A stretch of DNA of 64,000 bases. It comes from Pseudobacteriovorax antillogorgiicola. Its GTDB lineage: Bacteria > Bdellovibrionota_B > Oligoflexia > Oligoflexales > Oligoflexaceae. Numbering within the stretch: position 1 is the first letter of the stretch; each line of letters opens with the position of its first letter. The notes below the pieces were generated by a model. That model saw only the letters and a program-made list of their open reading frames with translations. It searched no databases and was not told the DNA's origin. Both the position numbers and the translations under genes were made by a program. The DNA lies in assembly GCF_900177345.1 (NCBI RefSeq), contig NZ_FWZT01000013.1, positions 1 to 64,000 of the forward strand. Direction: 5' to 3'. This document shows, one piece after another, positions 1 through 64,000 of the stretch.

Positions 1-86
1 GAGCCTATTGCTTGTTATCAGCGGGGGGAGCACCTATAGATGTCATCAAGCAATATATAGAAAATCAGGAAAAGCCTACAGAATGA
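1..86 (+). mobile_element. C-terminal end of an IS200/IS605-family transposase (TnpA-like), cut by the window edge
   Basis: The third frame is open from the window edge to a TGA at 84-86. Its last residues read SAGGAPIDVIKQYIENQEKP, which closely resembles the C-terminal tail of IS200-type Y1 (HUH) transposases, where the stretch GGAP..VIK.YIENQ is common. Only about 27 residues are visible, so the catalytic tyrosine and HUH motif lie outside the window and integrity cannot be judged. A strong hairpin follows directly (121-169), as expected for the subterminal structure of such an element. The call rests on recognition of the tail plus this hairpin. Confidence 0.6.
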
Positions 87-120
87 TTGCTCACCCTCGG
101 ATCACAATTCGCCTATCCAT

Positions 121-169
121 CCCCCACTAAATCTGGACACCCTTAGCAGGGTTTAGACTCTAGTGGGGG
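121..169. repeat. Long imperfect hairpin downstream of the transposase tail (IS right-end structure or terminator)
   Basis: CCCCCACTA at 121-129 pairs with TAGTGGGGG at 161-169. Inside, TCT (132-134) pairs with AGA (155-157), and ACCCT (139-143) pairs with AGGGT (148-152) around the loop TAGC. IS200/IS605 elements carry subterminal hairpins at their ends, recognised as single-stranded DNA by TnpA, so this is a candidate right-end hairpin. It could equally act as a bidirectional terminator for the converging ankyrin gene. There is no T-run directly after the stem. Confidence 0.6.
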
Positions 170-250
170 AATTCCGGCGGGAAATGCTAAAAGCTAACCT
201 AGTCACAAGAACTCCAAAAACAAAGGTATAAGGTTGGGTCATCAAGGCAG

Positions 251-1324
251 TTAAGACTCTCGACCAGAGAGATAATTGATAACCTCAGTGTTCGCACGAA
301 CTGCTTGCGCGAACTCAGCAGCCGTAAGCAGCTGGCCACCTCGACCTTCGATCATCATATCGGCCCCTGCATTGACCAAGGACTCGATGATCTGTAGCTG
401 ACTTTTTTGAATGGCGACAATCAGTGGCGTTCGTCGGCTGGAATCGACGGTATTCGGATTGGCTCCCACTGTCAGAAGGTATTGAACTTCCTCAGCTCGC
501 AGGGTGTTGATCGAAAGGAATAGGACCTCGTTGAGAACCTCTTGATTCACGCGTCCCTCAAGAAGTGCTAGCATCGCTTCATCTCCCAACTCTACACCAT
601 AGTCAAGGGCGTTCATTCCCAAATCATCCTCTAGAGTGATGGATGCCCCGCGGTCGATAAGTAACTTTGCAAAGACCCATCGGTTGGCCTTTACTGCTTG
701 AATGAGCAAGCTACCCCGACGATCAGCCTCACTGATAACATCGACGCGACTTGGGTTGAGATCGAGGTATTCTAGAAGCAGTTTGAACTTGCCAGTCGCA
801 ACTCCCTCGAAAACGATCACAGGTTTGCTAGGATCGAACGGAGTATCGAACGTCACGAGCCCTTGCTCTCGGGAACCGGTTCTAACTTTTGAAATATCAG
901 ATGCCAGAATAACACCCTCCTCAAGCTGGCAATAATACCCAAGATCAGCTCCTGTAACCTTGATAGAGCCATCGAGTTTCATCTGTGCCGATTCAGGTAG
1001 GACGAATAGCTGGGGATACTCAAACACATCGATCAAGCAATTGTTCTCTTCGCCTTTCGGGTCCATGACGAAAATAGTCTCGCTCACCTGAAGGAAGAAT
1101 CCATCTTGGCAAACTTGGTTGTTGATAATTTCTCTTGCGCTACGAAACTCGGTGATGCCGTCCCGGCAAAGTACACGATAGGTATCGAAGCTAATTTTTT
1201 CGTAACTTTCAACATCGATGCCCGCTTTCAGCCGTGATTCTGGATTCTCCTCAAGGCAGGCCGTACCGGATAGTGCTACTAAAGATGACAGTGCAGATTT
1301 GAGTAGTAATTCTCTTGTAACCAT
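251..1324 (-). CDS. Ankyrin-repeat protein, probably exported lipoprotein
   Basis: The 357-residue product begins with a basic-hydrophobic leader followed by LSGTAC, an imperfect lipobox (Gly at -3), so lipidation at Cys23 is plausible but not certain. The C-terminal half (about 195-350) shows ankyrin-type repeats: a SLLIQAVKANRW.FAKLLIDRGA repeat, a LGMNALDYGVELGD segment, a VQYLLTVGANPN repeat and a TPLIVAIQKSQLQIIESLVNAGAD repeat. Ankyrin repeats mediate protein-protein contacts; the partner is unknown. The residue 25-190 part is unrecognised. The ATG is preceded by AAAGGA about 9 nt away. The gene stands alone, converging on the IS remnant and divergent from the next gene. Confidence 0.75.
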   Translation of the reverse strand: MVTRELLLKSALSSLVALSGTACLEENPESRLKAGIDVESYEKISFDTYRVLCRDGITEFRSAREIINNQVCQDGFFLQVSETIFVMDPKGEENNCLIDVFEYPQLFVLPESAQMKLDGSIKVTGADLGYYCQLEEGVILASDISKVRTGSREQGLVTFDTPFDPSKPVIVFEGVATGKFKLLLEYLDLNPSRVDVISEADRRGSLLIQAVKANRWVFAKLLIDRGASITLEDDLGMNALDYGVELGDEAMLALLEGRVNQEVLNEVLFLSINTLRAEEVQYLLTVGANPNTVDSSRRTPLIVAIQKSQLQIIESLVNAGADMMIEGRGGQLLTAAEFAQAVRANTEVINYLSGRES

Positions 1325-1613
1325 GATCCTTCATCCTTTCAAATATTAGCGTTTATTAAGAGCTAACAGGTTCGCGTAAAGCCAATAATAATCTAGGAAG
1401 AAGACTGAACGACATAATTCGCGAATCTCCAACAAATCACCATAACCACCTATAATCAATAACTTTATAATGCATCTGGTGCCACAACGATGGTTTGCTA
1501 TCACTCGCCGTGGCTACAAATTCAAGCAGTACAATCATGAACAAGTTCAAATATCATAATAGTATGCAATAAATAATTGTTACGCCGGTCTCTATTTGCC
1601 GGGAGTGAAAAAG

Positions 1614-1811
1614 ATGATGATAAAGAAAATTAAGCTAAATGAACAAGATATCAGCAAACTAGTGGGGCTGGTGAAGAATATCGAAAGCGAACTGGACGAG
1701 CAAGATCTCGACCATATCGATCAGGAACTTTCAGATTCCTGGCAGGAAATCGCCCGAAATCTCCACAGTCAAAAGCTACCTATTCAAGCCAAAGCATCTG
1801 TCGAAGGCTAA
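1614..1811 (+). CDS. Small acidic protein of unknown function (65 aa)
   Basis: An open frame encodes a short, charged, probably helical and soluble protein with no signal peptide or Cys. A TTG at 1596 would lengthen it, but GGGAG at 1600-1604 sits well for the ATG at 1614, which is therefore preferred. The middle (ESELDEQDLDHIDQEL) is strongly acidic and the ends are basic. I do not recognise the family. It is monocistronic, with about 220 bp of non-coding DNA before the next gene. Coding status is supported by the start signal and by the absence of any competing frame. Confidence 0.5.
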   Translation: MMIKKIKLNEQDISKLVGLVKNIESELDEQDLDHIDQELSDSWQEIARNLHSQKLPIQAKASVEG

Positions 1812-2035
1812 TAGCAACGGATCCAACTTGCCTAAAACCTTAGCAATCTGCTAGCTAGCCGCAGCTCGGCGCTTCGCCCAGCATCGGGACAAAAATTCAG
1901 TCGATACTATAAATTATGAACTCTATGCACCTATTATAATTAGCATATCTAGATTCTCTTCAGGACAAGCAAATACCGTCGAAAAGTGTCATATGACCTT
2001 CGGGCTTTCATCAACCAAAGTAGGAAGACGGAACA

Positions 2036-2965
2036 ATGAACTTGTGTAAGAATATCTTTCTGTTTGAGGCTATCTTTTTTATCAGTTTGTTTAGCTTCGC
2101 TTGCGGAACGAGCCTCGATAGCCTCACTAGCGAAGAAAGCACAACCAGCGGCACAGATACTTCCAGTGAAACAGACACCACCACTAGTAGCAATGAAGCA
2201 GGTGACGATACCTCGGAAACAGATACTGAAACCTCCAATTCAGTTACCTGCTATGGTGACGAAGGTTCTATTGATAGCGACGTTCCTGACTGGATAAAGA
2301 ATAACTTTGCCTGCGCTACCATCTACTTAAGCACAGAAGATGGAACCGATTATGTAGTTATTGAAACGGATAACCTCCCCAACCATGCCTCACCTTACTG
2401 GGGTGTCGACAGCCCCTATTATGAAGCAATTCCTGACGGTAACACCCAGCAAAACTTCGACTTTGTTGAGCAAGATATTGTCTTTAAGTTTCGCGTGACC
2501 CCCTCAGAACGTAGCAGCCCCGCTTCATCCTTTGCCGGTGTCGTTGGGATCGCCTTAAACGGGGTAGCAATGTACTCTGGGGAATCGAGTACCGGGAGTT
2601 TGGATGACGAACTATCCACCTTAGACGCTGGTATGGGCCACTCCACTGGTGGAGGCTATATCTATCACTACCATGGTGAACCAAGAAAGTTCGAAAGCTA
2701 CGAAACTTCACTTCTGGGCGTTATGGTAGATGGCTACCCCATCTATGGACCCTTAGAAGAAGACGGCTCAAGCCCTGGCACCGGTGATTACCCGGCTCTC
2801 GAAGCTGATACCTACGGCCACACCCATGCGACTGAAGACTTTCCCGATGGTATATTTCACTATCATATAACAGCTTGGGATAGTTCGTCCGCCTTGGCTA
2901 CAGGTGTACCTCTGATGCCAACCTACCTCCATGGCCGAGCCAGTCCAAGCCAGGTGAGTAACTAA
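2036..2965 (+). CDS. YHYH-domain lipoprotein
   Basis: The 309-residue product has a signal peptide ending FSFAC (lipobox, Cys near residue 24), so it is a likely lipoprotein. Residues 30-75 are a Ser/Thr/Glu-rich low-complexity linker. The rest matches the YHYH family: GGGYIYHYHGEP around residue 205, then DGYPIYGP, then HTHATEDFPDGIFHYHIT. The His/Tyr clusters suggest metal binding, though the biochemical role of YHYH proteins is not established. It is the first gene of a three-gene set with a MORN-repeat protein (14 nt downstream) and a SCO1/SenC protein, so a role in copper or redox handling at the envelope is a reasonable inference. Confidence 0.85.
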   Translation: MNLCKNIFLFEAIFFISLFSFACGTSLDSLTSEESTTSGTDTSSETDTTTSSNEAGDDTSETDTETSNSVTCYGDEGSIDSDVPDWIKNNFACATIYLSTEDGTDYVVIETDNLPNHASPYWGVDSPYYEAIPDGNTQQNFDFVEQDIVFKFRVTPSERSSPASSFAGVVGIALNGVAMYSGESSTGSLDDELSTLDAGMGHSTGGGYIYHYHGEPRKFESYETSLLGVMVDGYPIYGPLEEDGSSPGTGDYPALEADTYGHTHATEDFPDGIFHYHITAWDSSSALATGVPLMPTYLHGRASPSQVSN

Positions 2966-2979
2966 AGGAGCTGCTTGCG

Positions 2980-3525
2980 ATGAAGATATTACTGAGCTTC
3001 TGCATCGTCTTTCTCTTAGGGGCTTTCGAAGAGCGCCTTGTTAAAACGGACCCAGAATTTTCACAAAAACGAGGCAAGCTATATTATGAGAACCAAGAGT
3101 TTACAGGTATCCAATGGGAATATCGGGACGATGGCACACTTCAGGGCAGCACTTCCTATAAATCTGGACTACGTCACGGTAAAGCCTATCGTTGGCACCA
3201 AAATGGAATTCTTGCGTCTGATCGAACCTACCTCAATGGTAAGAAACATGGCGTCCACTTTGCATGGCATGCAAATGGTAAGAAGCGATTCTACTACCAA
3301 TTTCTCAAGGGAGTCTATCAAGGTGATAATTGGGTCTGGCATAGCAATGGCTCGAAAGCCGAATACTTTAAATTCACCGATGGTAGACAGTCAGTTCATA
3401 AAAAGTGGCGTCCAGAAGGTAAGATCTTTTGGAATACTGTCATGGCATCAGGCAAGGACTGGGGCCTTAAGGGAGGCCGACTTTGCAATCCTATCCAAGG
3501 AGACTCCAATGAACAGGTTCGTTAA
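2980..3525 (+). CDS. Exported MORN-repeat (YwqK-like) protein
   Basis: The 181-residue product has a short N-terminal signal (MKILLSFCIVFLLGAF). It is followed by at least four short repeats of the MORN_2 type: YENQEFTGIQWEYRDDGTLQ, YKSGLRHGKAYRWHQNGILA, YLNGKKHGVHFAWHANGKK and FLKGVYQGDNWVWHSNGSK. Such repeats form elongated beta structures; proteins of this kind are often labelled YwqK-family antitoxins without proof of that function. It overlaps the start of the SCO gene by 17 nt, indicating translational coupling, and AGGAG lies 10 nt upstream of its ATG. Its companions suggest an envelope scaffold or binding role rather than an antitoxin. Confidence 0.75.
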   Translation: MKILLSFCIVFLLGAFEERLVKTDPEFSQKRGKLYYENQEFTGIQWEYRDDGTLQGSTSYKSGLRHGKAYRWHQNGILASDRTYLNGKKHGVHFAWHANGKKRFYYQFLKGVYQGDNWVWHSNGSKAEYFKFTDGRQSVHKKWRPEGKIFWNTVMASGKDWGLKGGRLCNPIQGDSNEQVR

Positions 3526-4228
3526 TAGGTTTTTTCTGATCACATTTTTACTGTCTCTGGCAGCTTGCCATAATTCAAAGCCTCATCGGGAATTAGACTT
3601 TGATGAGAGTATTCGAAACCTTCATCAAGAAGAGCACCACCTACATACAAGCCCGAAGCAGGATCTCCCCTTTGTGGTCCACCGAAATCTCGATGTAGTT
3701 TGGGATGCAAGCCATGACGATATTATCAGACTGCCATCGTTTTCCTTTACCAATCAAGATAAGGAAACAATCTCTCAAGAGACTCTCAAAGGCCGATATG
3801 TGATCGCAAACTTTTTCTATATGCATTGTGCTGGCATGTGTCCTCTCATAATGGGCAACATGAAGAAGATCTACCAAAAAATACAAAACCCTAACGTGGT
3901 GCTGCTTTCCCACTCTCTAATGCCTGAAACAGACACCCCAGAAAAGCTCAAGGAGTTCAGCACCGCACTGGGGGCTGATGAGCGCTGGCAATTCGTCACG
4001 GGACCTAAGGCTGCAATGTATGAACTGGCTCGGGAAACCTACCACGCAGATACTAGTCGGGGCCAAGAAAGCCTTGGGGACAACTTCCGGCATGGAGAGC
4101 ATATCTATCTGATCGATCCAGAGGGGCGTATCCGGGGTCTCTACAACGGCAAAAATCCGGCCGCGGTGAAAGCCTTGCTAGCTGACCTATCTAAATTAAC
4201 ATGCTGTACTCCTAACAATCCCATCTGA
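3509..4228 (+). CDS. SCO1/SenC family copper-binding protein
   Basis: SCO proteins are thioredoxin-fold copper chaperones/thiol reductases of the periplasmic face, best known for CuA-site assembly in cytochrome oxidase. The 239-residue protein has a lipoprotein signal ending LSLAAC (Cys20). The copper motif CxxxC is present as Cys107-AGM-Cys111-P, and His195 in the RHGEHIYLIDPEG segment sits where SCO proteins carry the third ligand. The frame is open from 3038, but a family-like N-terminus and the signal peptide begin at the ATG at 3509, with AAGGAG at 3497-3502. It overlaps the MORN gene by 17 nt. No oxidase genes are nearby, so its client is not evident. Confidence 0.9.
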   Translation: MNRFVNRFFLITFLLSLAACHNSKPHRELDFDESIRNLHQEEHHLHTSPKQDLPFVVHRNLDVVWDASHDDIIRLPSFSFTNQDKETISQETLKGRYVIANFFYMHCAGMCPLIMGNMKKIYQKIQNPNVVLLSHSLMPETDTPEKLKEFSTALGADERWQFVTGPKAAMYELARETYHADTSRGQESLGDNFRHGEHIYLIDPEGRIRGLYNGKNPAAVKALLADLSKLTCCTPNNPI

Positions 4229-4401
4229 GGGCCAGTAGGCCAACATGGGGCCATGCGCTCCATGAAATTCTACCTTTTTTAATACCTTCGAAAAGCTCTC
4301 TCATTCTATACCTCCAAGTAATTTTATCCAGATATAGAAACTTGATAAAACACCGAAGAACACTTCGTAATCTTGGCTGATATAACTATCGATTTGGACC
4401 A

Positions 4402-5304
4402 ATGAATCTCGCAAGCTTAGCAACTCTACCAAACCAGTCTTATCTCTTGACTATGATAGGGGGATCGTTATTTGCTATCGATATGGATTGGGTAGATTCC
4501 GTATGTGAATTGCATCGCAGTGACATGAAACCATTAGATAACTCTTACACTGAAGGGGTCATGTTCTATCACTTTAGGCGAATTCCGGTAGTAAAGACAG
4601 CCAACATCCTTGACCTTGATTCAGAAACAAGTCGCGATACCGTACCCTGTGTAACGCTCAAGGTACCACATGGATTAATTGGGCTTCCCGTGGATAAGAT
4701 CGTGAAAATCGAAAAAGACTATTCAGGAGAGATCACTCCGATCTACCGATCGATTCTGTCAAAACCAGATATACCCTTCTTAGGGCTGATTCAAACCATA
4801 CACGGCAATGCAATCGTCATCGACTTTCAAGCGGCGTTACCTGAAGACATTCTGGTTTCGGTTTTCAACAGTATGTTTTGCGTCAAAGATGTGTTTGCTT
4901 CGAACTTCGTCTTCAATCTTGGTGCTGCAGAATACTATGCCGATCAGAAATTGGTGTCTCTACCGCCATTCCATTTCGACCCTGCTCTGTCTGAGGACTG
5001 CGAAACCGTAGATATATATCAACAGCTCAAGGATAGTATGGATTTTGTCGCTGGAGTGGTGCCTCATATTAACGAAAAGAGAGGAATTCTATTAGCAGAC
5101 CTATATGAAGCGACCAAGATTCTGGGTAGTGTTTTCGAGGAGCGAATCTGCATGCGCGACTTTAAAAAGGGTCTAGACTCAAGAAAAGAGCAGTTTGGAG
5201 CTATTCTAGACAATCTCGACCGCGACATGTCCATCGGGGATCTGCAACAAATTACCAAAAGAATAAAGTCAATATTAGCACTGGTCAAAATTAGTAGCTT
5301 CTAA
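4402..5304 (+). CDS. CheW-like domain protein with helical C-terminal region
   Basis: Residues 10-150 resemble a CheW fold: an opening YLLTMIGGSLFAIDMDWVDSV strand pair, FRRIPVV..ANIL, VTLKVPHGLIGLPVDKI and a closing DIPFLGLIQTIHGNAIVIDF strand. CheW domains couple receptors to CheA-type kinases. The remaining 150 residues are predicted helical and have no recognisable domain; they hold no HPt-type His motif. The protein is soluble, with no signal peptide. It is a single gene with no CheA beside it; the nearest CheA-like kinase in the window is 40 kb away. The ATG at 4402 has only a weak ribosome-binding site. Confidence 0.6.
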   Translation: MNLASLATLPNQSYLLTMIGGSLFAIDMDWVDSVCELHRSDMKPLDNSYTEGVMFYHFRRIPVVKTANILDLDSETSRDTVPCVTLKVPHGLIGLPVDKIVKIEKDYSGEITPIYRSILSKPDIPFLGLIQTIHGNAIVIDFQAALPEDILVSVFNSMFCVKDVFASNFVFNLGAAEYYADQKLVSLPPFHFDPALSEDCETVDIYQQLKDSMDFVAGVVPHINEKRGILLADLYEATKILGSVFEERICMRDFKKGLDSRKEQFGAILDNLDRDMSIGDLQQITKRIKSILALVKISSF

Positions 5305-5324
5305 AACTTCATCCTCAAATGGGT

Positions 5325-6125
5325 TCAAAACAAAGAGAAATCGAGGGACAAAAACCCGATGGACAATTGTTCGTCAAATAGAACGTAGTCACGTAAACCT
5401 GGTACGAGAAGCGCATTTGCCTGACTATAGCCTAGACTGACGCTTCCACGACTATAGCTAAAACCCAACAACATGCTAGCAGAGAAAATTTGATCACTAG
5501 TTTGATCCTGGTCAGGATCGCTTGGGTCTTCGATCTCATGATAAAAGACTTCTCGTTGCGCTAAGCTATAGGAGACGAATATTCCGCCACCTATTTGCAG
5601 TGTGTTGCTGTGATGAATTCCATAGCCATACCAGGGAAGTGCAGTGCCCTGCCCCTCATCTCCTGTCTTTTCACTATCGTATTGATTCAGTTGATACATC
5701 ATGCTCAGAGCCCCTTTGAGCTTCATCGGAGACCAGGGTTGATATGCTAAACCTACTCTAACATTGGACTGGGTGTAAACTTGCTGTCGTTGGCTTCGTT
5801 CCGAAACGGGAAGGCTTAGGCTCGCTGATGATTCAAAACTCCAGCTTTTCAAGCGGCTTTTTGGGTTAAATGCTAGAGCTAGCTGAGTATCATCCAACAC
5901 GAGCTCGTCGCCATCGCGATCGATGACGTAATTCTTGCTCAAAGACTGTGACAGAGACCAGCTAACACTTCGCGTTAATTTGCCAAAAACACCACTCGAC
6001 AAACTCGTCACGGGGTCAGACTCGGGATTGTAGTACTGGCTCAAACCCAGGGACATGCTCACCGCTTCTAGCTGAGTACTAAAGCTGCAAGCGAACATCA
6101 GGGCAAAAAATCTAGCAGATTTCAT
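5325..6125 (-). CDS. Putative outer-membrane beta-barrel protein
   Basis: The 266-residue product has a cleavable signal peptide (MKSARFFALMFACSFSTQLEA). It is followed by alternating hydrophobic/polar strands rich in Ser, Tyr, Leu and Gly, and ends FLSLDFSLF with a terminal Phe typical of outer-membrane barrels. No family is recognised. Its ATG overlaps the stop of the metalloprotease gene (ATGA at 6122-6125), so it is the last gene of a three-gene operon with an unusual lipoprotein and a metalloprotease. It may present or anchor the protease at the outer membrane, which is inference from the coupling. Confidence 0.65.
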   Translation of the reverse strand: MKSARFFALMFACSFSTQLEAVSMSLGLSQYYNPESDPVTSLSSGVFGKLTRSVSWSLSQSLSKNYVIDRDGDELVLDDTQLALAFNPKSRLKSWSFESSASLSLPVSERSQRQQVYTQSNVRVGLAYQPWSPMKLKGALSMMYQLNQYDSEKTGDEGQGTALPWYGYGIHHSNTLQIGGGIFVSYSLAQREVFYHEIEDPSDPDQDQTSDQIFSASMLLGFSYSRGSVSLGYSQANALLVPGLRDYVLFDEQLSIGFLSLDFSLF

Positions 6126-8944
6126 GACCCAGACTCACAAGTCGCGGTGAGACGATCGTAAACAAGCCTCTCGTATAAACGATGAAGCTCACGAGCACCA
6201 ATCTTGTCTCCTCCATTGACAACTTCAAAAGCCAAGTCATTACCGTTCGCTCCAGCGGTAAATACAGTATCGGCAATTCGAAGAGCCGCGACGTTAGCCT
6301 CACCTGCATACTCAGTAACAGCAGCTGGAACGGGAATCTGGTTGACCCCTTCACCAAGAGGATTCGCTGGGCTGAAGCGACTATTAAAGTTAGCCAGAGT
6401 ATAGCATCGAACTTGCATGCGATCCATTTCTGCCGTCTCTCCAGTGAGTTCAAACCTGCCTGCGGCTGTTAAGGCAAACATCCGGCGAATCAGACCATCA
6501 TAACCTGAGTACATATCTCCGCCATCCACAAATGCATCTTTCAGCGCCTGCCGAACAAATCCTTGCAGCTGCGTGTCGTTCTCTGCCAGAGAAGCAAGAG
6601 AGAAAACCGTAGTCCCACGGTTAGGATCTAAGGGGAACGCGTCCTCCCCCATCAAAAACAATGCTGCATAGATCTTGTCATCTGTAATGCCAATCTGGGT
6701 CAAGGCGCCGGTAGCCGGATCGTAGGAGTCGCTAAAAGGTCGATCGCTACTAGCCTGGGCAATGATACTGCCATAAAAACTAGCCACCATTTTCACAGCC
6801 TGCAATGCATCAGCTCTCATGCTATTACCAAGGGTGGTACGCTCTTCAGCCTCAAGCCCAAAATTACCTAGGACCTGATCAAGGGTATTAGGCTGCCAAG
6901 CTTGATCATAGAAGCGGACCATTTTTTTGAGGTCATACATCGTTGAAAAAATGCGTCGTCCATAAGAACCAGTTTGCCAATAGGCACGGCCATAGCGAAA
7001 ATTTCTAAGCCAGTAGTTATCGTCATAACTTTCAATCATAGATTCCACAATCTGAGTTGGTGTTGCTCCCCGATCGAAACGATTGCAAAGTGGATTGAAC
7101 AAGGTATGATGGTCTGTGCAGAACAAATATGGTGCCGGACGATCCTTAGCTGGATCAACTTGCCCACTGCTGTAAGAGTAAACTAATGCTGCACGATCGT
7201 AGGGCTCCCAGTCATAAGGCTGATTCAACTCATCCTGAAGGGTAAGATAGTCCATGACCGAGTTGGACGCTCTGGGTTGCGCCAGATTCTGAGCCTGATC
7301 GATCCCTGCTCCGACGCTACCGTAGAAATTATGCCTAAGGTTGAGGTTATGACCAAACTCATGGATCGCGACCCGGTAGAGGATGTCATCAATAACCTTC
7401 TTTTCGTCCTCAATGGGAGTTTGAATCAAACCTGCAAAGATTTTCTCATCTAAATCATATCGAGTGCTAAGTCGAGGGTTATCAAAATATTCTCTTGTTT
7501 TCTTAAATTCATCAAGATCAGTTAAAATCTCCCGAGAGGAATTGAGGCGAGCTTGGAAGCTCTGATCAAAGTTATCCATGCCCCCGAGCTGAATGGCCCG
7601 ATCCAATGTATCAAAGGAAAACTCCACCTCACGACCCGCAAACCCGGTACCGGGCAATTCATAGGTGAATTCAGGGAGACTATATCGAAAGGCCTCCCCA
7701 TTTGAGCCTAAAAATGCGGAGCTTTGACTCCAGCTCGCAGGCTCTTCCCCTAAAATTTCAGTCATCTTGCGATAAACCGGAGAGACAGTAGCTCGATTTT
7801 CTTGTCGCTCTTGATATTCCTTAACCCTTTGGACATAGAATTTTAGATCGTTTGTCCAGATTACTGAGTTAGCCGAAATAATCTCGCCACTATAGGGGTG
7901 AGCAGTGGATGGCCCATATCCCAGAGGTGCTGATAGATCTGGCTGATCGACAAAGTGAATGAAAGAGTAACGGACATCACCGAACTTCACATCCTCAGGG
8001 GCATCAGCGATTTCAAAACGAATCTTTAGTCCAGCATCTGCGAAGACTTTATTCGTCCGCGGGAATACACCCACCTCTGAATCCGTATAGATCCATTTAT
8101 GCTCCTCAGGAAAGTCTTTGGTGAAGTAGAAGGTATGAGTCTTTTCTGGATGCCAACGATTCATGAAGAACTTATTTTGAGGGCGTCTCTGGGAATCATA
8201 GCCCAGGAAACTGGTATTAAAATAGCCATATTTGTCCATCAAAGGATCATTTTCACCTGTATATACGTAGGGATCATAACCTTCAGTTCCTGGATCAGGC
8301 ATAAATGAATACTTATAGTGAATGGTGATTGTGAAATCCTGGTTATAGTATTCGCGATAGCCTATACAGTTTTCGTCAATTAGGTAGTCAACGGCGACAG
8401 TAAAGGCGATATGCTCAGGACTGACCTCCTGACTACCTTCCACTGGCTTACGATTCACGACTTGCCAACAGGACTCGTCGAGGGAAAAAGGAAAGCTTGC
8501 CCGCTCTCGAACAACTGCGCTCTCCCAGTTCACCTTAAACTGGCTCTTCTCAAACCATGGTATTTCATTGTTTTCGCTCTCTACATTGCTCTTGCGGCCA
8601 TTGACCTCTTTTCGGTAAATCTCTGTGTGCTGGATCGACCATGAGTTGATCACCCCTTCCGTATTGGGTCCATCAGTGAAGTCAGTCTTGGGAGCTAGAA
8701 AGCGCAATTCGTCTTGGGTAAATTCAAAGAACCCCAGACGAGCCTCGCTTTGCATGCCCACGAATCCAAATGTCGAATTCAAGCCATTATTGACAAGGGT
8801 CACACGATAGAGCCACGGCTTTTTCGTTAGGAAGGTCGCCTTGTTCCAGCGATTGCCATCAAAATCCTGATACTCTTCAACAGGTCTTTTTTTAACACAT
8901 GATAAGCATAGGAAGACCATGAAATATATAGTTAAAAGCTTCAT
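6122..8944 (-). CDS. Large zinc metalloprotease lipoprotein (metzincin-like, DUF4953/DUF5117-type)
   Basis: The 940-residue protein begins with a lipoprotein signal ending LCLSC (Cys near 16). The zinc site HEFGHNLNLRHNF, near residue 528, gives the HExxHxxxxxH metzincin spacing, and NSVMDY about 35 residues later fits a Met-turn. The family-typical LRHNF continuation points to the DUF4953 group of zinc-dependent metalloproteases. At motif position 8 the usual Gly is Asn (LNLRH instead of LGLRH). The long N-terminal half is a beta-rich region of unknown role. Substrates are unknown. It lies between a duplicated-domain lipoprotein (12 nt upstream) and a barrel protein (4-nt overlap). Confidence 0.85.
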   Translation of the reverse strand: MKLLTIYFMVFLCLSCVKKRPVEEYQDFDGNRWNKATFLTKKPWLYRVTLVNNGLNSTFGFVGMQSEARLGFFEFTQDELRFLAPKTDFTDGPNTEGVINSWSIQHTEIYRKEVNGRKSNVESENNEIPWFEKSQFKVNWESAVVRERASFPFSLDESCWQVVNRKPVEGSQEVSPEHIAFTVAVDYLIDENCIGYREYYNQDFTITIHYKYSFMPDPGTEGYDPYVYTGENDPLMDKYGYFNTSFLGYDSQRRPQNKFFMNRWHPEKTHTFYFTKDFPEEHKWIYTDSEVGVFPRTNKVFADAGLKIRFEIADAPEDVKFGDVRYSFIHFVDQPDLSAPLGYGPSTAHPYSGEIISANSVIWTNDLKFYVQRVKEYQERQENRATVSPVYRKMTEILGEEPASWSQSSAFLGSNGEAFRYSLPEFTYELPGTGFAGREVEFSFDTLDRAIQLGGMDNFDQSFQARLNSSREILTDLDEFKKTREYFDNPRLSTRYDLDEKIFAGLIQTPIEDEKKVIDDILYRVAIHEFGHNLNLRHNFYGSVGAGIDQAQNLAQPRASNSVMDYLTLQDELNQPYDWEPYDRAALVYSYSSGQVDPAKDRPAPYLFCTDHHTLFNPLCNRFDRGATPTQIVESMIESYDDNYWLRNFRYGRAYWQTGSYGRRIFSTMYDLKKMVRFYDQAWQPNTLDQVLGNFGLEAEERTTLGNSMRADALQAVKMVASFYGSIIAQASSDRPFSDSYDPATGALTQIGITDDKIYAALFLMGEDAFPLDPNRGTTVFSLASLAENDTQLQGFVRQALKDAFVDGGDMYSGYDGLIRRMFALTAAGRFELTGETAEMDRMQVRCYTLANFNSRFSPANPLGEGVNQIPVPAAVTEYAGEANVAALRIADTVFTAGANGNDLAFEVVNGGDKIGARELHRLYERLVYDRLTATCESGS

Positions 8945-8956
8945 TGCGAATACCCC

Positions 8957-10102
8957 TTACATACCAAAATAATCGAGATTCAAGTTGCCATCCTTACTCA
9001 CTCCGAAGAAGCCATTAGGAAGTTGAATCTCCACAACATCCTCGCCATCAACGACAGAGCACTCATTATTGGCAATACAATCCGAACCAGCTGCATTGTG
9101 AAGGGTTCGATAGAGAGCTTTGGCAAGACCTGTGGGATTGACCTCGTCGTCAGGAGCAAGACCGCGCAGGCTATCTCCAATAGAATATTGGGAATCAGCC
9201 CTTAGTTGGAAAGCACCTCGAAAGCCGTCTTGAGCTATAATGATACCCGGCAAGTCAGTTTCCAACCACTGCACCACAAAGTTGAAGTTATCGTAGAAAA
9301 AGAAGCCGTTATTATCGAGTAGTGGTGGTCCAAGGAAGTCTTCGGCTTCAGCCCTAGTCGTAGTTTTGGAAACTCCTGCTACAGATTGGCCATAGATGAA
9401 GGGAGTTGTCAGAAACGGCCTAAGCTGTCTTGAGCTGGTGAAGTACATGATTTGAAGACTGCTGTCTCCATTGTCCCAAAGCATACCACCCTTCGCGAAA
9501 TCGAAGGTCAGAAAATTTTCACCTTCTTCCAACCGACATGTAAAGACGGTGAGACAGTCATACGTAGCTGGATCTTCACCTTCAAGTAAGGCTCCGATGC
9601 GCTTCATAAACGCTTCCGGCTCTTGATCAGTTGGTAACGCTGACTCGCCCATGACAAAGTCAAGCTCGGCACTTAGGCTAAGACTGCCCTTATACTCAGA
9701 GTCAATAATGATCATAGAAGGAATTTTCGGATCGCTTTGCAGCCAGTTGACTCGAATGCCTTCAGGAAAGAACTCCGTCGTTCTTACTGAACCTACAGGT
9801 TCGGCAAGAATATCCCGAGCCTGATCGTAGGTCGTCGCCATCGAAATTCCTGCAACCGAGTCACCCCAGATAATCGGTTGCAACTCATTCTGCTGCTTGC
9901 GCCTTAGATTTTCTTCGGGCGTTAATCTCTCTAATCGACCCTCTACGATACCACCATCTGGATTAGTGGGATCAAGATCAAGAGGATTAAACGCCTCATG
10001 CTCAAAAGCTTTTCTCTCGCCACTCCTTTGCGATAACTCTTGCTGAGATTCACACGAGACCAGAGCTACCGCAAAGAACAAGAGTTTAACATGAACCTTC
10101 AT
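8957..10102 (-). CDS. Lipoprotein with two copies of an unrecognised ~130-residue domain
   Basis: The signal peptide ends ALVSC (Cys18). The first copy starts near residue 79 with IWGDSVAGISMATTYDQARD, the second near residue 237 with IYGQSVAGVSKTTTRAEAED. Each continues with an aromatic strand containing VNWLQSD or VQWLETD, then a P.(M/G)III segment, and each closes with a Cys pair (TYDCLTVFTC; SDCIANNEC) that could form a disulfide. I do not recognise the family. It is the first gene of the operon with the metalloprotease and barrel protein. A substrate-binding or inhibitor-like role toward the protease is possible but only inference. Confidence 0.7.
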   Translation of the reverse strand: MKVHVKLLFFAVALVSCESQQELSQRSGERKAFEHEAFNPLDLDPTNPDGGIVEGRLERLTPEENLRRKQQNELQPIIWGDSVAGISMATTYDQARDILAEPVGSVRTTEFFPEGIRVNWLQSDPKIPSMIIIDSEYKGSLSLSAELDFVMGESALPTDQEPEAFMKRIGALLEGEDPATYDCLTVFTCRLEEGENFLTFDFAKGGMLWDNGDSSLQIMYFTSSRQLRPFLTTPFIYGQSVAGVSKTTTRAEAEDFLGPPLLDNNGFFFYDNFNFVVQWLETDLPGIIIAQDGFRGAFQLRADSQYSIGDSLRGLAPDDEVNPTGLAKALYRTLHNAAGSDCIANNECSVVDGEDVVEIQLPNGFFGVSKDGNLNLDYFGM

Positions 10103-10466
10103 AGTTCAACTCCTAGTCAGATATTCAATTGGCCCCGTGGCCAAATTATGCAGTTTCTGTACCTGGCGTAATAATTGAATTAATTGAGAAAGGTGTGGCT
10201 AGGATCTTGACGAAGTGTCAGGGTGCTATACAGTTTGGAAAATAACGCCTTAAATCGAGGCTATTGGCAAGGAAAAAGCGCCGAAGTTTTCCTAGGGTCT
10301 CCAGCATTTTGCCAAGGATATCAGACAGCATAGAAATCTAATCCATACGAACGAGAACAACTTGGGCTTTTACCCAGTTCTGCGATCAATTGGAATTCCA
10401 GAAGCTCCGAAAAGACTAGTATCTATGACGTAGGCAAAGCGTCGAGTCAAGCAATGGGAGGAAACT
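10103..10466. other. Divergent intergenic region with one hairpin
   Basis: This 364-bp stretch separates the lipoprotein operon (leftward) from the STAS-like gene (rightward) and should hold both promoters. An inverted repeat lies at 10127-10147. The rest is AT-moderate DNA without any coding frame that has a plausible start. TTGACG at 10208 is followed by TATACA after only 14 nt, too short for a convincing sigma-70 promoter. Nothing else could be assigned. Confidence 0.5.
10127..10147. repeat. Inverted repeat in the leader of the 8957-10102 operon
   Basis: AATTGGCC at 10127-10134 and GGCCAA(A)TT at 10139-10147 form a stem with a CCGT loop. It lies about 25 nt upstream of the start codon of the lipoprotein gene, within the expected 5' leader or promoter. 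It could be an operator or a leader hairpin; no regulator is identifiable. Confidence 0.4.
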
Positions 10467-11843
10467 ATGGGATGTGCGCGTCGATTTCGAGTTCTGAAAA
10501 ACAACGGAACGATCTGTCTCTTTGGAATCCTAGACGAAACCGTCAACCTGAATATCATGGCTGAGCATTGTTCCGCCGAGGCCAACAATCGCATAGATCT
10601 CTCAAACCTGGAGTCCTGTTCCTGGAACGCCCTGCTTATTTTAGACCGCTTCTTAGAAAGTCACTGCCCCCAGGGCGTTACATTTGAGCACGTCCCTAGC
10701 AAGCTTTTCGATTCCATGAAGCTTCTACCAAACTTTCAGAAGCTCTATACCTTCGATAGTATCAACCTCGACTCTATCGACTCCACCTGTATGCTGACTC
10801 AAATTGAGGTAACTCGTCGGGAACTTGAAAGCCTGTCCCAGTCTTGTTCAGGGTATTTTTTGCAGCCAGATGACGACCACCAGTTTCTTGGTAACCAAAG
10901 ATACTTTTTGGGGATCGAAGGCCCGGCAGATTGTGAAAAAAGCCCGTGGCTCAATTCTCACCGCAATGAATTTCGATTCTGGCACGATTATCTATCCTTC
11001 TGTCAATCGACCCTGACACTATCTTTGGATCTATTGGAATCCTTAAAATTCGTACTCGATAAGGATCTCGGGGAAAGCTTGATGCTTTCGCAGCAGTCCT
11101 GCATAGCCTTGTCACTTCTAAACTTCGATACCAACTGCACTGACAAGAGTGCCGAGTTCCAGAAAACATTAAAAGATATTAACGAGTATTTTGAGCAGGC
11201 ATTTCATGCGATTAAAGAAATCAAACGGGAATGCTTCGAAACTATCTGCCAGATTGAAAGACTCGCGTTACGAGAAGATTTTTCACAAGCCAAGCCCTTG
11301 TACGAACTTATCGGTGAGTACTTAGAAAAAGTTGCTCGCTTACGCAATGGCTTGGATGACATCGAAAACCTCGGTGTAGAATCTGGTTCACTGGTTTTTC
11401 AAATGATGAATCACCTCAATAATATTAAATCTCAGTTTAGCACCATAGAAGATATGGAAAAAGATCAGATGAAAGCCGTGCGGGAAGCTTTGGATGTCAT
11501 GGACATTCTTTCAGCTAAGTCATGGAAAAAGACCTGGCGTGTGATCAATCGCCAATTTCAGGGCAACAACACCGCCTTATTCAAACTCAATAGCTCCCTC
11601 CAGGGGTTCGACTTGCTGCGACAGATCATTGACCACCGATTGAATGAGGTGGACCTGGCAAAAAACCAGCTCCAGTCGGAATCCGATTGGGAAGGCTTCG
11701 CCCAGAACCTCTACAAAATGGTTAATAAGAGCGTCGTTACCGATCAGGAAAAGTACTCGCGCGACTTCTACTTAGCCGATGCAAAAGACTCATCAGGCAA
11801 GGGAGAGCTGCTTCACGCACCTGGCGATATTGTTCTCTTCTAG
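10467..11843 (+). CDS. STAS-like N-terminal domain fused to a long helical region, unknown function
   Basis: The first ~95 residues follow the pattern of STAS/anti-sigma-antagonist domains: GTICLFGILDETVNLN, then RIDLSNLESCSWNALLILDRFLES, then GVTFEHVPSKLFDSMKLLPNF. This matches the strand-helix order with the conserved I(D/N)LS segment that normally carries the phosphorylated Ser. Residues 100-458 are helical and cytosolic with no known domain, ending YLADAKDSSGKGELLHAPGD. GGGAGGAA at 10456-10463 sets the ATG. The gene is monocistronic and followed by a hairpin. A role in phosphorylation-dependent partner switching is a hypothesis; the STAS assignment is by eye and moderate. Confidence 0.5.
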   Translation: MGCARRFRVLKNNGTICLFGILDETVNLNIMAEHCSAEANNRIDLSNLESCSWNALLILDRFLESHCPQGVTFEHVPSKLFDSMKLLPNFQKLYTFDSINLDSIDSTCMLTQIEVTRRELESLSQSCSGYFLQPDDDHQFLGNQRYFLGIEGPADCEKSPWLNSHRNEFRFWHDYLSFCQSTLTLSLDLLESLKFVLDKDLGESLMLSQQSCIALSLLNFDTNCTDKSAEFQKTLKDINEYFEQAFHAIKEIKRECFETICQIERLALREDFSQAKPLYELIGEYLEKVARLRNGLDDIENLGVESGSLVFQMMNHLNNIKSQFSTIEDMEKDQMKAVREALDVMDILSAKSWKKTWRVINRQFQGNNTALFKLNSSLQGFDLLRQIIDHRLNEVDLAKNQLQSESDWEGFAQNLYKMVNKSVVTDQEKYSRDFYLADAKDSSGKGELLHAPGDIVLF

Positions 11844-11897
11844 CAATCTGACATGCCTAAATTGGAATCGCACAAAGGCCTCCGAATACTGTAGTCT

Positions 11898-11916
11898 AAA
11901 GGGTCTGAAACCCTTT
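11898..11916 (+). terminator. Hairpin after the STAS-like gene
   Basis: AAAGGGT (11898-11904) and ACCCTTT (11910-11916) form a perfect 7-bp stem with loop CTGAA. It lies between the STAS-like gene and the methyltransferase gene. No clear T-run follows, so termination strength is uncertain. It ends 17 nt before the next ATG and overlaps that gene's leader. Confidence 0.5.
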
Positions 11917-11933
11917 GCTGCTTTGGAGACCTC

Positions 11934-12887
11934 ATGCACGATTCCACATGGACTCAAAAACTAGAATCAGCGATTAATGCTCGCCAGACATTGCTAGAAA
12001 GCCCTCATACAGACTGCTATCGCATATACCATGGCTATGATGAAGGCTTTCCCGGAGTGGTCATTGAAGCGTTCAATGGCGTCTTTGTGATCGACTATAA
12101 AAAAGACATCGAACCAGACTTATCAACCATAAGCCACTATATTGATGAACGATTTAATCCAAGGATAATCATTAGTAAAGGCCATCAGACTCTCGGAAAA
12201 AAACTTAAGGATCGCTTCCAGGTACATAAAGGCAGCCTCGAAGAATCACCTGGCTATTGTCATGAAGAGGGGGTGAAGTTTGATATTCGGGTAGAGACTC
12301 CTCACAACCTTGGGCTTTATCTCGATACTCGTGACGCCAGGCGCTGGCTCCGCAATCATAGTAAAAATCGCCGTATACTAAACCTCTTTGCTTTCACAGG
12401 CAGTCTAGGGGTATCGGCTGCCTTAGGTGGTGCTAAGGATGTGATTCACCTGGACCGATCCGCAGAGCTTTTGCCTCGCTTGCAGAAAAACTATGCTCTC
12501 AACAGCCTTACTTGGGACCAGAGAAGCTTCCTGCGGGGAGACATCTACAAGCACCTTCCCCGAGCCATCCAATCAGGACAGCGATTTGATGGCATCATCC
12601 TCGACCCTCCACCAAAAGTTTATGGCTCCCCCTACGCGAAGGAGAGGCCTCGTGGCCAGGACTTCTCTCAGCTGGTGCAGCTTTGCAGCCAACTCTTATC
12701 TCCTGACGCTTGGCTGATGTGCTTCTTTCATCGCTTCGATAAGTCTTGGAGTGAGTCTGAAGAGGAGGTCAATGTAGCTTCTGGAATCGATCTCCATGTC
12801 GAGGAACGACTCACCAGTGGCATCGACTTTCCCGAATCAAATCCCGAGCGCAAGTTGCGTGTTTCCATCTTGAGGAAGCCATCATGA
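11934..12887 (+). CDS. Class I SAM-dependent methyltransferase, RlmI/RlmK-like
   Basis: The 317-residue cytosolic enzyme carries the layout of the SAM-methyltransferase domain found in 23S rRNA m5C methyltransferases (RlmI type). It has an N-terminal RIYHGYDEGFPGVVIEAF strand region, a SAM-binding motif LNLFAFTGSLGVSAALGGA near residue 150, an acidic HLDRS after it, and a catalytic/motif IV segment IILDPPPKV. RlmI has DPPSF at that site, so DPPPKV is slightly unusual. The N-terminal PUA domain of RlmI is absent. GGAG lies 5 nt before the ATG. It overlaps the downstream photolyase-like gene by 4 nt (ATGA), so the two are co-translated. The target nucleotide is not deducible. Confidence 0.8.
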   Translation: MHDSTWTQKLESAINARQTLLESPHTDCYRIYHGYDEGFPGVVIEAFNGVFVIDYKKDIEPDLSTISHYIDERFNPRIIISKGHQTLGKKLKDRFQVHKGSLEESPGYCHEEGVKFDIRVETPHNLGLYLDTRDARRWLRNHSKNRRILNLFAFTGSLGVSAALGGAKDVIHLDRSAELLPRLQKNYALNSLTWDQRSFLRGDIYKHLPRAIQSGQRFDGIILDPPPKVYGSPYAKERPRGQDFSQLVQLCSQLLSPDAWLMCFFHRFDKSWSESEEEVNVASGIDLHVEERLTSGIDFPESNPERKLRVSILRKPS

Positions 12888-14368
12888 CGAACCCACTTGG
12901 CATCATATTGGGCAATCAATTATTTCCTTTGCAGCAGGTAAAAGCCTTGCCCTGCAAAAGGTTTTTTATGGCCGAAAGCGAGGAACTCTACAAATATTTT
13001 TCCCCCCATAAACAGAAGGTGGCCCACTGTTTTGCAGCCATGCGCAGTTATCGCAATGAACTGGAACAAGCTGGCTTTGAGGTTTTCTACATCGGTGCGG
13101 GTTCAGAACAAAGCCAGATTCCATTCACTTTGGCACTTGAGACTGTTGTTGACGATCTCGGTGCCGACCACGTTCATATGTTCGAGATCGAAGACAAGTT
13201 TTTCGAACGGCGCATCTTGGATTGGGCTAAGGACCAAGATATCGCTGTTCAATTTCAGCCGAGCCCGATGTTTATCGCAAACCGTGATGATTTCAAATCT
13301 TATCTCAAATCCTCAAAGCGGCCCTTTATGAAAACCTTCTATGAAAGCCAGCGTCGAAAAACTGGTCTGATGATGACTGGCGATGAACCGGAGGGAGGTC
13401 AATTTTCCTATGACACTGAGAACAGAAAAAAGCTGCCCTCGTCATATAGCCCGCCGAGGCACTGGCAACGCTCTGAAGGGCCCCATGACGAAGCTGTTAT
13501 AGATTTTATTAGCAAGAGCCTAGACGCACACCCGGGCACCCTCCACACATTGCTTTGGCCTACCACACGTAAGGAATCTCTCAAGCTTTTAGATCATTTC
13601 ATAAAGTTGAAACTGGAAGGTTTCGGGCCTTACCAAGATGCCATCGACCCTTCAGACCCTTATCACTATCACTCCTTGATCTCAGTTGCACTCAATACGG
13701 GTCTTTTACTTCCTCAAGAAGTATGTGATCGAGTCGCTAAAGCCAAAGCGCCTCTCGCCAGCCGTGAGGGCTTTATACGGCAGGTTCTGGGCTGGCGTGA
13801 ATTTGTTCGTGGCATCTATCAAAACTATGAGTCAAAACTCTACGAAGGCAATCATTGGAATCACAAACGCAAGTTGGGACCCGCATGGTATTGTGGAGAT
13901 TTGGGTATTCCACCGGTGGATGATGCTATAAAAAAAGCTCTCGATACCGGCTACTGCCACCACATCGAACGCCTCATGATTCTCGCTAATATCATGAATC
14001 TTTGTCAAATAGACCCGAAGGACGTGTACCGCTGGTTCATGGAGATGTTTATCGATTCGAGCGATTGGGTGATGGCGGCCAACGTTTTTGGAATGGGTCT
14101 TATGAGCGATGGCGGAATCTTTGCGACCAAGCCATACATCAGTGGCTCCAACTATATCTTAAAAATGAGCCACTACAAGAAGGGGCCTTGGTGCGATATC
14201 TGGGATGGTCTCTACTGGCAGTTTATTGATCGCCACCAGGACTATCTTTCAAAGAATGCCCGGATGGGATTTATGGTGAAACAGCTTGGAAGAATTAGCG
14301 ATGATCGCAAAAAAACAATCTATAGCGCCGCAGACCACTTCTTGAAAGACTTGGATAAAGGGAGCTAA
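12884..14368 (+). CDS. Cryptochrome/photolyase-related protein (DPRP/FeS-BCP family, without Fe-S ligands)
   Basis: The 494-residue protein matches the deoxyribodipyrimidine photolyase-related family. The N-terminal domain starts GIILGNQLFP and includes HKQKVAHCFAAMRSYRNEL. The C-terminal FAD-binding region has the REGFIRQVLGWREFVRG, HHIERLMILANIMNL, DWVMAANVFGM and ATKPYISGSNYILKMS signatures. Family members such as PhrB bind a [4Fe-4S] cluster through four Cys, two of them in a CxxC after KMS.Y and one in an ACPF segment. Here that region is shortened to SHYKKGPWCDIWDGLYWQF and the ligand set is missing. It probably binds FAD and may repair (6-4) lesions or act as a photosensor. It is coupled to the methyltransferase upstream. 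Confidence 0.88.
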   Translation: MTNPLGIILGNQLFPLQQVKALPCKRFFMAESEELYKYFSPHKQKVAHCFAAMRSYRNELEQAGFEVFYIGAGSEQSQIPFTLALETVVDDLGADHVHMFEIEDKFFERRILDWAKDQDIAVQFQPSPMFIANRDDFKSYLKSSKRPFMKTFYESQRRKTGLMMTGDEPEGGQFSYDTENRKKLPSSYSPPRHWQRSEGPHDEAVIDFISKSLDAHPGTLHTLLWPTTRKESLKLLDHFIKLKLEGFGPYQDAIDPSDPYHYHSLISVALNTGLLLPQEVCDRVAKAKAPLASREGFIRQVLGWREFVRGIYQNYESKLYEGNHWNHKRKLGPAWYCGDLGIPPVDDAIKKALDTGYCHHIERLMILANIMNLCQIDPKDVYRWFMEMFIDSSDWVMAANVFGMGLMSDGGIFATKPYISGSNYILKMSHYKKGPWCDIWDGLYWQFIDRHQDYLSKNARMGFMVKQLGRISDDRKKTIYSAADHFLKDLDKGS

Positions 14369-14378
14369 GAAAGCTCCC
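14360..14378. terminator. Hairpin overlapping the photolyase stop codon, between convergent genes
   Basis: GGGAGC (14360-14365) and GCTCCC (14373-14378) form a perfect 6-bp stem whose loop TAAGAAA contains the photolyase stop codon. It sits between two convergent genes and can serve both. A short T-rich stretch (ACTTTTC) follows on the plus strand. Confidence 0.55.
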
Positions 14379-14383
14379 GATGC

Positions 14384-15052
14384 TTACTTTTCAATGGCCT
14401 GGGTGCGTTCGAGTACAAATAGCCTTGGCCTGGTATCAGAAACGCTATTCCCATAAACAAGCCTTAGTTCATCGTCCACGTAGATATTCATCAGAACACC
14501 AGTCACACCAATAGGGCCTGGAATTGAGAAGCTATTGATCAAGCCAGCTTCAAAATCTTCCGCCAAATTAACTAACTGAGTTTTTGCTGGGAAAAAGCCG
14601 GGGCTTAGCTCATTGGCGGTAAACTCAATTGCTAGGTAACTTCCTTGGCTCTCATAGGCTCCTCTTAGGAAATTCGTGAATACGCCCTCCGGACCTTGAA
14701 CCTTTGAGATATTGTAGTAGTAGCCATCTTCACTAACGACTTGATAAACTTGCTGGTAGTCGACGCCAAAACCAAAGCTCTGGTCGCTCCATAGGCTTTT
14801 CCAGGCCCCGGCTACTAAAGATGCTCTTTCACCTTCTGTTTGGCTTGGACTTAGCTCCAAAAGCTCGTTGACCAGTGGATCTAGCTGATTGCGGACTTCC
14901 AAGCGATTTTCCATATTCGCCGTATTGTCCTTAGAAATAGCGACGATCATTCCCTTAAGAACATCGATTCGCGATGGCTTGTCACCTTTGGACAAGGCTG
15001 GTGCAGATACAAGTAGTAACGACAATGATGCAACGATTCCCATGAAGCGCAT
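14384..15052 (-). CDS. Exported protein, possibly PAP/fibrillin-like lipid-associated
   Basis: An upstream TTG-type start at 15082 is possible, but the ATG at 15052 has AAAGGA about 7 nt upstream and starts a clean signal peptide (MRFMGIVASLSLLLVSAPALS), giving 222 residues. The mature part opens with a helix, followed by LDPLVNELLELSPSQ, then LVAGAWKSLWSD, and ends RPRLFVLER. This order recalls PAP/fibrillin proteins (helix, LE.LNP, G.W.LLYT, closing FVL), which bind lipids. The resemblance is by eye and weak. The gene is leftward like the xdh operon, 119 bp from xdhC, and probably separately expressed. Confidence 0.5.
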   Translation of the reverse strand: MRFMGIVASLSLLLVSAPALSKGDKPSRIDVLKGMIVAISKDNTANMENRLEVRNQLDPLVNELLELSPSQTEGERASLVAGAWKSLWSDQSFGFGVDYQQVYQVVSEDGYYYNISKVQGPEGVFTNFLRGAYESQGSYLAIEFTANELSPGFFPAKTQLVNLAEDFEAGLINSFSIPGPIGVTGVLMNIYVDDELRLVYGNSVSDTRPRLFVLERTQAIEK

Positions 15053-15171
15053 AAATAATCCTTTCGTATTTTGACAAGACAAAATTGTTGCTCACACGCT
15101 CTCACATTCGCCTCGTTAAGTGTTGGACAATATTGTTGCACCAAAGTTATTGGGTTTAGAAGAAGACCCAA

Positions 15172-16026
15172 TCAGTCGGGAGGAGCTGTCCAAAGCTCGG
15201 CACCGTCACCGTTTCGCGACCTCCTGTTGTGCTCCGTAGCACGATCAGCCTGAAGGCGATCTTTGCGGTAAATTAACTGGGCAGCAATACTGATGGCAAT
15301 CTCTGCTGGATCGCGACTACCGATATCTAAACCTAGAGGACAAACCAATTGCTGACATTGTTGCTCAGTTACACCTGCCCCGAGCAGCTCTCGCTTTAAA
15401 ACAACGGCTTTAGAACGACTCCCAAGCACTCCAACGAAAGGAAATCTATCGTTTTGTGATAGGGCCAACTTGAGAACAGGAAAGTCAAATTTATGCCCCT
15501 TCGTCATCGCTAATACAAAGCACTGCTGAGGAAGGTCAGAAAATATTTGTTCATAAGACAGCGATAGGTTCCTGAGCAATAGATTCTCAGCGCGGGGCAT
15601 CGCATCCAACCATTCTTGACGATCGTCAAAACAGGTGATTTGGCAATTGAGTGGCAGAAGACAGCGTACAACGGCCTGAGCGACATGGCCTGCTCCAAAA
15701 ATAGCGATCGGCCAGCTTCGGGTTCGATGTGACTCAAAAAAAAGACTCACAATACCGCCGCAGGTCATGCCTAAGTCCTTTTTCAAATTCCAAGTCAGGG
15801 CCTGGCTTCCTATAAACTCATCAGCCAGCATGCTCTGAGCGTGGCGTAAGCCATGAGCTTCCAGCTGACCACCCCCAATGGTACCAGCCACCAAACCATT
15901 CCGCGTCACCAGCATCTTAGCTCCAACATTTTGCGGGGCGCTCACGCGGACATCGGTTACGGTAACCTCGATGCAATCGACTTGATCTTCAAGGAGCCGC
16001 AACAATTTTCTTTGGGTCTCAAGCAT
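15172..16026 (-). CDS. xdhC: XdhC, molybdenum cofactor insertion/sulfuration chaperone for xanthine dehydrogenase
   Basis: XdhC proteins bind the molybdenum cofactor and deliver its sulfurated form to xanthine dehydrogenase. The N-terminal region has AGTIGGGQLEAH (the family SGGC/GGG.LE segment). The C-terminal Rossmann domain starts IAIFGAGHVAQAVVRCL, and the tail CPLGLDIGSRDPAEIAISIAAQL is the family signature. The ATG at 16026 shares its A with the TGA of xdhB (TGATG), so translation is coupled; a GTG one codon earlier is an alternative. It is the last gene of xdhA-xdhB-xdhC. Length (284 aa) is normal. Confidence 0.93.
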   Translation of the reverse strand: MLETQRKLLRLLEDQVDCIEVTVTDVRVSAPQNVGAKMLVTRNGLVAGTIGGGQLEAHGLRHAQSMLADEFIGSQALTWNLKKDLGMTCGGIVSLFFESHRTRSWPIAIFGAGHVAQAVVRCLLPLNCQITCFDDRQEWLDAMPRAENLLLRNLSLSYEQIFSDLPQQCFVLAMTKGHKFDFPVLKLALSQNDRFPFVGVLGSRSKAVVLKRELLGAGVTEQQCQQLVCPLGLDIGSRDPAEIAISIAAQLIYRKDRLQADRATEHNRRSRNGDGAELWTAPPD

Positions 16027-18389
16027 CACAATCGAGACTCGCTTTCTTCGAAGGCGGCCGGATAGATTTGACGTAAAACCTCTTCGGCTGTAGCGGGCAG
16101 TTTAAAACCTGATACACTGCTACCTGTTTTTTGTTGCAAAGCATTTTTTATAGCCGCCCATGGAGATGCGCATAGGAGAAAGGGTGGTTCACCGACCGCC
16201 TTGCTGCCTTTGACTGAACTATGCTTGGTCGGGTTTTCTACGAGTTTAATATGGAATTCACGAGGCGTATCTTGAATGTTAGGAATTTTATAGGTGGTAG
16301 GTGAATGACTCAGTAACCGTCCGTCCTGGTCATAAACCAACTCCTCAGAGATCGCCCAACCGCAGCCCTGAATAAAACCTCCCGCGATCTGACCATAATC
16401 AATACCTTCTTGAATCGATCTTCCAAGCTCCATCAAAATATCCACACGATCCATTTTCACATCACCAGTCAAGGTATCGACTCGCACTTCTGTGACGGCC
16501 ATTCCTTGAGTATAGTATAGAAATGGCTGTCCCCGGCCTGCTTGACGATCGTAGTGAATATCTTTGGTTTTATAGTGTCCGTAGGCCCCCAAAGACACAC
16601 GATTGTGATAGGCACAATCCACTAGGTGTGCAAAGGAAACCCCTTTATTGGATTCTCCTTTGAGGTACACCTGATCATTTTCGAAAATAACATCACTGGC
16701 TCTGGGGTGATCAGGTTCATCGTAGTCATGAAGCTCCAAAATGGGATTCGGCCTTTGATCAACGGGATGCGATAGATAATAGGCGGCATAGCCCGTAAGT
16801 GGTTTCAAAATATTTTCACAGGCGATAAGCGCAGCATAACCATTGATATCAGAGCCAGATGAAGCCGCCGTGGCCGAGGTATTATGGTTTTTTTCCGTGG
16901 ACGTTGTCATCACTTTCACCCGATCGTAGCTGACTCCAAAGGCTTCAGCGACGATCACGGCGATTTTCGTGTTAACTCCCTGACCCATTTCAGTAGCACC
17001 GGTCGAAACTTGAATCGTTCCGTCGCGATGAACATTGACCAAGGCATTGCCCTGGTTCAAAAACTTCACGGTAAACGAAATCCCGAACTTTACGGGTGTC
17101 AAAGCGATACCACGCACCACATCAGGATTGGTTTGATTATGAGTTTCAATGGCAGCGCGACGCTGTTTATAGTCCGATGACTCCATGATCTGATCAAAAA
17201 GCTCAGGCAAGAGGTTGTTTTCCACCTTCTGCTCGTAGGGCGTTGTATTGCGAGACTCAATGCCATACAGATTCCTCCGCCGCACATCCGCTGCATCCAT
17301 CTTAAGAGCAAAAGCGATATCCTCGATAATGCTCTCAATCTGCATCACTCCCTGAGGCCCACCGAAGCCACGAAATGCTGTGTTAGGAGGATAATTTGTT
17401 TTGCAAACCGTACCCTTGATCCGGGCGTGTTCAAGGTAGTAGGCATTATCAACGTGAAGCATAGCTCGCTGTAGGATAGGTGCTGAGAGATCAAGATAGG
17501 CACCACCATCATTATAAAGCTGGATATCCAGGGCGCGAATCACACCATCATCTTCAAAGGCAACCTTATAATCATTGTGAAAGGCATGGCGCTTACCGGT
17601 CCAAGCCATATCCTCATCTTTACTCAGATGAAGGCGGCACACTCGTCCGAGCTTCTTGGCAGCTAGGGCACAGAGCACCGCGAAGTGTGTGGACTGTGAC
17701 TCCTTACCTCCAAAGGCGCCCCCCATCCGCTTCACCTCACAAACAACCTGGCTATACCCCAGCCCGAGAGCATGAGCCACCGTATGCTGAACTTCTGAAG
17801 GGTGCTGGGTGGAGGAATGCACCAAGATATCTCCTCCCTCTTGGGGATAGACTATCACGCTCTGGGATTCAAGATAGAAATGTTCCTGGCCGCCGGTATA
17901 GAAGCTGCCTTCAAGGACATTCTTTGCATCCTCGATTTGTTGATCCACATCTCCCCGCTCGATCAGCATCGGGCTGGGGTAGAAGTGTTTTTCAGCCTTT
18001 GCCGCGACAATGTCCAAGATCGCCTGGTCTGCTTTAACCTTTACCTCTACTAGGGCAGCAGCCTGCCTCGCTAGATGAGGAGTATCGGCAACCACTATGG
18101 CTAAGGGCTCTCCAAGATATTCAATGCGATCATCCACCAGTAAAGGCTGATCATGAAGGATGGGCCCCCATTGGTTGACTTTAAGATCCTTAGCCGTAAA
18201 GAATCCATAAACACCTTCAAGGTTCAAGGCAGCGCTGGGGTCTAAGGCCAAAAGCTGGCCCTTAGCGATGGGGCTCACAACCACACCCACAAAACACTCT
18301 CCATGAACCGGAGGGATATCTTCTACATATAGTGATTCGCCTGTCACGTGAGTGAGCGCTGAATCATGAAAGGCTTTCGATTTATCCAT
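16026..18389 (-). CDS. xdhB: Xanthine dehydrogenase, molybdopterin-binding subunit
   Basis: This subunit oxidises hypoxanthine to xanthine and xanthine to urate at the Mo centre. The 787-residue protein contains the family segments RMGGAFGGKESQ (near 225), AFRGFGGPQGVMQIE (near 340), GATEMGQGVNTKI (near 470) and, at the C-terminus, KAVGEPPFLLCASPWAAI. The Glu of GEPP is the catalytic base in the family. There is no signal peptide, so the enzyme is cytoplasmic, unlike the Tat-type hydroxylases elsewhere in the window. It overlaps xdhA by 8 nt and xdhC by a few nt. Adenine deaminase lies directly upstream of the operon, supporting purine breakdown. Confidence 0.95.
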   Translation of the reverse strand: MDKSKAFHDSALTHVTGESLYVEDIPPVHGECFVGVVVSPIAKGQLLALDPSAALNLEGVYGFFTAKDLKVNQWGPILHDQPLLVDDRIEYLGEPLAIVVADTPHLARQAAALVEVKVKADQAILDIVAAKAEKHFYPSPMLIERGDVDQQIEDAKNVLEGSFYTGGQEHFYLESQSVIVYPQEGGDILVHSSTQHPSEVQHTVAHALGLGYSQVVCEVKRMGGAFGGKESQSTHFAVLCALAAKKLGRVCRLHLSKDEDMAWTGKRHAFHNDYKVAFEDDGVIRALDIQLYNDGGAYLDLSAPILQRAMLHVDNAYYLEHARIKGTVCKTNYPPNTAFRGFGGPQGVMQIESIIEDIAFALKMDAADVRRRNLYGIESRNTTPYEQKVENNLLPELFDQIMESSDYKQRRAAIETHNQTNPDVVRGIALTPVKFGISFTVKFLNQGNALVNVHRDGTIQVSTGATEMGQGVNTKIAVIVAEAFGVSYDRVKVMTTSTEKNHNTSATAASSGSDINGYAALIACENILKPLTGYAAYYLSHPVDQRPNPILELHDYDEPDHPRASDVIFENDQVYLKGESNKGVSFAHLVDCAYHNRVSLGAYGHYKTKDIHYDRQAGRGQPFLYYTQGMAVTEVRVDTLTGDVKMDRVDILMELGRSIQEGIDYGQIAGGFIQGCGWAISEELVYDQDGRLLSHSPTTYKIPNIQDTPREFHIKLVENPTKHSSVKGSKAVGEPPFLLCASPWAAIKNALQQKTGSSVSGFKLPATAEEVLRQIYPAAFEESESRL

Positions 18390-19818
18390 GAGTCCCAGCT
18401 CCTAACTCATTAAAGTATTTCTGTAGCAAATTTACCGATAGAACTCTGCGAAATACATGAGAGCCACGCAAATCGCTGATTGGTTGGATTTCCTTGAGCA
18501 TACTGACCTTAGCCTCATCAATCGTGGTTTGATTCCAAGGCTTACTCTGCATGGTAGACTCTGTACTTCTGAGCCTCAAGGGGCGGTCGGCCACACCGCC
18601 TAGGGCAAGTTTCATGGATGTGATCATCGCACCGTCTCGCTCCATAAGGAAGGCTGCACTAACGGTGGATATATCCAAGTCCTTGCGTTTCGAGACTTTA
18701 AACACGCGGAAGCCATCGCCTTTAGGAATTGGTATTTTCACCTGGGTGATGATCTCATCTTCCTCTAGGTCGAAGTCCTTATAGCCCCGGTAGAAATCCT
18801 CAAGAGGCACATATCGAAATGCCCCCTGCCGTTCAATTTTAAGCTCCGCGCCGAGGACCATTAGAGGCGGCATGGTATCGCCGATCGGTGAGCCATTTGC
18901 AATGTTGCCAACTAAGGTCGCGACATTTTTGATCTGGGGCGACGCAAATATGTGCAGGTAGCGACTTAGCTCTGGAATTGATTTTAGGCTGGCTTGCTCT
19001 AACTTTGTGAGTGTAACCCGGGCCCCAACGTGTAAACAACCATCGGATTCCTTAACAGCAGTTAGCTCTTCGATCAGCTGCAAGTCTAGAGCCTTTGAAA
19101 AGGTCCAATCTTTCTTGTTGACCCAAACACCAGTATCAGTTCCCGCTCCAAGAATTCGGACCTGAGGCTCGCTAGCCTTAATTGCGAGCGCATCTGACAG
19201 TGTTTTCGGCTTATTGTACTCTTGGGCCTGCGTTTTGATTTGCACTGGCTCAGATAGCCTAGCTTTTAAATCATCAGTGATTTGCTGGCTCAGATAGCGA
19301 TCTGCTAGAGGCTTAATCTTGCTCGCTTCCAATGCTAAACCTGATTCAATGATGCTCTTATAACCGGTGCAACGGCAAAGGTTACCGGTGCAAGCATTGC
19401 GAACATCCTGCTCAGACAGGCTTTTTTTAGCCTCGCACAGAGCACTTAAACTAGCTATAAAACCAGGAGTACAGAAGCCACACTGAGCCCCATGGTTTTT
19501 GGCAAATATATCCTGAATATGACTCGGTGCTCCACCTTCTATTAGCCCTTCTACTGTGACCAAACTATGACAGTCCAGGTGATAGACTGAGGCGATGCAG
19601 GAATTCAAGGTTTTAAAACGTCGTCCTTGGGCTTGGTCTGCTTCAGCACCCCGAGCAAATAGCACGCTGCATGAACCGCAGTCCCCTTCAGCGCAAACCA
19701 CTTTGGTACCTGTTAGGTGCTTGTGTTGACGAATATAATCGACCAAGCTTAGCAACACAGCATCGCCACGAACTTCGTGGCGATGGCCATTGATATAGAG
19801 TAGGATGTAGTCTCTCAA
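18382..19818 (-). CDS. xdhA: Xanthine dehydrogenase, [2Fe-2S]/FAD subunit
   Basis: This subunit passes electrons from the Mo site through two [2Fe-2S] clusters to FAD/NAD. The N-terminal ferredoxin domain has CAEGDCGSC plus a later Cys (LNSCIAS). The second cluster domain has QCGFCTPGF and CTGNLCRCTGY, all eight Cys present. The FAD domain includes ILGAGTDTGVWVNK, ASPQIKNVATLVGNIANGSPIGD and LEEDEIITQV. The frame stays open to a TTG at 19884, but GGGGAG lies 6 nt before the TTG at 19818, which begins MRDYILLYINGHRHEV as family members do; this start (478 aa) is preferred. First gene of the xdh operon. Confidence 0.93.
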   Translation of the reverse strand: MRDYILLYINGHRHEVRGDAVLLSLVDYIRQHKHLTGTKVVCAEGDCGSCSVLFARGAEADQAQGRRFKTLNSCIASVYHLDCHSLVTVEGLIEGGAPSHIQDIFAKNHGAQCGFCTPGFIASLSALCEAKKSLSEQDVRNACTGNLCRCTGYKSIIESGLALEASKIKPLADRYLSQQITDDLKARLSEPVQIKTQAQEYNKPKTLSDALAIKASEPQVRILGAGTDTGVWVNKKDWTFSKALDLQLIEELTAVKESDGCLHVGARVTLTKLEQASLKSIPELSRYLHIFASPQIKNVATLVGNIANGSPIGDTMPPLMVLGAELKIERQGAFRYVPLEDFYRGYKDFDLEEDEIITQVKIPIPKGDGFRVFKVSKRKDLDISTVSAAFLMERDGAMITSMKLALGGVADRPLRLRSTESTMQSKPWNQTTIDEAKVSMLKEIQPISDLRGSHVFRRVLSVNLLQKYFNELGAGTHG

Positions 19819-19939
19819 GATCGACTCCCCGAGCAAATACTGAACAAAAAGCGATTCATTTATTGTAGGCGTTGATCGGCCCAAGAGCTAGAACCGATCT
19901 CAAACCTGCCTTATCGCCAAACAGGTAAGGCTGAACCGA

Positions 19940-19958
19940 GACCCAGCCTCGCTGGGTC
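19940..19958. terminator. Perfect hairpin between adenine deaminase and xdhA
   Basis: GACCCAGC (19940-19947) and GCTGGGTC (19951-19958) form an 8-bp perfect stem with loop CTC. It lies downstream of ade and upstream of xdhA on the minus strand. It may terminate ade transcription or act as an attenuator controlling read-through into xdhA. No T-run follows on the minus strand. Confidence 0.5.
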
Positions 19959-20020
19959 GATCCATTAATCTATGACAAAACTTTGGTAAATTTAAGGGAA
20001 AAACAAGGCCTATCGAGGAC

Positions 20021-21793
20021 TCAAGCCTTAACGACAGGGATCATTTCAAATTGATCGACATCCACGAGCCCCCGGTCAGTGATTTTCAGTGAAGGAATCA
20101 CTGGCAAGGCTAGGAAAGACAGTTGTAAGAATGGCTCATCGAGCTGGCAACCCATGGCTCGGGCTTTGGCTTTCAGACGCTTCAATGTGTCAGCCACAAG
20201 ATCTGGTGATTCGTGGGTCATCAAGCCACCGAGAGGTAAGGGCAAAGCTTCCCATTGGCCCTGACCATCCACGACGACAATTCCACCGTCGATAGACTTA
20301 ATCGCCTCCAAACCCTTGAGCATGGCCTGATCTGAAGCAGCAACTGCGATAATATTGTGGGAGTCATGATTGATACTGGTGACAATGGCACCTTCTTTGA
20401 GACCAAAGCCTTGGACAAAGCCAATGGTTTGATTTCCAGTGCCATGGTGGCGTTCAAAAACGGCGATTTTCAGAATGTCTTGATCAAGATTGCTCTGCAG
20501 TTCCCCACCTTTGGCGACAACCTTATGCTCCAAGCGCTGAGTCAAGATCTGATTAGGTATGACACCTATGACATGGACTATGCTATCCTCAAGTGACTCG
20601 ATGCGTAGATCGTCTTTGGTCACCTGTTTCATATTAATATTACGGCCGGTGATAGCAACCTGCTCCCCAGCAGCAACTTTTTCAAGAACAGCCTCATCCA
20701 CAGGATGTCCGGCCTTAAAAACTTGATTGATTTGCAAGCCAGATGCCCAGCTTTGAGCATCGCGCGGCTGTACAAGGCAGAGGTCAGCGATCAGCCCTGG
20801 CGCGACCGCACCCCGATCATCAAGGCCGTAGAGTCGCGCAGCTCCGAAACTTGCAGCACGGAAGATATCTTCCGGCCTCATTCCCCCTCGGAGAGCCATA
20901 TCAACAATACAATTGATATGCCCTGTTTCCGCGATATCCAAAGGGTTGCGATCATCGCTACATAGCCCTACTGTGGCTGAAGTATAGGCATCGATCAGAG
21001 GCAAGAGCGTTTGAGCATCCTTGGCACAAGAGCCTTCACGAATAAGAACCGCAATTCCTTTGCGTAACTTTTCCTGAGCCTCTTCCAATCGCGTTGATTC
21101 ATGACAGCTGTGAATCCCTGCCACCCCATAGGCGTTGAGATCCTTGCCACTGAGGCTGGGGCAATGACCATCACGCTTTAGCTCCTTGTAGTCAAGGAGC
21201 TTCTGCAAGACTTCTTCGTCCCCATGAAGCAGCCCAGGAAAGTTCATCATTTCAGCCAGACCGAGCACCCGAGGGTGGTCGCGGAATTCTTTGATATCCT
21301 CGGCATGAAGGGCGAAGCCATTGCTTTCAAACCCAAGCTCCTCACTGGTCGAAGGTACACAGCTCGGCACCATCACGAAAATATCCATCTCTAGGGGCGC
21401 CGAAGAATCCAAGGCCCAACGAATCCCATCCTTGCCCTTGACGTTGGCAATCTCATGAGGGTCCCAGATAGCAGTTGTGGTTCCGCAGGGCATGGTCACC
21501 TGCTGGAATCGAGCTGGAGTCATAAGGCTTGACTCAATGTGAACGTGGGAATCGATAAACCCTGGGACCAAGTACTGGCCGGTACCGTCGATCACGTGCT
21601 GACCTTCGTAGGGCTCGTCAATCCCAACGATAGCTCCCTCAAACATGGCAACATCACCTAGCACGAACTTCCCTGAGTAAACATCCAGATAGTGAGCGTT
21701 TTTAATCACGATGTCGGCCTTGATCTCGCCGCGAGCAGCTTTTATTTTGGATCTTAGGGTTGCGATGGAAATGTAGCGAGCTTTACTAGTCAT
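20021..21793 (-). CDS. ade: Adenine deaminase
   Basis: The enzyme converts adenine to hypoxanthine and ammonia. The 590-residue protein is of usual length for the bacterial Ade family. Metal-site and family segments are GFIDSHVHIESSLMTP (near 95), WDPHEIANVKG, GIHSCHESTRLEEA and GLCSDDRNP. The C-terminal domain has SINHDSHNIIAVA and the family-like PLGGLMT. A GTG at 21799 is possible, but the ATG at 21793 has GAGG 5 nt upstream. Its hypoxanthine product is the substrate of the xanthine dehydrogenase encoded 140-200 bp downstream on the same strand, so the genes plausibly form one purine salvage/catabolic unit. Confidence 0.95.
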   Translation of the reverse strand: MTSKARYISIATLRSKIKAARGEIKADIVIKNAHYLDVYSGKFVLGDVAMFEGAIVGIDEPYEGQHVIDGTGQYLVPGFIDSHVHIESSLMTPARFQQVTMPCGTTTAIWDPHEIANVKGKDGIRWALDSSAPLEMDIFVMVPSCVPSTSEELGFESNGFALHAEDIKEFRDHPRVLGLAEMMNFPGLLHGDEEVLQKLLDYKELKRDGHCPSLSGKDLNAYGVAGIHSCHESTRLEEAQEKLRKGIAVLIREGSCAKDAQTLLPLIDAYTSATVGLCSDDRNPLDIAETGHINCIVDMALRGGMRPEDIFRAASFGAARLYGLDDRGAVAPGLIADLCLVQPRDAQSWASGLQINQVFKAGHPVDEAVLEKVAAGEQVAITGRNINMKQVTKDDLRIESLEDSIVHVIGVIPNQILTQRLEHKVVAKGGELQSNLDQDILKIAVFERHHGTGNQTIGFVQGFGLKEGAIVTSINHDSHNIIAVAASDQAMLKGLEAIKSIDGGIVVVDGQGQWEALPLPLGGLMTHESPDLVADTLKRLKAKARAMGCQLDEPFLQLSFLALPVIPSLKITDRGLVDVDQFEMIPVVKA

Positions 21794-21859
21794 AGGCACC
21801 TCATGAAAACCGGGGCGGGAAACTCAAAAAACGATCGCCCTTTTTACGCTATTTTAGAT

Positions 21860-21885
21860 GGCCCTGCAAGCAGAGAGCAAGGGCC
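21860..21885 (-). terminator. Hairpin downstream of the 7TM histidine kinase gene
   Basis: GGCCCTGC (21860-21867) pairs with GC(A)AGGGCC (21877-21885), with one bulged A and a 9-nt loop. On the minus strand it lies about 50 nt past the kinase stop codon and before ade. An A/T-rich stretch (ATCTAAAATAGC) follows. It probably separates the kinase and ade transcripts. Confidence 0.55.
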
Positions 21886-21936
21886 GTCTGGCGGTCGTCT
21901 GGACTTTCACACTAAAATCAGCGGCCTAGGGCCGGT

Positions 21937-24594
21937 CTAAGCTTCCATAGCAAGGGCTCGATCGTAGGTTTCGAAGGGCAAAAATATTGTAAAAGTACTG
22001 CCTTCACCTAGAGTCGAATTGATTGTTATTGCCCCTCGAAGCTCTGCTACTGCTTCTGCGACTGCGGCCATCCCCACTCCACGACCAGAGATTTCTGTAA
22101 CCATAGAAGAGGTGGAGAATCCAGGATGAAAGATAAGCTGTCTGATATCATCATCACCTAATTCGCTGGCTTCCTTCTCGCTGATGATGCCAAGACTAAA
22201 AGCCTTTTCGCGAATTCGTGTTACATCCATCCCGCGGCCGTCATCACGGAGCATGATACGAAGACCGTCGTCTAGAGACTCGAAGGATAAAGTGATAGAG
22301 CCTTGCTCGGCCTTGTGTCCCCGACCGGCTGGATCTTCGATGCCATGATCCACCGCGTTGCGAACCATATGAATCAGACTATGGAAAACCGGGGAGTATT
22401 CCATGCCGAATCGAAGGTGACCGCCCACAAGCTCAAACTGAATTTCCTTTTCCAATTGGGATGCAAGGTCTTGGACATTCTTTTGAATCGGGCCAAGAAA
22501 AGATCGTACCGGCTTAAACATCAAACGGTCTAATTTCTGCTGAAGATCGAGACTCTGTGGTTCTTTTATGTGACCGCGGACGTAGGCTTTTATGTCGTCA
22601 ATATCATACTGAGAAATTAGGTTCGTATCGGTGAGGTGACTCATATCGATATCGAGCACCTGGTGGTTCTCTTCGAGGATTCCATATAGCGAGTTTCGGA
22701 CTGATTGAACATCGACGGGACTGATGGTCGGCTGACTCTCAACATCGTGAACCAAACGGGCTGTAGCGCGAAGCCCAAAGGCCCCCAAGTTCCCTTTAAC
22801 CGTGTGCAGCAAGGCGCGAGCTCGCCCCTCATCTCCTTGGCGTGCTGCTTCCTCCGCTCCATCCACCTCGTGGTTGAAATCTTCTAGAAACACTTTAAAG
22901 GAATCCATATCCCTAAGAATCTCAAGCAACATCTCGTTGTTTCTTACGGTTTCCTCGGCTTCGGTGAGACTTGTCACGTCTGTTATTGTAAAAAGAATCG
23001 CAGCAATTTCTTGGTTTTTTTCATCACGGATTTCCGAACCTGTTAAGTCGAGGGTACGATGCTTCACTTGAATGCGTCGCGGGATGAGCGATAAACTCAC
23101 GTCAGTTGGCATAAATCCTTCCATCACTTGATCCAGGGCAAGATCAAATTGTTGCCGCATGTCACGATCAATAGATAGTAGATTGCTGAGCTTCTGACCT
23201 TCGTCGACCCTACAGTCCAAAAGTTGGCTACACGACCTGGTGAATCCTGGCATGATAAGCCCCTTTGGATCTACCAAAATGAATCCAGACTGAACGTGAT
23301 TAAGAATTCGATTGATTTCCTTGGTCCGCGCATCGACTTTTCGCTCCAAGCCTTCGTTGAGACCACGAACTTCTTTTTCTGCTTGTTCAGCACGATCGTA
23401 GGCACGATCGAATCGGGTCGATAAGATGAGGGACTGGAAGAAAATGAATGCAAAGAGTCCAACATGCGACATAGGCACCGTATCGACAATTCTATTAGCA
23501 TCCAGGATATCGTTTATAATGGCGAGAAAAAAGACCCCAAATCCAGCTAGGAAGAAGGCTGCTCCATCACGCTTATGGCGCCAGGCCCTGACAACAACCG
23601 CAACTACCGCTAAACCGAACACCAGTGTCACCACTTGAAAGCCTTTGAGAAGAGCTGGAAAGACATTGCCGTCCGTAACCATAATCAAGGCCATCCAAGC
23701 AAACCCTAAGCCAGCGGCTAGCTGAGCAAGCCACCCTTTCATTTCATCAGGATATAGAGATCGAGTCAGTAAGCTCATTGCAGCGATCCCGAGGGCAAAG
23801 CCAAGATACTCAATTCTTATCGCAGCTAAGTAGGTGACATCTGGCATCAGCAGCATCAGCAATTCCCCCTGCCCAGCGACCAAGGAGCGGAAGCCGATAG
23901 CGAAGCAGAAAATCCCGTAATACAGGGGTGATAGGCGTGTCTTTCGAATCCACCACAGATAAACATGATAGAAAACCATAATGATGATACAGCCAAGAAT
24001 CAAACTATCTTTGATCACAGCATGAAGTTGATCTTCCAGCATCATCGCAGGAGTTCCTAACACCACAGGACCGCTCCCCCCGCCAAAGAAATAGCTGGCA
24101 TTGGACATTTGAATCACAATATGATTGCGACCGAGCCTGGGAGTAAATTGGATGTAGCTATTTTTTTTATAAGGTACTTCATAGGAAGGATTACTGGCAA
24201 CCATACCTTGGCTCGAACGCATCACTCCGTTGACCCAGATTTTTGAAGCAGAGCGAACCCCAGGAAGTTTTAAAGTCAGTGGAGCTGTGGACTTAATATC
24301 GAATCTAGCCCAAAATGTCGCTGAGCCGTGCGCATCGAGGGTCACCCCATTGACCGACCTACCATTCCATTCTGCTCTTGGGTTCAAGAAACCGGTGGGC
24401 TGAACATCATCACTCGCAATTAGCTCAGGATCGAGTAACTGCCCCCAATAGAAGGCCCACGGCCCATCGAGAGCCTGCGCCCCTTGCTCCCAATCATGGT
24501 TCATTAGATCACAGTAACCATACTGACAGTTTTCGGATTTGCCGAGTAAGGCAGACATATGCAACAAAATGAGGGAAAGTAAAAGTAAGCGCAT
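21937..24594 (-). CDS. 7TMR-DISM membrane sensor with PAS-like, HPt and CheA-type ATPase domains
   Basis: The 885-residue sensor has a signal peptide. A periplasmic jelly-roll follows (about 25-190, with LDGPWAFYWGQL and SATFWARF, as in 7TMR-DISMED2-type domains). Seven hydrophobic helices span about 195-400, and a coiled coil (RAEQAEKEVRGLNEGLERKV) comes next. A PAS-like region has ILNHVQSGFILVDPKG. An HPt segment LLHTVKGNLGAFGLRA near residue 590 carries the probable phospho-His. A CheA-like ATPase follows: HMVRNAVDHGIED (N box), DDGRGMD (G1), SGRGVGMAAV (G2), GEGSTF. There is no receiver or CheW domain, so its response regulator must be elsewhere. Confidence 0.9.
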   Translation of the reverse strand: MRLLLLSLILLHMSALLGKSENCQYGYCDLMNHDWEQGAQALDGPWAFYWGQLLDPELIASDDVQPTGFLNPRAEWNGRSVNGVTLDAHGSATFWARFDIKSTAPLTLKLPGVRSASKIWVNGVMRSSQGMVASNPSYEVPYKKNSYIQFTPRLGRNHIVIQMSNASYFFGGGSGPVVLGTPAMMLEDQLHAVIKDSLILGCIIIMVFYHVYLWWIRKTRLSPLYYGIFCFAIGFRSLVAGQGELLMLLMPDVTYLAAIRIEYLGFALGIAAMSLLTRSLYPDEMKGWLAQLAAGLGFAWMALIMVTDGNVFPALLKGFQVVTLVFGLAVVAVVVRAWRHKRDGAAFFLAGFGVFFLAIINDILDANRIVDTVPMSHVGLFAFIFFQSLILSTRFDRAYDRAEQAEKEVRGLNEGLERKVDARTKEINRILNHVQSGFILVDPKGLIMPGFTRSCSQLLDCRVDEGQKLSNLLSIDRDMRQQFDLALDQVMEGFMPTDVSLSLIPRRIQVKHRTLDLTGSEIRDEKNQEIAAILFTITDVTSLTEAEETVRNNEMLLEILRDMDSFKVFLEDFNHEVDGAEEAARQGDEGRARALLHTVKGNLGAFGLRATARLVHDVESQPTISPVDVQSVRNSLYGILEENHQVLDIDMSHLTDTNLISQYDIDDIKAYVRGHIKEPQSLDLQQKLDRLMFKPVRSFLGPIQKNVQDLASQLEKEIQFELVGGHLRFGMEYSPVFHSLIHMVRNAVDHGIEDPAGRGHKAEQGSITLSFESLDDGLRIMLRDDGRGMDVTRIREKAFSLGIISEKEASELGDDDIRQLIFHPGFSTSSMVTEISGRGVGMAAVAEAVAELRGAITINSTLGEGSTFTIFLPFETYDRALAMEA

Positions 24595-24727
24595 TGCAAG
24601 ACCTCATGACTAGAGTAACGCTATATTCGGCTTTAGCCTTCGTGACTAAAAACATATTTCAATTCCCTACAAATACTTTTAGTTACAGGTAGTTATACGC
24701 ACATACTCCAAAGTAATTACAACCTTA

Positions 24728-24760
24728 GTCTGGCCCTTTCGGATAGTCACGGGCCTAGAC
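24728..24760. repeat. Hairpin in the divergent region upstream of the GH16 gene
   Basis: GTCT-GGCCC (24728-24736) pairs with GGGCC-T-AGAC (24751-24760), with a single bulged T, around a 14-nt loop. It lies between the divergent kinase and GH16 genes, about 130 nt before the GH16 start. It may be a terminator of a short upstream transcript or part of a structured leader. No riboswitch class could be matched. Confidence 0.45.
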
Positions 24761-24891
24761 TTTGATTTTCTGAAAGGTTCCTCCTGAGCACTGAGCGGCC
24801 ATAATTTTTAGTGATCGAGAAGATCTCATCATGAATGTAAATTAGCTCCTGCCTAGACATCGTCTAACTATATTTATGAGTGGGAGTTACA

Positions 24892-25629
24892 ATGAGATTT
24901 CGATATTTTTTAAGCTTGGCAGCATGCGTCGTATGCTCAAGCACCTTTGCAAAGCCCTATGTCAGTGGCGAAATTGTCAGCCAGGAGAGTTATAAATATG
25001 GCCGCTATGAAGCCCGTATGAAAGCTGGATGGGGGAGTGGAACAATTACCGCGTTTTTCCTTATGAAGGACGGCTCATGGTTACCAGGTACAGAATGGCA
25101 AGAGCTTGATTTTGAAATTTTTGGCAAAGGTGATGGCACACGGTTCCAAAGCCAGATCATGACCCCTGGTGACCCTAGGACCCAAAACAACGAATATCAC
25201 AGAAGTGAGACCACCCTGGACGAAAATTATCACGTCTACACCATCGACTGGGCTCCTGATTATCTTGCCTTCTACCTTGATGGGCAACTGATGCGCTATG
25301 AAACAGATACAGAAACCTATAACAAGTTCTTCGATGCCAACCGGGTAGAACCGATGCAACTTCGCCTAACTTACTGGGCTGGTGATTCTGCCTGGTCAGG
25401 GCGACTAGATACGAGTAGCTTACCAAGTTATGTAGAGGTGGATTGGATTAAACGCTATCGCTGGGACAACGGCGAGTTCGTTCTGGATTGGGTGGATGAG
25501 TTTGATTCGTTTGACTACAGCCGCTGGACAAAAGCTGCATGGACCTTTGAATATGCAGTGAATGACTTTACCCCTGAAAGCACCTTTACTCTAGACAGCA
25601 AGCTCTTCCTTCGGCTGGCTCCCCGCTAG
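24892..25629 (+). CDS. Secreted glycoside hydrolase family 16 protein (beta-1,3(4)-glucanase type)
   Basis: GH16 enzymes cleave beta-1,3 or mixed-linkage glucans and some galactans with retention. The catalytic signature ExDxE is present as Glu71-Leu-Asp73-Phe-Glu75, with Glu71 the expected nucleophile and Glu75 the acid/base. The opening SGEIVSQESYKYGRYEARMKAG and the YHVYTIDWAPDYLAFYLDG segment are family hallmarks. A signal peptide (MRFRYFLSLAACVVCSSTFA) indicates secretion. GGGAG 5 nt upstream supports the ATG at 24892 rather than the in-frame GTG at 24880. At 245 residues it is a single catalytic domain. A GH17 protein lies 4 kb downstream. Confidence 0.9.
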   Translation: MRFRYFLSLAACVVCSSTFAKPYVSGEIVSQESYKYGRYEARMKAGWGSGTITAFFLMKDGSWLPGTEWQELDFEIFGKGDGTRFQSQIMTPGDPRTQNNEYHRSETTLDENYHVYTIDWAPDYLAFYLDGQLMRYETDTETYNKFFDANRVEPMQLRLTYWAGDSAWSGRLDTSSLPSYVEVDWIKRYRWDNGEFVLDWVDEFDSFDYSRWTKAAWTFEYAVNDFTPESTFTLDSKLFLRLAPR

Positions 25630-26010
25630 GACTATGATTGTGGAGCTTTCACCATACTCCACAGGCAATTTCCAAACATCGCAAGGCTACGGATCGCTAC
25701 TTACTTGGTAGCGATCAAAATATTTTTGGTCTAATTGGATTTGCTTCAACAGATTCTCAGCTACAATGATAACCCTGCATGATACGTAGATATTCTTGAA
25801 CGTCAATCAGAGTCGCAGCACCTTTGTGGCAGAAGACGTTTAATGCATTGCCTTCATGCGCTAGAGTGGTATACTGCTTCTCTTGCTGCAAAGCGGCAAA
25901 CCTCACTTTACGGGCACTTAGTCCTAGAACCCCTGGACTGGTGCAATAAACAAGGCATTTAGGAGTCGCACCATGCCCAGTGTTTACTGGAGCATGTGAA
26001 GGAAGTTATT
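25630..26010. other. Intergenic region with two tandem hairpins after GH16
   Basis: This 381-bp gap begins with two hairpins (25639-25663 and 25692-25716, listed separately) that end the GH16 transcript. From about 25730 to 26010 I see no coding frame with a good start, no repeat and no clear promoter, although the promoter of the next operon must lie there. AAGGA just before the ATG at 26011 is the only other signal. Confidence 0.5.
25639..25716 (+). terminator. Two tandem hairpins, the second followed by a T-run
   Basis: Hairpin 1: TGTGGAG (25639-25645) with CTCCACA (25657-25663), loop 11 nt. Hairpin 2: GATCGCTAC (25692-25700) with GTAGCGATC (25708-25716), loop TTACTTG, followed by AAAATATTTTT. 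The second has the layout of an intrinsic terminator for the GH16 gene, with the T-run a few nt after the stem. Both stems are perfect. Confidence 0.7.
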
Positions 26011-26988
26011 ATGGAAAGTATCTGCAAATTTCTGATCGTATCGATAGCTCTAAGCTTCCAATATCTCCCACACCTTAAGGCAGCCGAGATTGACGTTGAA
26101 GCTGACCTCAGGCTGGGTGCTGACTATCGTCATATCAAGAAAAGTGGCCAGCTATTTTTCGATACTGAACTTAAATTCAAGTCCGAGCGAATCCACGGTG
26201 TAAGAGCGGTTATCGAGGCCCAGGCAGAATCTGACGAACGAGAGTTCGAGGCCACCGAAACCTATCTCAATTACAAGGTTAGTGAAACGGACCGAATCTA
26301 CCTTGGCTACCGAAAATCGCGGCTAGGAATTGAATCCTATACCCCATCTAAAGACCGTTTTTTCTCTAAACGAAGCATACTCAGTGACAAAATTGAAGAG
26401 TTGGCCTACGTCTCGCTCCAGCCTCAAATAGCCTGGCGCAAGGAACAAAACGGACAACGACTACGGCTAGCCATTGGGCTACCATCCTCGTTGGATTACA
26501 ACCTCCAGCTTGGCCTCGTCCAGCAATGGGGTTCATGGGCTCTTGGGGCTTGGTCGATCATTCAAAGAGATCGTCAAAACTACGAAGAAGAGGCAATCAA
26601 CGGAGCGATGAGCATCAATCTCAATTACACCTCCGAAGCCCATAAGCTCGAATTAGAACTCATCGCAGGTATCGACCCTTTGGCGACGGAACTCAGATCC
26701 GTTAGCAGTGATGGTGAGGTTGTCTTCGGCGGGGCTCGCCTCGAATATCAGCGACTGATCAAGGGCACAGCCTGGGCATGGAGCAGTCGCTTGGCTGGTC
26801 TCGCAAATGATCGGTTTAATAGCGCTGATCGCACATACTCAATGGGTGCAGGGTTGTCTTGGACTCAAAGTAAGATGCTTTCCTACTATCTCACTGGAGA
26901 CCTTATCGGGAGCGTTAACCCATTGGATCGTGACGACATATCTTATCTAAACAGTCGTGCGATTTTGGAAGCGAGGGTACGATTCTAA
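26011..26988 (+). CDS. Putative outer-membrane beta-barrel protein paired with a CotH-like gene
   Basis: The ATG at 26011 with AAGGA 7 nt upstream is preferred to a GTG at 25996, giving 325 residues. A signal peptide (about 1-24, ending LKAAE) is followed by repeated amphipathic strands with many Arg/Glu and Tyr residues, and the protein ends ILEARVRF with a C-terminal Phe, as in outer-membrane barrels. No family is recognised. Its TAA overlaps the ATG of the CotH-family lipoprotein (TAATG at 26986-26990), so the two are tightly coupled and probably work together at the envelope. Confidence 0.65.
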   Translation: MESICKFLIVSIALSFQYLPHLKAAEIDVEADLRLGADYRHIKKSGQLFFDTELKFKSERIHGVRAVIEAQAESDEREFEATETYLNYKVSETDRIYLGYRKSRLGIESYTPSKDRFFSKRSILSDKIEELAYVSLQPQIAWRKEQNGQRLRLAIGLPSSLDYNLQLGLVQQWGSWALGAWSIIQRDRQNYEEEAINGAMSINLNYTSEAHKLELELIAGIDPLATELRSVSSDGEVVFGGARLEYQRLIKGTAWAWSSRLAGLANDRFNSADRTYSMGAGLSWTQSKMLSYYLTGDLIGSVNPLDRDDISYLNSRAILEARVRF

Positions 26989-28097
26989 TGAAGCATCTCG
27001 GATTCATTCTTACCTTATTTATATTTTCGGCTTGCGGCGACGACGACGAGCTGAAAAACTATGGTTTACCAGTCATCAATTTAGTGATCGAAGCTGATGA
27101 GCGCTCCAAGATGGAATCAGCTCTCACAGAAAAGATTCAAGCGTCAGCGGCCCTACAGATCGAAGGGCAATGGAAAGAGATAAAAGTATCGTACTCCGGT
27201 AAATCAAGCCTATTTCACCCTAAAAGAAGTTATAAGGTACAAATTGCAGATGGAACGGAGTATCAAGGCTTAGATCGATTCAGGCTGAGTGCTCAAGGTA
27301 GCGACAAAAGCGGTTTGCGCTCCTTAATTGGCTTCGAGGTTTTTCGCGAGCAGGGCTTGATAGCACCGCGCCAGTTCCCAATTGCGCTCTACTTAAACCA
27401 GCGTTTTCAAGGCCTCTATCATGTGATCGAAGAGGTCGATGAAGAGTTCTTTGGAACGCGAGGAGTGACAGCAGAGCAAGTTTATAAGGCGCGCTACGGA
27501 CGTTTAGGCCATGCCAATTTCGAACTTAAAAACCTCAACGACCTCTCACTAGGGTTCAAAGTTGTGCTGGGGGAAAAGCGTTACGATCCATTAGAAGAGA
27601 TGATTGCAGTTATTCAAGAACCAACCATTCAGCTCAATGCCATTGATGAAGTACTTGATCGAGTGAACTATTTGAACTATCTGGCTTCGGCCGCGTTTCT
27701 GAATCATTGGGATGGTTACAATAATAATTTTTTCGTCTACTGGGACCGCACTAAGCTTCGATTCGCGCCGTGGGACCTTGATCATATTGGAGAGCCATCA
27801 AGCTATTATGACCAAGCCTACCGCGGCAAAAATGATTTAAGCAAGGCTCTTCTTAGCTTTTCTGAAGCCGAAGAGCAGTTTCTTCAAATACTCTTGGAGA
27901 TGACATCTGATCAGCGCAAACAGAAGATAAGAGACCGAATTTTATTCTATGGCGACCAAGTTCGGACTGCCTATGAACAAGATCCTTATCTTAGCAACTA
28001 TGACTTTGATTCCGAGCTACAGATCTTGCTCGATTCTTTAGACCGGTGGCAAGCAGCGATTCGTCAGGACATCGAATCAAATTCCGCCACGCTTTAA
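26988..28097 (+). CDS. CotH-family (atypical protein kinase-like) lipoprotein
   Basis: CotH proteins have a reduced kinase fold and in Bacillus phosphorylate spore-coat proteins; bacterial homologues outside Firmicutes are largely uncharacterised. The 369-residue product has a lipoprotein signal ending IFSAC (Cys16). Family segments are the KVSYSGKSSLFHPKRSYKVQ strand pair, FPIALYLNQRFQGLYHVIEEVDE, and the catalytic-loop-like NHWDGYNNNFFVYWD followed by RFAPWDLDHIG, which carries the metal-binding Asp. All expected acidic residues appear present. It follows a barrel protein with a 1-nt overlap. Substrate and whether it phosphorylates in an ATP-poor periplasm are unknown. Confidence 0.85.
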   Translation: MKHLGFILTLFIFSACGDDDELKNYGLPVINLVIEADERSKMESALTEKIQASAALQIEGQWKEIKVSYSGKSSLFHPKRSYKVQIADGTEYQGLDRFRLSAQGSDKSGLRSLIGFEVFREQGLIAPRQFPIALYLNQRFQGLYHVIEEVDEEFFGTRGVTAEQVYKARYGRLGHANFELKNLNDLSLGFKVVLGEKRYDPLEEMIAVIQEPTIQLNAIDEVLDRVNYLNYLASAAFLNHWDGYNNNFFVYWDRTKLRFAPWDLDHIGEPSSYYDQAYRGKNDLSKALLSFSEAEEQFLQILLEMTSDQRKQKIRDRILFYGDQVRTAYEQDPYLSNYDFDSELQILLDSLDRWQAAIRQDIESNSATL

Positions 28098-28175
28098 AAG
28101 ACAATGGACTCTCGGCAGAGCTACCACCTCCTACTTGAGAGCCGCTCCTTTCCCCCGAGTTGGACGTTCGGAAGA

Positions 28176-29690
28176 TCACGCTACATGACTATTTCTATTC
28201 ATCTGCGTTTCGAAGCTCTCTAGTTCGCCAGTTATATGGGGCGCCCCTATCATTGTGCCTTGCTGCATAATGTAGACATTTCGCTCACCTCGATTACGCA
28301 CTTGGCGATACCAGCGGGAATTCTTCATCTCGGTAGCTGCTTTGGAGTAATTGTAATCATTAACCGCCTTAATCATGTTCTTGAATTTCAGCAGCCGTGT
28401 CTTGCCTAGATTAAACCTCATGTCGAGCAAGACAATTTTTCTTACATCGGTTAACAGATGAAATTTCGGGAATATTTCCCTAGCGTCCGCTAAGCAGGCA
28501 TCACAGTGAACCCGAAAGATAGATGAGATCTGCTCCTCAGTTAGCTCAACTGTTCCCGCTAGGATAGCTTCTAGGGAAACTCCAAAGCCACGGATCAGTT
28601 CTTGGTTTTCTAGTACCTCAAGGTTACAGCCTATTCCGATAGTGGGAATACCTAGAGAATCCTTGTAGACTTTAGTTCGATAGCCCTCGCCAAGCTTGAT
28701 AAAGCTTTCTAGCCACCCCTGAAACGGATCGGATTCATCCTCTTCGATTGGTGGGCAGGTAACCGTAACCGCAGGATTGGGTTGATGACTGACCGTCATA
28801 TAAGGTTGAGGAGAACGATTTCTGACAGGGATTCGGTCCTGCATTTTGGACGTGACGGAATCGTTACCAGACTCATTTCTTTGTAGCGATTGAAAACGCG
28901 AGAAGTTCGAAGGGAAAACGGTATCGATGAGTGTATCAAGGAAGCTCACCACACGATCGAGAATCTTGTAGACCAAAGCCGCAGAGAATCCCCCAGCTAT
29001 TGCTAATAAAGGCCGACCGATACCATTAAATGTTTTGTTTAAGTTTGGCGGGCCAATCATGGAAGCACCAAGATGCTCAAAATCTTCAACTGGTGCCAGC
29101 ATACCAAGTAAGGTTCCTGATACGATTCCCAGAATGATACGTAGCCAGTAGGAATTGCCATAAATCGGATCGAATGTTCCCTTCTCTAAATACCGATTAG
29201 CTTTAAATAATGCAGCAAATGACGCTCCAATCCCGGCAGCGAAAATCAAAAATAATTCGTTAAGTAGTAAGTTGACACCACTATTTTCAAAAAGTGAGTA
29301 GTTGCTAGGACTACCATTTACGTCGGGGGAAAGACTTATAGCAATGAATCCGGCCAAGCAAATCATGGAGAAACACATGATTTTTCGAATGAGTGGAATC
29401 GAACCTAGAACAGAAAGCATGGAGAAGGATTGATGACCTTGAAGAATCTGGATAAATCTGGGTGTTGCAGGTGCTACTAATTCGGAAAGGTAGTTATGCA
29501 TCTCCGTGAGGAATTTCACCTCCTCGGGGGTCATGACACCACGGCTAAGATGGGCCGCTCCAATCGCCTCCAACTGGGCAACTGAGCTAGCCTCCATCTG
29601 CTTTCCAGAAATCATTGCATAGCGTGCCATTAACTGGCAATCCTGTAACATCGCTTCCGCTAGGCAAGAAGATTTTGCTGGTTCGCTCAT
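28176..29690 (-). CDS. Membrane protein with C-terminal T4-type lysozyme (GH24-like) domain
   Basis: The 504-residue protein has a soluble N-terminal segment (1-105). At least three hydrophobic helices follow (IPLIRKIMCFSMICLAGFIA; LLLNELFLIFAAGIGASFAAL; WLRIILGIVSGTLLGML, and a fourth possible near 245). After a linker of about 60 residues comes a lysozyme domain from about 330. There EGYRTKVYKDSLGIPTIGIG reproduces the T4 lysozyme active-site spacing Glu-x8-Asp-x5-Thr. The His following GIG in T4 is Cys here. The lysozyme would cleave peptidoglycan if it faces the periplasm; topology is not determined. ATG at 29690 has AGGTG 6 nt upstream. No phage genes are nearby. Confidence 0.8.
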   Translation of the reverse strand: MSEPAKSSCLAEAMLQDCQLMARYAMISGKQMEASSVAQLEAIGAAHLSRGVMTPEEVKFLTEMHNYLSELVAPATPRFIQILQGHQSFSMLSVLGSIPLIRKIMCFSMICLAGFIAISLSPDVNGSPSNYSLFENSGVNLLLNELFLIFAAGIGASFAALFKANRYLEKGTFDPIYGNSYWLRIILGIVSGTLLGMLAPVEDFEHLGASMIGPPNLNKTFNGIGRPLLAIAGGFSAALVYKILDRVVSFLDTLIDTVFPSNFSRFQSLQRNESGNDSVTSKMQDRIPVRNRSPQPYMTVSHQPNPAVTVTCPPIEEDESDPFQGWLESFIKLGEGYRTKVYKDSLGIPTIGIGCNLEVLENQELIRGFGVSLEAILAGTVELTEEQISSIFRVHCDACLADAREIFPKFHLLTDVRKIVLLDMRFNLGKTRLLKFKNMIKAVNDYNYSKAATEMKNSRWYRQVRNRGERNVYIMQQGTMIGAPHITGELESFETQMNRNSHVA

Positions 29691-29796
29691 AAAGAACACC
29701 TATCTCTAGTTGGGCATACGATGCCTCAGATAGATCGGTCGATGCGAGGGAATCCATCGCAAAAAATGCGAATCTTACACCAAAATAAGCCTTGTT

Positions 29797-30732
29797 TTAT
29801 GAGGCAAGATTCTCAATCACGTCGACAACCGGCTTTGGACTTCTATCTGAGCGAAATAAGCCCCAGTGTGCTCCCACATCACCCTCATCTCCCGCTTTCC
29901 ATAATTCATCAAACGCACTGAAGAAAAATACTTTGATCTCATCCTTTTCGGGGTGATCGTAGATTAGCTGAAACAAATCTGCTGTGAACCGTGATTGATT
30001 TTCTTCAGAAGGGATTGAAAGCTTAATTGCACTACCCTGACTCGCCCATCCAGTTTCACCGATGAGTACAGCTTTGTCAGGAAATCGATTTCGTAAACCC
30101 GTCCAAGTGTCTAAAACTCGCTTGGCTGCCTGCTCAATGGGACGCCCCTCCCACATGGGATGAACGTGAAACGTGATTTGATCCACTGCAGCGGCGAGGG
30201 CTTCAGTCCAGTTAAAGTAGATGATTGCTGAACTAACCGGAACACCGGTACCCGCCAGCTGCTGCTTTGCATAGTTAATGAATTGTAGCAGCCGGTCTTC
30301 ACTCAGATCCCCTCGATAAAGTACCTCGCTACCGATGATGGCACTCGCCAAGACTCCAGAGGATGCGTACGACTTGACGAATGTTATCAGGTTTCTCATT
30401 TCCTGATAATTTTGCCAGCTCCAAGGCTCATCGTCGTCTTCAGGGACGAGCCATGCACTGACATGAAGGCGCAGGCCAAGCTTCTGGCACAATTTCGCGA
30501 TGACTTCCGTATTACGTCCCATGCCATAAACTCGAAGCTCAGTGGTTATATTTTTCAGAAGGAGCAGATCTTCTTCAATCTGATCTTCACTAGGACCAGG
30601 GCCACCCGGTCTTTGACCATCGCGATAGGGCGAGTAGTTGACAACTGGAACCTTGGCCAGTGAAAGCTCGCTGAGCACAAATACCAGTGAGATTAAAACA
30701 GCGATGCAACGACTAAAGGAAAACGATTTCAT
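29797..30732 (-). CDS. Secreted glycoside hydrolase family 17 protein (beta-1,3-glucanase type)
   Basis: GH17 enzymes act on beta-1,3-glucans as hydrolases or transglycosidases. The product has a signal peptide (1-26). The opening VNYSPYRDGQRPGG and LRVYGM..NTEVI fit the TIM-barrel start. Glu136 in IIGSEVLYRG fits the acid/base and Glu226 in LIGETGWAS the nucleophile. The closing FFFSAFDELWK and HWGLFRSDRSPKP are typical. Length (311 aa) corresponds to a single catalytic domain. It is divergent from the PA14 gene, with a shared 341-bp control region, and near a GH16 gene, suggesting beta-glucan metabolism. Confidence 0.9.
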   Translation of the reverse strand: MKSFSFSRCIAVLISLVFVLSELSLAKVPVVNYSPYRDGQRPGGPGPSEDQIEEDLLLLKNITTELRVYGMGRNTEVIAKLCQKLGLRLHVSAWLVPEDDDEPWSWQNYQEMRNLITFVKSYASSGVLASAIIGSEVLYRGDLSEDRLLQFINYAKQQLAGTGVPVSSAIIYFNWTEALAAAVDQITFHVHPMWEGRPIEQAAKRVLDTWTGLRNRFPDKAVLIGETGWASQGSAIKLSIPSEENQSRFTADLFQLIYDHPEKDEIKVFFFSAFDELWKAGDEGDVGAHWGLFRSDRSPKPVVDVIENLAS

Positions 30733-31073
30733 GGGAGACTCCCGGCTAGAATCTAAAAGATGGCAGCACTCTTAGCGAGTCTTCTTGATCAAGGCAAAGC
30801 CTTCGAACCAGATGTGACTTATTTGAAACCAAAGCGAAATCTTACCTAAAGAATAGCTTCGCAAATTCTTACTACAAAAACGTGATCTAGATGCGGCATA
30901 ATTGATAATTATCCGCAATTATCACTTTAATTACCTATGTTTAAATATTCACTTAAATGTGAGCCCAAAACAACCGAAAGGTATATTAATAGTGAGCTTT
31001 TTTGCGTGTGAAAGGGGCCTCCGGGAGCCACTTCTGGGGCCTTGTTCTCGCAAGAAATGATTAGAGGCGGACC
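30733..31073. other. Divergent control region between GH17 and PA14 genes
   Basis: This 341-bp AT-rich region should contain promoters for both genes. It holds a 22-bp inverted repeat at 30903-30924 (listed separately). The segment ACCGAAAGGT near 30973-30982 could form a small GNRA-type hairpin, and GGGGCC occurs twice at 31014-31041. No known riboswitch fits and no gene was found. Confidence 0.5.
30903..30924. promoter_or_regulatory. 22-bp inverted repeat, candidate operator shared by GH17 and PA14 genes
   Basis: TGATAATT (30903-30910) and AATTATCA (30917-30924) are perfect inverted copies separated by ATCCGC. The position, about 170 nt upstream of the GH17 start and 150 nt upstream of the PA14 start, suits a binding site for a dimeric regulator acting on both. 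No regulator gene lies next to it. Confidence 0.45.
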
Positions 31074-32078
31074 ATGAAATTGCTCAAAGATCTCCGAAGC
31101 CCTGGTGGCTCGGCAGATGGCTATTCAACCTTCGCTATGTTTTTCTTCATCAGTAGCTTCACCGCGCTGAGCCAAGGTCTCATTTTCCACGACTCCCTCA
31201 ACGGCTTTTTGAAATTTCATCTGGCAAAAATTCAGCGAACAGATCAGGAACAATCCCATCTATCTGGATTTAGCATCTTAAAGAGTTTGATGAAAACATC
31301 GTTAGTGATAGAAGGTCAAGCGTTCACAAGCTATGCTGGCAGCAATGGCTATATTGAAGACGGCAAGTTTTATCTCACTCAAGTAACCCCCGCTGTAAAT
31401 GGCTCAAATTACTTTGATGATATCTTTCTTAGTGTGAAAGATGCGGAGGATGGTAAGAAAGTTATTACTGAGTTTGAGGTGCTCAAAACAGATGGTATCG
31501 AACACACTGTCAAAGCTCGCACGATTCTAAACAATCGAAAAACCAGCAGTGATATTGCCCTTGTCATTGCAGAAAAAGAAAGTGTCTTTGGTTCAGAGGA
31601 CCCTAATCCGAACTCAGGGCTTGCAGGCTATGTTTACCGCTTACCGGAAGGCATCCAACAGCTTCCTAACCTCGACCTATTAACTCCAATAAGTACGATC
31701 TATACTGAAAAGATCGATGTGCCTGTGATGCGATATGAGACTGGTTTTCCTGGCGTCCCTGATCTCTTTGAATGGTTTGCAATCTCATATCGCGGCCGAA
31801 TCATGCTCCCTAAAAGCGGAACCTACGAGTTTAGACTAGCCTCAGACGATGGTTCAAAACTTTTCATTGATAGCGATTTGGTAGTGAACAACGACAGTAC
31901 TCAAGAAGTGACAGTTGCCGATGGTCAGGCTGATTTTACCAGTGGGATCAAAAATCTGCGACTCGACTATTTCCAAGGCCCACGGTGGGAGGTCGCCCTC
32001 CAGCTATACTGGAAAAAGCCTGGGGACGACCACTTTGAAATTGTGCCTGAAAATGCATTGCGACTTTACAAGAAATAA
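31074..32078 (+). CDS. Exported PA14-domain protein
   Basis: The 334-residue product has a long charged N-terminus, a hydrophobic segment (STFAMFFFISSFTALSQG, 18-35), a central region of unknown fold, and a C-terminal PA14 domain (about 200-330). PA14 signatures are the FEWFAISYRGRIMLPKSGTYEFRLASDDGSKLFID core, VVNND, and NLRLDYFQGPRWEVALQLYW. PA14 domains commonly bind carbohydrate. Divergent from GH17 with a shared control region, it may bind beta-glucan, but that is inference. It ends in a good intrinsic terminator. Confidence 0.75.
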   Translation: MKLLKDLRSPGGSADGYSTFAMFFFISSFTALSQGLIFHDSLNGFLKFHLAKIQRTDQEQSHLSGFSILKSLMKTSLVIEGQAFTSYAGSNGYIEDGKFYLTQVTPAVNGSNYFDDIFLSVKDAEDGKKVITEFEVLKTDGIEHTVKARTILNNRKTSSDIALVIAEKESVFGSEDPNPNSGLAGYVYRLPEGIQQLPNLDLLTPISTIYTEKIDVPVMRYETGFPGVPDLFEWFAISYRGRIMLPKSGTYEFRLASDDGSKLFIDSDLVVNNDSTQEVTVADGQADFTSGIKNLRLDYFQGPRWEVALQLYWKKPGDDHFEIVPENALRLYKK

Positions 32079-32080
32079 TA

Positions 32081-32118
32081 AAGGGGCCACCTCCGGACCC
32101 CTTCTAACATAATTTTTT
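32081..32118. terminator. Intrinsic terminator between the PA14 and Mo-hydroxylase genes
   Basis: AAGGGGCC (32081-32088) pairs with GG(A)CCCCTT (32095-32103), with one bulged A, loop ACCTCC. A TTTTTT run lies at 32113-32118. It starts 3 nt after the PA14 stop and separates it from the convergent molybdenum-hydroxylase gene. Confidence 0.75.
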
Positions 32119-32129
32119 ACAGTATTAGG

Positions 32130-34319
32130 CTAGGCATTCATGTGCTTTGAGACTGGTAGTTCGGTGATCAAGTCCCCAGTTAATTCACGAATCGCGGCGA
32201 TGACTGCAGGGACAACCGGAGGAGTGCCTGGCTCGCCAACACCTTCTGGTGGGAAGTTGTTTTCAACGAGGTCGACATTGATCTTCGGCGAGCGATCGAT
32301 GCGCATCACAGGATAATCATGGTAGTTGTTTTGCACAACAGCTCCATTTTTAACCTGAATATCCCCATACAGAGCTGCCGATAGACCAAATACAGCCGCT
32401 CCTTGAAACTGGGAAACCACCGCTTCTGGATGCACCACTTGTCCTACATCAGCCACCATATCAACCTGCTTCACCCGAACGCCAGAGCTGTCTTTTTCCA
32501 CTTCTACAACGACAGCGACATAACTTTGAAAGCTATAATGGCTCGCGAACCCGAGCTTCGCACCCTTCTTCTTGCGACTCGCCCAGTTTGAAACGTCACG
32601 ACAACGCTCAATCACCGCTCGGAGTCTGCCCGTGTCCTGATGCCCCAACTTACGAGACTTGCCGATGAGCTGGAGACGGTAGTCAATTGGGTCTTTATCA
32701 ACCTTACGAGCTAACTCATCAACAAAGCCATTGATCGCCGTCGCATGGAATACATTGCAAACGGCGCGGAGCCACGCAACCCGTACCGGAGCGTCGACCA
32801 TACCGTGCCTGACAGTTGCAACACCTGCTCGGTAAGGCATATTTGTAGCTCCCATTCCCAGTTCAAACTCGTGAGGCTTCTCAACACCAGCCTGGAACAC
32901 GGTCATGACCGTTGGAAACACCGTATCATGATTCCACGATAGCAAGTTGCCATCCTTGTCCAAGTCAGCTGACAGCTTTTGCCAAGAAGCTGCGTGATAG
33001 AAACCGTGTTTGATTTCATCTTCGCGGCTCCAAACCACCTTCACAGGCTTTTTCAGCTTCTGCGCAAGAGAAACAGCTTCCAGGCCAAAGTCTGGTTGAG
33101 ATTTGCGGCCGAAGCCACCACCCAAGAAAGTAACGTGAACGGTTACCTTCTCTTCAGGAATTTTTAGGTACCCAGCGGCGCTTGCCCTTAAACGCTGAGG
33201 ATCTTGAATCGGTGCCCAAATCTCCATACCACCGTCCTTGGTGGGCGCAGCAGTTGCCACGAGAGGTTCCATAGGCGCATGCACAAGGAACGGAGCTGAA
33301 AACTCTTGACTTACGGTATAGGCTGGTTTGGCAGAAGGCTTCTTCCCTTCAGTCTGAGCGACTTTAAGCTTCGAGGGCTCTCCAGCTTTTTTGAGTTTCT
33401 TCATGTAAGCTTCGGTGTCCAACTTCCCATAAGGACCATCTTGCCACTGAACCTTAACCTTACTCGCTCCCTGCATGGCCGCCCAGCTATTGCTGGCGAT
33501 GACTGCCACAGCCGCATTGGTGTTGATGGGTTGCGGAATTGCATCGAGAGTAACCACATCCATTACGCCGGTCTGTTTCTTAGCGTCTTTAGCATCGAAA
33601 GACTTGATGCTGCCACCAATGGTGGGGCTACGATTAAGAGCTGCGTACACCATTCCGGGGCGTTCCACATCCATACCGTAAGTTGCCTGACCGGTTGACA
33701 AAGCCTTACGGTCGACCGATAAGCTTTTCTTGCCGATAAGCTTGTAGTCCTTTGGCTTCTTTAGTTCGACGTCCTTTGGTACAGGTAATTTCGCTGCCAC
33801 AAGGGCTAGCTCCTGATAGCTCAAGGACTTACCTGAAGACTTGTGATAGACCTTGCCCTCTTTCGCATAACATTCAGAGGCCTTCACTTTCCAAGTTTGA
33901 GCCGCTGCGGTTTCAAGCATGGTCCGTGCTGTAGCGCCAAAAGTTCTGAGACGATCCCAGTTGAAACGGATACTGCGGCTACCGTCTGTATTTTGGTCGC
34001 CGTATTTCTTATCACCCGTTGCCTGAATGATTTTAACATCATCGAGGTTGACTTCTAGTTCCTCGGCAATCAGCATCGGAATTCCGTTACGAATCCCTTG
34101 CCCCATCTCTGACCGGTGACAAACAATCTCGATCGGCCCCTTGCTAGGTACGGACAGAAAAACGTTCGGACTAAACTCTTTATTGGGATCAGCAGCAGCC
34201 ATCGCCGCCATAATCTTGGTTGCTGTACCTTCTGCCTGAGTCGTCAAGACGAATCCAGCAACTCCAGCGCTAGTTTGTACGAAACCGCGACGGCTCATAT
34301 TTTTAATGACTAAGCTCAT
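32130..34319 (-). CDS. Molybdopterin-binding large subunit of a Tat-exported hydroxylase (IorB-like)
   Basis: The protein belongs to the xanthine oxidase family, closest in layout to isoquinoline 1-oxidoreductase beta subunits. The N-terminus carries a Tat-type leader ([20 protein letters not shown]), so the enzyme is exported folded. Signatures include [22 protein letters not shown] (near 85), [19 protein letters not shown] (near 400) and the C-terminal [18 protein letters not shown] with the expected catalytic Glu. A longer start at 34397 is open, but GAGGAGG 7 nt before the ATG at 34319 and an ATGA overlap with the small subunit decide the start (729 aa). Substrate is unknown; it lacks an FAD subunit, so cytochromes or another carrier probably accept electrons. 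Confidence 0.9.
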
Positions 34320-34792
34320 GATTTTGCCTCCTCTTGCACCTGGCCGCTCGCCTTCAGAATACCCTTGCGAATTCGGGGATAGGTTCCACAGCGACAAATG
34401 TTGCCAGCCATGGCTGCGTCGATATCGGAATCCTTTGGTTTTTTATTTGTCTCTAGCAAGGCAGCGGCGCTCATCAGCTGCCCAGATTGACAATACCCGC
34501 ACTGAGGCACGCTAAGTTCCTGCCAAGCCTGCTGCAAGGGGTGATCGCCATCTTTGCTCAATCCCTCGATCGTTGTGATCGATGCCCCTTTTGCGGCCGC
34601 AACAGGAGTCGAGCAAGAGCGAATCGCTGATCCGTTTAGATGAATGGTGCAAGCCCCGCACAAGCCTTTACCACATCCAAACTTTGTGCCCTTCATATCG
34701 AGCAAGTCACGGATAACCCAAAGCAGAGGCATCTCATCGGGAGCCTCCACCTCGTAGTTCTTGTTGTTAATGAAAAGTTTGTGTCGAGTCAT
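34316..34792 (-). CDS. [2Fe-2S] small subunit of the IorB-like hydroxylase
   Basis: This is a two-cluster ferredoxin-type subunit of 158 residues. The first cluster uses Cys40, Cys45, Cys48 and Cys60 ([16 protein letters not shown]). The second uses Cys98, Cys101, Cys133 and Cys135 ([18 protein letters not shown]). The ligand set is complete. It has no signal peptide and presumably is exported bound to the Tat-bearing large subunit, as known for related dehydrogenases. It overlaps the large-subunit start by 4 nt. The first gene of this two-gene operon; the XdhC-MocA fusion gene is divergent, 290 bp away. Confidence 0.92.
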
Positions 34793-35085
34793 AGTCTTCT
34801 ATCTCTCAAGTAAAATTTTCGAGACCCTGATAGTAAAAGCTTTTGACGCTTTAGACAAAAAAAATAACGGAACGCTACATTTGATGACACCTGCGAACCC
34901 AAGCAATACCAAGGCAGTCAGCGGCTTCGGCAAGATTGCAGTTTGGTTACACCAGCTGTAGACCTCAATTTGTTGCGGCCAACTTGAACTAGCTTTAGAG
35001 GATTTTCTAAGCTGCATTGACAATATTTCGCAAGCTGTGGAAAGTTAAGGCCGTCGGAGTGATATAAACTTAGTGAGGTTGCGAC

Positions 35086-36714
35086 GTGATCGAACAACAG
35101 GAGCGCTTGAATTTCCTTGAGACTCAACGAGATATGCAGGATGGGATTATAGTTGTCTCGTTATTTTCAACAGCAGGCTCCACTTATCAGAAGGCTGGCG
35201 CTCGGTTACTTGTAGCACTCGATGGCACCACATGCGGATTGATTAGTGGTGGTTGCCTGGAACCTGAAATTGCCAAGCAAGGCTTAAACGCCTGGGACTT
35301 GGGACAAATTCTCGAATGGGAGGTGGACACCACCGACGACGCAGACCAATTTTTTGGCTACGGGCTGGGATGCAAGGGCGTCCTAACCATGGTGTTCGAG
35401 CCAGTACGGTTTAAGGATCAAGCTCACTTCGACCGCATACTAGAGCTTCTCAGGCCACCAAGCGAGGAACGCAAGATCATACACGCCTTCGATCGTAAGG
35501 AGGGCATGCTCTTTCGCGCCACTCAGAGAGAGCATCTTTGGGACTGCGAGCCGGGCTTCCCTGAGCATCTGATTGAAGGTGCGGGAAGCGAGCGATTCCT
35601 AGTACTGCGAGAAGAGCAGGATCCAGTCCCAACCGTTAGCATTTTCGGCGCCGGAACTGACGCCGTCCCCTTGGCCCGCCTAAGTGCTCAAATGGGCTGG
35701 ACAACTAAGGTCTACGACCGGAGCTCTGAAAAGATCGCACGTCAAAAGTGGCCAGATCGGGTAGAAACCTACGCGCTCCCCACCAAGGAAGCCCTTGCCC
35801 GAGTTTCCAACGGGCCACATCAATTTGTCGTTGCTATGACCCACAACTTTGAATCCGATAGCGCTGTCCTGGATGCCATTGCTTACAAAGATCAGATTCC
35901 GTACCTTGGATTGCTTGGCCCAGCACACCGCCGAGAGGCACTGTTTAAGCAGACTTCGGCTAGCAAGTCTGAATTGATGAGTAAACTTGCTGGCCGGCTA
36001 TTCTCTCCCATAGGCCTCAAAACAGGGGGGCGGCAACCAAGCGAAATCGCCCTCAGCATTGTTTCAGAAATCCAAGCGGTACATCGACGAACAGGACTAG
36101 CGAAAAAACGAAGGCATCAAAAGGTTTCAGTGGTGGTTTTGGCGGCTGGAGCCAGTCGTCGTTTGGATGGACCACGCAAGCAGTTGGTCCAATTTGAGAA
36201 TCAGAGCCTATTGAAAAAGGCTATCACCCAAGCTCATAAAGTTGCCAATGCTGGAGTTTTTGTAGTTTTGGGTGCCCATACCGAAGTGATTGCAAAGGAG
36301 ACTAGTCCTAACGAAACCCTAGTCTATAACCCTCGCTGGGAAACTGGGATCTCCAGCTCTATCAAAGCGGGTTTTAACGCTGCGATTCCTAACCCAAACA
36401 ATAGCCCTGAGCACTCGGTGTTATTCTGCTTGGTAGACCAACCACTGATCGATGAAGGGCACCTCACAAACATTATCCGCAGAGCTCAGGAAAACCAGGA
36501 TTTGGTGGCAGCTAGTGAATACGAAAACACGGTCGGTGTTCCGGCTATCATCGCAGCAGAACTAGCAGGTGAGATTGAAGATATTAAGGGTGACCAAGGT
36601 TGCAAGGCACTGATCAAAAGCCAAAGCCAGGTGAGTTTAGTTCCGTCTGCGGAGCTGGCCTTCGATATCGATACACCGCAAGATCTAGAGGCTCTGGCTC
36701 GTTTAGAGTTATAG
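35086..36714 (+). CDS. XdhC/CoxI-MocA fusion: molybdenum cofactor chaperone plus cofactor nucleotidyltransferase
   Basis: Residues 1-340 form an XdhC/CoxI protein: GLISGGCLEPEIAKQG near 45, a Rossmann start VSIFGAGTDAVPLARLS near 185, and LFSPIGLKTGGRQPSEIALSI near 305. Residues 345-542 form a MobA/MocA-like nucleotidyltransferase: VVVLAAGASRRLDGPRKQLV (nucleotide loop), NPRWETGISSSIKAG, LFCLVDQPLI and GVPAIIAAEL. MocA makes molybdopterin cytosine dinucleotide, the cofactor form used by many non-XDH hydroxylases; XdhC-type proteins insert it. One polypeptide could therefore make and deliver the cofactor to the hydroxylases encoded on either side. GTG start with GAGG 7 nt upstream. Confidence 0.88.
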   Translation: MIEQQERLNFLETQRDMQDGIIVVSLFSTAGSTYQKAGARLLVALDGTTCGLISGGCLEPEIAKQGLNAWDLGQILEWEVDTTDDADQFFGYGLGCKGVLTMVFEPVRFKDQAHFDRILELLRPPSEERKIIHAFDRKEGMLFRATQREHLWDCEPGFPEHLIEGAGSERFLVLREEQDPVPTVSIFGAGTDAVPLARLSAQMGWTTKVYDRSSEKIARQKWPDRVETYALPTKEALARVSNGPHQFVVAMTHNFESDSAVLDAIAYKDQIPYLGLLGPAHRREALFKQTSASKSELMSKLAGRLFSPIGLKTGGRQPSEIALSIVSEIQAVHRRTGLAKKRRHQKVSVVVLAAGASRRLDGPRKQLVQFENQSLLKKAITQAHKVANAGVFVVLGAHTEVIAKETSPNETLVYNPRWETGISSSIKAGFNAAIPNPNNSPEHSVLFCLVDQPLIDEGHLTNIIRRAQENQDLVAASEYENTVGVPAIIAAELAGEIEDIKGDQGCKALIKSQSQVSLVPSAELAFDIDTPQDLEALARLEL

Positions 36715-36739
36715 TGGAGATTCACCAGCTCTAGTGCCA

Positions 36740-36761
36740 GCCGCCCCTTTGCGGGCGCGGC
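36740..36761. terminator. GC-rich hairpin between the fusion gene and the His-rich gene
   Basis: GCCGC-CCC (36740-36747) pairs with GGG-(C)-GCGGC (36753-36761), one bulged C, loop TTTGC. It lies between two convergent genes and may terminate both. There is no strong T-run on either side. Confidence 0.55.
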
Positions 36762-36782
36762 CCTCGCCTGATAGATCAGATC

Positions 36783-37127
36783 TTAAGAGTGGGTCTCATG
36801 AACATGCGATCCATGAACGTGATGCCAATGTCCATCATGATCAAACTCCAAGCGACCATGCTTCACGCGAGTTTTGTGGCCACAGCCGGTACCGTGAATG
36901 TGCTTGTGATCTTTGTGAAGCTTAATCTCCGCTTCGTGAACATGACTGCCATGGCTGTGATGATCGTGACCATCATGCTCATAGTCAATATGGTCTCCAT
37001 GGACCTCAGCGACGTGTCCACAATCGGGACCGTGTTTGTGGGAATGATTTGCGTGAGACTTATGGTGCTCTGCCGCCAAGAGCCCCGTGGAAGTAAGATA
37101 TAGACCAATAACGATTGATAATCTCAT
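36783..37127 (-). CDS. Exported histidine-rich metal-binding protein with two tandem repeats
   Basis: The ATG at 37127 starts a signal peptide (MRLSIVIGLYLTSTGLLAAE); the frame is open further upstream but without an export signal. The mature ~94 residues contain about 35 His. Two ~37-residue repeats each have HG..CGH, then a (Y/F)(E/D)HDGH element, then HGSHVHE. This motif set occurs in small His-rich proteins linked to zinc. Dense His plus the Cys in each repeat points to Zn or another soft metal, buffered in the periplasm. It is divergent from the COG0523 GTPase operon, with a palindrome between them, which supports shared metal-responsive control. Confidence 0.8.
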   Translation of the reverse strand: MRLSIVIGLYLTSTGLLAAEHHKSHANHSHKHGPDCGHVAEVHGDHIDYEHDGHDHHSHGSHVHEAEIKLHKDHKHIHGTGCGHKTRVKHGRLEFDHDGHWHHVHGSHVHETHS

Positions 37128-37550
37128 AACGTAATCCCTTCTGGTGGTGATTCTTATTCTTGAATCATCACCTCCAAACCCGCTTGAGGCAAGGAACTTC
37201 GGAGCCCCAAAGGCAGCTATTCCCGTACTCTTCAGAACATGTTGCAAAAATTCTCAATAGAAAAAATTGAAAACGCGATCATCTAGAATCTCATTGGCAA
37301 ATAATGAGTTTTCCCTTGAACTGGTCTGACACAGCTTCTTAATTGCCATCAATTGCATTAATATCATCCGATTAATTTATGTTAATTCGTCTCAAATTGG
37401 AGCCCTCGAACGAAATTTCAAACCAGGGTTATCAACTAATTAATTTCCCTCAAAGGCCAGATTTCGAAACAATCTAATTGCAAATATTTGCATTTGAAAC
37501 TAGATCGTGGCAAGATTCAAGCATCGAACTCGAATACAGAGGTTTAACGA
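37128..37550. other. AT-rich divergent control region of the putative zinc cluster
   Basis: This 423-bp non-coding region lies between the His-rich protein gene and the 74-aa/GTPase operon. It contains one clear near-palindrome at 37476-37495 (listed separately) and several GCAAATA-like half sites, for example near 37297. No short gene with a credible start was found in it. Confidence 0.5.
37476..37495. promoter_or_regulatory. Palindromic operator candidate (Zur-like position) upstream of the GTPase operon
   Basis: AATTGCAAAT (37476-37485) and ATTTGCATTT (37486-37495) are inverted copies matching at 9 of 10 positions, with a perfect 14-bp core TGCAAATATTTGCA. It sits 55 nt before the 74-aa gene start, where a repressor would overlap the promoter. 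Zur and other Fur-family proteins bind AT-rich palindromes in such places before COG0523 GTPase genes; the sequence is not a textbook Zur box, so the regulator is inferred. Confidence 0.5.
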
Positions 37551-37775
37551 ATGACCAACACATCTCTCATTCCAGACAGCTTCCAATCTTGGCGAGAGTG
37601 CATCGAAGTCAGATGCCAAGTGCCGTTAACTAAAGAATACTGTGAAAAGCGTATCGTAGAGCTTAAAAATGCTAAAGAGTTCAATACTAAGAAATTCATT
37701 GAGTGCTATGGCGCAGAACATCACAGGCGCGTTCTCTCGTGGTTCGAACAAGGTCTGAAAGGACTTAGTTCCTAA
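37551..37775 (+). CDS. Small conserved-looking protein (74 aa) preceding the COG0523 GTPase
   Basis: A soluble, helical 74-residue protein with three Cys (two in WRECIEVRCQVPLT.EYC, one in FIECYGAEHHRR). It has no signal peptide. The pattern SF.SWR.CIEV.C.VPLT, followed by KEFNTKKFIECYG and a WFEQ end, looks like a defined domain rather than random coding, but I cannot name the family with certainty. The Cys/His content would allow metal binding. GAGG lies 8 nt upstream. It is 10 nt before the GTPase gene, with which it is surely co-transcribed, so a role with that metallochaperone is likely. Confidence 0.65.
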   Translation: MTNTSLIPDSFQSWRECIEVRCQVPLTKEYCEKRIVELKNAKEFNTKKFIECYGAEHHRRVLSWFEQGLKGLSS

Positions 37776-37785
37776 GGAGGACACC

Positions 37786-39078
37786 ATGGACACAAAGGAA
37801 ACATCACATAACACCTTCGAGAAGCTCCCCGTGACCGTTCTATCTGGCTTTTTGGGGTCAGGTAAAACGACACTCATGAAGCACATCTTAAGCAATCAAA
37901 CTGAACTCAAGGTCGCCCTAATCGTAAACAATATGAGCAGTATAAATATTGATGCAGCGCTCCTTGAGGAGCGAGGACTCAGCTTTCAAAGAGTTGAGGA
38001 GCGTCTAGTAGAGCTTTCAAACGGCTGCATTTGCTGCACTCTACGAGATGACTTACTGTCAGAAGTGGAGGCTTTAGCCAAGGCCCAAAAATACGACTAC
38101 CTGCTGATTGAATCTACAGGGATTTCAGAGCCAATGCCCGTCGCAGAGACCTTTGAGTTTCGTACAGAGGAAGGTCACTCGCTTTCAGATTATGCGGAAC
38201 TAGATACCATGGTCACAGTAGTTGACGCAGCGAACTTCTTAACCCATTTCAAAAGCGGAGATCGACTAGCAGATCGCGACATGGCACTGGACGACGGTGA
38301 TACCCGCAACCTGTCAAGTCTTTTGACTGACCAAGTTGAGTTTGCTGATGTCATCATACTCAACAAGATTGATCTTATCGAAGAATCCGAACTAAGCCAT
38401 CTCGAAGCTATTCTCTCACAGCTTAATCAAAAAGCTAGTATTTGCAGGACGGAGTTCTCACAGGTCGAGCTGGACAAAGTCTTGGGGACAAAGAGGTTTA
38501 ATTTCGAAGAAGCGCGGCTTGCGCCGGGTTGGCTCAAGGTGCTCCAAGGGGAAGAAGTTTCTGAAAGTGAAGAGTTCGGAATCAGCCACCTAGCCTACGA
38601 ATCTCGTAAACCGTTCCACCCCGAACGATTTGCAGACTTGCTATCGGACACTGACTTTATGGACAAGCTCTTGCGCGCAAAAGGCTACTTCTGGATTGCG
38701 TCTCAGCCGGCGATTAGCATCATTCTATCTCTCGCGGGTACAATCTTGAATTGTGAGCGGGGTGGCATCTGGTGGGCAGCAGTTCCCCCTGAAAAACGCC
38801 CCCCTGAATCCAATCAAGAGTTTTACAGCTGGCTTCAAAAGGTCTGGGACGATACGTTTGGCGATCGTCGAACGCGACTAGTTTTCATCGGACAAGACCT
38901 TAATAAGGACCACATCCGCAATTGCTTAGACCAAGCGCTGCTAACAGAGAAAGAGATCAATACGCCACAGTCTTGGAAGAGTTTCGAGGATCCCTTCCCT
39001 CCCTGGGAGAAAATGCAAGAGTTGACAGATCACTTCGAAATAGCAGCAAAGGCAGAGAAGCAGCAGCAGGCTCAATGA
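37786..39078 (+). CDS. COG0523 (CobW/ZigA/YciC-type) metallochaperone GTPase
   Basis: COG0523 GTPases insert or transfer metals; the ZigA/YciC branch is induced in zinc limitation. The 430-residue protein has Walker A GFLGSGKTT at 21-29, the metal motif Cys81-Ile-Cys83-Cys84 in NGCICCTLRDDL, the ESTGISEPMPVAETF segment and an NKIDL G4 motif. The C-terminal domain begins GYFWIASQ and includes GGIWWA and GDRRTRLVFIGQDL. There is no His-rich stretch as in some relatives, but a separate His-rich protein is encoded divergently. A consensus AAGGAGG 5 nt before the ATG predicts strong translation. Zinc specificity is inferred from the branch motifs and neighbours. Confidence 0.9.
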   Translation: MDTKETSHNTFEKLPVTVLSGFLGSGKTTLMKHILSNQTELKVALIVNNMSSINIDAALLEERGLSFQRVEERLVELSNGCICCTLRDDLLSEVEALAKAQKYDYLLIESTGISEPMPVAETFEFRTEEGHSLSDYAELDTMVTVVDAANFLTHFKSGDRLADRDMALDDGDTRNLSSLLTDQVEFADVIILNKIDLIEESELSHLEAILSQLNQKASICRTEFSQVELDKVLGTKRFNFEEARLAPGWLKVLQGEEVSESEEFGISHLAYESRKPFHPERFADLLSDTDFMDKLLRAKGYFWIASQPAISIILSLAGTILNCERGGIWWAAVPPEKRPPESNQEFYSWLQKVWDDTFGDRRTRLVFIGQDLNKDHIRNCLDQALLTEKEINTPQSWKSFEDPFPPWEKMQELTDHFEIAAKAEKQQQAQ

Positions 39079-39103
39079 GAGAATCATAGTCGCCTTATAC
39101 TAT

Positions 39104-39349
39104 ATGGGTAATCACGTTATGGAAAATCACCCTAGTTCTTCGATTCGAGCAGGAGCTAGAAGTCAGCTAATTAAGACAGTGTCTCTCGATTGGCTAGGGC
39201 AAACTTTGGCCAGCATTTGCTGGATTTGCAGTATGTTCGCCTATGGAATTGATTCAACTGGCGATTGGCTCCAAGTGATGGCTGCCAGTGCTTGGTTTCT
39301 TGCCAATGTGGTAACTCTTTTGTCACAAAGGCAACTTCCCCACGAATAA
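39104..39349 (+). CDS. Small membrane protein of unknown function in the GTPase operon
   Basis: The product has 81 residues, or 76 if translation starts at the second ATG (39119); neither has a strong ribosome-binding site. Two hydrophobic segments are visible (LGQTLASICWICSMFAYGI and WLQVMAASAWFLANVVTLL), so an inner-membrane hairpin is likely. The N-terminal 25 residues are polar and cytosolic-looking. I do not recognise a family. It lies 25 nt after the GTPase gene and 31 nt before the metallophosphoesterase start, in the same operon. Confidence 0.6.
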   Translation: MGNHVMENHPSSSIRAGARSQLIKTVSLDWLGQTLASICWICSMFAYGIDSTGDWLQVMAASAWFLANVVTLLSQRQLPHE

Positions 39350-39380
39350 GCTGGTCTTTTTGCAGCACACCGGAGGCCAC

Positions 39381-40214
39381 ATGGAACGAAATATCGAGGC
39401 CAAGGGCAAACTGGCGATTATGTCCTGCACTCACGGCAACCTGCCTGCTCTTAAAGCCGTTGTGGATGATATATCAAAGCGGGGCATCAAGATGATCGTT
39501 CATCTTGGTGATAGTGTAGGATACGGCCCGGAACCAGAAGAAGCAGTAGAGTTCCTCAATGAGCGACAGATCCGCTCCATCCAAGGCTGCTGGGATAAAA
39601 ACATCGCAGCAGAAGAGTCTGATTGTGGCTGCAACTTTGTGAATGAAGAAGAGGCCATTCGTGGTCGCGAACTATTTAAGTGGACTTTGGACAGGACCTC
39701 CCTATCAACTAAACTCTATCTTGGTGACCTACCTACAAGCATACGCCTCAAGGCACCTTGTGGAAATTTGCTCTTTGTTCATGGCAGTCCTCGATCTCCT
39801 AACGAATATCTTAGCAAGGACCTCGACCCCGTGGTTCTTTTAGAACGAACTCACACCGCGAATTGCGATTTCCTGATTTGCGGTCACACGCACATTCCTT
39901 TTATTCACAAAGTATCAGGCATGGTAACTGTGGAAGAAGGCCACCCCTTCAAGGACGAAACTCGAATTGCCTATGCCCACATCAAGCCAAAGTTCGTGTT
40001 GAACGTAGGTAGTGTTGGTGAACCATTGCATGGACCAGAAGCAACCTATATCATCATGGACCTCGGCACGGGTCGTGGTGAGATTATACACATTCCCTAT
40101 GATGTAGACGATACGATAAGACGCATGAAGAGGGCCGACGTTCCCGCCTATGTGATCGAGCGATTTCAAAACTCTGAAGATATCACACAAAAAGACAGAT
40201 CTTGCCTATGTTAG
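39381..40214 (+). CDS. Metallophosphoesterase-family protein with Cys-substituted metal motifs
   Basis: The fold is a YfcE/ApaH-like calcineurin phosphoesterase of 277 residues; ATG at 39381 follows GGAGG. Family metal motifs are DxH, GDxxG, GNxD and GHxH. Here DxH reads Cys16-Thr-His18-Gly-Asn, GD is intact (GDSVGYGP, Asp44), and GNxD reads Gly-Cys70-Trp-Asp72. The downstream FVHGSPRSPNEYL and CGHTHIPF are intact. A DCGC motif follows at 81-84. Two dinuclear-site ligands are thus both Cys. It may be a thiolate-rich metal site or a non-catalytic metal sensor. Last gene of the putative zinc operon. Confidence 0.85.
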   Translation: MERNIEAKGKLAIMSCTHGNLPALKAVVDDISKRGIKMIVHLGDSVGYGPEPEEAVEFLNERQIRSIQGCWDKNIAAEESDCGCNFVNEEEAIRGRELFKWTLDRTSLSTKLYLGDLPTSIRLKAPCGNLLFVHGSPRSPNEYLSKDLDPVVLLERTHTANCDFLICGHTHIPFIHKVSGMVTVEEGHPFKDETRIAYAHIKPKFVLNVGSVGEPLHGPEATYIIMDLGTGRGEIIHIPYDVDDTIRRMKRADVPAYVIERFQNSEDITQKDRSCLC

Positions 40215-40255
40215 GGATGAAACCTTCTCGGCCTTTAAACCGAAAAGTCACCCCT
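40213..40255. terminator. Strong long hairpin between convergent operons
   Basis: Outer stem AGGGATGA (40213-40220) with TCACCCCT (40248-40255), 7 of 8 pairs; inner stem CTTCTCGG (40224-40231) with CCGAAAAG (40240-40247), 7 of 8 pairs; loop CCTTTAAA. It overlaps the phosphoesterase stop codon and ends 8 nt before the convergent ferredoxin-subunit gene. A bidirectional transcription stop is the likely role. Confidence 0.65.
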
Positions 40256-40262
40256 CTGAGAC

Positions 40263-40778
40263 TTAAGTGGTTAGCCCTGGCTCGCTTAAGATAACTTCCT
40301 TGATCGCGCGGTGATATCGAACATACCCCGTGCACCGACACACATGCTCTCCCAGAGAGTTCTGAATCTCTTGATCTAATTGAGACTTGGCGATTGGCTT
40401 ACTTTTCAGCTTATCCATCAGAACCAACGCCCCCATCAGAAACCCCGGTGATGAGTAGCCACACTGGAAGGAGAAGTGTTTTAAGAAAGCTTCTTGTAAT
40501 TTATGAAGCTTCCCTTCCTTTCCAAGACCCTCGACTGTTGTTAGCTCTTGGCCATTGACTGCACTTAAGGGTGTGATACAAGCCTGCATCTTCATCATCT
40601 TGCCGTCTTTAGGTTTTACAGCGACAGTACAGGCTTTACAGCTGCCCACCGCGCAACAGACTTTTGTACCCGATAGACCACAGATCTCTTGCAGGTAGTC
40701 GGCCAACATCAGCTGGGGTGAGACTTTGTCTTTATACGTCTTACCATTGATTTTGACGTTAATATCAACTTTGCTCAT
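40263..40778 (-). CDS. [2Fe-2S] subunit of a molybdenum hydroxylase, one ligand Cys replaced by Ser
   Basis: This 171-residue subunit has the two-cluster ferredoxin layout. The first cluster ligands Cys42, Cys47, Cys50 and Cys67 are present. In the second, the usual CGxC reads Cys106-Gly-Tyr-Ser109-Ser-Pro-Gly, while Cys147 and Cys149 (VCRCTGY) are kept. The codon for residue 109 is plain Ser in the sequence. The second cluster would have three Cys and a possible Ser ligand, or be altered. It overlaps the large-subunit gene by 4 nt and has no leader, so it would be co-exported with the Tat-bearing partner. Confidence 0.9.
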   Translation of the reverse strand: MSKVDINVKINGKTYKDKVSPQLMLADYLQEICGLSGTKVCCAVGSCKACTVAVKPKDGKMMKMQACITPLSAVNGQELTTVEGLGKEGKLHKLQEAFLKHFSFQCGYSSPGFLMGALVLMDKLKSKPIAKSQLDQEIQNSLGEHVCRCTGYVRYHRAIKEVILSEPGLTT

Positions 40779-43525
40779 GATAGGGACTCCTTTACCTGTT
40801 GGGCTGTTATGGGTAGATCTCTAAAACGTTTGCCAGTTGCATCGGCAACCGCATTGGCAATCGCTGGTGCAATGGGAATCATCACCACTTCTGCCATTCC
40901 TCGTGTAGGCTCGTCTGGTGACTCCGCTTCGATGATGTGTAGCTCGGTTTTGGTCACTGGCATATGTTTATAGCGCGTCAGTTCATAGCGACCAAAATTC
41001 CAGCCTCCTTCCCCGGCACCACCTTTTTCTTCCGGAAGCATTTCATAGAGGGCTTGTCCCATACCCATGGCAACGCCACCATCATTTTGACCCTCAACGA
41101 TATCTTTGTGGATGATCGGTCCGCAATCGATGAACGACTGCACTTCATCAACTGTTACCTGACCCGACTTTCTATCGATGGCTACACCGATGATCGCTGC
41201 GCAAGGAGTATAGGTATCTACCCCTTTATTGCGATTAGCGATGGGCGGAAAGTAAACCTTCTTTCTTTTAAGAAGATCGTACTTCCCATTTGCTTGGCGA
41301 AACGCAAGAGCATCGAGAGGTAGCTTGCGGACTTCACCGTCCACCTTAAAATCGGCCTCTGCCCAGGCACATCGATAGTAACCATGCACCATGACTCCTG
41401 TGTTATAGTTCTTTTTGTAAATGACTTCGGCGAGGGCCTTCATTGACAAGGCTTTTTTAGAACCATACTTAAGAGAGCCGTTCGTCCACTTTGCTTTACG
41501 GGCTTCGCTACGATTGTATGGAATATCCCATAGGTGGCTCGCAGCTCTCCAAATGCTGGTTTCAAATAGAAGTTTGCTAGCTTCCATGACACCGTGTCGT
41601 TGCTGATAGGCAGAGGCACTGGCTGCTGTCCCCATGGATACAGCGGGCACCCAGTGGGGGTCTTTGGCGAGACGGTCTTGCTCTTCCTGAGATAAAACAA
41701 ATTTACCTTTAAGTTTGAGCACATCAAAATCTGTCGTTGCTCCAAGGTTTATGGAACTTGCATTCACTCCTAAGTGCGCTGCTGTTGCCAGAGGCATGGT
41801 AGTGGCTGCTCCATTGCCCATCTCAGTGCAGTTGGTTTTCATTTCAACTCGACCTTGGCGATCGATTGCGACCTCACAGAGGATGGCGTCGAGATTGGTA
41901 CCAAAGCTTTTCATCGAAGCAGCAAAGCCAATCCCGTAGATCTGATCTTTATTCGTTCGCTGTTTCTTGATCTTATCGCGATTCTTCCAAAGCGCATGCT
42001 TTTGAGCTTTTAGCATCATCTCCTTGGCTCTGAGACGATGGCTTGGAATCGTTCCCTGTGGTGTTCTCATGCCAGTTTCAAACACGTTCCTGAGTCTCAA
42101 CTCAATGGGGTCCATCTTCAGCTTTTCGGCTGCTTCATCAATTAAGGACTCAAAGGCGAACATGGATTGAGTTGTTCCAAACCCGCGCATCGACCCCGCT
42201 GTCACTCCGCGCGTTTTCTTGCCCACAAAGGAGATATCTGAGCGGGGCAGGTAGTAGGCTGAGGTTGCATTTTGTGCGCCTACAGCGGGTACGACAAAAC
42301 TAAAGTTATTCTTGCCACCACCAGAATATTCCAGAGATGCTTGGATAGCTTGGAACTTGCCGTTTTTATCTACCGCGATGCTCTCGTCGATGCGGCACGA
42401 GTGTCGTTTAAGTCCCATCTGAAACTGGTCCTGCCTATGTTGGATCAATCGGATGGGTTTACCGTCCGCAAAAGCAGCTGCAATCGCCAAATAGTTGGGA
42501 AAAATGGAATGGTCCCTACCACCAAAACCACCACCGATGTAGCAGGCGTTCATTTCGATCGTTCTCGGAGATATGATGCTACCCTTCCCTGAGAACATCT
42601 CCACAGCACCTTCGGCATCGTGGTAGGGGGATTGAGTCGATAATACAAAGCTTAGGGTTTTTGACTTGGCATCCCACCAACAAAGCCCCGACTCAGGTTC
42701 CATAAAACAACAGTCTACGGTCTGCGTGGAATACTTACCACCAACAACCTGCCAACCTTCACTCTTGATATCTTTTTGGATCTTGTCCGCAAAGTACATA
42801 CCTCTCTCATTGGCGTTGCCCTTGGCTTTAGGTTTTTGATAGGGAGGCTGAATCATACCGCTGTCATGAACCGCTGAATAAAGATCTTCGCCGTTGGGTT
42901 TTGCATAGCGAACATACCTTGCCTCGGTATAGGTACCCTTCAGTGGCAAGGTCTGCTTTTTGCCCCATTTGATTAGTGACGACTGGTTGATGTAGTTCAC
43001 TTTTCCCACTAGAAAAGCGTCAGCATCTTCGAACAATAGTAATGCCACCGGTTGACCCAAAAAGTCAGCAGGCTGGCCAAGCTCTGTGAACAGGCTCGGC
43101 TGAAAGAAATATGGCACCTTGAGACCAGCCTTCTTGAACTCCTTAGATGTGATCACTTTGGATGGCCGATACTCTTTAGGAATTGAACTAAAATCCACCC
43201 CTTCGAAAACCTGATCGTAGCGATCAGCCTTTAGAATGACGACCCGGACCTCTCGTTGCGGCCAGCCGGGAATGTCTTGAGCTCTATAGTCACGACCATA
43301 GACCTTTGCACCCATAACCTTTCGGACACCTTCGTAACGGAACTTGGCCTTGCCTGGCCCATCCATCCAATCGCTATGGTGTTCGAGGTGCTGTAGCGGG
43401 TTATCGGTATCCTTGCGGGGTGCAGCCCACAGATCTTCAAAGGGAAAGGGGTTGACAACGATGGTGGCCCCACCCACTGCAACCGAGTTCCTTAAAAAGT
43501 CTCGCCTCGACTGATTCTCAATCAC
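40775..43525 (-). CDS. Molybdopterin-binding large subunit of a Tat-exported aldehyde oxidase-like enzyme
   Basis: A long xanthine-oxidase-family subunit of 916 residues. The GTG at 43525 follows a perfect AAGGAGG by 6 nt and starts MIENQSRRDFLRNSVAVGGA, a Tat leader, so the longer open frame to 43606 is not used. Family signatures are YIGGGFGGRDHS (near 330), GSMRGFGTTQSMFAFESLIDEAA, CTEMGNGAATTMPLATA and, near the C-terminus, RGMAEVVMIPIAPAIANAV with the expected catalytic Glu. Large insertions relative to XdhB lie in the first 300 residues. Substrate is not deducible. No FAD subunit accompanies it, as for the other exported hydroxylase in this window. Confidence 0.9.
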   Translation of the reverse strand: MIENQSRRDFLRNSVAVGGATIVVNPFPFEDLWAAPRKDTDNPLQHLEHHSDWMDGPGKAKFRYEGVRKVMGAKVYGRDYRAQDIPGWPQREVRVVILKADRYDQVFEGVDFSSIPKEYRPSKVITSKEFKKAGLKVPYFFQPSLFTELGQPADFLGQPVALLLFEDADAFLVGKVNYINQSSLIKWGKKQTLPLKGTYTEARYVRYAKPNGEDLYSAVHDSGMIQPPYQKPKAKGNANERGMYFADKIQKDIKSEGWQVVGGKYSTQTVDCCFMEPESGLCWWDAKSKTLSFVLSTQSPYHDAEGAVEMFSGKGSIISPRTIEMNACYIGGGFGGRDHSIFPNYLAIAAAFADGKPIRLIQHRQDQFQMGLKRHSCRIDESIAVDKNGKFQAIQASLEYSGGGKNNFSFVVPAVGAQNATSAYYLPRSDISFVGKKTRGVTAGSMRGFGTTQSMFAFESLIDEAAEKLKMDPIELRLRNVFETGMRTPQGTIPSHRLRAKEMMLKAQKHALWKNRDKIKKQRTNKDQIYGIGFAASMKSFGTNLDAILCEVAIDRQGRVEMKTNCTEMGNGAATTMPLATAAHLGVNASSINLGATTDFDVLKLKGKFVLSQEEQDRLAKDPHWVPAVSMGTAASASAYQQRHGVMEASKLLFETSIWRAASHLWDIPYNRSEARKAKWTNGSLKYGSKKALSMKALAEVIYKKNYNTGVMVHGYYRCAWAEADFKVDGEVRKLPLDALAFRQANGKYDLLKRKKVYFPPIANRNKGVDTYTPCAAIIGVAIDRKSGQVTVDEVQSFIDCGPIIHKDIVEGQNDGGVAMGMGQALYEMLPEEKGGAGEGGWNFGRYELTRYKHMPVTKTELHIIEAESPDEPTRGMAEVVMIPIAPAIANAVADATGKRFRDLPITAQQVKESLS

Positions 43526-43820
43526 ATCCGACCTCCTTGGAGAGTTTCGCGCCGGGTCAACCGACGGCAGCAAACGATCTTTGACTTTTGGGATTAGCTG
43601 GTCCAATTATACGCTATTTATTTGGCGTATTGGAGAAAACTTATCGCAATCGCGAGTAACCCTCACTTTTTTGCGAACTTCTTGCAACTGATATTTGGAC
43701 TAAGTCATATTAACCACACTACCTTACGTTGTATTAAAACTTTTGTGCAATTTAATTGTTCATACGTTCAATTTCGGGTACCACCTGCCTACCAATAACA
43801 ATTTGATTCAGGGGAATGAC

Positions 43821-45389
43821 TTGAGTATGCAAACCAAATTCATCCGATGGACATCCAATCTCAGTGTCTTCGCAGTTATGGCCTTTTCCCAAGGCGGACT
43901 GGCTGAGGAAAAAACAGTCAATGATCTTAAGGAGAAATACCTAGATAATGTTGACCAAGACCTTGTCAAACAACAAATCCTTCGCTTTACGGACCTAGCC
44001 CGCGAGCTTCATGAGAAGAACCAATCGACTGCGTCAGACGCCTGCGACAAACTCGAAACGACATGGTCTGTCATCGAAGAAACAGCCCAATCCCCAGACG
44101 CTTTAGTCGAGCCTAAGTCTCCATTTCAGGATGTAGTTACATTTGGAAATGGTTCTGCCTTAAGATTTTGGAAAATATTTTCTGGCTGGACGAAAAAAGA
44201 CTGGGCCGGCGACGAAGGCCAAGATGACGAATACCTCGGCAACGAGATCAGACCCTATCGTGAAGACTCAATTCGCGACACGATTCGTCTCACACACCGC
44301 TTCGGCGTCAATATTAAGCTTAGTTACGTGCCTTTGGAAGGTGCTAAGGAGTTAGGCTTGACGGGACATTACGCTAAGCGTAACGACTGTGTTCTGGGTC
44401 GTTTGTCTAGCGCTGTTCCTACCAGCGTAGAAGACCGTTTCACCCCCGCATTATCAGCAAAGTTCTTCTCTGATGGTGCTAAAGAGAGCCAGGTTCTAAT
44501 CGCTCAGCATGACATTGGCGGTCAAAGCTGGAAAAAAGATGGTGATGGTGAAACGATCATCGACAACAATTTCTATACACACTACCTATCAAACCGCTTG
44601 AGCTTCGAAAGAGGTGCCTTGGCTGGCGTGGGAGCATTCTCGCGATTCTTCTACACTGCTCAGTACTTCTCTCGCAACATCTTCGATCTGGATTACATCT
44701 TCGACCCCCGAGAACTTCAAGCCAATCATCTTGCAAATACTGATGTAACTGGCCTTGACATTGCTCAACCTAAAGGACCTCGTTTTGTCTGGCTCGTTGC
44801 TCCTGATGCTGAGAGACGGGACGCATTCGCAGCTATGGCAAAAGATGATCTTGATTTCCGCCGCCACTTCTTGGCTCAAAACGGCAAATGGAAAAAAGGC
44901 GAAACAGCTCTTTTTGTCGTTTACGGATCTGATACTTGGACCTACAACCCTGAGCAAGAAGCCAAAGCCATCGGTAAGTTCGTTGTCAACTCGGACTTCC
45001 TCGTTTCCGAGGCTGCGGATGTTCGCTTATTCTTCAAGCATTCCATTCAATTCCAAAAGATTCCAGATGCTGAGGGTGAAGAGAGCCCATACACTCAAGA
45101 TTACTCTTTTGAAGAGTGGACGGATGAGTTATTTACGGACGACTGTCGTCTAGGCGCTACTGCAAAAGAAGTCTACCCCAAAGATCTCGTGAAGTACTAT
45201 GGCAAGGGTGAAGCTGCGATCCCCGCGACTGTGGACTTTGATCAGGGAAGCCTTGATGGTACCTTCTTGATTGGCGCAACGATCGATCCGCGATCCGTCC
45301 GCTTCAGCCGTGACAAAGAGTGGTGTTTAGCCAAGTTCATTAAAGATAGAGCTAAAGATCCAATCCAGTCGCTATTCGAACGACTCTAA
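43821..45389 (+). CDS. Exported protein of unknown function (~58 kDa)
   Basis: Start choice is between TTG at 43821 (GGGG 6 nt upstream) and ATG at 43827; both give the signal peptide MQTKFIRWTSNLSVFAVMAFSQGGLA. The mature protein is hydrophilic and soluble. A central segment FTPALSAKFFSDGAKESQVLIAQHDIGGQSW recalls the region of the catalase fold in which (G)(L/F)A.KF..DG is followed by a DGQ.W element, so a remote relation to catalase-like heme proteins is conceivable but unproven. Closing residues include GTFLIGATIDPRSVRFSRDKEWC. Monocistronic, ended by a strong hairpin and divergent from the third Mo-hydroxylase operon. Confidence 0.6.
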   Translation: MSMQTKFIRWTSNLSVFAVMAFSQGGLAEEKTVNDLKEKYLDNVDQDLVKQQILRFTDLARELHEKNQSTASDACDKLETTWSVIEETAQSPDALVEPKSPFQDVVTFGNGSALRFWKIFSGWTKKDWAGDEGQDDEYLGNEIRPYREDSIRDTIRLTHRFGVNIKLSYVPLEGAKELGLTGHYAKRNDCVLGRLSSAVPTSVEDRFTPALSAKFFSDGAKESQVLIAQHDIGGQSWKKDGDGETIIDNNFYTHYLSNRLSFERGALAGVGAFSRFFYTAQYFSRNIFDLDYIFDPRELQANHLANTDVTGLDIAQPKGPRFVWLVAPDAERRDAFAAMAKDDLDFRRHFLAQNGKWKKGETALFVVYGSDTWTYNPEQEAKAIGKFVVNSDFLVSEAADVRLFFKHSIQFQKIPDAEGEESPYTQDYSFEEWTDELFTDDCRLGATAKEVYPKDLVKYYGKGEAAIPATVDFDQGSLDGTFLIGATIDPRSVRFSRDKEWCLAKFIKDRAKDPIQSLFERL

Positions 45390-45395
45390 TTCCTT

Positions 45396-45414
45396 GGCGG
45401 GACTGGCTCCCGCC
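45396..45414. terminator. Strong hairpin between convergent genes
   Basis: GGCGGGA (45396-45402) and TCCCGCC (45408-45414) form a perfect 7-bp GC-rich stem, loop CTGGC. It is 7 nt after the stop at 45389, between convergent genes. The following sequence is CATTCTC, so no strong T-run. Confidence 0.65.
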
Positions 45415-45466
45415 CATTCTCACCAATTTCCCCGATAGAACGCCATAATTTGACAATCTGTAGGCC

Positions 45467-47560
45467 CTAGCCGGCTTCACGAAGAGGCTGAGATAACACC
45501 TCACTTATATATTGGATCGCCTGTGGATGAGACAAAGGCTCAAGAGATTCAAGCAGGGTCGATAAGATACTAGCCTTGTACTGAGTTTCAATCGGCACCT
45601 CGACGGAGTGCTCCACCTGATAGGCCATTTGAGTGTTGAGTAAAATCCAGTTTGATTTCAACGATGCGTACCGAATGGCGACCATATATTGCAGATCCTC
45701 CATATCGTCGATGGAGCTTATGGACTCTTTAAAAGAGTCGATTTCAGTTGCTATATATTCTGCAATTTTCTGGGTGAGGCCCGCTTGATGCAATTCATCT
45801 CCCTGAAGAATACCGCGCAGTTTGTCCAGAAGTTGCTCTCCATCTAGGACACCATAAATTTGCTCGCGGCTAATCATATTACCAGAAAGTGGCTGACGTG
45901 GCCTCATGGGTATCTCCCTTTGGTTGTCTTGGCTATGCTCTCCTGCAATATCTTCACCATCTTCTAAATATTGGTTAAAGTTTCGTTCTATCTCTGTAAG
46001 ATCTAATCCAAAAGCGCAGCCGTAGTTTCGGTCTTGGATAAAACCATTGAGGTAACAAGGAAATCTTTCGTCAATAGGAGTGCTATTGATAAGCGCTTGT
46101 CTCATATCCAGGATGCGGTCGCATTCGATGGCGCCTTGCATCCCATCGATTGTCACCAAGAGCCACTGACCACCAGCACCTCGGGTAAGACCGGGCAAAA
46201 ACATTTGAAGGTATTCCACTCCGCTGGACTTATGCATTACCATTCCCATATGGACTTCGCATTGGCTGGCATTGGTGGCAATAGCATCAACGTAGTCTGC
46301 CTGAATAAAAAGGTTTTGCCCTCCAACGGAAAAAACAACTACTGGAATCGATTGATATGCTGCTGGAAACTCAAGGTGAAAACTTGTTCCCTGACCTACT
46401 TCCGAATCAATTACTACTTGCCCACCAAAGCGCTTGATCTCGTTCATCACGGCGTCCATTCCCACTCCACGACCAGATAGGTCTGACACCTCCTCTTTGG
46501 TGCTGAACCCGGCATGAAAGATCAAAAATTGCTTTTCGTACTGAGTCATCTGGAGTGCTTGCTCCGCTGAAATCACTCCCTTTTCAATAGCCTTTTGGGC
46601 AATGACATCTGGGTTTAGCCCACGGCCATCATCGCGAAGCTCTACAATAGCCCGATCATCACGGCTATCAAGGACCAAACTCAGATCTGATTTTTCTGAT
46701 TTTCCTAACTTGCATCGAGCTTCCCTTTCCTCGATCCCATGGTCGAGGCTATTCCGTAGCATGTGAGTGAGAATCTCACTTAAACTTTTCAGTAAATTCC
46801 GATCGATCTCAGCATCAAAGCCTTCAACCTGAAAGTTAACGGGCTTATCCAAACTTTTAGCCACGCTTCTAACCAGTCGCTTCAGGCGATGGGCTAAGGG
46901 CCGAGCAGAGCTTCGCCGCGCTGAAACTAGGGCTAATAGGGCCTTTTCATTGGTACTCAGGAGACTTTCCACGCCGGGCACTTCAATACTGATCAAAAAG
47001 TCAAGCGTTTCCTTTATGGAACTATATAAAACATCGTAATCAGAAGGAGAGATTTCAATTTTCTTATCGGTAGCTCCAGAGTCCGCAGCCTTAGGTTCAT
47101 CTGAGGGAGGAGTGTCATTTCGTTGTTCCCCTTGCGACCTAAGGATTCCTTCCACCAGTTCAACCATTCTTTGAAACGATGGCCCCATGACACCATCGTC
47201 CCAAGAATCCGGACTCAATTGACTCACAAATTGATTTCCACAGTCGCACCAGTCGCTAAGCAGATCAAACGACTCCTCCGATGGCATGGAGTTCTGCTTG
47301 GCACAAGCCGAAAAATAGTCTTCTATATGGTGGACGTGATCCGAAAGGGACCTAAACCCAGCTTGCCCCGACGTGCCTTTGATGGTGTGAAGCTTGCGAA
47401 GGGTGAAAGCAGTGGTCTCCGTACTCCAGTGCTCAGATTGGCCTAATTCGTTGCGGATCTCTTCAAAGATATCCTGCAATTCCTCTTTCAATGTCTCCAC
47501 GGTTACCGTGAACATCTCTCCGAATTCAGACTTTGCTTGTTGCCATTCACTTTGGATCAC
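45467..47560 (-). CDS. CheA-like histidine kinase (HPt, ATPase, CheW-like domains)
   Basis: The 697-residue soluble kinase opens with an HPt domain whose phospho-His is probably His58 in LHTIKGTSGQAGF. A long linker follows, then a region like the dimerisation/H-box part, then the ATPase: HMLRNSLDHGIEE (N box), DDGRGLNPD (G1), FHAGFSTKEEVSDLSGRGVGMDAV (G2), GQGTSFHLEFP. Next comes a CheW-like regulatory domain (PVVVFSVGGQNLFIQADYVDAI; FQDRN-like FIQDRNYGCAF). The last ~140 residues are a helical tail of unknown fold. Two small genes directly upstream are coupled to it. No receptor, CheY or CheB is adjacent, so this is an orphan signalling module. Confidence 0.88.
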   Translation of the reverse strand: MIQSEWQQAKSEFGEMFTVTVETLKEELQDIFEEIRNELGQSEHWSTETTAFTLRKLHTIKGTSGQAGFRSLSDHVHHIEDYFSACAKQNSMPSEESFDLLSDWCDCGNQFVSQLSPDSWDDGVMGPSFQRMVELVEGILRSQGEQRNDTPPSDEPKAADSGATDKKIEISPSDYDVLYSSIKETLDFLISIEVPGVESLLSTNEKALLALVSARRSSARPLAHRLKRLVRSVAKSLDKPVNFQVEGFDAEIDRNLLKSLSEILTHMLRNSLDHGIEEREARCKLGKSEKSDLSLVLDSRDDRAIVELRDDGRGLNPDVIAQKAIEKGVISAEQALQMTQYEKQFLIFHAGFSTKEEVSDLSGRGVGMDAVMNEIKRFGGQVVIDSEVGQGTSFHLEFPAAYQSIPVVVFSVGGQNLFIQADYVDAIATNASQCEVHMGMVMHKSSGVEYLQMFLPGLTRGAGGQWLLVTIDGMQGAIECDRILDMRQALINSTPIDERFPCYLNGFIQDRNYGCAFGLDLTEIERNFNQYLEDGEDIAGEHSQDNQREIPMRPRQPLSGNMISREQIYGVLDGEQLLDKLRGILQGDELHQAGLTQKIAEYIATEIDSFKESISSIDDMEDLQYMVAIRYASLKSNWILLNTQMAYQVEHSVEVPIETQYKASILSTLLESLEPLSHPQAIQYISEVLSQPLREAG

Positions 47561-48047
47561 GATGTTCCCCGGTAGTAAATTTCAACTTTGGATTCTGAAG
47601 GACCCATGCCCCTTCGTAAGAACTCCCTTGCATCAACAGGACAGCTTGTGACTCTCCAAGTCTAAGCGCTTGCGGATTTTGAATCAGATAGGAGCGACCT
47701 GAAGTCGTTACCAAGTGCTGAACTTTTCCCTTGTAGTGTAGAGAAACGATATAAGGATCGAAAATGACTTTAAAGAGATCTCTGAGAGGAATTTCCAGGG
47801 AATCCTCTACTTTCAAAATCATTTCTCCCTCTTCAACATGTGAGCTATGGTCACATGGGGCCTCTGCACCCCCTATTTGAAGATCAAAGCGAGCCAGGAG
47901 ACCTACCCATTCCTGAGGACACGCTGCAAGGCCCTCGTGGCCTAACTCCAAAGCAGCAATCCAATGGGTTAATATTCGTAGCACTTCTGTTTCCTCAGAA
48001 TTTTGAAGAGCTGCGAGTTGCAAACGGTGATCTTTAAACGTTGTCAT
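47547..48047 (-). CDS. Protein of unknown function coupled to the CheA-like kinase
   Basis: The 166-residue soluble protein overlaps the start of the CheA-like gene by 14 nt, so translation is coupled. The N-terminal half is helical (LRILTHWIAALELGHEGLAA) and the C-terminal half beta-rich (IPLRDLFKVIFDPYIVSLHYKGKVQHLVTTSGRSYLI), which could be a small binding or CheW-related domain, but no signature is convincing. There is no signal peptide. A role as input or adaptor for the kinase is suggested only by position. Confidence 0.6.
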   Translation of the reverse strand: MTTFKDHRLQLAALQNSEETEVLRILTHWIAALELGHEGLAACPQEWVGLLARFDLQIGGAEAPCDHSSHVEEGEMILKVEDSLEIPLRDLFKVIFDPYIVSLHYKGKVQHLVTTSGRSYLIQNPQALRLGESQAVLLMQGSSYEGAWVLQNPKLKFTTGEHRDPK

Positions 48048-48055
48048 GGGTACCC

Positions 48056-48238
48056 TTAGTCTCGAATCGGCGTAACGTTACCAGGATTTGTTCCGCTAAC
48101 GCTGCCACCCTCAATATTGAGCCCGTCTAACACGTCGGCAATCCTGTGAAGGAGAATATTCTTAGGTAGACCCAACTCTATGTCCCGAGCAATATTCAGC
48201 AAGTCGACTCTCAACTTCAATTTTTCGTCTCGATCCAT
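48056..48238 (-). CDS. Small helical protein (60 aa) at the head of the kinase operon
   Basis: The ATG at 48238 follows GGGAG by 8 nt and is preferred to an open extension to 48298. The 60 residues start MDRDEKLKLRVDLLNIARDI, are helical and charged for about 45 residues, and end in a Gly/Asn-rich tail (GGSVSGTNPGNVTPIRD). No family is recognised. It lies 8 nt before the 166-aa gene and probably belongs to the same transcript as the CheA-like kinase. Confidence 0.55.
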   Translation of the reverse strand: MDRDEKLKLRVDLLNIARDIELGLPKNILLHRIADVLDGLNIEGGSVSGTNPGNVTPIRD

Positions 48239-48694
48239 GTACGAATCTCCCTTACATGTGTGTGCTTTCTCCCTGAAGGAATCGGAGATTGTTTCCAAAA
48301 GTTAATGGATTCGAAAGATGCAGAAAGGAAAACTCGCAAAGGCCTCATTAATTCAGTATGTTTAATGACTTATACTATTCCACCGCAGTAATAATACGAA
48401 CGAGTGAGGGACTAGGTTGGTTTCGACTGATCTGGGCTTTCTTCAAAGAACGTATTGCAAAATCTTACGATGGGCATAGTTATACCGTTTTATGTCATAA
48501 GATAGGGTCACATCCATGTGGAACCGATTCAATTTCCGTCGGTAAAAAAGCCAAAAAACCTTTTTAAATCGGCATCCTAAAAAGGCCATAAAGTGCCCTC
48601 TGAGGATTCGTAGAACCGAAACCGATATGATACATAAGCAAAATTTATCACTAGAGATCGGCGAGATTAGGAACACCTCGCCTTAGGAAAACAA
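48239..48694. other. Divergent intergenic region with an A/T-rich hairpin
   Basis: This 456-bp gap separates the kinase operon from a lipoprotein gene. CCTTTTTA (48559-48566) and TAAAAAGG (48578-48585) form a perfect 8-bp stem with an 11-nt loop, about 110 nt before the next gene. Short open frames inside lack start signals and look random. No promoter could be assigned with confidence. Confidence 0.5.
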
Positions 48695-49747
48695 ATGAAG
48701 CTCGAAACAATACTACTTATACTCATCGGCAGCCTCAGCATTGGATGCAATGAGGAGAACTTCGAGGGCAGCGTAAACCCTAAAACCGAAAACTCTGCTG
48801 TTGAAATCGTTGAAACATCAGCTGATACATCGGGTGAGGGTGCTGTTCAACCTGTGCCTATCACAGGCGCCTATCTATATTGCCAAGAATTTGCCGAGGA
48901 ACGGACAGAAACTCAATCAGCTGTAGCTTGTCGATTAGAAAGCGATGGCCAGGTGATTGAAAATGCCTCTTCACAAATCACAAACCTTGTGTGGAACCAG
49001 AGCTCCCAAGGATCAACAGTAACGGTCAGCGTTGCAGAGGCAAGAGAAGGATGGCTTCGGAACTTCAAGATCGAGGCGAGTGCAGGCTCTATTCAAACCG
49101 ATATCGACATTTCTCTTAGTTTGACACTTGGCTCGCAAAGCTACGATTTCCAAAGCCAAGTTAGCATTATCTGGGATCCAGATTGTGCTCTAGCTCCATT
49201 AGACTTTGAATCTTTAAGCAATAGCCAAATACCTGCCGAAGGCTTGGTAGTAGATAGCCAGTTTACAGAATCACATGGCATTACATTTTCAACCATCAGC
49301 GGTAATCCAGTATTCATCGGTCAGTACGGTGGCATGACCCCCATCGCGTACTACGGTGGGCCAGATAACGTCGCTAACTACTTGGCTCCAGACCAAAATA
49401 CAGGGCAATTTTTTATCACCGACGGTCATAAGCAAGCGGAGCAAACAGATACCTTAGTTGTAAGCTATGGAACTCCTGCTAGCGAGGCTTATCTGGAATT
49501 GATCGACATTGATTTCTCAGAAACTTATGTCGTTCAAGCATACGATCAGAATGATCAAATCATCCATGAAGTTCAGGTGGCTTCTGAGTCTGCAAACTTT
49601 CGTGATGGAATGCCGAGTGCTTTCAGAATGCAGAGCCCTGACGGCAGCGCTAGCATTCATAAACTGCATGTCTATGGTTTTAATCCTCCCGGAGCAACTG
49701 GAATCGGTTTTGGCCTTGATAACTTTTCTCCCCGCTGTATTCCATAG
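48695..49747 (+). CDS. Lipoprotein of unknown function, probably beta-rich
   Basis: The 350-residue product has a lipoprotein signal ending SLSIGC (Cys18). A linker rich in Glu/Thr/Ser (20-50) is followed by two beta-rich regions. The second (about 165-350) includes ESLSNSQIPAEGLVVDSQF, a Gly/Tyr-rich stretch (YGGMTPIAYYGGPDNVANY) and ends GIGFGLDNFSPRCIP. Closings of the form FG(L)DN(F) occur in secreted jelly-roll domains of varied function, so a binding domain is plausible. No enzyme signature is visible. It is 110 nt upstream of the 7TM cyclase gene and could be co-transcribed. Confidence 0.65.
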   Translation: MKLETILLILIGSLSIGCNEENFEGSVNPKTENSAVEIVETSADTSGEGAVQPVPITGAYLYCQEFAEERTETQSAVACRLESDGQVIENASSQITNLVWNQSSQGSTVTVSVAEAREGWLRNFKIEASAGSIQTDIDISLSLTLGSQSYDFQSQVSIIWDPDCALAPLDFESLSNSQIPAEGLVVDSQFTESHGITFSTISGNPVFIGQYGGMTPIAYYGGPDNVANYLAPDQNTGQFFITDGHKQAEQTDTLVVSYGTPASEAYLELIDIDFSETYVVQAYDQNDQIIHEVQVASESANFRDGMPSAFRMQSPDGSASIHKLHVYGFNPPGATGIGFGLDNFSPRCIP

Positions 49748-49857
49748 CAACTTCTTTTCTGAACCCAACAGGAAAGCTACTAGGCAAAAGATGCTTATTG
49801 GCTTTCCCACCGGAATCCCGAACATGATCTATCGAGAACCATAGCTAGATAGCGTTT

Positions 49858-51894
49858 GTGATTCGTCACCTCACAAAATTATTGATCCTGGCAGGACTCC
49901 TAAGCGGCTGCGAAGGATCGCGACATGCCAAGCCTGTGATACATAATGGTCACCTGGACCTAAGTCATTGGAATTTCGAAGATCAGGGTGCCGTAGAGTT
50001 ACATGGTCCATGGCGATTCGTCAAAGGTGAACCACTGGACATCAGCGTTGACCCTCCTGAGACCCTATCCAAATTCAAAATGGTTCCCGAAATCTGGCAA
50101 GCCCAAGAACCTAATGCACTCTTTGAATCATCTGCCAACTTTGGCTATGGGACTTATATTCTAACGGTCCAGCTGCCTCGCGAGCTGTATAGTCAAACCA
50201 TTGGCTTGCGCCTTGGAGAAACCTTTATGGCTTCCCGTGTGCGCGCCTGGGACCGCCAAGGGCAAACTGTCTTAGGAGATATCAGACAAGGGAACCCCTC
50301 GCCAATACCCAAAAATGAGCAGCCCGTTGCCTATGAACCTTTGGGAAAGATCATCATTCCAACCGACGGCTTCATTATGATTCAATACGAAATCAGCAAT
50401 CACATCTTTAAGAGAACAGGAGTTTTAGAAGCGCCTGTTATAGATGACTATGAGAGACTCTCAGCAGACTTATTTAGAGACTTCTTTCTAAGGGCATTTA
50501 TTGTTGGTGTTTGTCTCATTATTGGGATTTTTCACTTTGTACTATATAACCAGCGAAGAGACGACACATCGGCCCTTGGTTTTGGAGTTCTTTGTTGCTT
50601 CATGGCAGCCCGAGAGTTTACCACCGCCCGCTTCGTAGAATTTATGGGGTTAGTCAACAGCAAAGAAACATTTGAATTCATGATTCGTATGACCTACCTT
50701 TGCCTACCCACCATGGTCATAGCAACTTGGAAGTTCTACGCTGGGCTCAATCTCCTCCGAGGAATCTATATACCCATCACAAATATTTTCTGCTTTGGCT
50801 ACGGAATTGCGCTAATTATTTTGACCATGACATTCGATCCAATCATATTCACGAACTTACTTTGGCTCTATCTACTCCATCTTGTTGTCGGCTGTATCAC
50901 AGGTATCTGCTTTCTAGCTTACTACTGTATCAAGGGTGACTCTCTAGTGATCAAGATTACCATTGCATTTGTTATCCTTGTCATTGGAGTGGCGAATGAC
51001 ATTCTCCACCACCGACAGGTCATTGATACCATGTGGATTAGCCCCTATACATTTATTGCATTTATTTTGATCCAAAGCGCGATCATATCTGGCAAATCTG
51101 CTGCCGCTTTTCGTAAGGCACAGCACAGCTACAACCAATTAGCAAAGGTGTTTTATCCTCATCAAATCAAAGCCATGGAGGCTGGTCAAAACTTAGAAGA
51201 CAGCATGCCGGTAGCGAAGTCAGAAGCCTGTGTCATATCATTCGACATTGCAGGTAGCAGCAAAATCAATTCACCAGGCACGAGACAGTTTTTTAGAGAT
51301 ATTTTTTCAAAATGCGGCGAAATCATGATGGAAGGTTATGACGAAGAGACTTTGCAAGCCAACGCCTTTCGGGTTAAAGAGCTAGGTGACGGCTTTCTTT
51401 GTACCGTAGGCTTTCCATTTAGTAGTCCCCAAGGGCATATTTTTGAAGGAGCTATTGTTCTTAGCTTGCGTTTCATGAACGCCTTCTGCGAGTGTCTAAA
51501 TGAATTTAATTATCCGCACCCCATATATTGTGGCATTGGTGTTGTCCACGGACCAGTCCAATCCTTCTTTCCCGACTCATCGCCTATTGAGTATGACCTA
51601 TTCGGCCACGGCTTGACCTTAGCTACTCGCTATGAAGAGATGCGGAAATTCATTCTTAAAGAAACTGGTAAGAAAGGCAATATCATCATATTGCAAAGGC
51701 ATGTGTTCGAATCACTACCTCCTGAGATGCAAAACGATTTTGTACGATTCGATCTCACGCACGGAGATGCCTATGTTCGTGATGATCCTGGTGCCATGGT
51801 ACTTTACTACCGGATTTTAAATCGCGAGCAGATCGTGGCGGCGCAGCCAGTGGCTTCTGCTAATAAGATCGTGGACCAACTCCAAGCGTCTTAA
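49858..51894 (+). CDS. 7TMR-DISM receptor fused to a class III adenylate/guanylate cyclase domain
   Basis: The 678-residue receptor starts at GTG (weak ribosome-binding site) with a lipoprotein-like leader ending LLSGC. A periplasmic jelly-roll (about 30-195, LHGPWRFVKGEP) precedes seven hydrophobic helices (about 205-415). After a short linker a cyclase domain spans 455-640. Metal-binding Asp occurs in VISFDIAGSSK and in LGDGFLC; the purine-selecting Lys may be that in FRVKELGDG. The segment FGHGLTLATRYEEM replaces the common VN.A.RLE: the transition-state Asn position is Thr, while Arg is kept. Product (cAMP or cGMP) is not deducible. It is the second 7TMR-DISM protein in the window. Confidence 0.85.
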   Translation: MIRHLTKLLILAGLLSGCEGSRHAKPVIHNGHLDLSHWNFEDQGAVELHGPWRFVKGEPLDISVDPPETLSKFKMVPEIWQAQEPNALFESSANFGYGTYILTVQLPRELYSQTIGLRLGETFMASRVRAWDRQGQTVLGDIRQGNPSPIPKNEQPVAYEPLGKIIIPTDGFIMIQYEISNHIFKRTGVLEAPVIDDYERLSADLFRDFFLRAFIVGVCLIIGIFHFVLYNQRRDDTSALGFGVLCCFMAAREFTTARFVEFMGLVNSKETFEFMIRMTYLCLPTMVIATWKFYAGLNLLRGIYIPITNIFCFGYGIALIILTMTFDPIIFTNLLWLYLLHLVVGCITGICFLAYYCIKGDSLVIKITIAFVILVIGVANDILHHRQVIDTMWISPYTFIAFILIQSAIISGKSAAAFRKAQHSYNQLAKVFYPHQIKAMEAGQNLEDSMPVAKSEACVISFDIAGSSKINSPGTRQFFRDIFSKCGEIMMEGYDEETLQANAFRVKELGDGFLCTVGFPFSSPQGHIFEGAIVLSLRFMNAFCECLNEFNYPHPIYCGIGVVHGPVQSFFPDSSPIEYDLFGHGLTLATRYEEMRKFILKETGKKGNIIILQRHVFESLPPEMQNDFVRFDLTHGDAYVRDDPGAMVLYYRILNREQIVAAQPVASANKIVDQLQAS

Positions 51895-51915
51895 ATATGC
51901 TGCCATGACGAAAGT

Positions 51916-53718
51916 TCAATGATGATGGGGAATAAAAACCTCTCTCAAATAAGAACGAGCACCCTGCTTAAATGCTGAAATACCAAAAACCACAGCAAGG
52001 ATCGCCAAGCTCCCATAGCTTAACCACCCATGCTCATGACTTTCAACTCCTTGGCTCGGCCTTGATATATCTCCCAGGTAAGCATTCACCACATACCCAA
52101 GCACCATACTTGCCAAGGCTGCGCAAGCACCCAAAGCTACTGCTGCTCTGCGACCATGAAGCTTCGCAACCACCCCGTAAGTTGTAATATTTGTCGCGGG
52201 ACCCGTGAGAAGAAAGGCCAGAGCAGCACCTGGGGATACTCCGTTGGCTAAAAATACCGCAACTAAGGGAGTCGCACCAGAAGCACAGACATAGATCGGC
52301 AGACCGAGTAACGCAAAGATCAAAACTTCCCAGGGCTGGCCCGCGATATCTTGGTAATGAGTATTTAGCACTGGTCCTATTGCAGATGCTAAAAAGAGCC
52401 CAAACAATATCCAAGGCCCCGTGTGATCGACCAGGTCAACAAAGCCTTCTTTCAAGCCCGCCCTCATGTTTTCCTGCCAGCTCTTGGGCTTTGATGACGA
52501 TGAACTTGTGACCTTGACTTGATCGTCCTTGGTAGGTTTTTGTTCGCGAGCAATCAATGTACCTACAATGATAGCAACGGCAAAGGCCACCACCAAAGCA
52601 CCCAACAACCGAAGCAGAGTCATCGGCACATCAAGCAAAGGTATTGATATCAATATGGCATCTATTCCTAACTCAGGGGTCGCTATCAGAAAAGCGATAG
52701 CTGCCGAGGGAGGAGCTCCCTTTTTTATCAGCGTTTGATAGAGCGGGACCACCCCACAGGAGCAGATGGGAAGTGGCAAGCCGATCAAAATTCCCTTTAA
52801 TGATTGTTGCCAGGTGCGACCCTGCCCCAACCAGTTCATATAACTGTCTTTCAAGAAAATTGTCGCAAAACCTCCGATAGCATAAGCCAGTAGCAATGCA
52901 GGAGCGGTGTCAAGCGCAAGCTCCAAGAAAGCCGGCCATATATCGATGCTCCCATGATCATGACCATGATCGGAATGCCCTCCATTAAAGGCAAAATTTT
53001 GCCAATGCCCGAGACTCAATAGAAAAATCACAGCTAGGATATTGCCTGCCCCTTCATACCATGGCTGATGGGCTTGAGACGGGCAGCAATGATCGTGATG
53101 GTCGCTATGATGAGACTCGTGACTGTGATCGTGAGACCCAGATGGATGAATCATGACATGGAGAAGAGATCCTGCCACAAGAGATTGAAAGTGCTCCAAC
53201 CAAAAACTCGTGAACCCCTGTTCCAAGTTTTGCCCTAAACTAAAACCTAGCACGGAACCGCAGGCGATGGTGCCTAGCATCCACAAGGCAGCAGAAACAC
53301 CAAAATTGGGCCTAACAATCCACCAGATAGCTAGTCCCATGGGAATGCGATGAATCAAAACCCCAGCTGCCAGGTGCACCCCAAAGCCTTGATCTGCATG
53401 GGCTAGCCAGGCTCCATCAGTGAGCGCGTGAAGAAATAAGCCCGCCATTGCTGCCAAGGCAGCGGCTCGATGCACTTTTTGATGATGGAATAAGCGCTCA
53501 GCCAGAAATGGTAGGACTAGGCCCATCATCATGCTTAATAAAACTAGTGGGCCGGCTCGCTCCATTGCGCCTGGCAAGATCTCACCACAAGCGATCCAAC
53601 CAACCGCAACAAACAGAAAGCCGTCCAGGAGCCTTAGCCATTTGCGACTTAATGCAAACACTTGAAACACAAGTGGCCCCACAGCAAGGGCGAGGATACT
53701 AATGGAAAGCAAAGCCAT
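51916..53718 (-). CDS. Metal efflux permease: ZIP-like N-terminal region fused to SO_0444-type permease
   Basis: The 600-residue membrane protein has two parts. Residues 1-215 have about seven helices with ZIP-like features: LFLHALTDGAWLAH and VLIHRIPMGLAIW correspond to the TM4 H..DG and TM5 H..P.G metal-site segments. A His-rich stretch (SHDHSHESHHSDHHDHCC, 196-213) and a second one (HSDHGHDHG, near 250) follow. The C-terminal part is the permease family of SO_0444-type Cu/Zn exporters: GLPLPICSCGVVPLYQTLIKKGAPPSA and LLTGPATNITTYGV. It ends EVFIPHHH. Zinc or copper export is likely; the fused arrangement is notable. Convergent with the cyclase gene. Confidence 0.82.
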   Translation of the reverse strand: MALLSISILALAVGPLVFQVFALSRKWLRLLDGFLFVAVGWIACGEILPGAMERAGPLVLLSMMMGLVLPFLAERLFHHQKVHRAAALAAMAGLFLHALTDGAWLAHADQGFGVHLAAGVLIHRIPMGLAIWWIVRPNFGVSAALWMLGTIACGSVLGFSLGQNLEQGFTSFWLEHFQSLVAGSLLHVMIHPSGSHDHSHESHHSDHHDHCCPSQAHQPWYEGAGNILAVIFLLSLGHWQNFAFNGGHSDHGHDHGSIDIWPAFLELALDTAPALLLAYAIGGFATIFLKDSYMNWLGQGRTWQQSLKGILIGLPLPICSCGVVPLYQTLIKKGAPPSAAIAFLIATPELGIDAILISIPLLDVPMTLLRLLGALVVAFAVAIIVGTLIAREQKPTKDDQVKVTSSSSSKPKSWQENMRAGLKEGFVDLVDHTGPWILFGLFLASAIGPVLNTHYQDIAGQPWEVLIFALLGLPIYVCASGATPLVAVFLANGVSPGAALAFLLTGPATNITTYGVVAKLHGRRAAVALGACAALASMVLGYVVNAYLGDISRPSQGVESHEHGWLSYGSLAILAVVFGISAFKQGARSYLREVFIPHHH

Positions 53719-53805
53719 GGACCCACCAACCTAATTGAAACGATATACCGGAGGTTTCTAGCTCATTCGACTTTAGCGCGGTCTCCCCGACAAATGCAAG
53801 TCAAG

Positions 53806-54489
53806 CTAGATTTGACGTCTCATGTAAGCGCGGCGATGAAGAAAGGACTCAAGATCCGCAAGTTGAACGATCAAGCTCTTGTAGGCCGGGAAGCCTTTCG
53901 GATTTAGAGTTTCACCAGAGAGATTCTGCTTAATCGCTAATAAGCGACGCTCATCTCTTTCGATCATAGACTCTAACGACAAGCGCACCCGATGATCGGC
54001 GCTTAATTCCAAAGTATCCCGTAAAGACTGCAAATGATGCTCTAGTCTGAAATACGACTCAAGTAGCTGACATTGCTGAGGATAACCGATACTGTGGCAG
54101 AGTTGGTCGCGCTCTTCGAGAGACAATATGATCTCCTCTTCTACATCCGCAACCATCACTTCCGAGGCCTCTAAATAATCTGCGATTTCTTGAGTGCCTC
54201 GATAGCCATATAGGTGTGTCACCATCCAGCCCAAAAGCTGATCGGGTACATGTTTGTGATCGCGGTTTGGGTTTTCGAAACCCATGCGAGAAGAATGATC
54301 GTTGACTGCGACTGGCCCAGGTGTGCGACCTTCTGAATTCTGATCTTCAATGCTCTCTGCCAGCTGGTCAAGGGGTGGAGACAATTCTTGGGTATCGAAG
54401 CTCATGGGTTCTGACTCCCCTAAAAAGAAGTGCCTACCAACAAAAATAAAAACCCCCAACACAAACCCTATGACTAACAACTTCCGCAT
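53806..54489 (-). CDS. N-terminally anchored periplasmic protein of unknown function
   Basis: The ATG at 54489 with GGAGG 5 nt upstream gives 227 residues, rather than the open extension to 54501. A single hydrophobic segment (MRKLLVIGFVLGVFIFVGRHFFL) is an uncleaved anchor or signal. A disordered linker follows (30-75). A helical region (80-225) contains two Cys (LCHSIGYPQQCQLL) that could form a disulfide. I do not recognise the family. It is upstream of and on the same strand as the metal permease, 87 bp apart, so co-transcription is possible. Confidence 0.6.
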   Translation of the reverse strand: MRKLLVIGFVLGVFIFVGRHFFLGESEPMSFDTQELSPPLDQLAESIEDQNSEGRTPGPVAVNDHSSRMGFENPNRDHKHVPDQLLGWMVTHLYGYRGTQEIADYLEASEVMVADVEEEIILSLEERDQLCHSIGYPQQCQLLESYFRLEHHLQSLRDTLELSADHRVRLSLESMIERDERRLLAIKQNLSGETLNPKGFPAYKSLIVQLADLESFLHRRAYMRRQI

Positions 54490-54619
54490 GATGACCTCCA
54501 ATATGGGTCTAAGAGCAAGTTCTCCACCAAATTTTTCCTTGCTAAAAATAAGTACTTATACCAGTGTGGCTGAATATGATTTGAGAGCGAGTCAAAATTA
54601 TTGACAATGTGGGATATTC

Positions 54620-55138
54620 ATGGAGATTCAACGAACTTTCCGCCTCAGACCCATCGAGGAGTCCGATAACGACGCCATGGCTGAAATCATAAAACAATGT
54701 GCTCATGAGTTCGATCTCATTGGACCTGGCTACGGGCCAACTGATGAGGAGGTTGACCACCTTTTCCAAGCTTACCATGGCCTTGGTCGAGCTTACTGGC
54801 TTGCTGAGAGTCCAGATAAGATCCTTGGGGGCGCTGGTATCGCTGGTTTGGAGGGCGAGTCGCAACTGTGGTGCGAACTTAGGAAAATGTATGTCCTACC
54901 CGCAGGCCGTGGGTTAGGAATAGGCTTCTCGTTGCTTCAGCAGCTAATGATAGAAGCTTATGACTTCGGCTTTCGTTACTGCTACTTGGAGACTACAGGA
55001 GCCCTGGTGCAGGCTAAAGAACTATACCTGAAGGCAGGATTTAAGATCTTGGAAGAGCCCATGGGGCAGACCGGCCACACTCGGTGCGAGATCCCCATGG
55101 CCCTAGACATCGGGCTATTTCTTGCTAACCCACCCTAG
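54620..55138 (+). CDS. GNAT-family N-acetyltransferase
   Basis: The 172-residue cytosolic enzyme shows the GNAT fold: an opening RTFRLRPIEESDNDAMAEII, a central strand PDKILGGAGIAGL, then the acetyl-CoA pyrophosphate-binding loop in LRKMYVLPAGRGLGIGFSLLQQLM (R/Q-x-x-G-x-G/A type). The motif B region YCYLETTGALVQAKELYLKAGFK follows. The acceptor substrate is unknown. The 3' end overlaps the convergent small gene by 4 nt. No obvious operon partner on its strand. Confidence 0.88.
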   Translation: MEIQRTFRLRPIEESDNDAMAEIIKQCAHEFDLIGPGYGPTDEEVDHLFQAYHGLGRAYWLAESPDKILGGAGIAGLEGESQLWCELRKMYVLPAGRGLGIGFSLLQQLMIEAYDFGFRYCYLETTGALVQAKELYLKAGFKILEEPMGQTGHTRCEIPMALDIGLFLANPP

Positions 55139-55380
55139 CCCCTTTTCTTCTTTTCTTGCTTTTGCAATTTTTTAAGGGAGTTAAGCTGTTTTTCAGTTAG
55201 GTTGATACCCTTATCTATAATAGTACCAACCACCTGGCGACGTCGCTCGCTGGCTCTTTCTTTAATGAGGTTTCTGGTGGCGGTAAATTTCTCAATAGCC
55301 GTCGTTGAAGCCTTCTCTCCTGCGACTTGAGCGCGATCCTTCAAAGACTTAAATTTTAGATTAACCACTTTTTCGCTCAT
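55135..55380 (-). CDS. Small lysine-rich helical protein of unknown function (81 aa)
   Basis: The ATG at 55380 with GGGGAG about 9 nt upstream is preferred to the longer open frame to 55494. The 81 residues begin MSEKVVNLKFKSLKDRAQVAG and are strongly basic and helical, ending KKLQKQEKKKRG. There is no signal peptide or Cys. A nucleic-acid-associated or membrane-surface role would fit the charge, but nothing specific is recognised. Stop codons of this gene and the convergent GNAT gene overlap. Confidence 0.55.
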   Translation of the reverse strand: MSEKVVNLKFKSLKDRAQVAGEKASTTAIEKFTATRNLIKERASERRRQVVGTIIDKGINLTEKQLNSLKKLQKQEKKKRG

Positions 55381-55572
55381 AAATTGTTTCTCCCCTAATT
55401 GATCGTTGTGCTTGTGAGCTTTAGCGGGCCAACCGCCGAGCATTTCCTCGGTTCGATCGTCCGTCCGTTCAACGTAAAAATGAGGATACGCCATGCGGGA
55501 GAGGCAAAAAATAGATTTAATTATGTATTTTCAGCCCCTTGAATTGGCTACACGGAAGTCGTTTTTTGCCCG

Positions 55573-56292
55573 TCATGAGGGCTGAACCGAGCCCAAATCC
55601 CGCCGCTCCAAAACTTTGCGACGAGTTGCCACGTAAGCTCTCTCATGGTCGAGCGGCTCCACTTTGGCACCAGTGGAAAAAGACGTGAAGGCGGGCAAAA
55701 CAAGGCTGCTGCCCTGCAAGTAATAGCAAGGCAGAATCAACTGGGTCAAACCCAGATCGACACTTACTACTGGATGAAGGTGACCAGAAATTGTCAGGCC
55801 ATTCCAGGGATCGTGCTGCTCCCCCAAATCATGAATCAATCGAACATTGGACTTAATCAGCGAACCATAGACCCGATGGACATTCCAAACCATAGGAAAT
55901 TCGGGTACGTGGCGATCGTGATTGCCCTCGACCACAATAAACTCACACTCCCATGACTTGCGACGCTTCGCAAAATTTCGAATGATATGGGTGCTTAGGC
56001 TGGAATTGTGGTGGATGAAATCCCCAGCGACAACCACCCGTTTCGGATTGAATTTTTTGATGTTAGCCTCAAGTCGATCGAGGTCTCGTTCCCCTACTTC
56101 ACCAGGAATAGGAATCCCATGGTAGCGAAAGCTCTCATCCTTGCCAAGATGCAAATCACTAAGAATCAACCATGATTCGTCAAGCCAGTAGATACATCGA
56201 TCTGTGCTTAGTTCAAAAGCTTGATCTTCCAGATAGATTCTCATATTGCCATTCGGCAATCGTCGCTCGCGCCGTATGTTGTGGTGGCTCAT
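55573..56292 (-). CDS. pdeM: PdeM-type metallophosphoesterase, ligase-associated DNA repair
   Basis: PdeM is the phosphoesterase/endonuclease of the bacterial ligase-associated DNA damage response set. The 239-residue protein has intact metal motifs: SDLHLGK (DxH), AGDFIHH, VEGNHDRH and SGHLHP. The residues SFRYHGIPIPGEVGERDLDRLE after the first motif are typical of the family. It follows the Lhr-type helicase by 9 nt on the same strand, with GGAGG 5 nt before its ATG, and is the last of the four-gene set exonuclease-ligase-helicase-pdeM. This gives a useful contrast with the Cys-substituted phosphoesterase at 39381, whose motifs are altered. Confidence 0.92.
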   Translation of the reverse strand: MSHHNIRRERRLPNGNMRIYLEDQAFELSTDRCIYWLDESWLILSDLHLGKDESFRYHGIPIPGEVGERDLDRLEANIKKFNPKRVVVAGDFIHHNSSLSTHIIRNFAKRRKSWECEFIVVEGNHDRHVPEFPMVWNVHRVYGSLIKSNVRLIHDLGEQHDPWNGLTISGHLHPVVSVDLGLTQLILPCYYLQGSSLVLPAFTSFSTGAKVEPLDHERAYVATRRKVLERRDLGSVQPS

Positions 56293-56301
56293 CTACGCCT
56301 C

Positions 56302-58737
56302 CTACCAAGTACTTTCTAAGATTTCAATCTTTTCCCGAAGACTCTCAGAATCGAATTTTGTTGCTGCTCTCGACGCCCAAACAGGCATGGAAAACGGTGT
56401 TAAGCGCTCCACTGTCTTTATCAAAAGCCGGCTTTTTTCTAAGCGCTGCAAGGCTTTCTCAAGACGATGAATCTCGAACTGCTGATGAATCACCTCGTCC
56501 TTTGCAAGTTTAAGAAGTCGATTGCCCCGTTCGAAGCGCTCAAAGACCTGATAGATGAGGTTGGAACTGACCTGCACCTGCCGCCCTGATTTTCGTTGTC
56601 CAGGATAGTTCTGAAGCACCAATCCAGCAATCCGTGCGATGGTACGAAACTGTTGCTGACTTAACTCTGAGAGATTAACACTTTTTGTGAGGTCATTCAG
56701 AACATTGTCACAACTAAACAAGCTAGCTTTGAGAGCTTTGGAAAAATCAAATGGCTGTCGACTGAGAAGCTCGACTCCATACTCGTTAACGGACACCTGA
56801 AAGCTCGTATCGTCACCATGGCTAAGCCTTAAAGCGAGTAGTAGACCAATAGCTTGGTTCAAATGAATTCCTTCAAAAGGGAAGATAAAGCAATGATAAC
56901 CATCCCTGGTTCGGCAGAGTTCAACTAGCACTTCACCGACTTGTGGCAAGGCAGACAAACGTTCTTGAGTTTCAATAATATTTTCTACCAATGGCTCTAC
57001 CGGACTGGCCCAGATCATATCTCGAAAATTTTCAATCACGTTTCGTAGGTTCCATGCGAGTGGCGCGCTAAGTGCGAGCTGACCACCATACCAACGAGGC
57101 GTCTGACTGTGAACTTTTTTAGCAAGGCTCACATAGCACACGCCATTGTAGAGCTTATTAAAGGCGAGACGCCTGCCAGCAAATGTAAAGGTATCGCCTT
57201 TTTTCAATCGAGAAAGATAGCGCTCCTCAACGTGACCAAGGCGCTTGCCACCTTGAAACTTCACCTGTACTGTAGCATCCGCCGTAATCGTACCAATGTT
57301 CATTCGATGAATGCGGCTTATGCGAAGCTCAGCCTCTCGGTAGCGACCGTCGACTTCCGTGATCTTATGATATCTCTCATAAGCCTTTAACGAATCCCCA
57401 CCCCTACTTGCAAATATCAGACACCATTCATAGTCCTCTCGGCTAAGGTTTCGAAGACCCCAAGCCGTCCTCACTTCATTAAACAACTGATTAGGTTCAA
57501 AACCTGGGCCAATCCCAACTGTCACAATGTGCTGGATCAGAACATCAAGATAGCCTTCGCAAGGTGGAGGGCTTTCAACATCACCCCGGGCCACCCCTTG
57601 CTGCAAGCCCTGCACTTCAAAAAGCTCAAAGCCATGGGTGGGGATAAAACGTATAACACTATCACGACCTGGTTGATGAGCGGAACGTCCTGCTCGTTGC
57701 AATAGTCGAGCAATCGATTTCGGTGAACCAATTTGGTAAACACGCTCAATCGGGGAAAAATCGAGGCCAAGATCGAGTGAGGCAGTGCAAACCACCAGTT
57801 TGAGCTCGCCACTTTTGAGGCCATCTTCTATCTGAGTTCGGTTCACTTGATCAAGAGATCCATGGTGCAGACCAATGGCATCTTTCTTGTCAGGAAACTG
57901 CTCAATAAGACCCTGGTACCATCGCTCTGCAAACGACCGGGTATTTGTAAAAACTAGCGAAGGTTTACGCCAGTCAAAGTCTTTGGCAAAAACCTTCATC
58001 ATCCCCATCCCAGAGTGCCCGGCTAAGGGAAGATCAGCCTGACGCTCAGGAACTAAGGTGGTGATTTCAATACGACGCTTTTCAGAGCTGCTCACAATCA
58101 AAACCTGGCTGTCGGTTCCCAGTAGGGTTTGGCACGAAAGGCCCAGATTGCCAAATGTAGCCGACATACCCCAAGTTTGTAAGTTGGGATTCAAGCCTCG
58201 AAGCCGAGATAAGCAAAGCTCTAGGAATGCACCGCGCTTGGTTCCAAAGAACTCATGCCACTCGTCGACAATTACAGAGTGACAAGATTGAAGCAATTGA
58301 TCTGAATTCCGATAGGAAATCAGAATGGCTAAAGATTCTGGAGTGGTGATCAGGACATCTGCGAGACGCTCCCTCTGCTTCGAGCGTCGGTACGAAGACG
58401 TGTCGCCGGTACGAACATCCAAACTAATTGTTTTACCGGAAAAGCCGACTATCGGTGCCAGGGCTTTTTCTATATCTCGGGCAAGAGCCTTCAAGGGAGT
58501 AATGTATAAGACTTGCAAGCCTTTCTTCCGCGACGTTTGCACCGCTCTCCAGATGGGCCCAACTGCCGCAGCATAGGTTTTTCCAGAGCCAGTCGGCAGG
58601 CTCAGAAGACCGCTTCGACCATCACGGTAGGCCTCCCAAGCTTCGATCTGATAGGGCTTTGCTTGCCAACCTAAAGTCTCAAGAAAGGCATTGCCGAATT
58701 CCACGGGGTCTTGGGGATTAAGCACGGCGCCCCCCAT
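56302..58737 (-). CDS. Lhr-type ligase-associated DEXH-box DNA helicase
   Basis: The 811-residue protein is an Lhr-core superfamily 2 helicase. Walker A is LPTGSGKTYAA near residue 49, motif II is VDEWHE (DEXH-type, as in Lhr), motif III GMSATFGNL, and motif VI LLQRAGRSAHQPG. After the helicase core come the Lhr winged-helix/core domains. The open frame extends to 58884, inside the ligase gene, but the ATG at 58737 (MGGAVLNPQDPVEFGNAFL) gives the family-like N-terminus and overlaps the ligase 3' end by 20 nt. A GTG four codons later is an alternative. It acts with the ligase, exonuclease and PdeM in repair, as known for this conserved gene set. Confidence 0.92.
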   Translation of the reverse strand: MGGAVLNPQDPVEFGNAFLETLGWQAKPYQIEAWEAYRDGRSGLLSLPTGSGKTYAAAVGPIWRAVQTSRKKGLQVLYITPLKALARDIEKALAPIVGFSGKTISLDVRTGDTSSYRRSKQRERLADVLITTPESLAILISYRNSDQLLQSCHSVIVDEWHEFFGTKRGAFLELCLSRLRGLNPNLQTWGMSATFGNLGLSCQTLLGTDSQVLIVSSSEKRRIEITTLVPERQADLPLAGHSGMGMMKVFAKDFDWRKPSLVFTNTRSFAERWYQGLIEQFPDKKDAIGLHHGSLDQVNRTQIEDGLKSGELKLVVCTASLDLGLDFSPIERVYQIGSPKSIARLLQRAGRSAHQPGRDSVIRFIPTHGFELFEVQGLQQGVARGDVESPPPCEGYLDVLIQHIVTVGIGPGFEPNQLFNEVRTAWGLRNLSREDYEWCLIFASRGGDSLKAYERYHKITEVDGRYREAELRISRIHRMNIGTITADATVQVKFQGGKRLGHVEERYLSRLKKGDTFTFAGRRLAFNKLYNGVCYVSLAKKVHSQTPRWYGGQLALSAPLAWNLRNVIENFRDMIWASPVEPLVENIIETQERLSALPQVGEVLVELCRTRDGYHCFIFPFEGIHLNQAIGLLLALRLSHGDDTSFQVSVNEYGVELLSRQPFDFSKALKASLFSCDNVLNDLTKSVNLSELSQQQFRTIARIAGLVLQNYPGQRKSGRQVQVSSNLIYQVFERFERGNRLLKLAKDEVIHQQFEIHRLEKALQRLEKSRLLIKTVERLTPFSMPVWASRAATKFDSESLREKIEILESTW

Positions 58738-60193
58738 AGGTATTGAGTAAATCTTGAGCCCTGGATAAGGTATCCGCCTCGGGAGCAGATTTATCCTTGC
58801 GCCAGCGTAAGATCCTAGGGAAGCGTAGTGCGATTTTCGATTTGTGTCGACCAGAGGGAGATATTCCTTCAAATGCCAGTTCAAAAACTTGAACTGGTTC
58901 TACCTGACGAACGGGACCAAACTTCTGCTCCGTATGGCGTTTGATCCAGCGATCAAGTTCAACAATTTCAACTTGATTTAGTCCCGTGTAGGCCTTGGCA
59001 ATAGGCACCAGCTCCTGCCCTCGCCAAACCGCGAATGTATAGCTGGTACAAAGATTTGCCCGCCTCCCATGCCCACCTTCTGCGTAGATCATAACCACAT
59101 CGAGTGTGAGCGGCTCGACTTTCCACTTCCACCAATCACCCTTCTTACGGCCGTGATGATACCGCGAATCCCAGAGTTTGAGCATCAGCCCTTCGGCAAG
59201 CTTATCTCTGGAAACTTGCCAAGTTTTTTTTAGCTCACCCCAACTGCGGCATTCATGCCTTTCGCTTAGGAGTATCGAACTTTGACCTTTCATAAGATCT
59301 TCCAAGATCTCTCGCCGAAATCTCAAGGGCTTTGAGCGAATATCGTCCCCCTGCCACTCTATTAAATCGTAGGCCACAAGCCTGACTGGCAACTCGCCTT
59401 GGATTTTTGGACTGGGCTTCTTTCTACCAAGTCTCTTCTGTAATTGATGAAAAGGGGCTGGCAGATTTGCTCGGATATCCCACACAAGCAACTCTCCGTC
59501 GAGTACGGTACCGTTGGGAAGATCTTGGGCCAATTCGAGAAGATCGGGAAACTGATCATTGATTAATTCCTCACCACGAGACCAGAGAAACGTTTGCCCT
59601 TGTCTCTTGATCAGTTGACACCGAATGCCATCCCATTTCCATTCTGCGCTATAGTTTTCAATGCTGCCAAGTGCCTCGGGGTCCACTTCAATGGGATGGG
59701 CGAGGCAAAAAGGGTATGGCTGAGCTAGATGGTCCCTCACATCGTGACTAGCATTGCGGAGCCTAGCGACAAAGTCACCAGTTACGGCCCAAGGGCCCAT
59801 GAGCCGATGAGCCACTGCGCTAGGTTCTAGTTTGAACGCACTAGCCACTGCTCGGGTCACTAGCTTTTTCGATACTCCGACGCGAAATCCGCCAGTAATG
59901 AACTTGTTAATCAGGAATACCTCTTGTCTATCAAACGATCGCCACAGATGTAAGAGCCTTTCTCGACGTTGCTGCTCGTTTAAGTCTTGCATCGGTTCAA
60001 TCAGAGTCGTGATCACACCTTCTAGATTAAGCTTCGCAAATTCACGATCTGTTTCGTTATCTGGGAGTAGTAAAGCAATAGTCTCCGCAATGTCGCCTAC
60101 AACCCCATAGCTTTCTTCGAGCAGCCAACCTGGAATATCATTGATTTCTTGTAGCCACTCCCGCATAAGCCGAGAGCTTACGACCCTTTTCAA
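58718..60193 (-). CDS. ATP-dependent DNA ligase of the ligase-associated repair set (5' end irregular)
   Basis: The enzyme seals nicks using ATP. Catalytic Lys186 lies in AEWKWDGIRCQLI (KxDG motif), followed by SRGEEL, DGELLVW, VRLVAYDLI, EGLMLKLWDSRYH and WWKWK motifs. The N-terminal DNA-binding domain (RLMREWLQEIN, FITGGFRVGVSKKLVTRAVA) is present. The first usual start is a TTG at 60193, which trims the family-typical beginning. About 44 codons upstream in the same frame encode LDATNSTNKK and DGDIAWALFFLTGRR, as expected for this family, but contain no ATG, GTG or TTG. See the entry at 60194-60329. Usually 530 or more residues; here 491 from the TTG. Confidence 0.85.
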   Translation of the reverse strand: MKRVVSSRLMREWLQEINDIPGWLLEESYGVVGDIAETIALLLPDNETDREFAKLNLEGVITTLIEPMQDLNEQQRRERLLHLWRSFDRQEVFLINKFITGGFRVGVSKKLVTRAVASAFKLEPSAVAHRLMGPWAVTGDFVARLRNASHDVRDHLAQPYPFCLAHPIEVDPEALGSIENYSAEWKWDGIRCQLIKRQGQTFLWSRGEELINDQFPDLLELAQDLPNGTVLDGELLVWDIRANLPAPFHQLQKRLGRKKPSPKIQGELPVRLVAYDLIEWQGDDIRSKPLRFRREILEDLMKGQSSILLSERHECRSWGELKKTWQVSRDKLAEGLMLKLWDSRYHHGRKKGDWWKWKVEPLTLDVVMIYAEGGHGRRANLCTSYTFAVWRGQELVPIAKAYTGLNQVEIVELDRWIKRHTEQKFGPVRQVEPVQVFELAFEGISPSGRHKSKIALRFPRILRWRKDKSAPEADTLSRAQDLLNTYGGRRA

Positions 60194-60329
60194 ACGCCGC
60201 CCAGTGAGGAAAAATAACGCCCAAGCGATATCGCCATCGGGTGCACATTGTAAGTAATGTTCTAAAATATCTAACTTCTTGTTCGTCGAATTAGTGGCAT
60301 CGAGTTGATAGAAGGTTTGAGGCTTTCAT
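60194..60329 (-). other. Family-typical ligase N-terminal coding segment without an in-frame start (frameshift or read-through)
   Basis: On the minus strand an ATG at 60329-60327 overlaps the exonuclease TGA (60328-60326) as ATGA, the normal coupling. It reads MKASNLL and then meets a stop after 12 codons. One base later, the +1 frame reads FYQLDATNSTNKKLDILEHY and continues without break into the ligase. Two extra T in CCTTC would restore MKASNLFYQLD, matching the family start. The ligase frame is also exactly the exonuclease frame, so it continues after the exonuclease stop. Either a sequencing/assembly error, a recent mutation, or recoding explains this. Confidence 0.75.
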
Positions 60330-61348
60330 TCGCCCTCCCCTTCATAAAGAGACTTCAAGTCTTCTGCTTCTAGCCGGTGGTTTTCCCTAAGAAACCTAGC
60401 AAGAACATCATTGTATCCATGTGTTACAAGAACCTTTGAGGCCTTTGACTGCTCAACAGTTCTAATGAGAGCTGGCCAATCTGCATGGTCTGAGATCACG
60501 AAGCCTTGATCCATAGCCCGTCGCCGTCTGCTCCCACGAAGGGCCATCCAGCCAGATGCAAGAGCCTGGGATGCCCCTGTTAGACGTTTGATCCATCGCC
60601 CGCCTTCGGCAGATGGTGGTGCTATCACTAAGGCCTGCTGCCAATCGGAGCAATCCCGTGGATCGTCAGCACTCCTATAATGAAAGTCTAGATTCAAAGC
60701 TTCTTGATAGTATTCCGTTAAGGCCACGCAAGAGTTGTGTAAGATCAACGGCCCTGGGTAACAACTGCTCCCACCTGATGAAAGAGACTGTAATTCGGCA
60801 AGGAGTCGTTGAGCTTTGCCAAGGGAGTAAGCGTAGAGCAATGCTGGTTTTCCCAGCTTAGCCATGGACTGCCACCAAGACAAAACATCCTCCACTACCA
60901 ATCTGGTATCGCGCCACTGGAACACCGGTAGAGCGAACGTAGCTTCGGTCACGAAGACATCGGAGCGAAGCGGTACGAAGCTTTGGGCGGTAGGGTCTGG
61001 TGCCCGTTTATAGTCACCGGAAACGACCCATACCCGATCGCCCGCTTCTAATCGGATCTGGGCGGAGCCAAGGATGTGCCCCGCTGGAAAGAAAGTCACA
61101 CCAACTCCATTCAGCTCGAAACTCTCGCCATAGGCGACTGATTCGAGTTGCTGTTCCTCGAAGCCGTATCGAATTCTCATGATTGAGCAGCTATGGGCAT
61201 GTGCAATATACCGCCCCATGCCTCGATAGCAGTGATCCCCATGAGCGTGAGTAATCAGAGCTGTCTCCACCGGGCGCCATGGATCGATGTAAAAGTCTCC
61301 TCTTTGGCAGTAGAGGCCTCGGTCATTGACTTGAAGTAGTTGTTCCAT
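60326..61348 (-). CDS. MBL-fold exonuclease, ligase-associated DNA repair
   Basis: A metallo-beta-lactamase-fold (beta-CASP/SNM1-like) exonuclease of 340 residues. The metal motif is THAHGDHCYRGMG, with later FPAGHILGSAQIRL, VSGDYKR, and VISDHADWPALIR near the C-terminus, all typical of the ligase-associated exonuclease. The ATG at 61348 is preferred to the preceding GTG. It is the first gene of the four-gene set and ends in ATGA with the presumed ligase start. Known homologues degrade DNA ends in the same pathway as the ligase, Lhr-type helicase and PdeM. Confidence 0.92.
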   Translation of the reverse strand: MEQLLQVNDRGLYCQRGDFYIDPWRPVETALITHAHGDHCYRGMGRYIAHAHSCSIMRIRYGFEEQQLESVAYGESFELNGVGVTFFPAGHILGSAQIRLEAGDRVWVVSGDYKRAPDPTAQSFVPLRSDVFVTEATFALPVFQWRDTRLVVEDVLSWWQSMAKLGKPALLYAYSLGKAQRLLAELQSLSSGGSSCYPGPLILHNSCVALTEYYQEALNLDFHYRSADDPRDCSDWQQALVIAPPSAEGGRWIKRLTGASQALASGWMALRGSRRRRAMDQGFVISDHADWPALIRTVEQSKASKVLVTHGYNDVLARFLRENHRLEAEDLKSLYEGEGE

Positions 61349-61532
61349 CACTCACCTGGACTTTAAGCTTTCCAACCTACCATTATCGGGATCTCAGGTT
61401 ATTTGTTCTCGCCTGATTCGGTGGCACCATTTTTAGCTCGATCACCCCTGCAAAGCAGCGGTTGAGTCATTCGCCGATCCGTGATTCACTTGCTGAGAGC
61501 CAGAAAACAAAATGAACTCTAGGAAATTTAGT

Positions 61533-62444
61533 ATGATACCGAAGCTTTACTATGCCGATCACATCGAACTTCCCCTACCTTCCGATCATCGTTTTCCAGC
61601 GGATAAATACCTGAAAACGAGACTCAAATTGAAAGAGCAACTTGGTTTGGCTGAAAACGACTTTCTACCCAGTCCTCTTGCCAGCTTCGATGACCTATGT
61701 CTCGTCCACGACCGCGCTTATGTGGATGGAATCTTTGAGGGCAGTTTGAGCGACCGGGCCCACAAAAAGATCGGATTTCCTTGGTCCCAGGGGCTTGTGA
61801 ACCGCTGCCGTGCCTCTACTGGTGGCACCTATCATGCCGCTCTTGGGGCCCTACGTGATGGCTATGGAGCCCAGCTAGCTGGTGGGACTCACCACGCCCA
61901 CTTCGATTTCGGAGCTGGCTATTGTGTTTTTAATGACTTTGCCGTGACAATTGCTAAGTTAAAACAAGAAGGGTCAATTGGTCGGGTGGCAATCATCGAT
62001 CTTGACGTTCACCATGGCGACGGCAATGCGAGCCTCTTAAGCCACAAGTCATATACCTTCGTCTTTAGTATGCATGGGGCCAAGAATTATCCAGCCCGTA
62101 AGCCAGACTCAGATCTCGATATCGCAATGGAGGATGGCACAGGGGATGACGAGTTTTGTCAGCGGCTTGAATCGAGCCTGCCACAAATTGCGAGCTTTGA
62201 ACCTGACTTAATCCTCTATCAAGCTGGTGTCGACGCCTTGGAAGAGGATCGCCTCGGACGTCTGGCTCTCAGCCATCAGGGATTAATACGTCGTGACGAA
62301 ATTGTCTTTGCCTTTGCCCGAGCCTTTCGAATTCCAATCGTTCATGTTTTAGGGGGCGGTTATTGCCACCCGATTGATCCTACGGTGGAAGCCTATGTGA
62401 ATACCTTTAAGACTGCATTCAAGACTTTTGGCTTCTCTAAATAG
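61533..62444 (+). CDS. Histone-deacetylase-family (class IV-like) amidohydrolase
   Basis: The 303-residue enzyme belongs to the arginase/deacetylase fold. The ATG at 61533, with AGGA 8 nt upstream, begins MIPKLYYADHIELPLPSDHRFP, like family members; an ATG at 61512 is a weaker option. The active site is intact: GGTHHAHFDFGAGYCVFNDFA (catalytic His pair), IDLDVHHGDGN (zinc Asp and His), and YQAGVDALEEDRLGRL (zinc Asp). It ends with HVLGGGYCH. Bacterial members act on small acetylated amines or acetyl-lysine proteins. Divergent from the repair operon and upstream of nei on the same strand. Confidence 0.92.
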   Translation: MIPKLYYADHIELPLPSDHRFPADKYLKTRLKLKEQLGLAENDFLPSPLASFDDLCLVHDRAYVDGIFEGSLSDRAHKKIGFPWSQGLVNRCRASTGGTYHAALGALRDGYGAQLAGGTHHAHFDFGAGYCVFNDFAVTIAKLKQEGSIGRVAIIDLDVHHGDGNASLLSHKSYTFVFSMHGAKNYPARKPDSDLDIAMEDGTGDDEFCQRLESSLPQIASFEPDLILYQAGVDALEEDRLGRLALSHQGLIRRDEIVFAFARAFRIPIVHVLGGGYCHPIDPTVEAYVNTFKTAFKTFGFSK

Positions 62445-62529
62445 CACGCTTTAGACGAACTGCTACCGTTTGCGGCATTGGTCGCAGCAAAGACAGATCT
62501 TAGTCCGATACGATGGTAAAGGAGGTGGA

Positions 62530-63354
62530 ATGCCCGAAGGACCAGAAATTAAGAATGCAGCCGATCGAATTGCCAAAGCACTGGTGGGTCTGGAGGTTGA
62601 AAAAATCCAGTTCGCCTTCGAACACCTCAAACCTTACCAGTCTGAAATCCGTGGAAACATTGTCGAAAAAGTTGAAGCAAGGGGGAAAGCCATGCTGATT
62701 GACTTCAGCTCCGGCTTGCATCTTTATAGCCACAATCAATTATACGGAGTTTGGAGGATCAGTAAGGCTGGCAACTACCCTAAGACGAAGAGACAACTTC
62801 GGGTTGAGATTAGAAACCAAACGCGGTCTGCTCTTCTATATAGCGCAAGCGACATTGAAGTATTACAAAGTCATGAGCTGGCTAAGCACCCTTTTCTCAG
62901 CAAGCTGGGTCCCGACGTACTATCCTCGGAGACTGATTGGAAAACAGTGAAGACACGCTTAGAATCCACCTCGTTCAGACGTCGTCGCTTGAGCACATTG
63001 CTTTTAGATCAACAGTTTCTTTGCGGCCTCGGGAACTACCTTCGATCAGAAATACTATTTCTCAGCCGACTACATCCGAATTCGAGACCCGTGGACCTGT
63101 GTAATTATCAGTTAGAGGTCCTAGCCAGCACCATATTGGAAACATCGCGCCAAGCCTACGAGCAAAAGGGCATCACCAACGACCTTCTTCGAGTGGAGCA
63201 ACTCAAAGCTGACGGACTCAAACGCTGGCAGTATCGACATCATGTTTTTTCTCGAACTGGACAGCCCTGCTACGAGTGTGGTTGCCTCATTCGAAAAGAG
63301 TCGTTTAATAATCGTCGCTGCTATTTATGCCCTCAGTGCCAGAGTCCAGGCTAA
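62530..63354 (+). CDS. nei: Endonuclease VIII-type DNA glycosylase/AP lyase (Fpg/Nei family)
   Basis: This enzyme removes oxidised pyrimidines and nicks the abasic site. AAAGGAGG lies just before the ATG at 62530, which exposes the mandatory Pro2-Glu3 (MPEGPEI); the frame open from 62470 is not used. Lys53 (EARGKAML) matches the Nei catalytic lysine. The helix-two-turn-helix segment FLCGLGNYLRSEILFLSRLHP is present. The C-terminal zinc finger has CYECG and CYLCPQCQ around a 15-20 residue loop. 274 residues is near normal. Its presence next to the ligase-associated operon and HDAC-like gene makes a repair-rich neighbourhood. Confidence 0.9.
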   Translation: MPEGPEIKNAADRIAKALVGLEVEKIQFAFEHLKPYQSEIRGNIVEKVEARGKAMLIDFSSGLHLYSHNQLYGVWRISKAGNYPKTKRQLRVEIRNQTRSALLYSASDIEVLQSHELAKHPFLSKLGPDVLSSETDWKTVKTRLESTSFRRRRLSTLLLDQQFLCGLGNYLRSEILFLSRLHPNSRPVDLCNYQLEVLASTILETSRQAYEQKGITNDLLRVEQLKADGLKRWQYRHHVFSRTGQPCYECGCLIRKESFNNRRCYLCPQCQSPG

Positions 63355-63419
63355 CTATTTTCCAACTTGCCGTAGCAGACTGAATAAGGTATAGGATCCT
63401 CTTTTGGGATTTTAATCAG

Positions 63420-64000
63420 ATGGCAAAGCCTGACACCCTATATCTGGCTCCCCTTCTGGGGATCACCGATGCCTGCTTCAGACAATGCTTTACGAAGCAT
63501 TTCAGTGGTTTCGATCGAGCCATTGCCCCGTTCGTCAAGACTTTATCAGGAGGGCGCTGGAAAGAGTCAAAAGTTCTGGACCTCGACCCGCGATTCAATC
63601 AAGCCTTACCTGTGGTGCCTCAGATCATTTCCAATAATACCGAAGACTTTATAGCCCTTGCCAACCACCTTATTACGCTGGGGTATAAAAGTATCAATCT
63701 CAATCTCGGTTGCCCCGTACCCATGGCTGCGGGGCGTGGCCGGGGCGCAGGACTCCTACCCCACCAGGATTTCCTTAGAGAATTTTTAGAGCAGATCATT
63801 GAAAGGATCTGCGTTCCTTTATCAATCAAAACCCGCATTGGCTTCCAGGAGCCCGATGAGCTGGAAGCTTTGGTGGAGATGCTCAATCAATTACCTCTCG
63901 AAACCGTTGCCATTCATCCTCGCACCGCTAAAGCATTATACAGCGGCGAAGTTGATCTTGATCGCTTCGATCGAATCGTCAACAAGCTCAATCAGCGGAT
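63420..64000 (+). CDS. tRNA-dihydrouridine synthase, 5' part (cut by window end)
   Basis: The frame starts ATG at 63420 and runs open to the window edge (193 codons). Translation shows Dus-family features: LYLAPLLGITDACFRQ near the start (FMN-site APM.GVTD equivalent), VPQIISNN, SINLNLGCPVPMAAGRGRGAGLL with the catalytic Cys in GCP, LSIKTRIGF and AIHPRTAKALYSGEVD. The enzyme reduces specific uridines in tRNA with FMN and NADPH. The GCP.(x) segment is VPMAAGRG rather than the common V.K...KG, fitting a divergent clade. The ribosome-binding site is weak (GGGA 10 nt upstream). Remaining part lies beyond 64000. Confidence 0.85.
   Translation, partial: MAKPDTLYLAPLLGITDACFRQCFTKHFSGFDRAIAPFVKTLSGGRWKESKVLDLDPRFNQALPVVPQIISNNTEDFIALANHLITLGYKSINLNLGCPVPMAAGRGRGAGLLPHQDFLREFLEQIIERICVPLSIKTRIGFQEPDELEALVEMLNQLPLETVAIHPRTAKALYSGEVDLDRFDRIVNKLNQR

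Follow-up and report, generated by a model that had tools for sequence, protein, structure and literature searches.

A probable deletion of about 5 bases just after the start codon breaks the ligase frame of a DNA damage response cassette in Pseudobacteriovorax antillogorgiicola

The cisplatin damage response ATP-dependent DNA ligase gene of P. antillogorgiicola has probably been disrupted by an ordinary frame-breaking deletion of about 5 bases just after its start codon, and its expression by recoding is disfavoured on the sequence evidence. The gene was analysed in a window of 64,000 nucleotides (the whole stretch of DNA under study, on contig C13) from a 7.28-Mb draft genome of 68 contigs that was approximately 97% complete. 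Profile searches placed a ligase-associated DNA damage response cassette in four consecutive minus-strand genes running from 61351 to 55573 (Table 1). As in the known cassette (TIGR04122/04120/04121/04123), the four genes formed one run on one strand. Three of them were intact ORFs scoring above the curated cut-offs, the exonuclease reaching 423.3 bits against TIGR04122 (cutoff 325; profile positions 1-326 of 326), and the ligase body was also above its cut-off. However, the ligase start codon here was out of frame with the ligase body, which sets it apart from the known cassette. No papers on the ligase-associated cassette were found in the literature with the search terms used.

Table 1. Features of the cassette and of the exonuclease-ligase junction, in window coordinates.
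Feature	Position	Strand	Details
Exonuclease (TIGR04122)	60326..61351	-	Intact; 341 aa, starting at GTG 61351 and ending with TGA 60328-60326
Shine-Dalgarno (SD)-like purine-rich GGGGAGGG	60333..60340	-	Just upstream of ATG 60329; from the sequence
Short ATG-started frame	60291..60329	-	12 codons (ATG + 11 sense), then TAA 60293-60291
Putative site of net 5-nt deletion	60318..60321	-	Between GCCT and CAAACC; about 60320/60319, exact position ambiguous
Ligase N-terminal coding stretch, no usual start	60194..60325	-	Follows the exonuclease TGA immediately, in that gene's frame; covered by profile and Pfam matches, helices in the model
Remainder of cisplatin damage response ATP-dependent DNA ligase (TIGR04120)	58718..60193	-	491 codons from TTG 60193
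Ligase-associated DEXH box helicase (TIGR04121)	56302..58737	-	Intact; 942 bits
Ligase-associated phosphoesterase PdeM (TIGR04123)	55573..56292	-	Intact; 170.2 bits, cutoff 150

Re-reading of the minus strand bore out the original prediction that the exonuclease TGA overlaps an ATG (60329-60327, as ATGA) whose frame ends after 12 codons. The ligase body was in the exonuclease frame, one base out of phase with that ATG, and this frame was open for 535 codons from 60325 to the stop TAA at 58720-58718. The only ATG, GTG or TTG near its 5' end was TTG 60193-60191, preceded by 44 residues. When read from 60325, the frame matched TIGR04120 with 565.7 bits (cut-off 400; protein residues 6-527, profile 8-526 of 526) and Pfam PF04675 (DNA_ligase_A_N) at residues 3-161 (profile 7-174). 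The stretch upstream of the TTG was covered by both matches, showing that it is real ligase sequence and that the frame shift is far beyond chance; the prediction that the ligase N-terminus has no usual start and shares the exonuclease frame, out of phase with the ATG, was thus confirmed. Catalytic motif I (KWDGIR) was intact, with K230, W231, D232, G233, I234 and R235 invariant in the alignment. Ribosomes starting at ATG 60329 would be expected to yield only a 12-residue peptide.

The junction was compared with 84 loci carrying a related ligase; 80 were taken from species genomes, and the other four from genomes of the same family as the window genome. The phylum search covered 58 genomes, none of the same genus, and the nearest homologues were only about 50% identical. 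The family-position start codon, in a single open frame with the ligase, was absent from the window gene and present at 83 of the 84 loci (ATG, GTG or TTG; exactly placed in 81 and one codon further upstream in two); the last locus is cut off within the gene by the end of its contig. The frame break was therefore confirmed against homologues and absent from them, as for a gene disrupted by an indel. The distance from the start codon to the conserved Asp12 was 33 nt in the relatives with a start at the identical position (81 loci) and 28 nt in the window, indicating a net shortage of 5 nt. Alignment of the DNA with same-family genomes likewise gave the window sequence one gap of 5 nt, just past codon 3 and slightly upstream of CCTTC. 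The same ATGA-type overlap, with the start 1 nt before the exonuclease stop, occurred at 52 of the relatives' loci. Lysine was the second residue in 73 of 82 family sequences, and AAA (Lys) is likewise the codon after the window ATG. Because of the 33- and 28-nt distances, the 52 identical overlaps, the 5-nt gap and the Met-Lys match, ATG 60329 is likely to be the ancestral ligase start.

On this comparison, a single net deletion of 5 bases would be the simplest lesion. Before it, the cassette would have held a normal ligase starting at the ATG that overlaps the exonuclease stop; the net loss shortly after this ATG would have left the first codons in a different frame from the remainder. The two bases that had been proposed as missing from CCTTC would restore the phase; however, the protein would then be one residue short of the family length. 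A two-base loss was accordingly rejected, as the alignment preferred one 5-nt gap and the start-to-Asp12 distance was 28 rather than 33 nt. In the same-family genome G001, the closest relative at the genome level (locus L082, 1354-1359), the ligase TTG directly followed the exonuclease TAA in the same frame, a junction unusual for the cassette. In a possible alternative history, 9 bases that included the start codon were lost in frame from a G001-like junction, given that the G001 ligase and exonuclease share one frame. However, the SD-ATG-AAA standing at the family-typical overlap would then have to be coincidental.

The preferred deletion is probably a real mutation of the DNA, and probably a recent one; nothing pointed to programmed recoding. 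In the window, 36 ORFs read cleanly, no other broken gene was seen among the window genes examined, and the multi-domain proteins that were scanned had their domains in order. These clean neighbours, the position of the site in the contig interior, the lack of a homopolymer and the 5-nt size together favour a real mutation. One lesion in 1.6 kb of gene would fit a recent event, and near-invariant residues of the ligase body were kept to the same degree as in same-family genomes (166 of 203, compared with 165 and 159 of 203).

A sequencing or assembly error, the living cell carrying an intact ligase gene, is less likely but holds a substantial minority share of the probability. That share was kept because the authors of the GeneTack survey expect most singleton frameshifts with homologue validation to be errors of sequencing (PMC3711429), and the intact state of the rest of the cassette and the draft status of the genome (68 contigs) are compatible with an error. 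However, a 5-nt shortage outside a homopolymer is an unusual type of error, the site lies deep within a contig of 197,726 bases, and the frame was broken in no other window gene examined. The assembly error raised in the original prediction thus survives as the lesser option beside a mutation. Like the singleton frameshifted prokaryotic genes of that survey (PMC3711429), the window ligase is the lone broken member of an intact family with a site that is not conserved; it differs from them in having its lesion at the very 5' end and an apparent 5-base shortage.

If the mutation is real, the cell might tolerate it by making a working ligase from TTG 60193 that lacks the first 47 family positions. 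The 491 open codons and the complete catalytic domains of this form are consistent with such tolerance, as is an upstream stretch slightly more divergent than expected. However, only a weak purine stretch (GGGCGG) precedes the TTG, and the N-terminus was kept in all relatives covered. An AlphaFold2 model of the open frame, which resembled archaeal and human ATP-dependent ligases, placed helices at residues 2-10, 14-27 and 30-40 (pLDDT mostly 83-95), within the Pfam DNA_ligase_A_N domain. The truncated form would drop these three helices of the DNA-binding domain, and the rest of that domain was predicted with lower confidence (blocks roughly 59-92, compared with 71-94), which is an indication and no measure of stability. 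The stretch upstream of the TTG was relatively the most divergent among 83 sequences (ratio 0.72, next 0.78); a conserved-column test of excess N-terminal divergence was not significant (p = 0.25), and N-terminal decay was not accepted as proof of disuse. A functional truncated ligase is unlikely: of the earlier proposal of a fresh mutation tolerated through this TTG, the mutation is favoured and the tolerance is not.

Translation of the full ligase by recoding was weighed in two forms. Read-through of the exonuclease TGA would make an exonuclease-ligase fusion, in line with the position of the ligase body directly after the TGA in the exonuclease frame and with the same phase in G001. However, no selenocysteine or suppressor tRNA (anticodons tca, tta or cta) was present among the tRNAs found in 44 places of the approximately 97% complete assembly, with a tRNA family model that may miss an atypical tRNA-Sec, and recoding of this type was rejected. 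Further, TGA terminates 12 of 36 window genes, the G001 ligase starts separately at a TTG immediately behind the TAA, no fusion was seen among the relatives checked, and an intact SD-ATG is available in the window for a separate start. Read-through is thus extremely improbable.

The second form, a programmed or efficient +1 slip at CTT-C (60314-60311), would join the ATG start to the ligase frame. The frame relation is indeed +1, re-pairing of CTT on TTC is possible, and a classical +1 site is present in the organism's own prfB. That site (genome G000, contig C25, record 35071; locus L088, just upstream of locus position 1501) was the canonical GGAGGTTTCTTTGAC, reading GGAGG-TTT-CTT-TGA-C, and served as an internal positive control; the organism therefore presumably slips +1 when given known signals. 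The prfB motif combines an internal SD about 3 nt before CTT with an A-site stop codon (PMC12421855). The ligase site resembles prfB in the +1 relation and the CTT codon. However, the SD 3 nt before CTT, the A-site stop and conservation are all missing from the ligase site: the SD is approximately 20 nt from CTT, no suitably spaced internal SD or stimulator was found, and CTA occupies the A site. This codon is common (14.7 per 1000), and CTT-CTA occurred in frame 5 times in 36 intact genes. tRNA-Leu(GAG) and tRNA-Leu(UAG) were both encoded, and a hungry-codon slip was rejected as CTA is common and has its cognate tRNA-Leu(UAG). No unusual RNA structure was predicted at the site (fold z +0.41), which disposed of an RNA stimulator, and transcriptional slippage was dismissed as the sequence has no long A/T run there.

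Conservation of the shift site, as would be expected of a programmed +1 event, was also lacking, the shift being found in no relative (same-family genomes closest, no same-genus genome in the set). Among bacterial +1 sites of this type, CUU_U is by far the most efficient (PMC5009743), and background slippage amounts to 1e-5 to 1e-7 per codon, with an exception of 5% at CCC-AGG-C (PMC7022156). The latter is the rpoB case, a precedent in which a fresh frameshift was partly suppressed spontaneously, with no dedicated signals; however, the rpoB site has rare codons, whereas the A-site codon of the ligase is common. An efficient +1 slip is accordingly very unlikely. A working switch, in which basal +1 slipping close behind the ATG or downstream reinitiation would keep the ligase low and the exonuclease normal in this lineage, is slightly less probable still. 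Neither the +1 slip nor the fusion of the original prediction was upheld, and its own proposed comparison with relatives, whose frames were intact and did not share the shift, went against recoding, a word that should be dropped from its title.

With the favoured deletion, full-length ligase would be essentially lost, leaving no more than a small amount of truncated protein initiated at TTG 60193 or of product from rare spontaneous slips. In annotation, the gene should be marked as a frameshifted ligase, neither as a 491-residue TTG-started protein nor as an exonuclease fusion. A real lesion would make the strain a natural experiment on cassette function in the absence of the ligase; were the ligase translated all the same, the site would provide an uncomplicated example of frameshift suppression. 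The helicase probably starts at ATG 58737-58735, overlapping the ligase end by 20 nt, and broken ligase translation may also reduce helicase expression through lost translational coupling of the overlapping start. No clear SD was seen for this likely helicase ATG (overlap region 58718-58737).

Adjoining the cassette on the opposite strand were a histone-deacetylase-family gene (PF00850; 61512-62444) and an endonuclease VIII gene (PRK10445; 62530-63354). Elsewhere in the window, many molybdenum hydroxylase genes were gathered in one region (14384-43606), with xanthine dehydrogenase-type subunits at 16026-19884, 32130-34792 and 40775-43606, XdhC-family genes at 15172-16029 and 35086-36714, and an adenine deaminase gene at 20021-21799.
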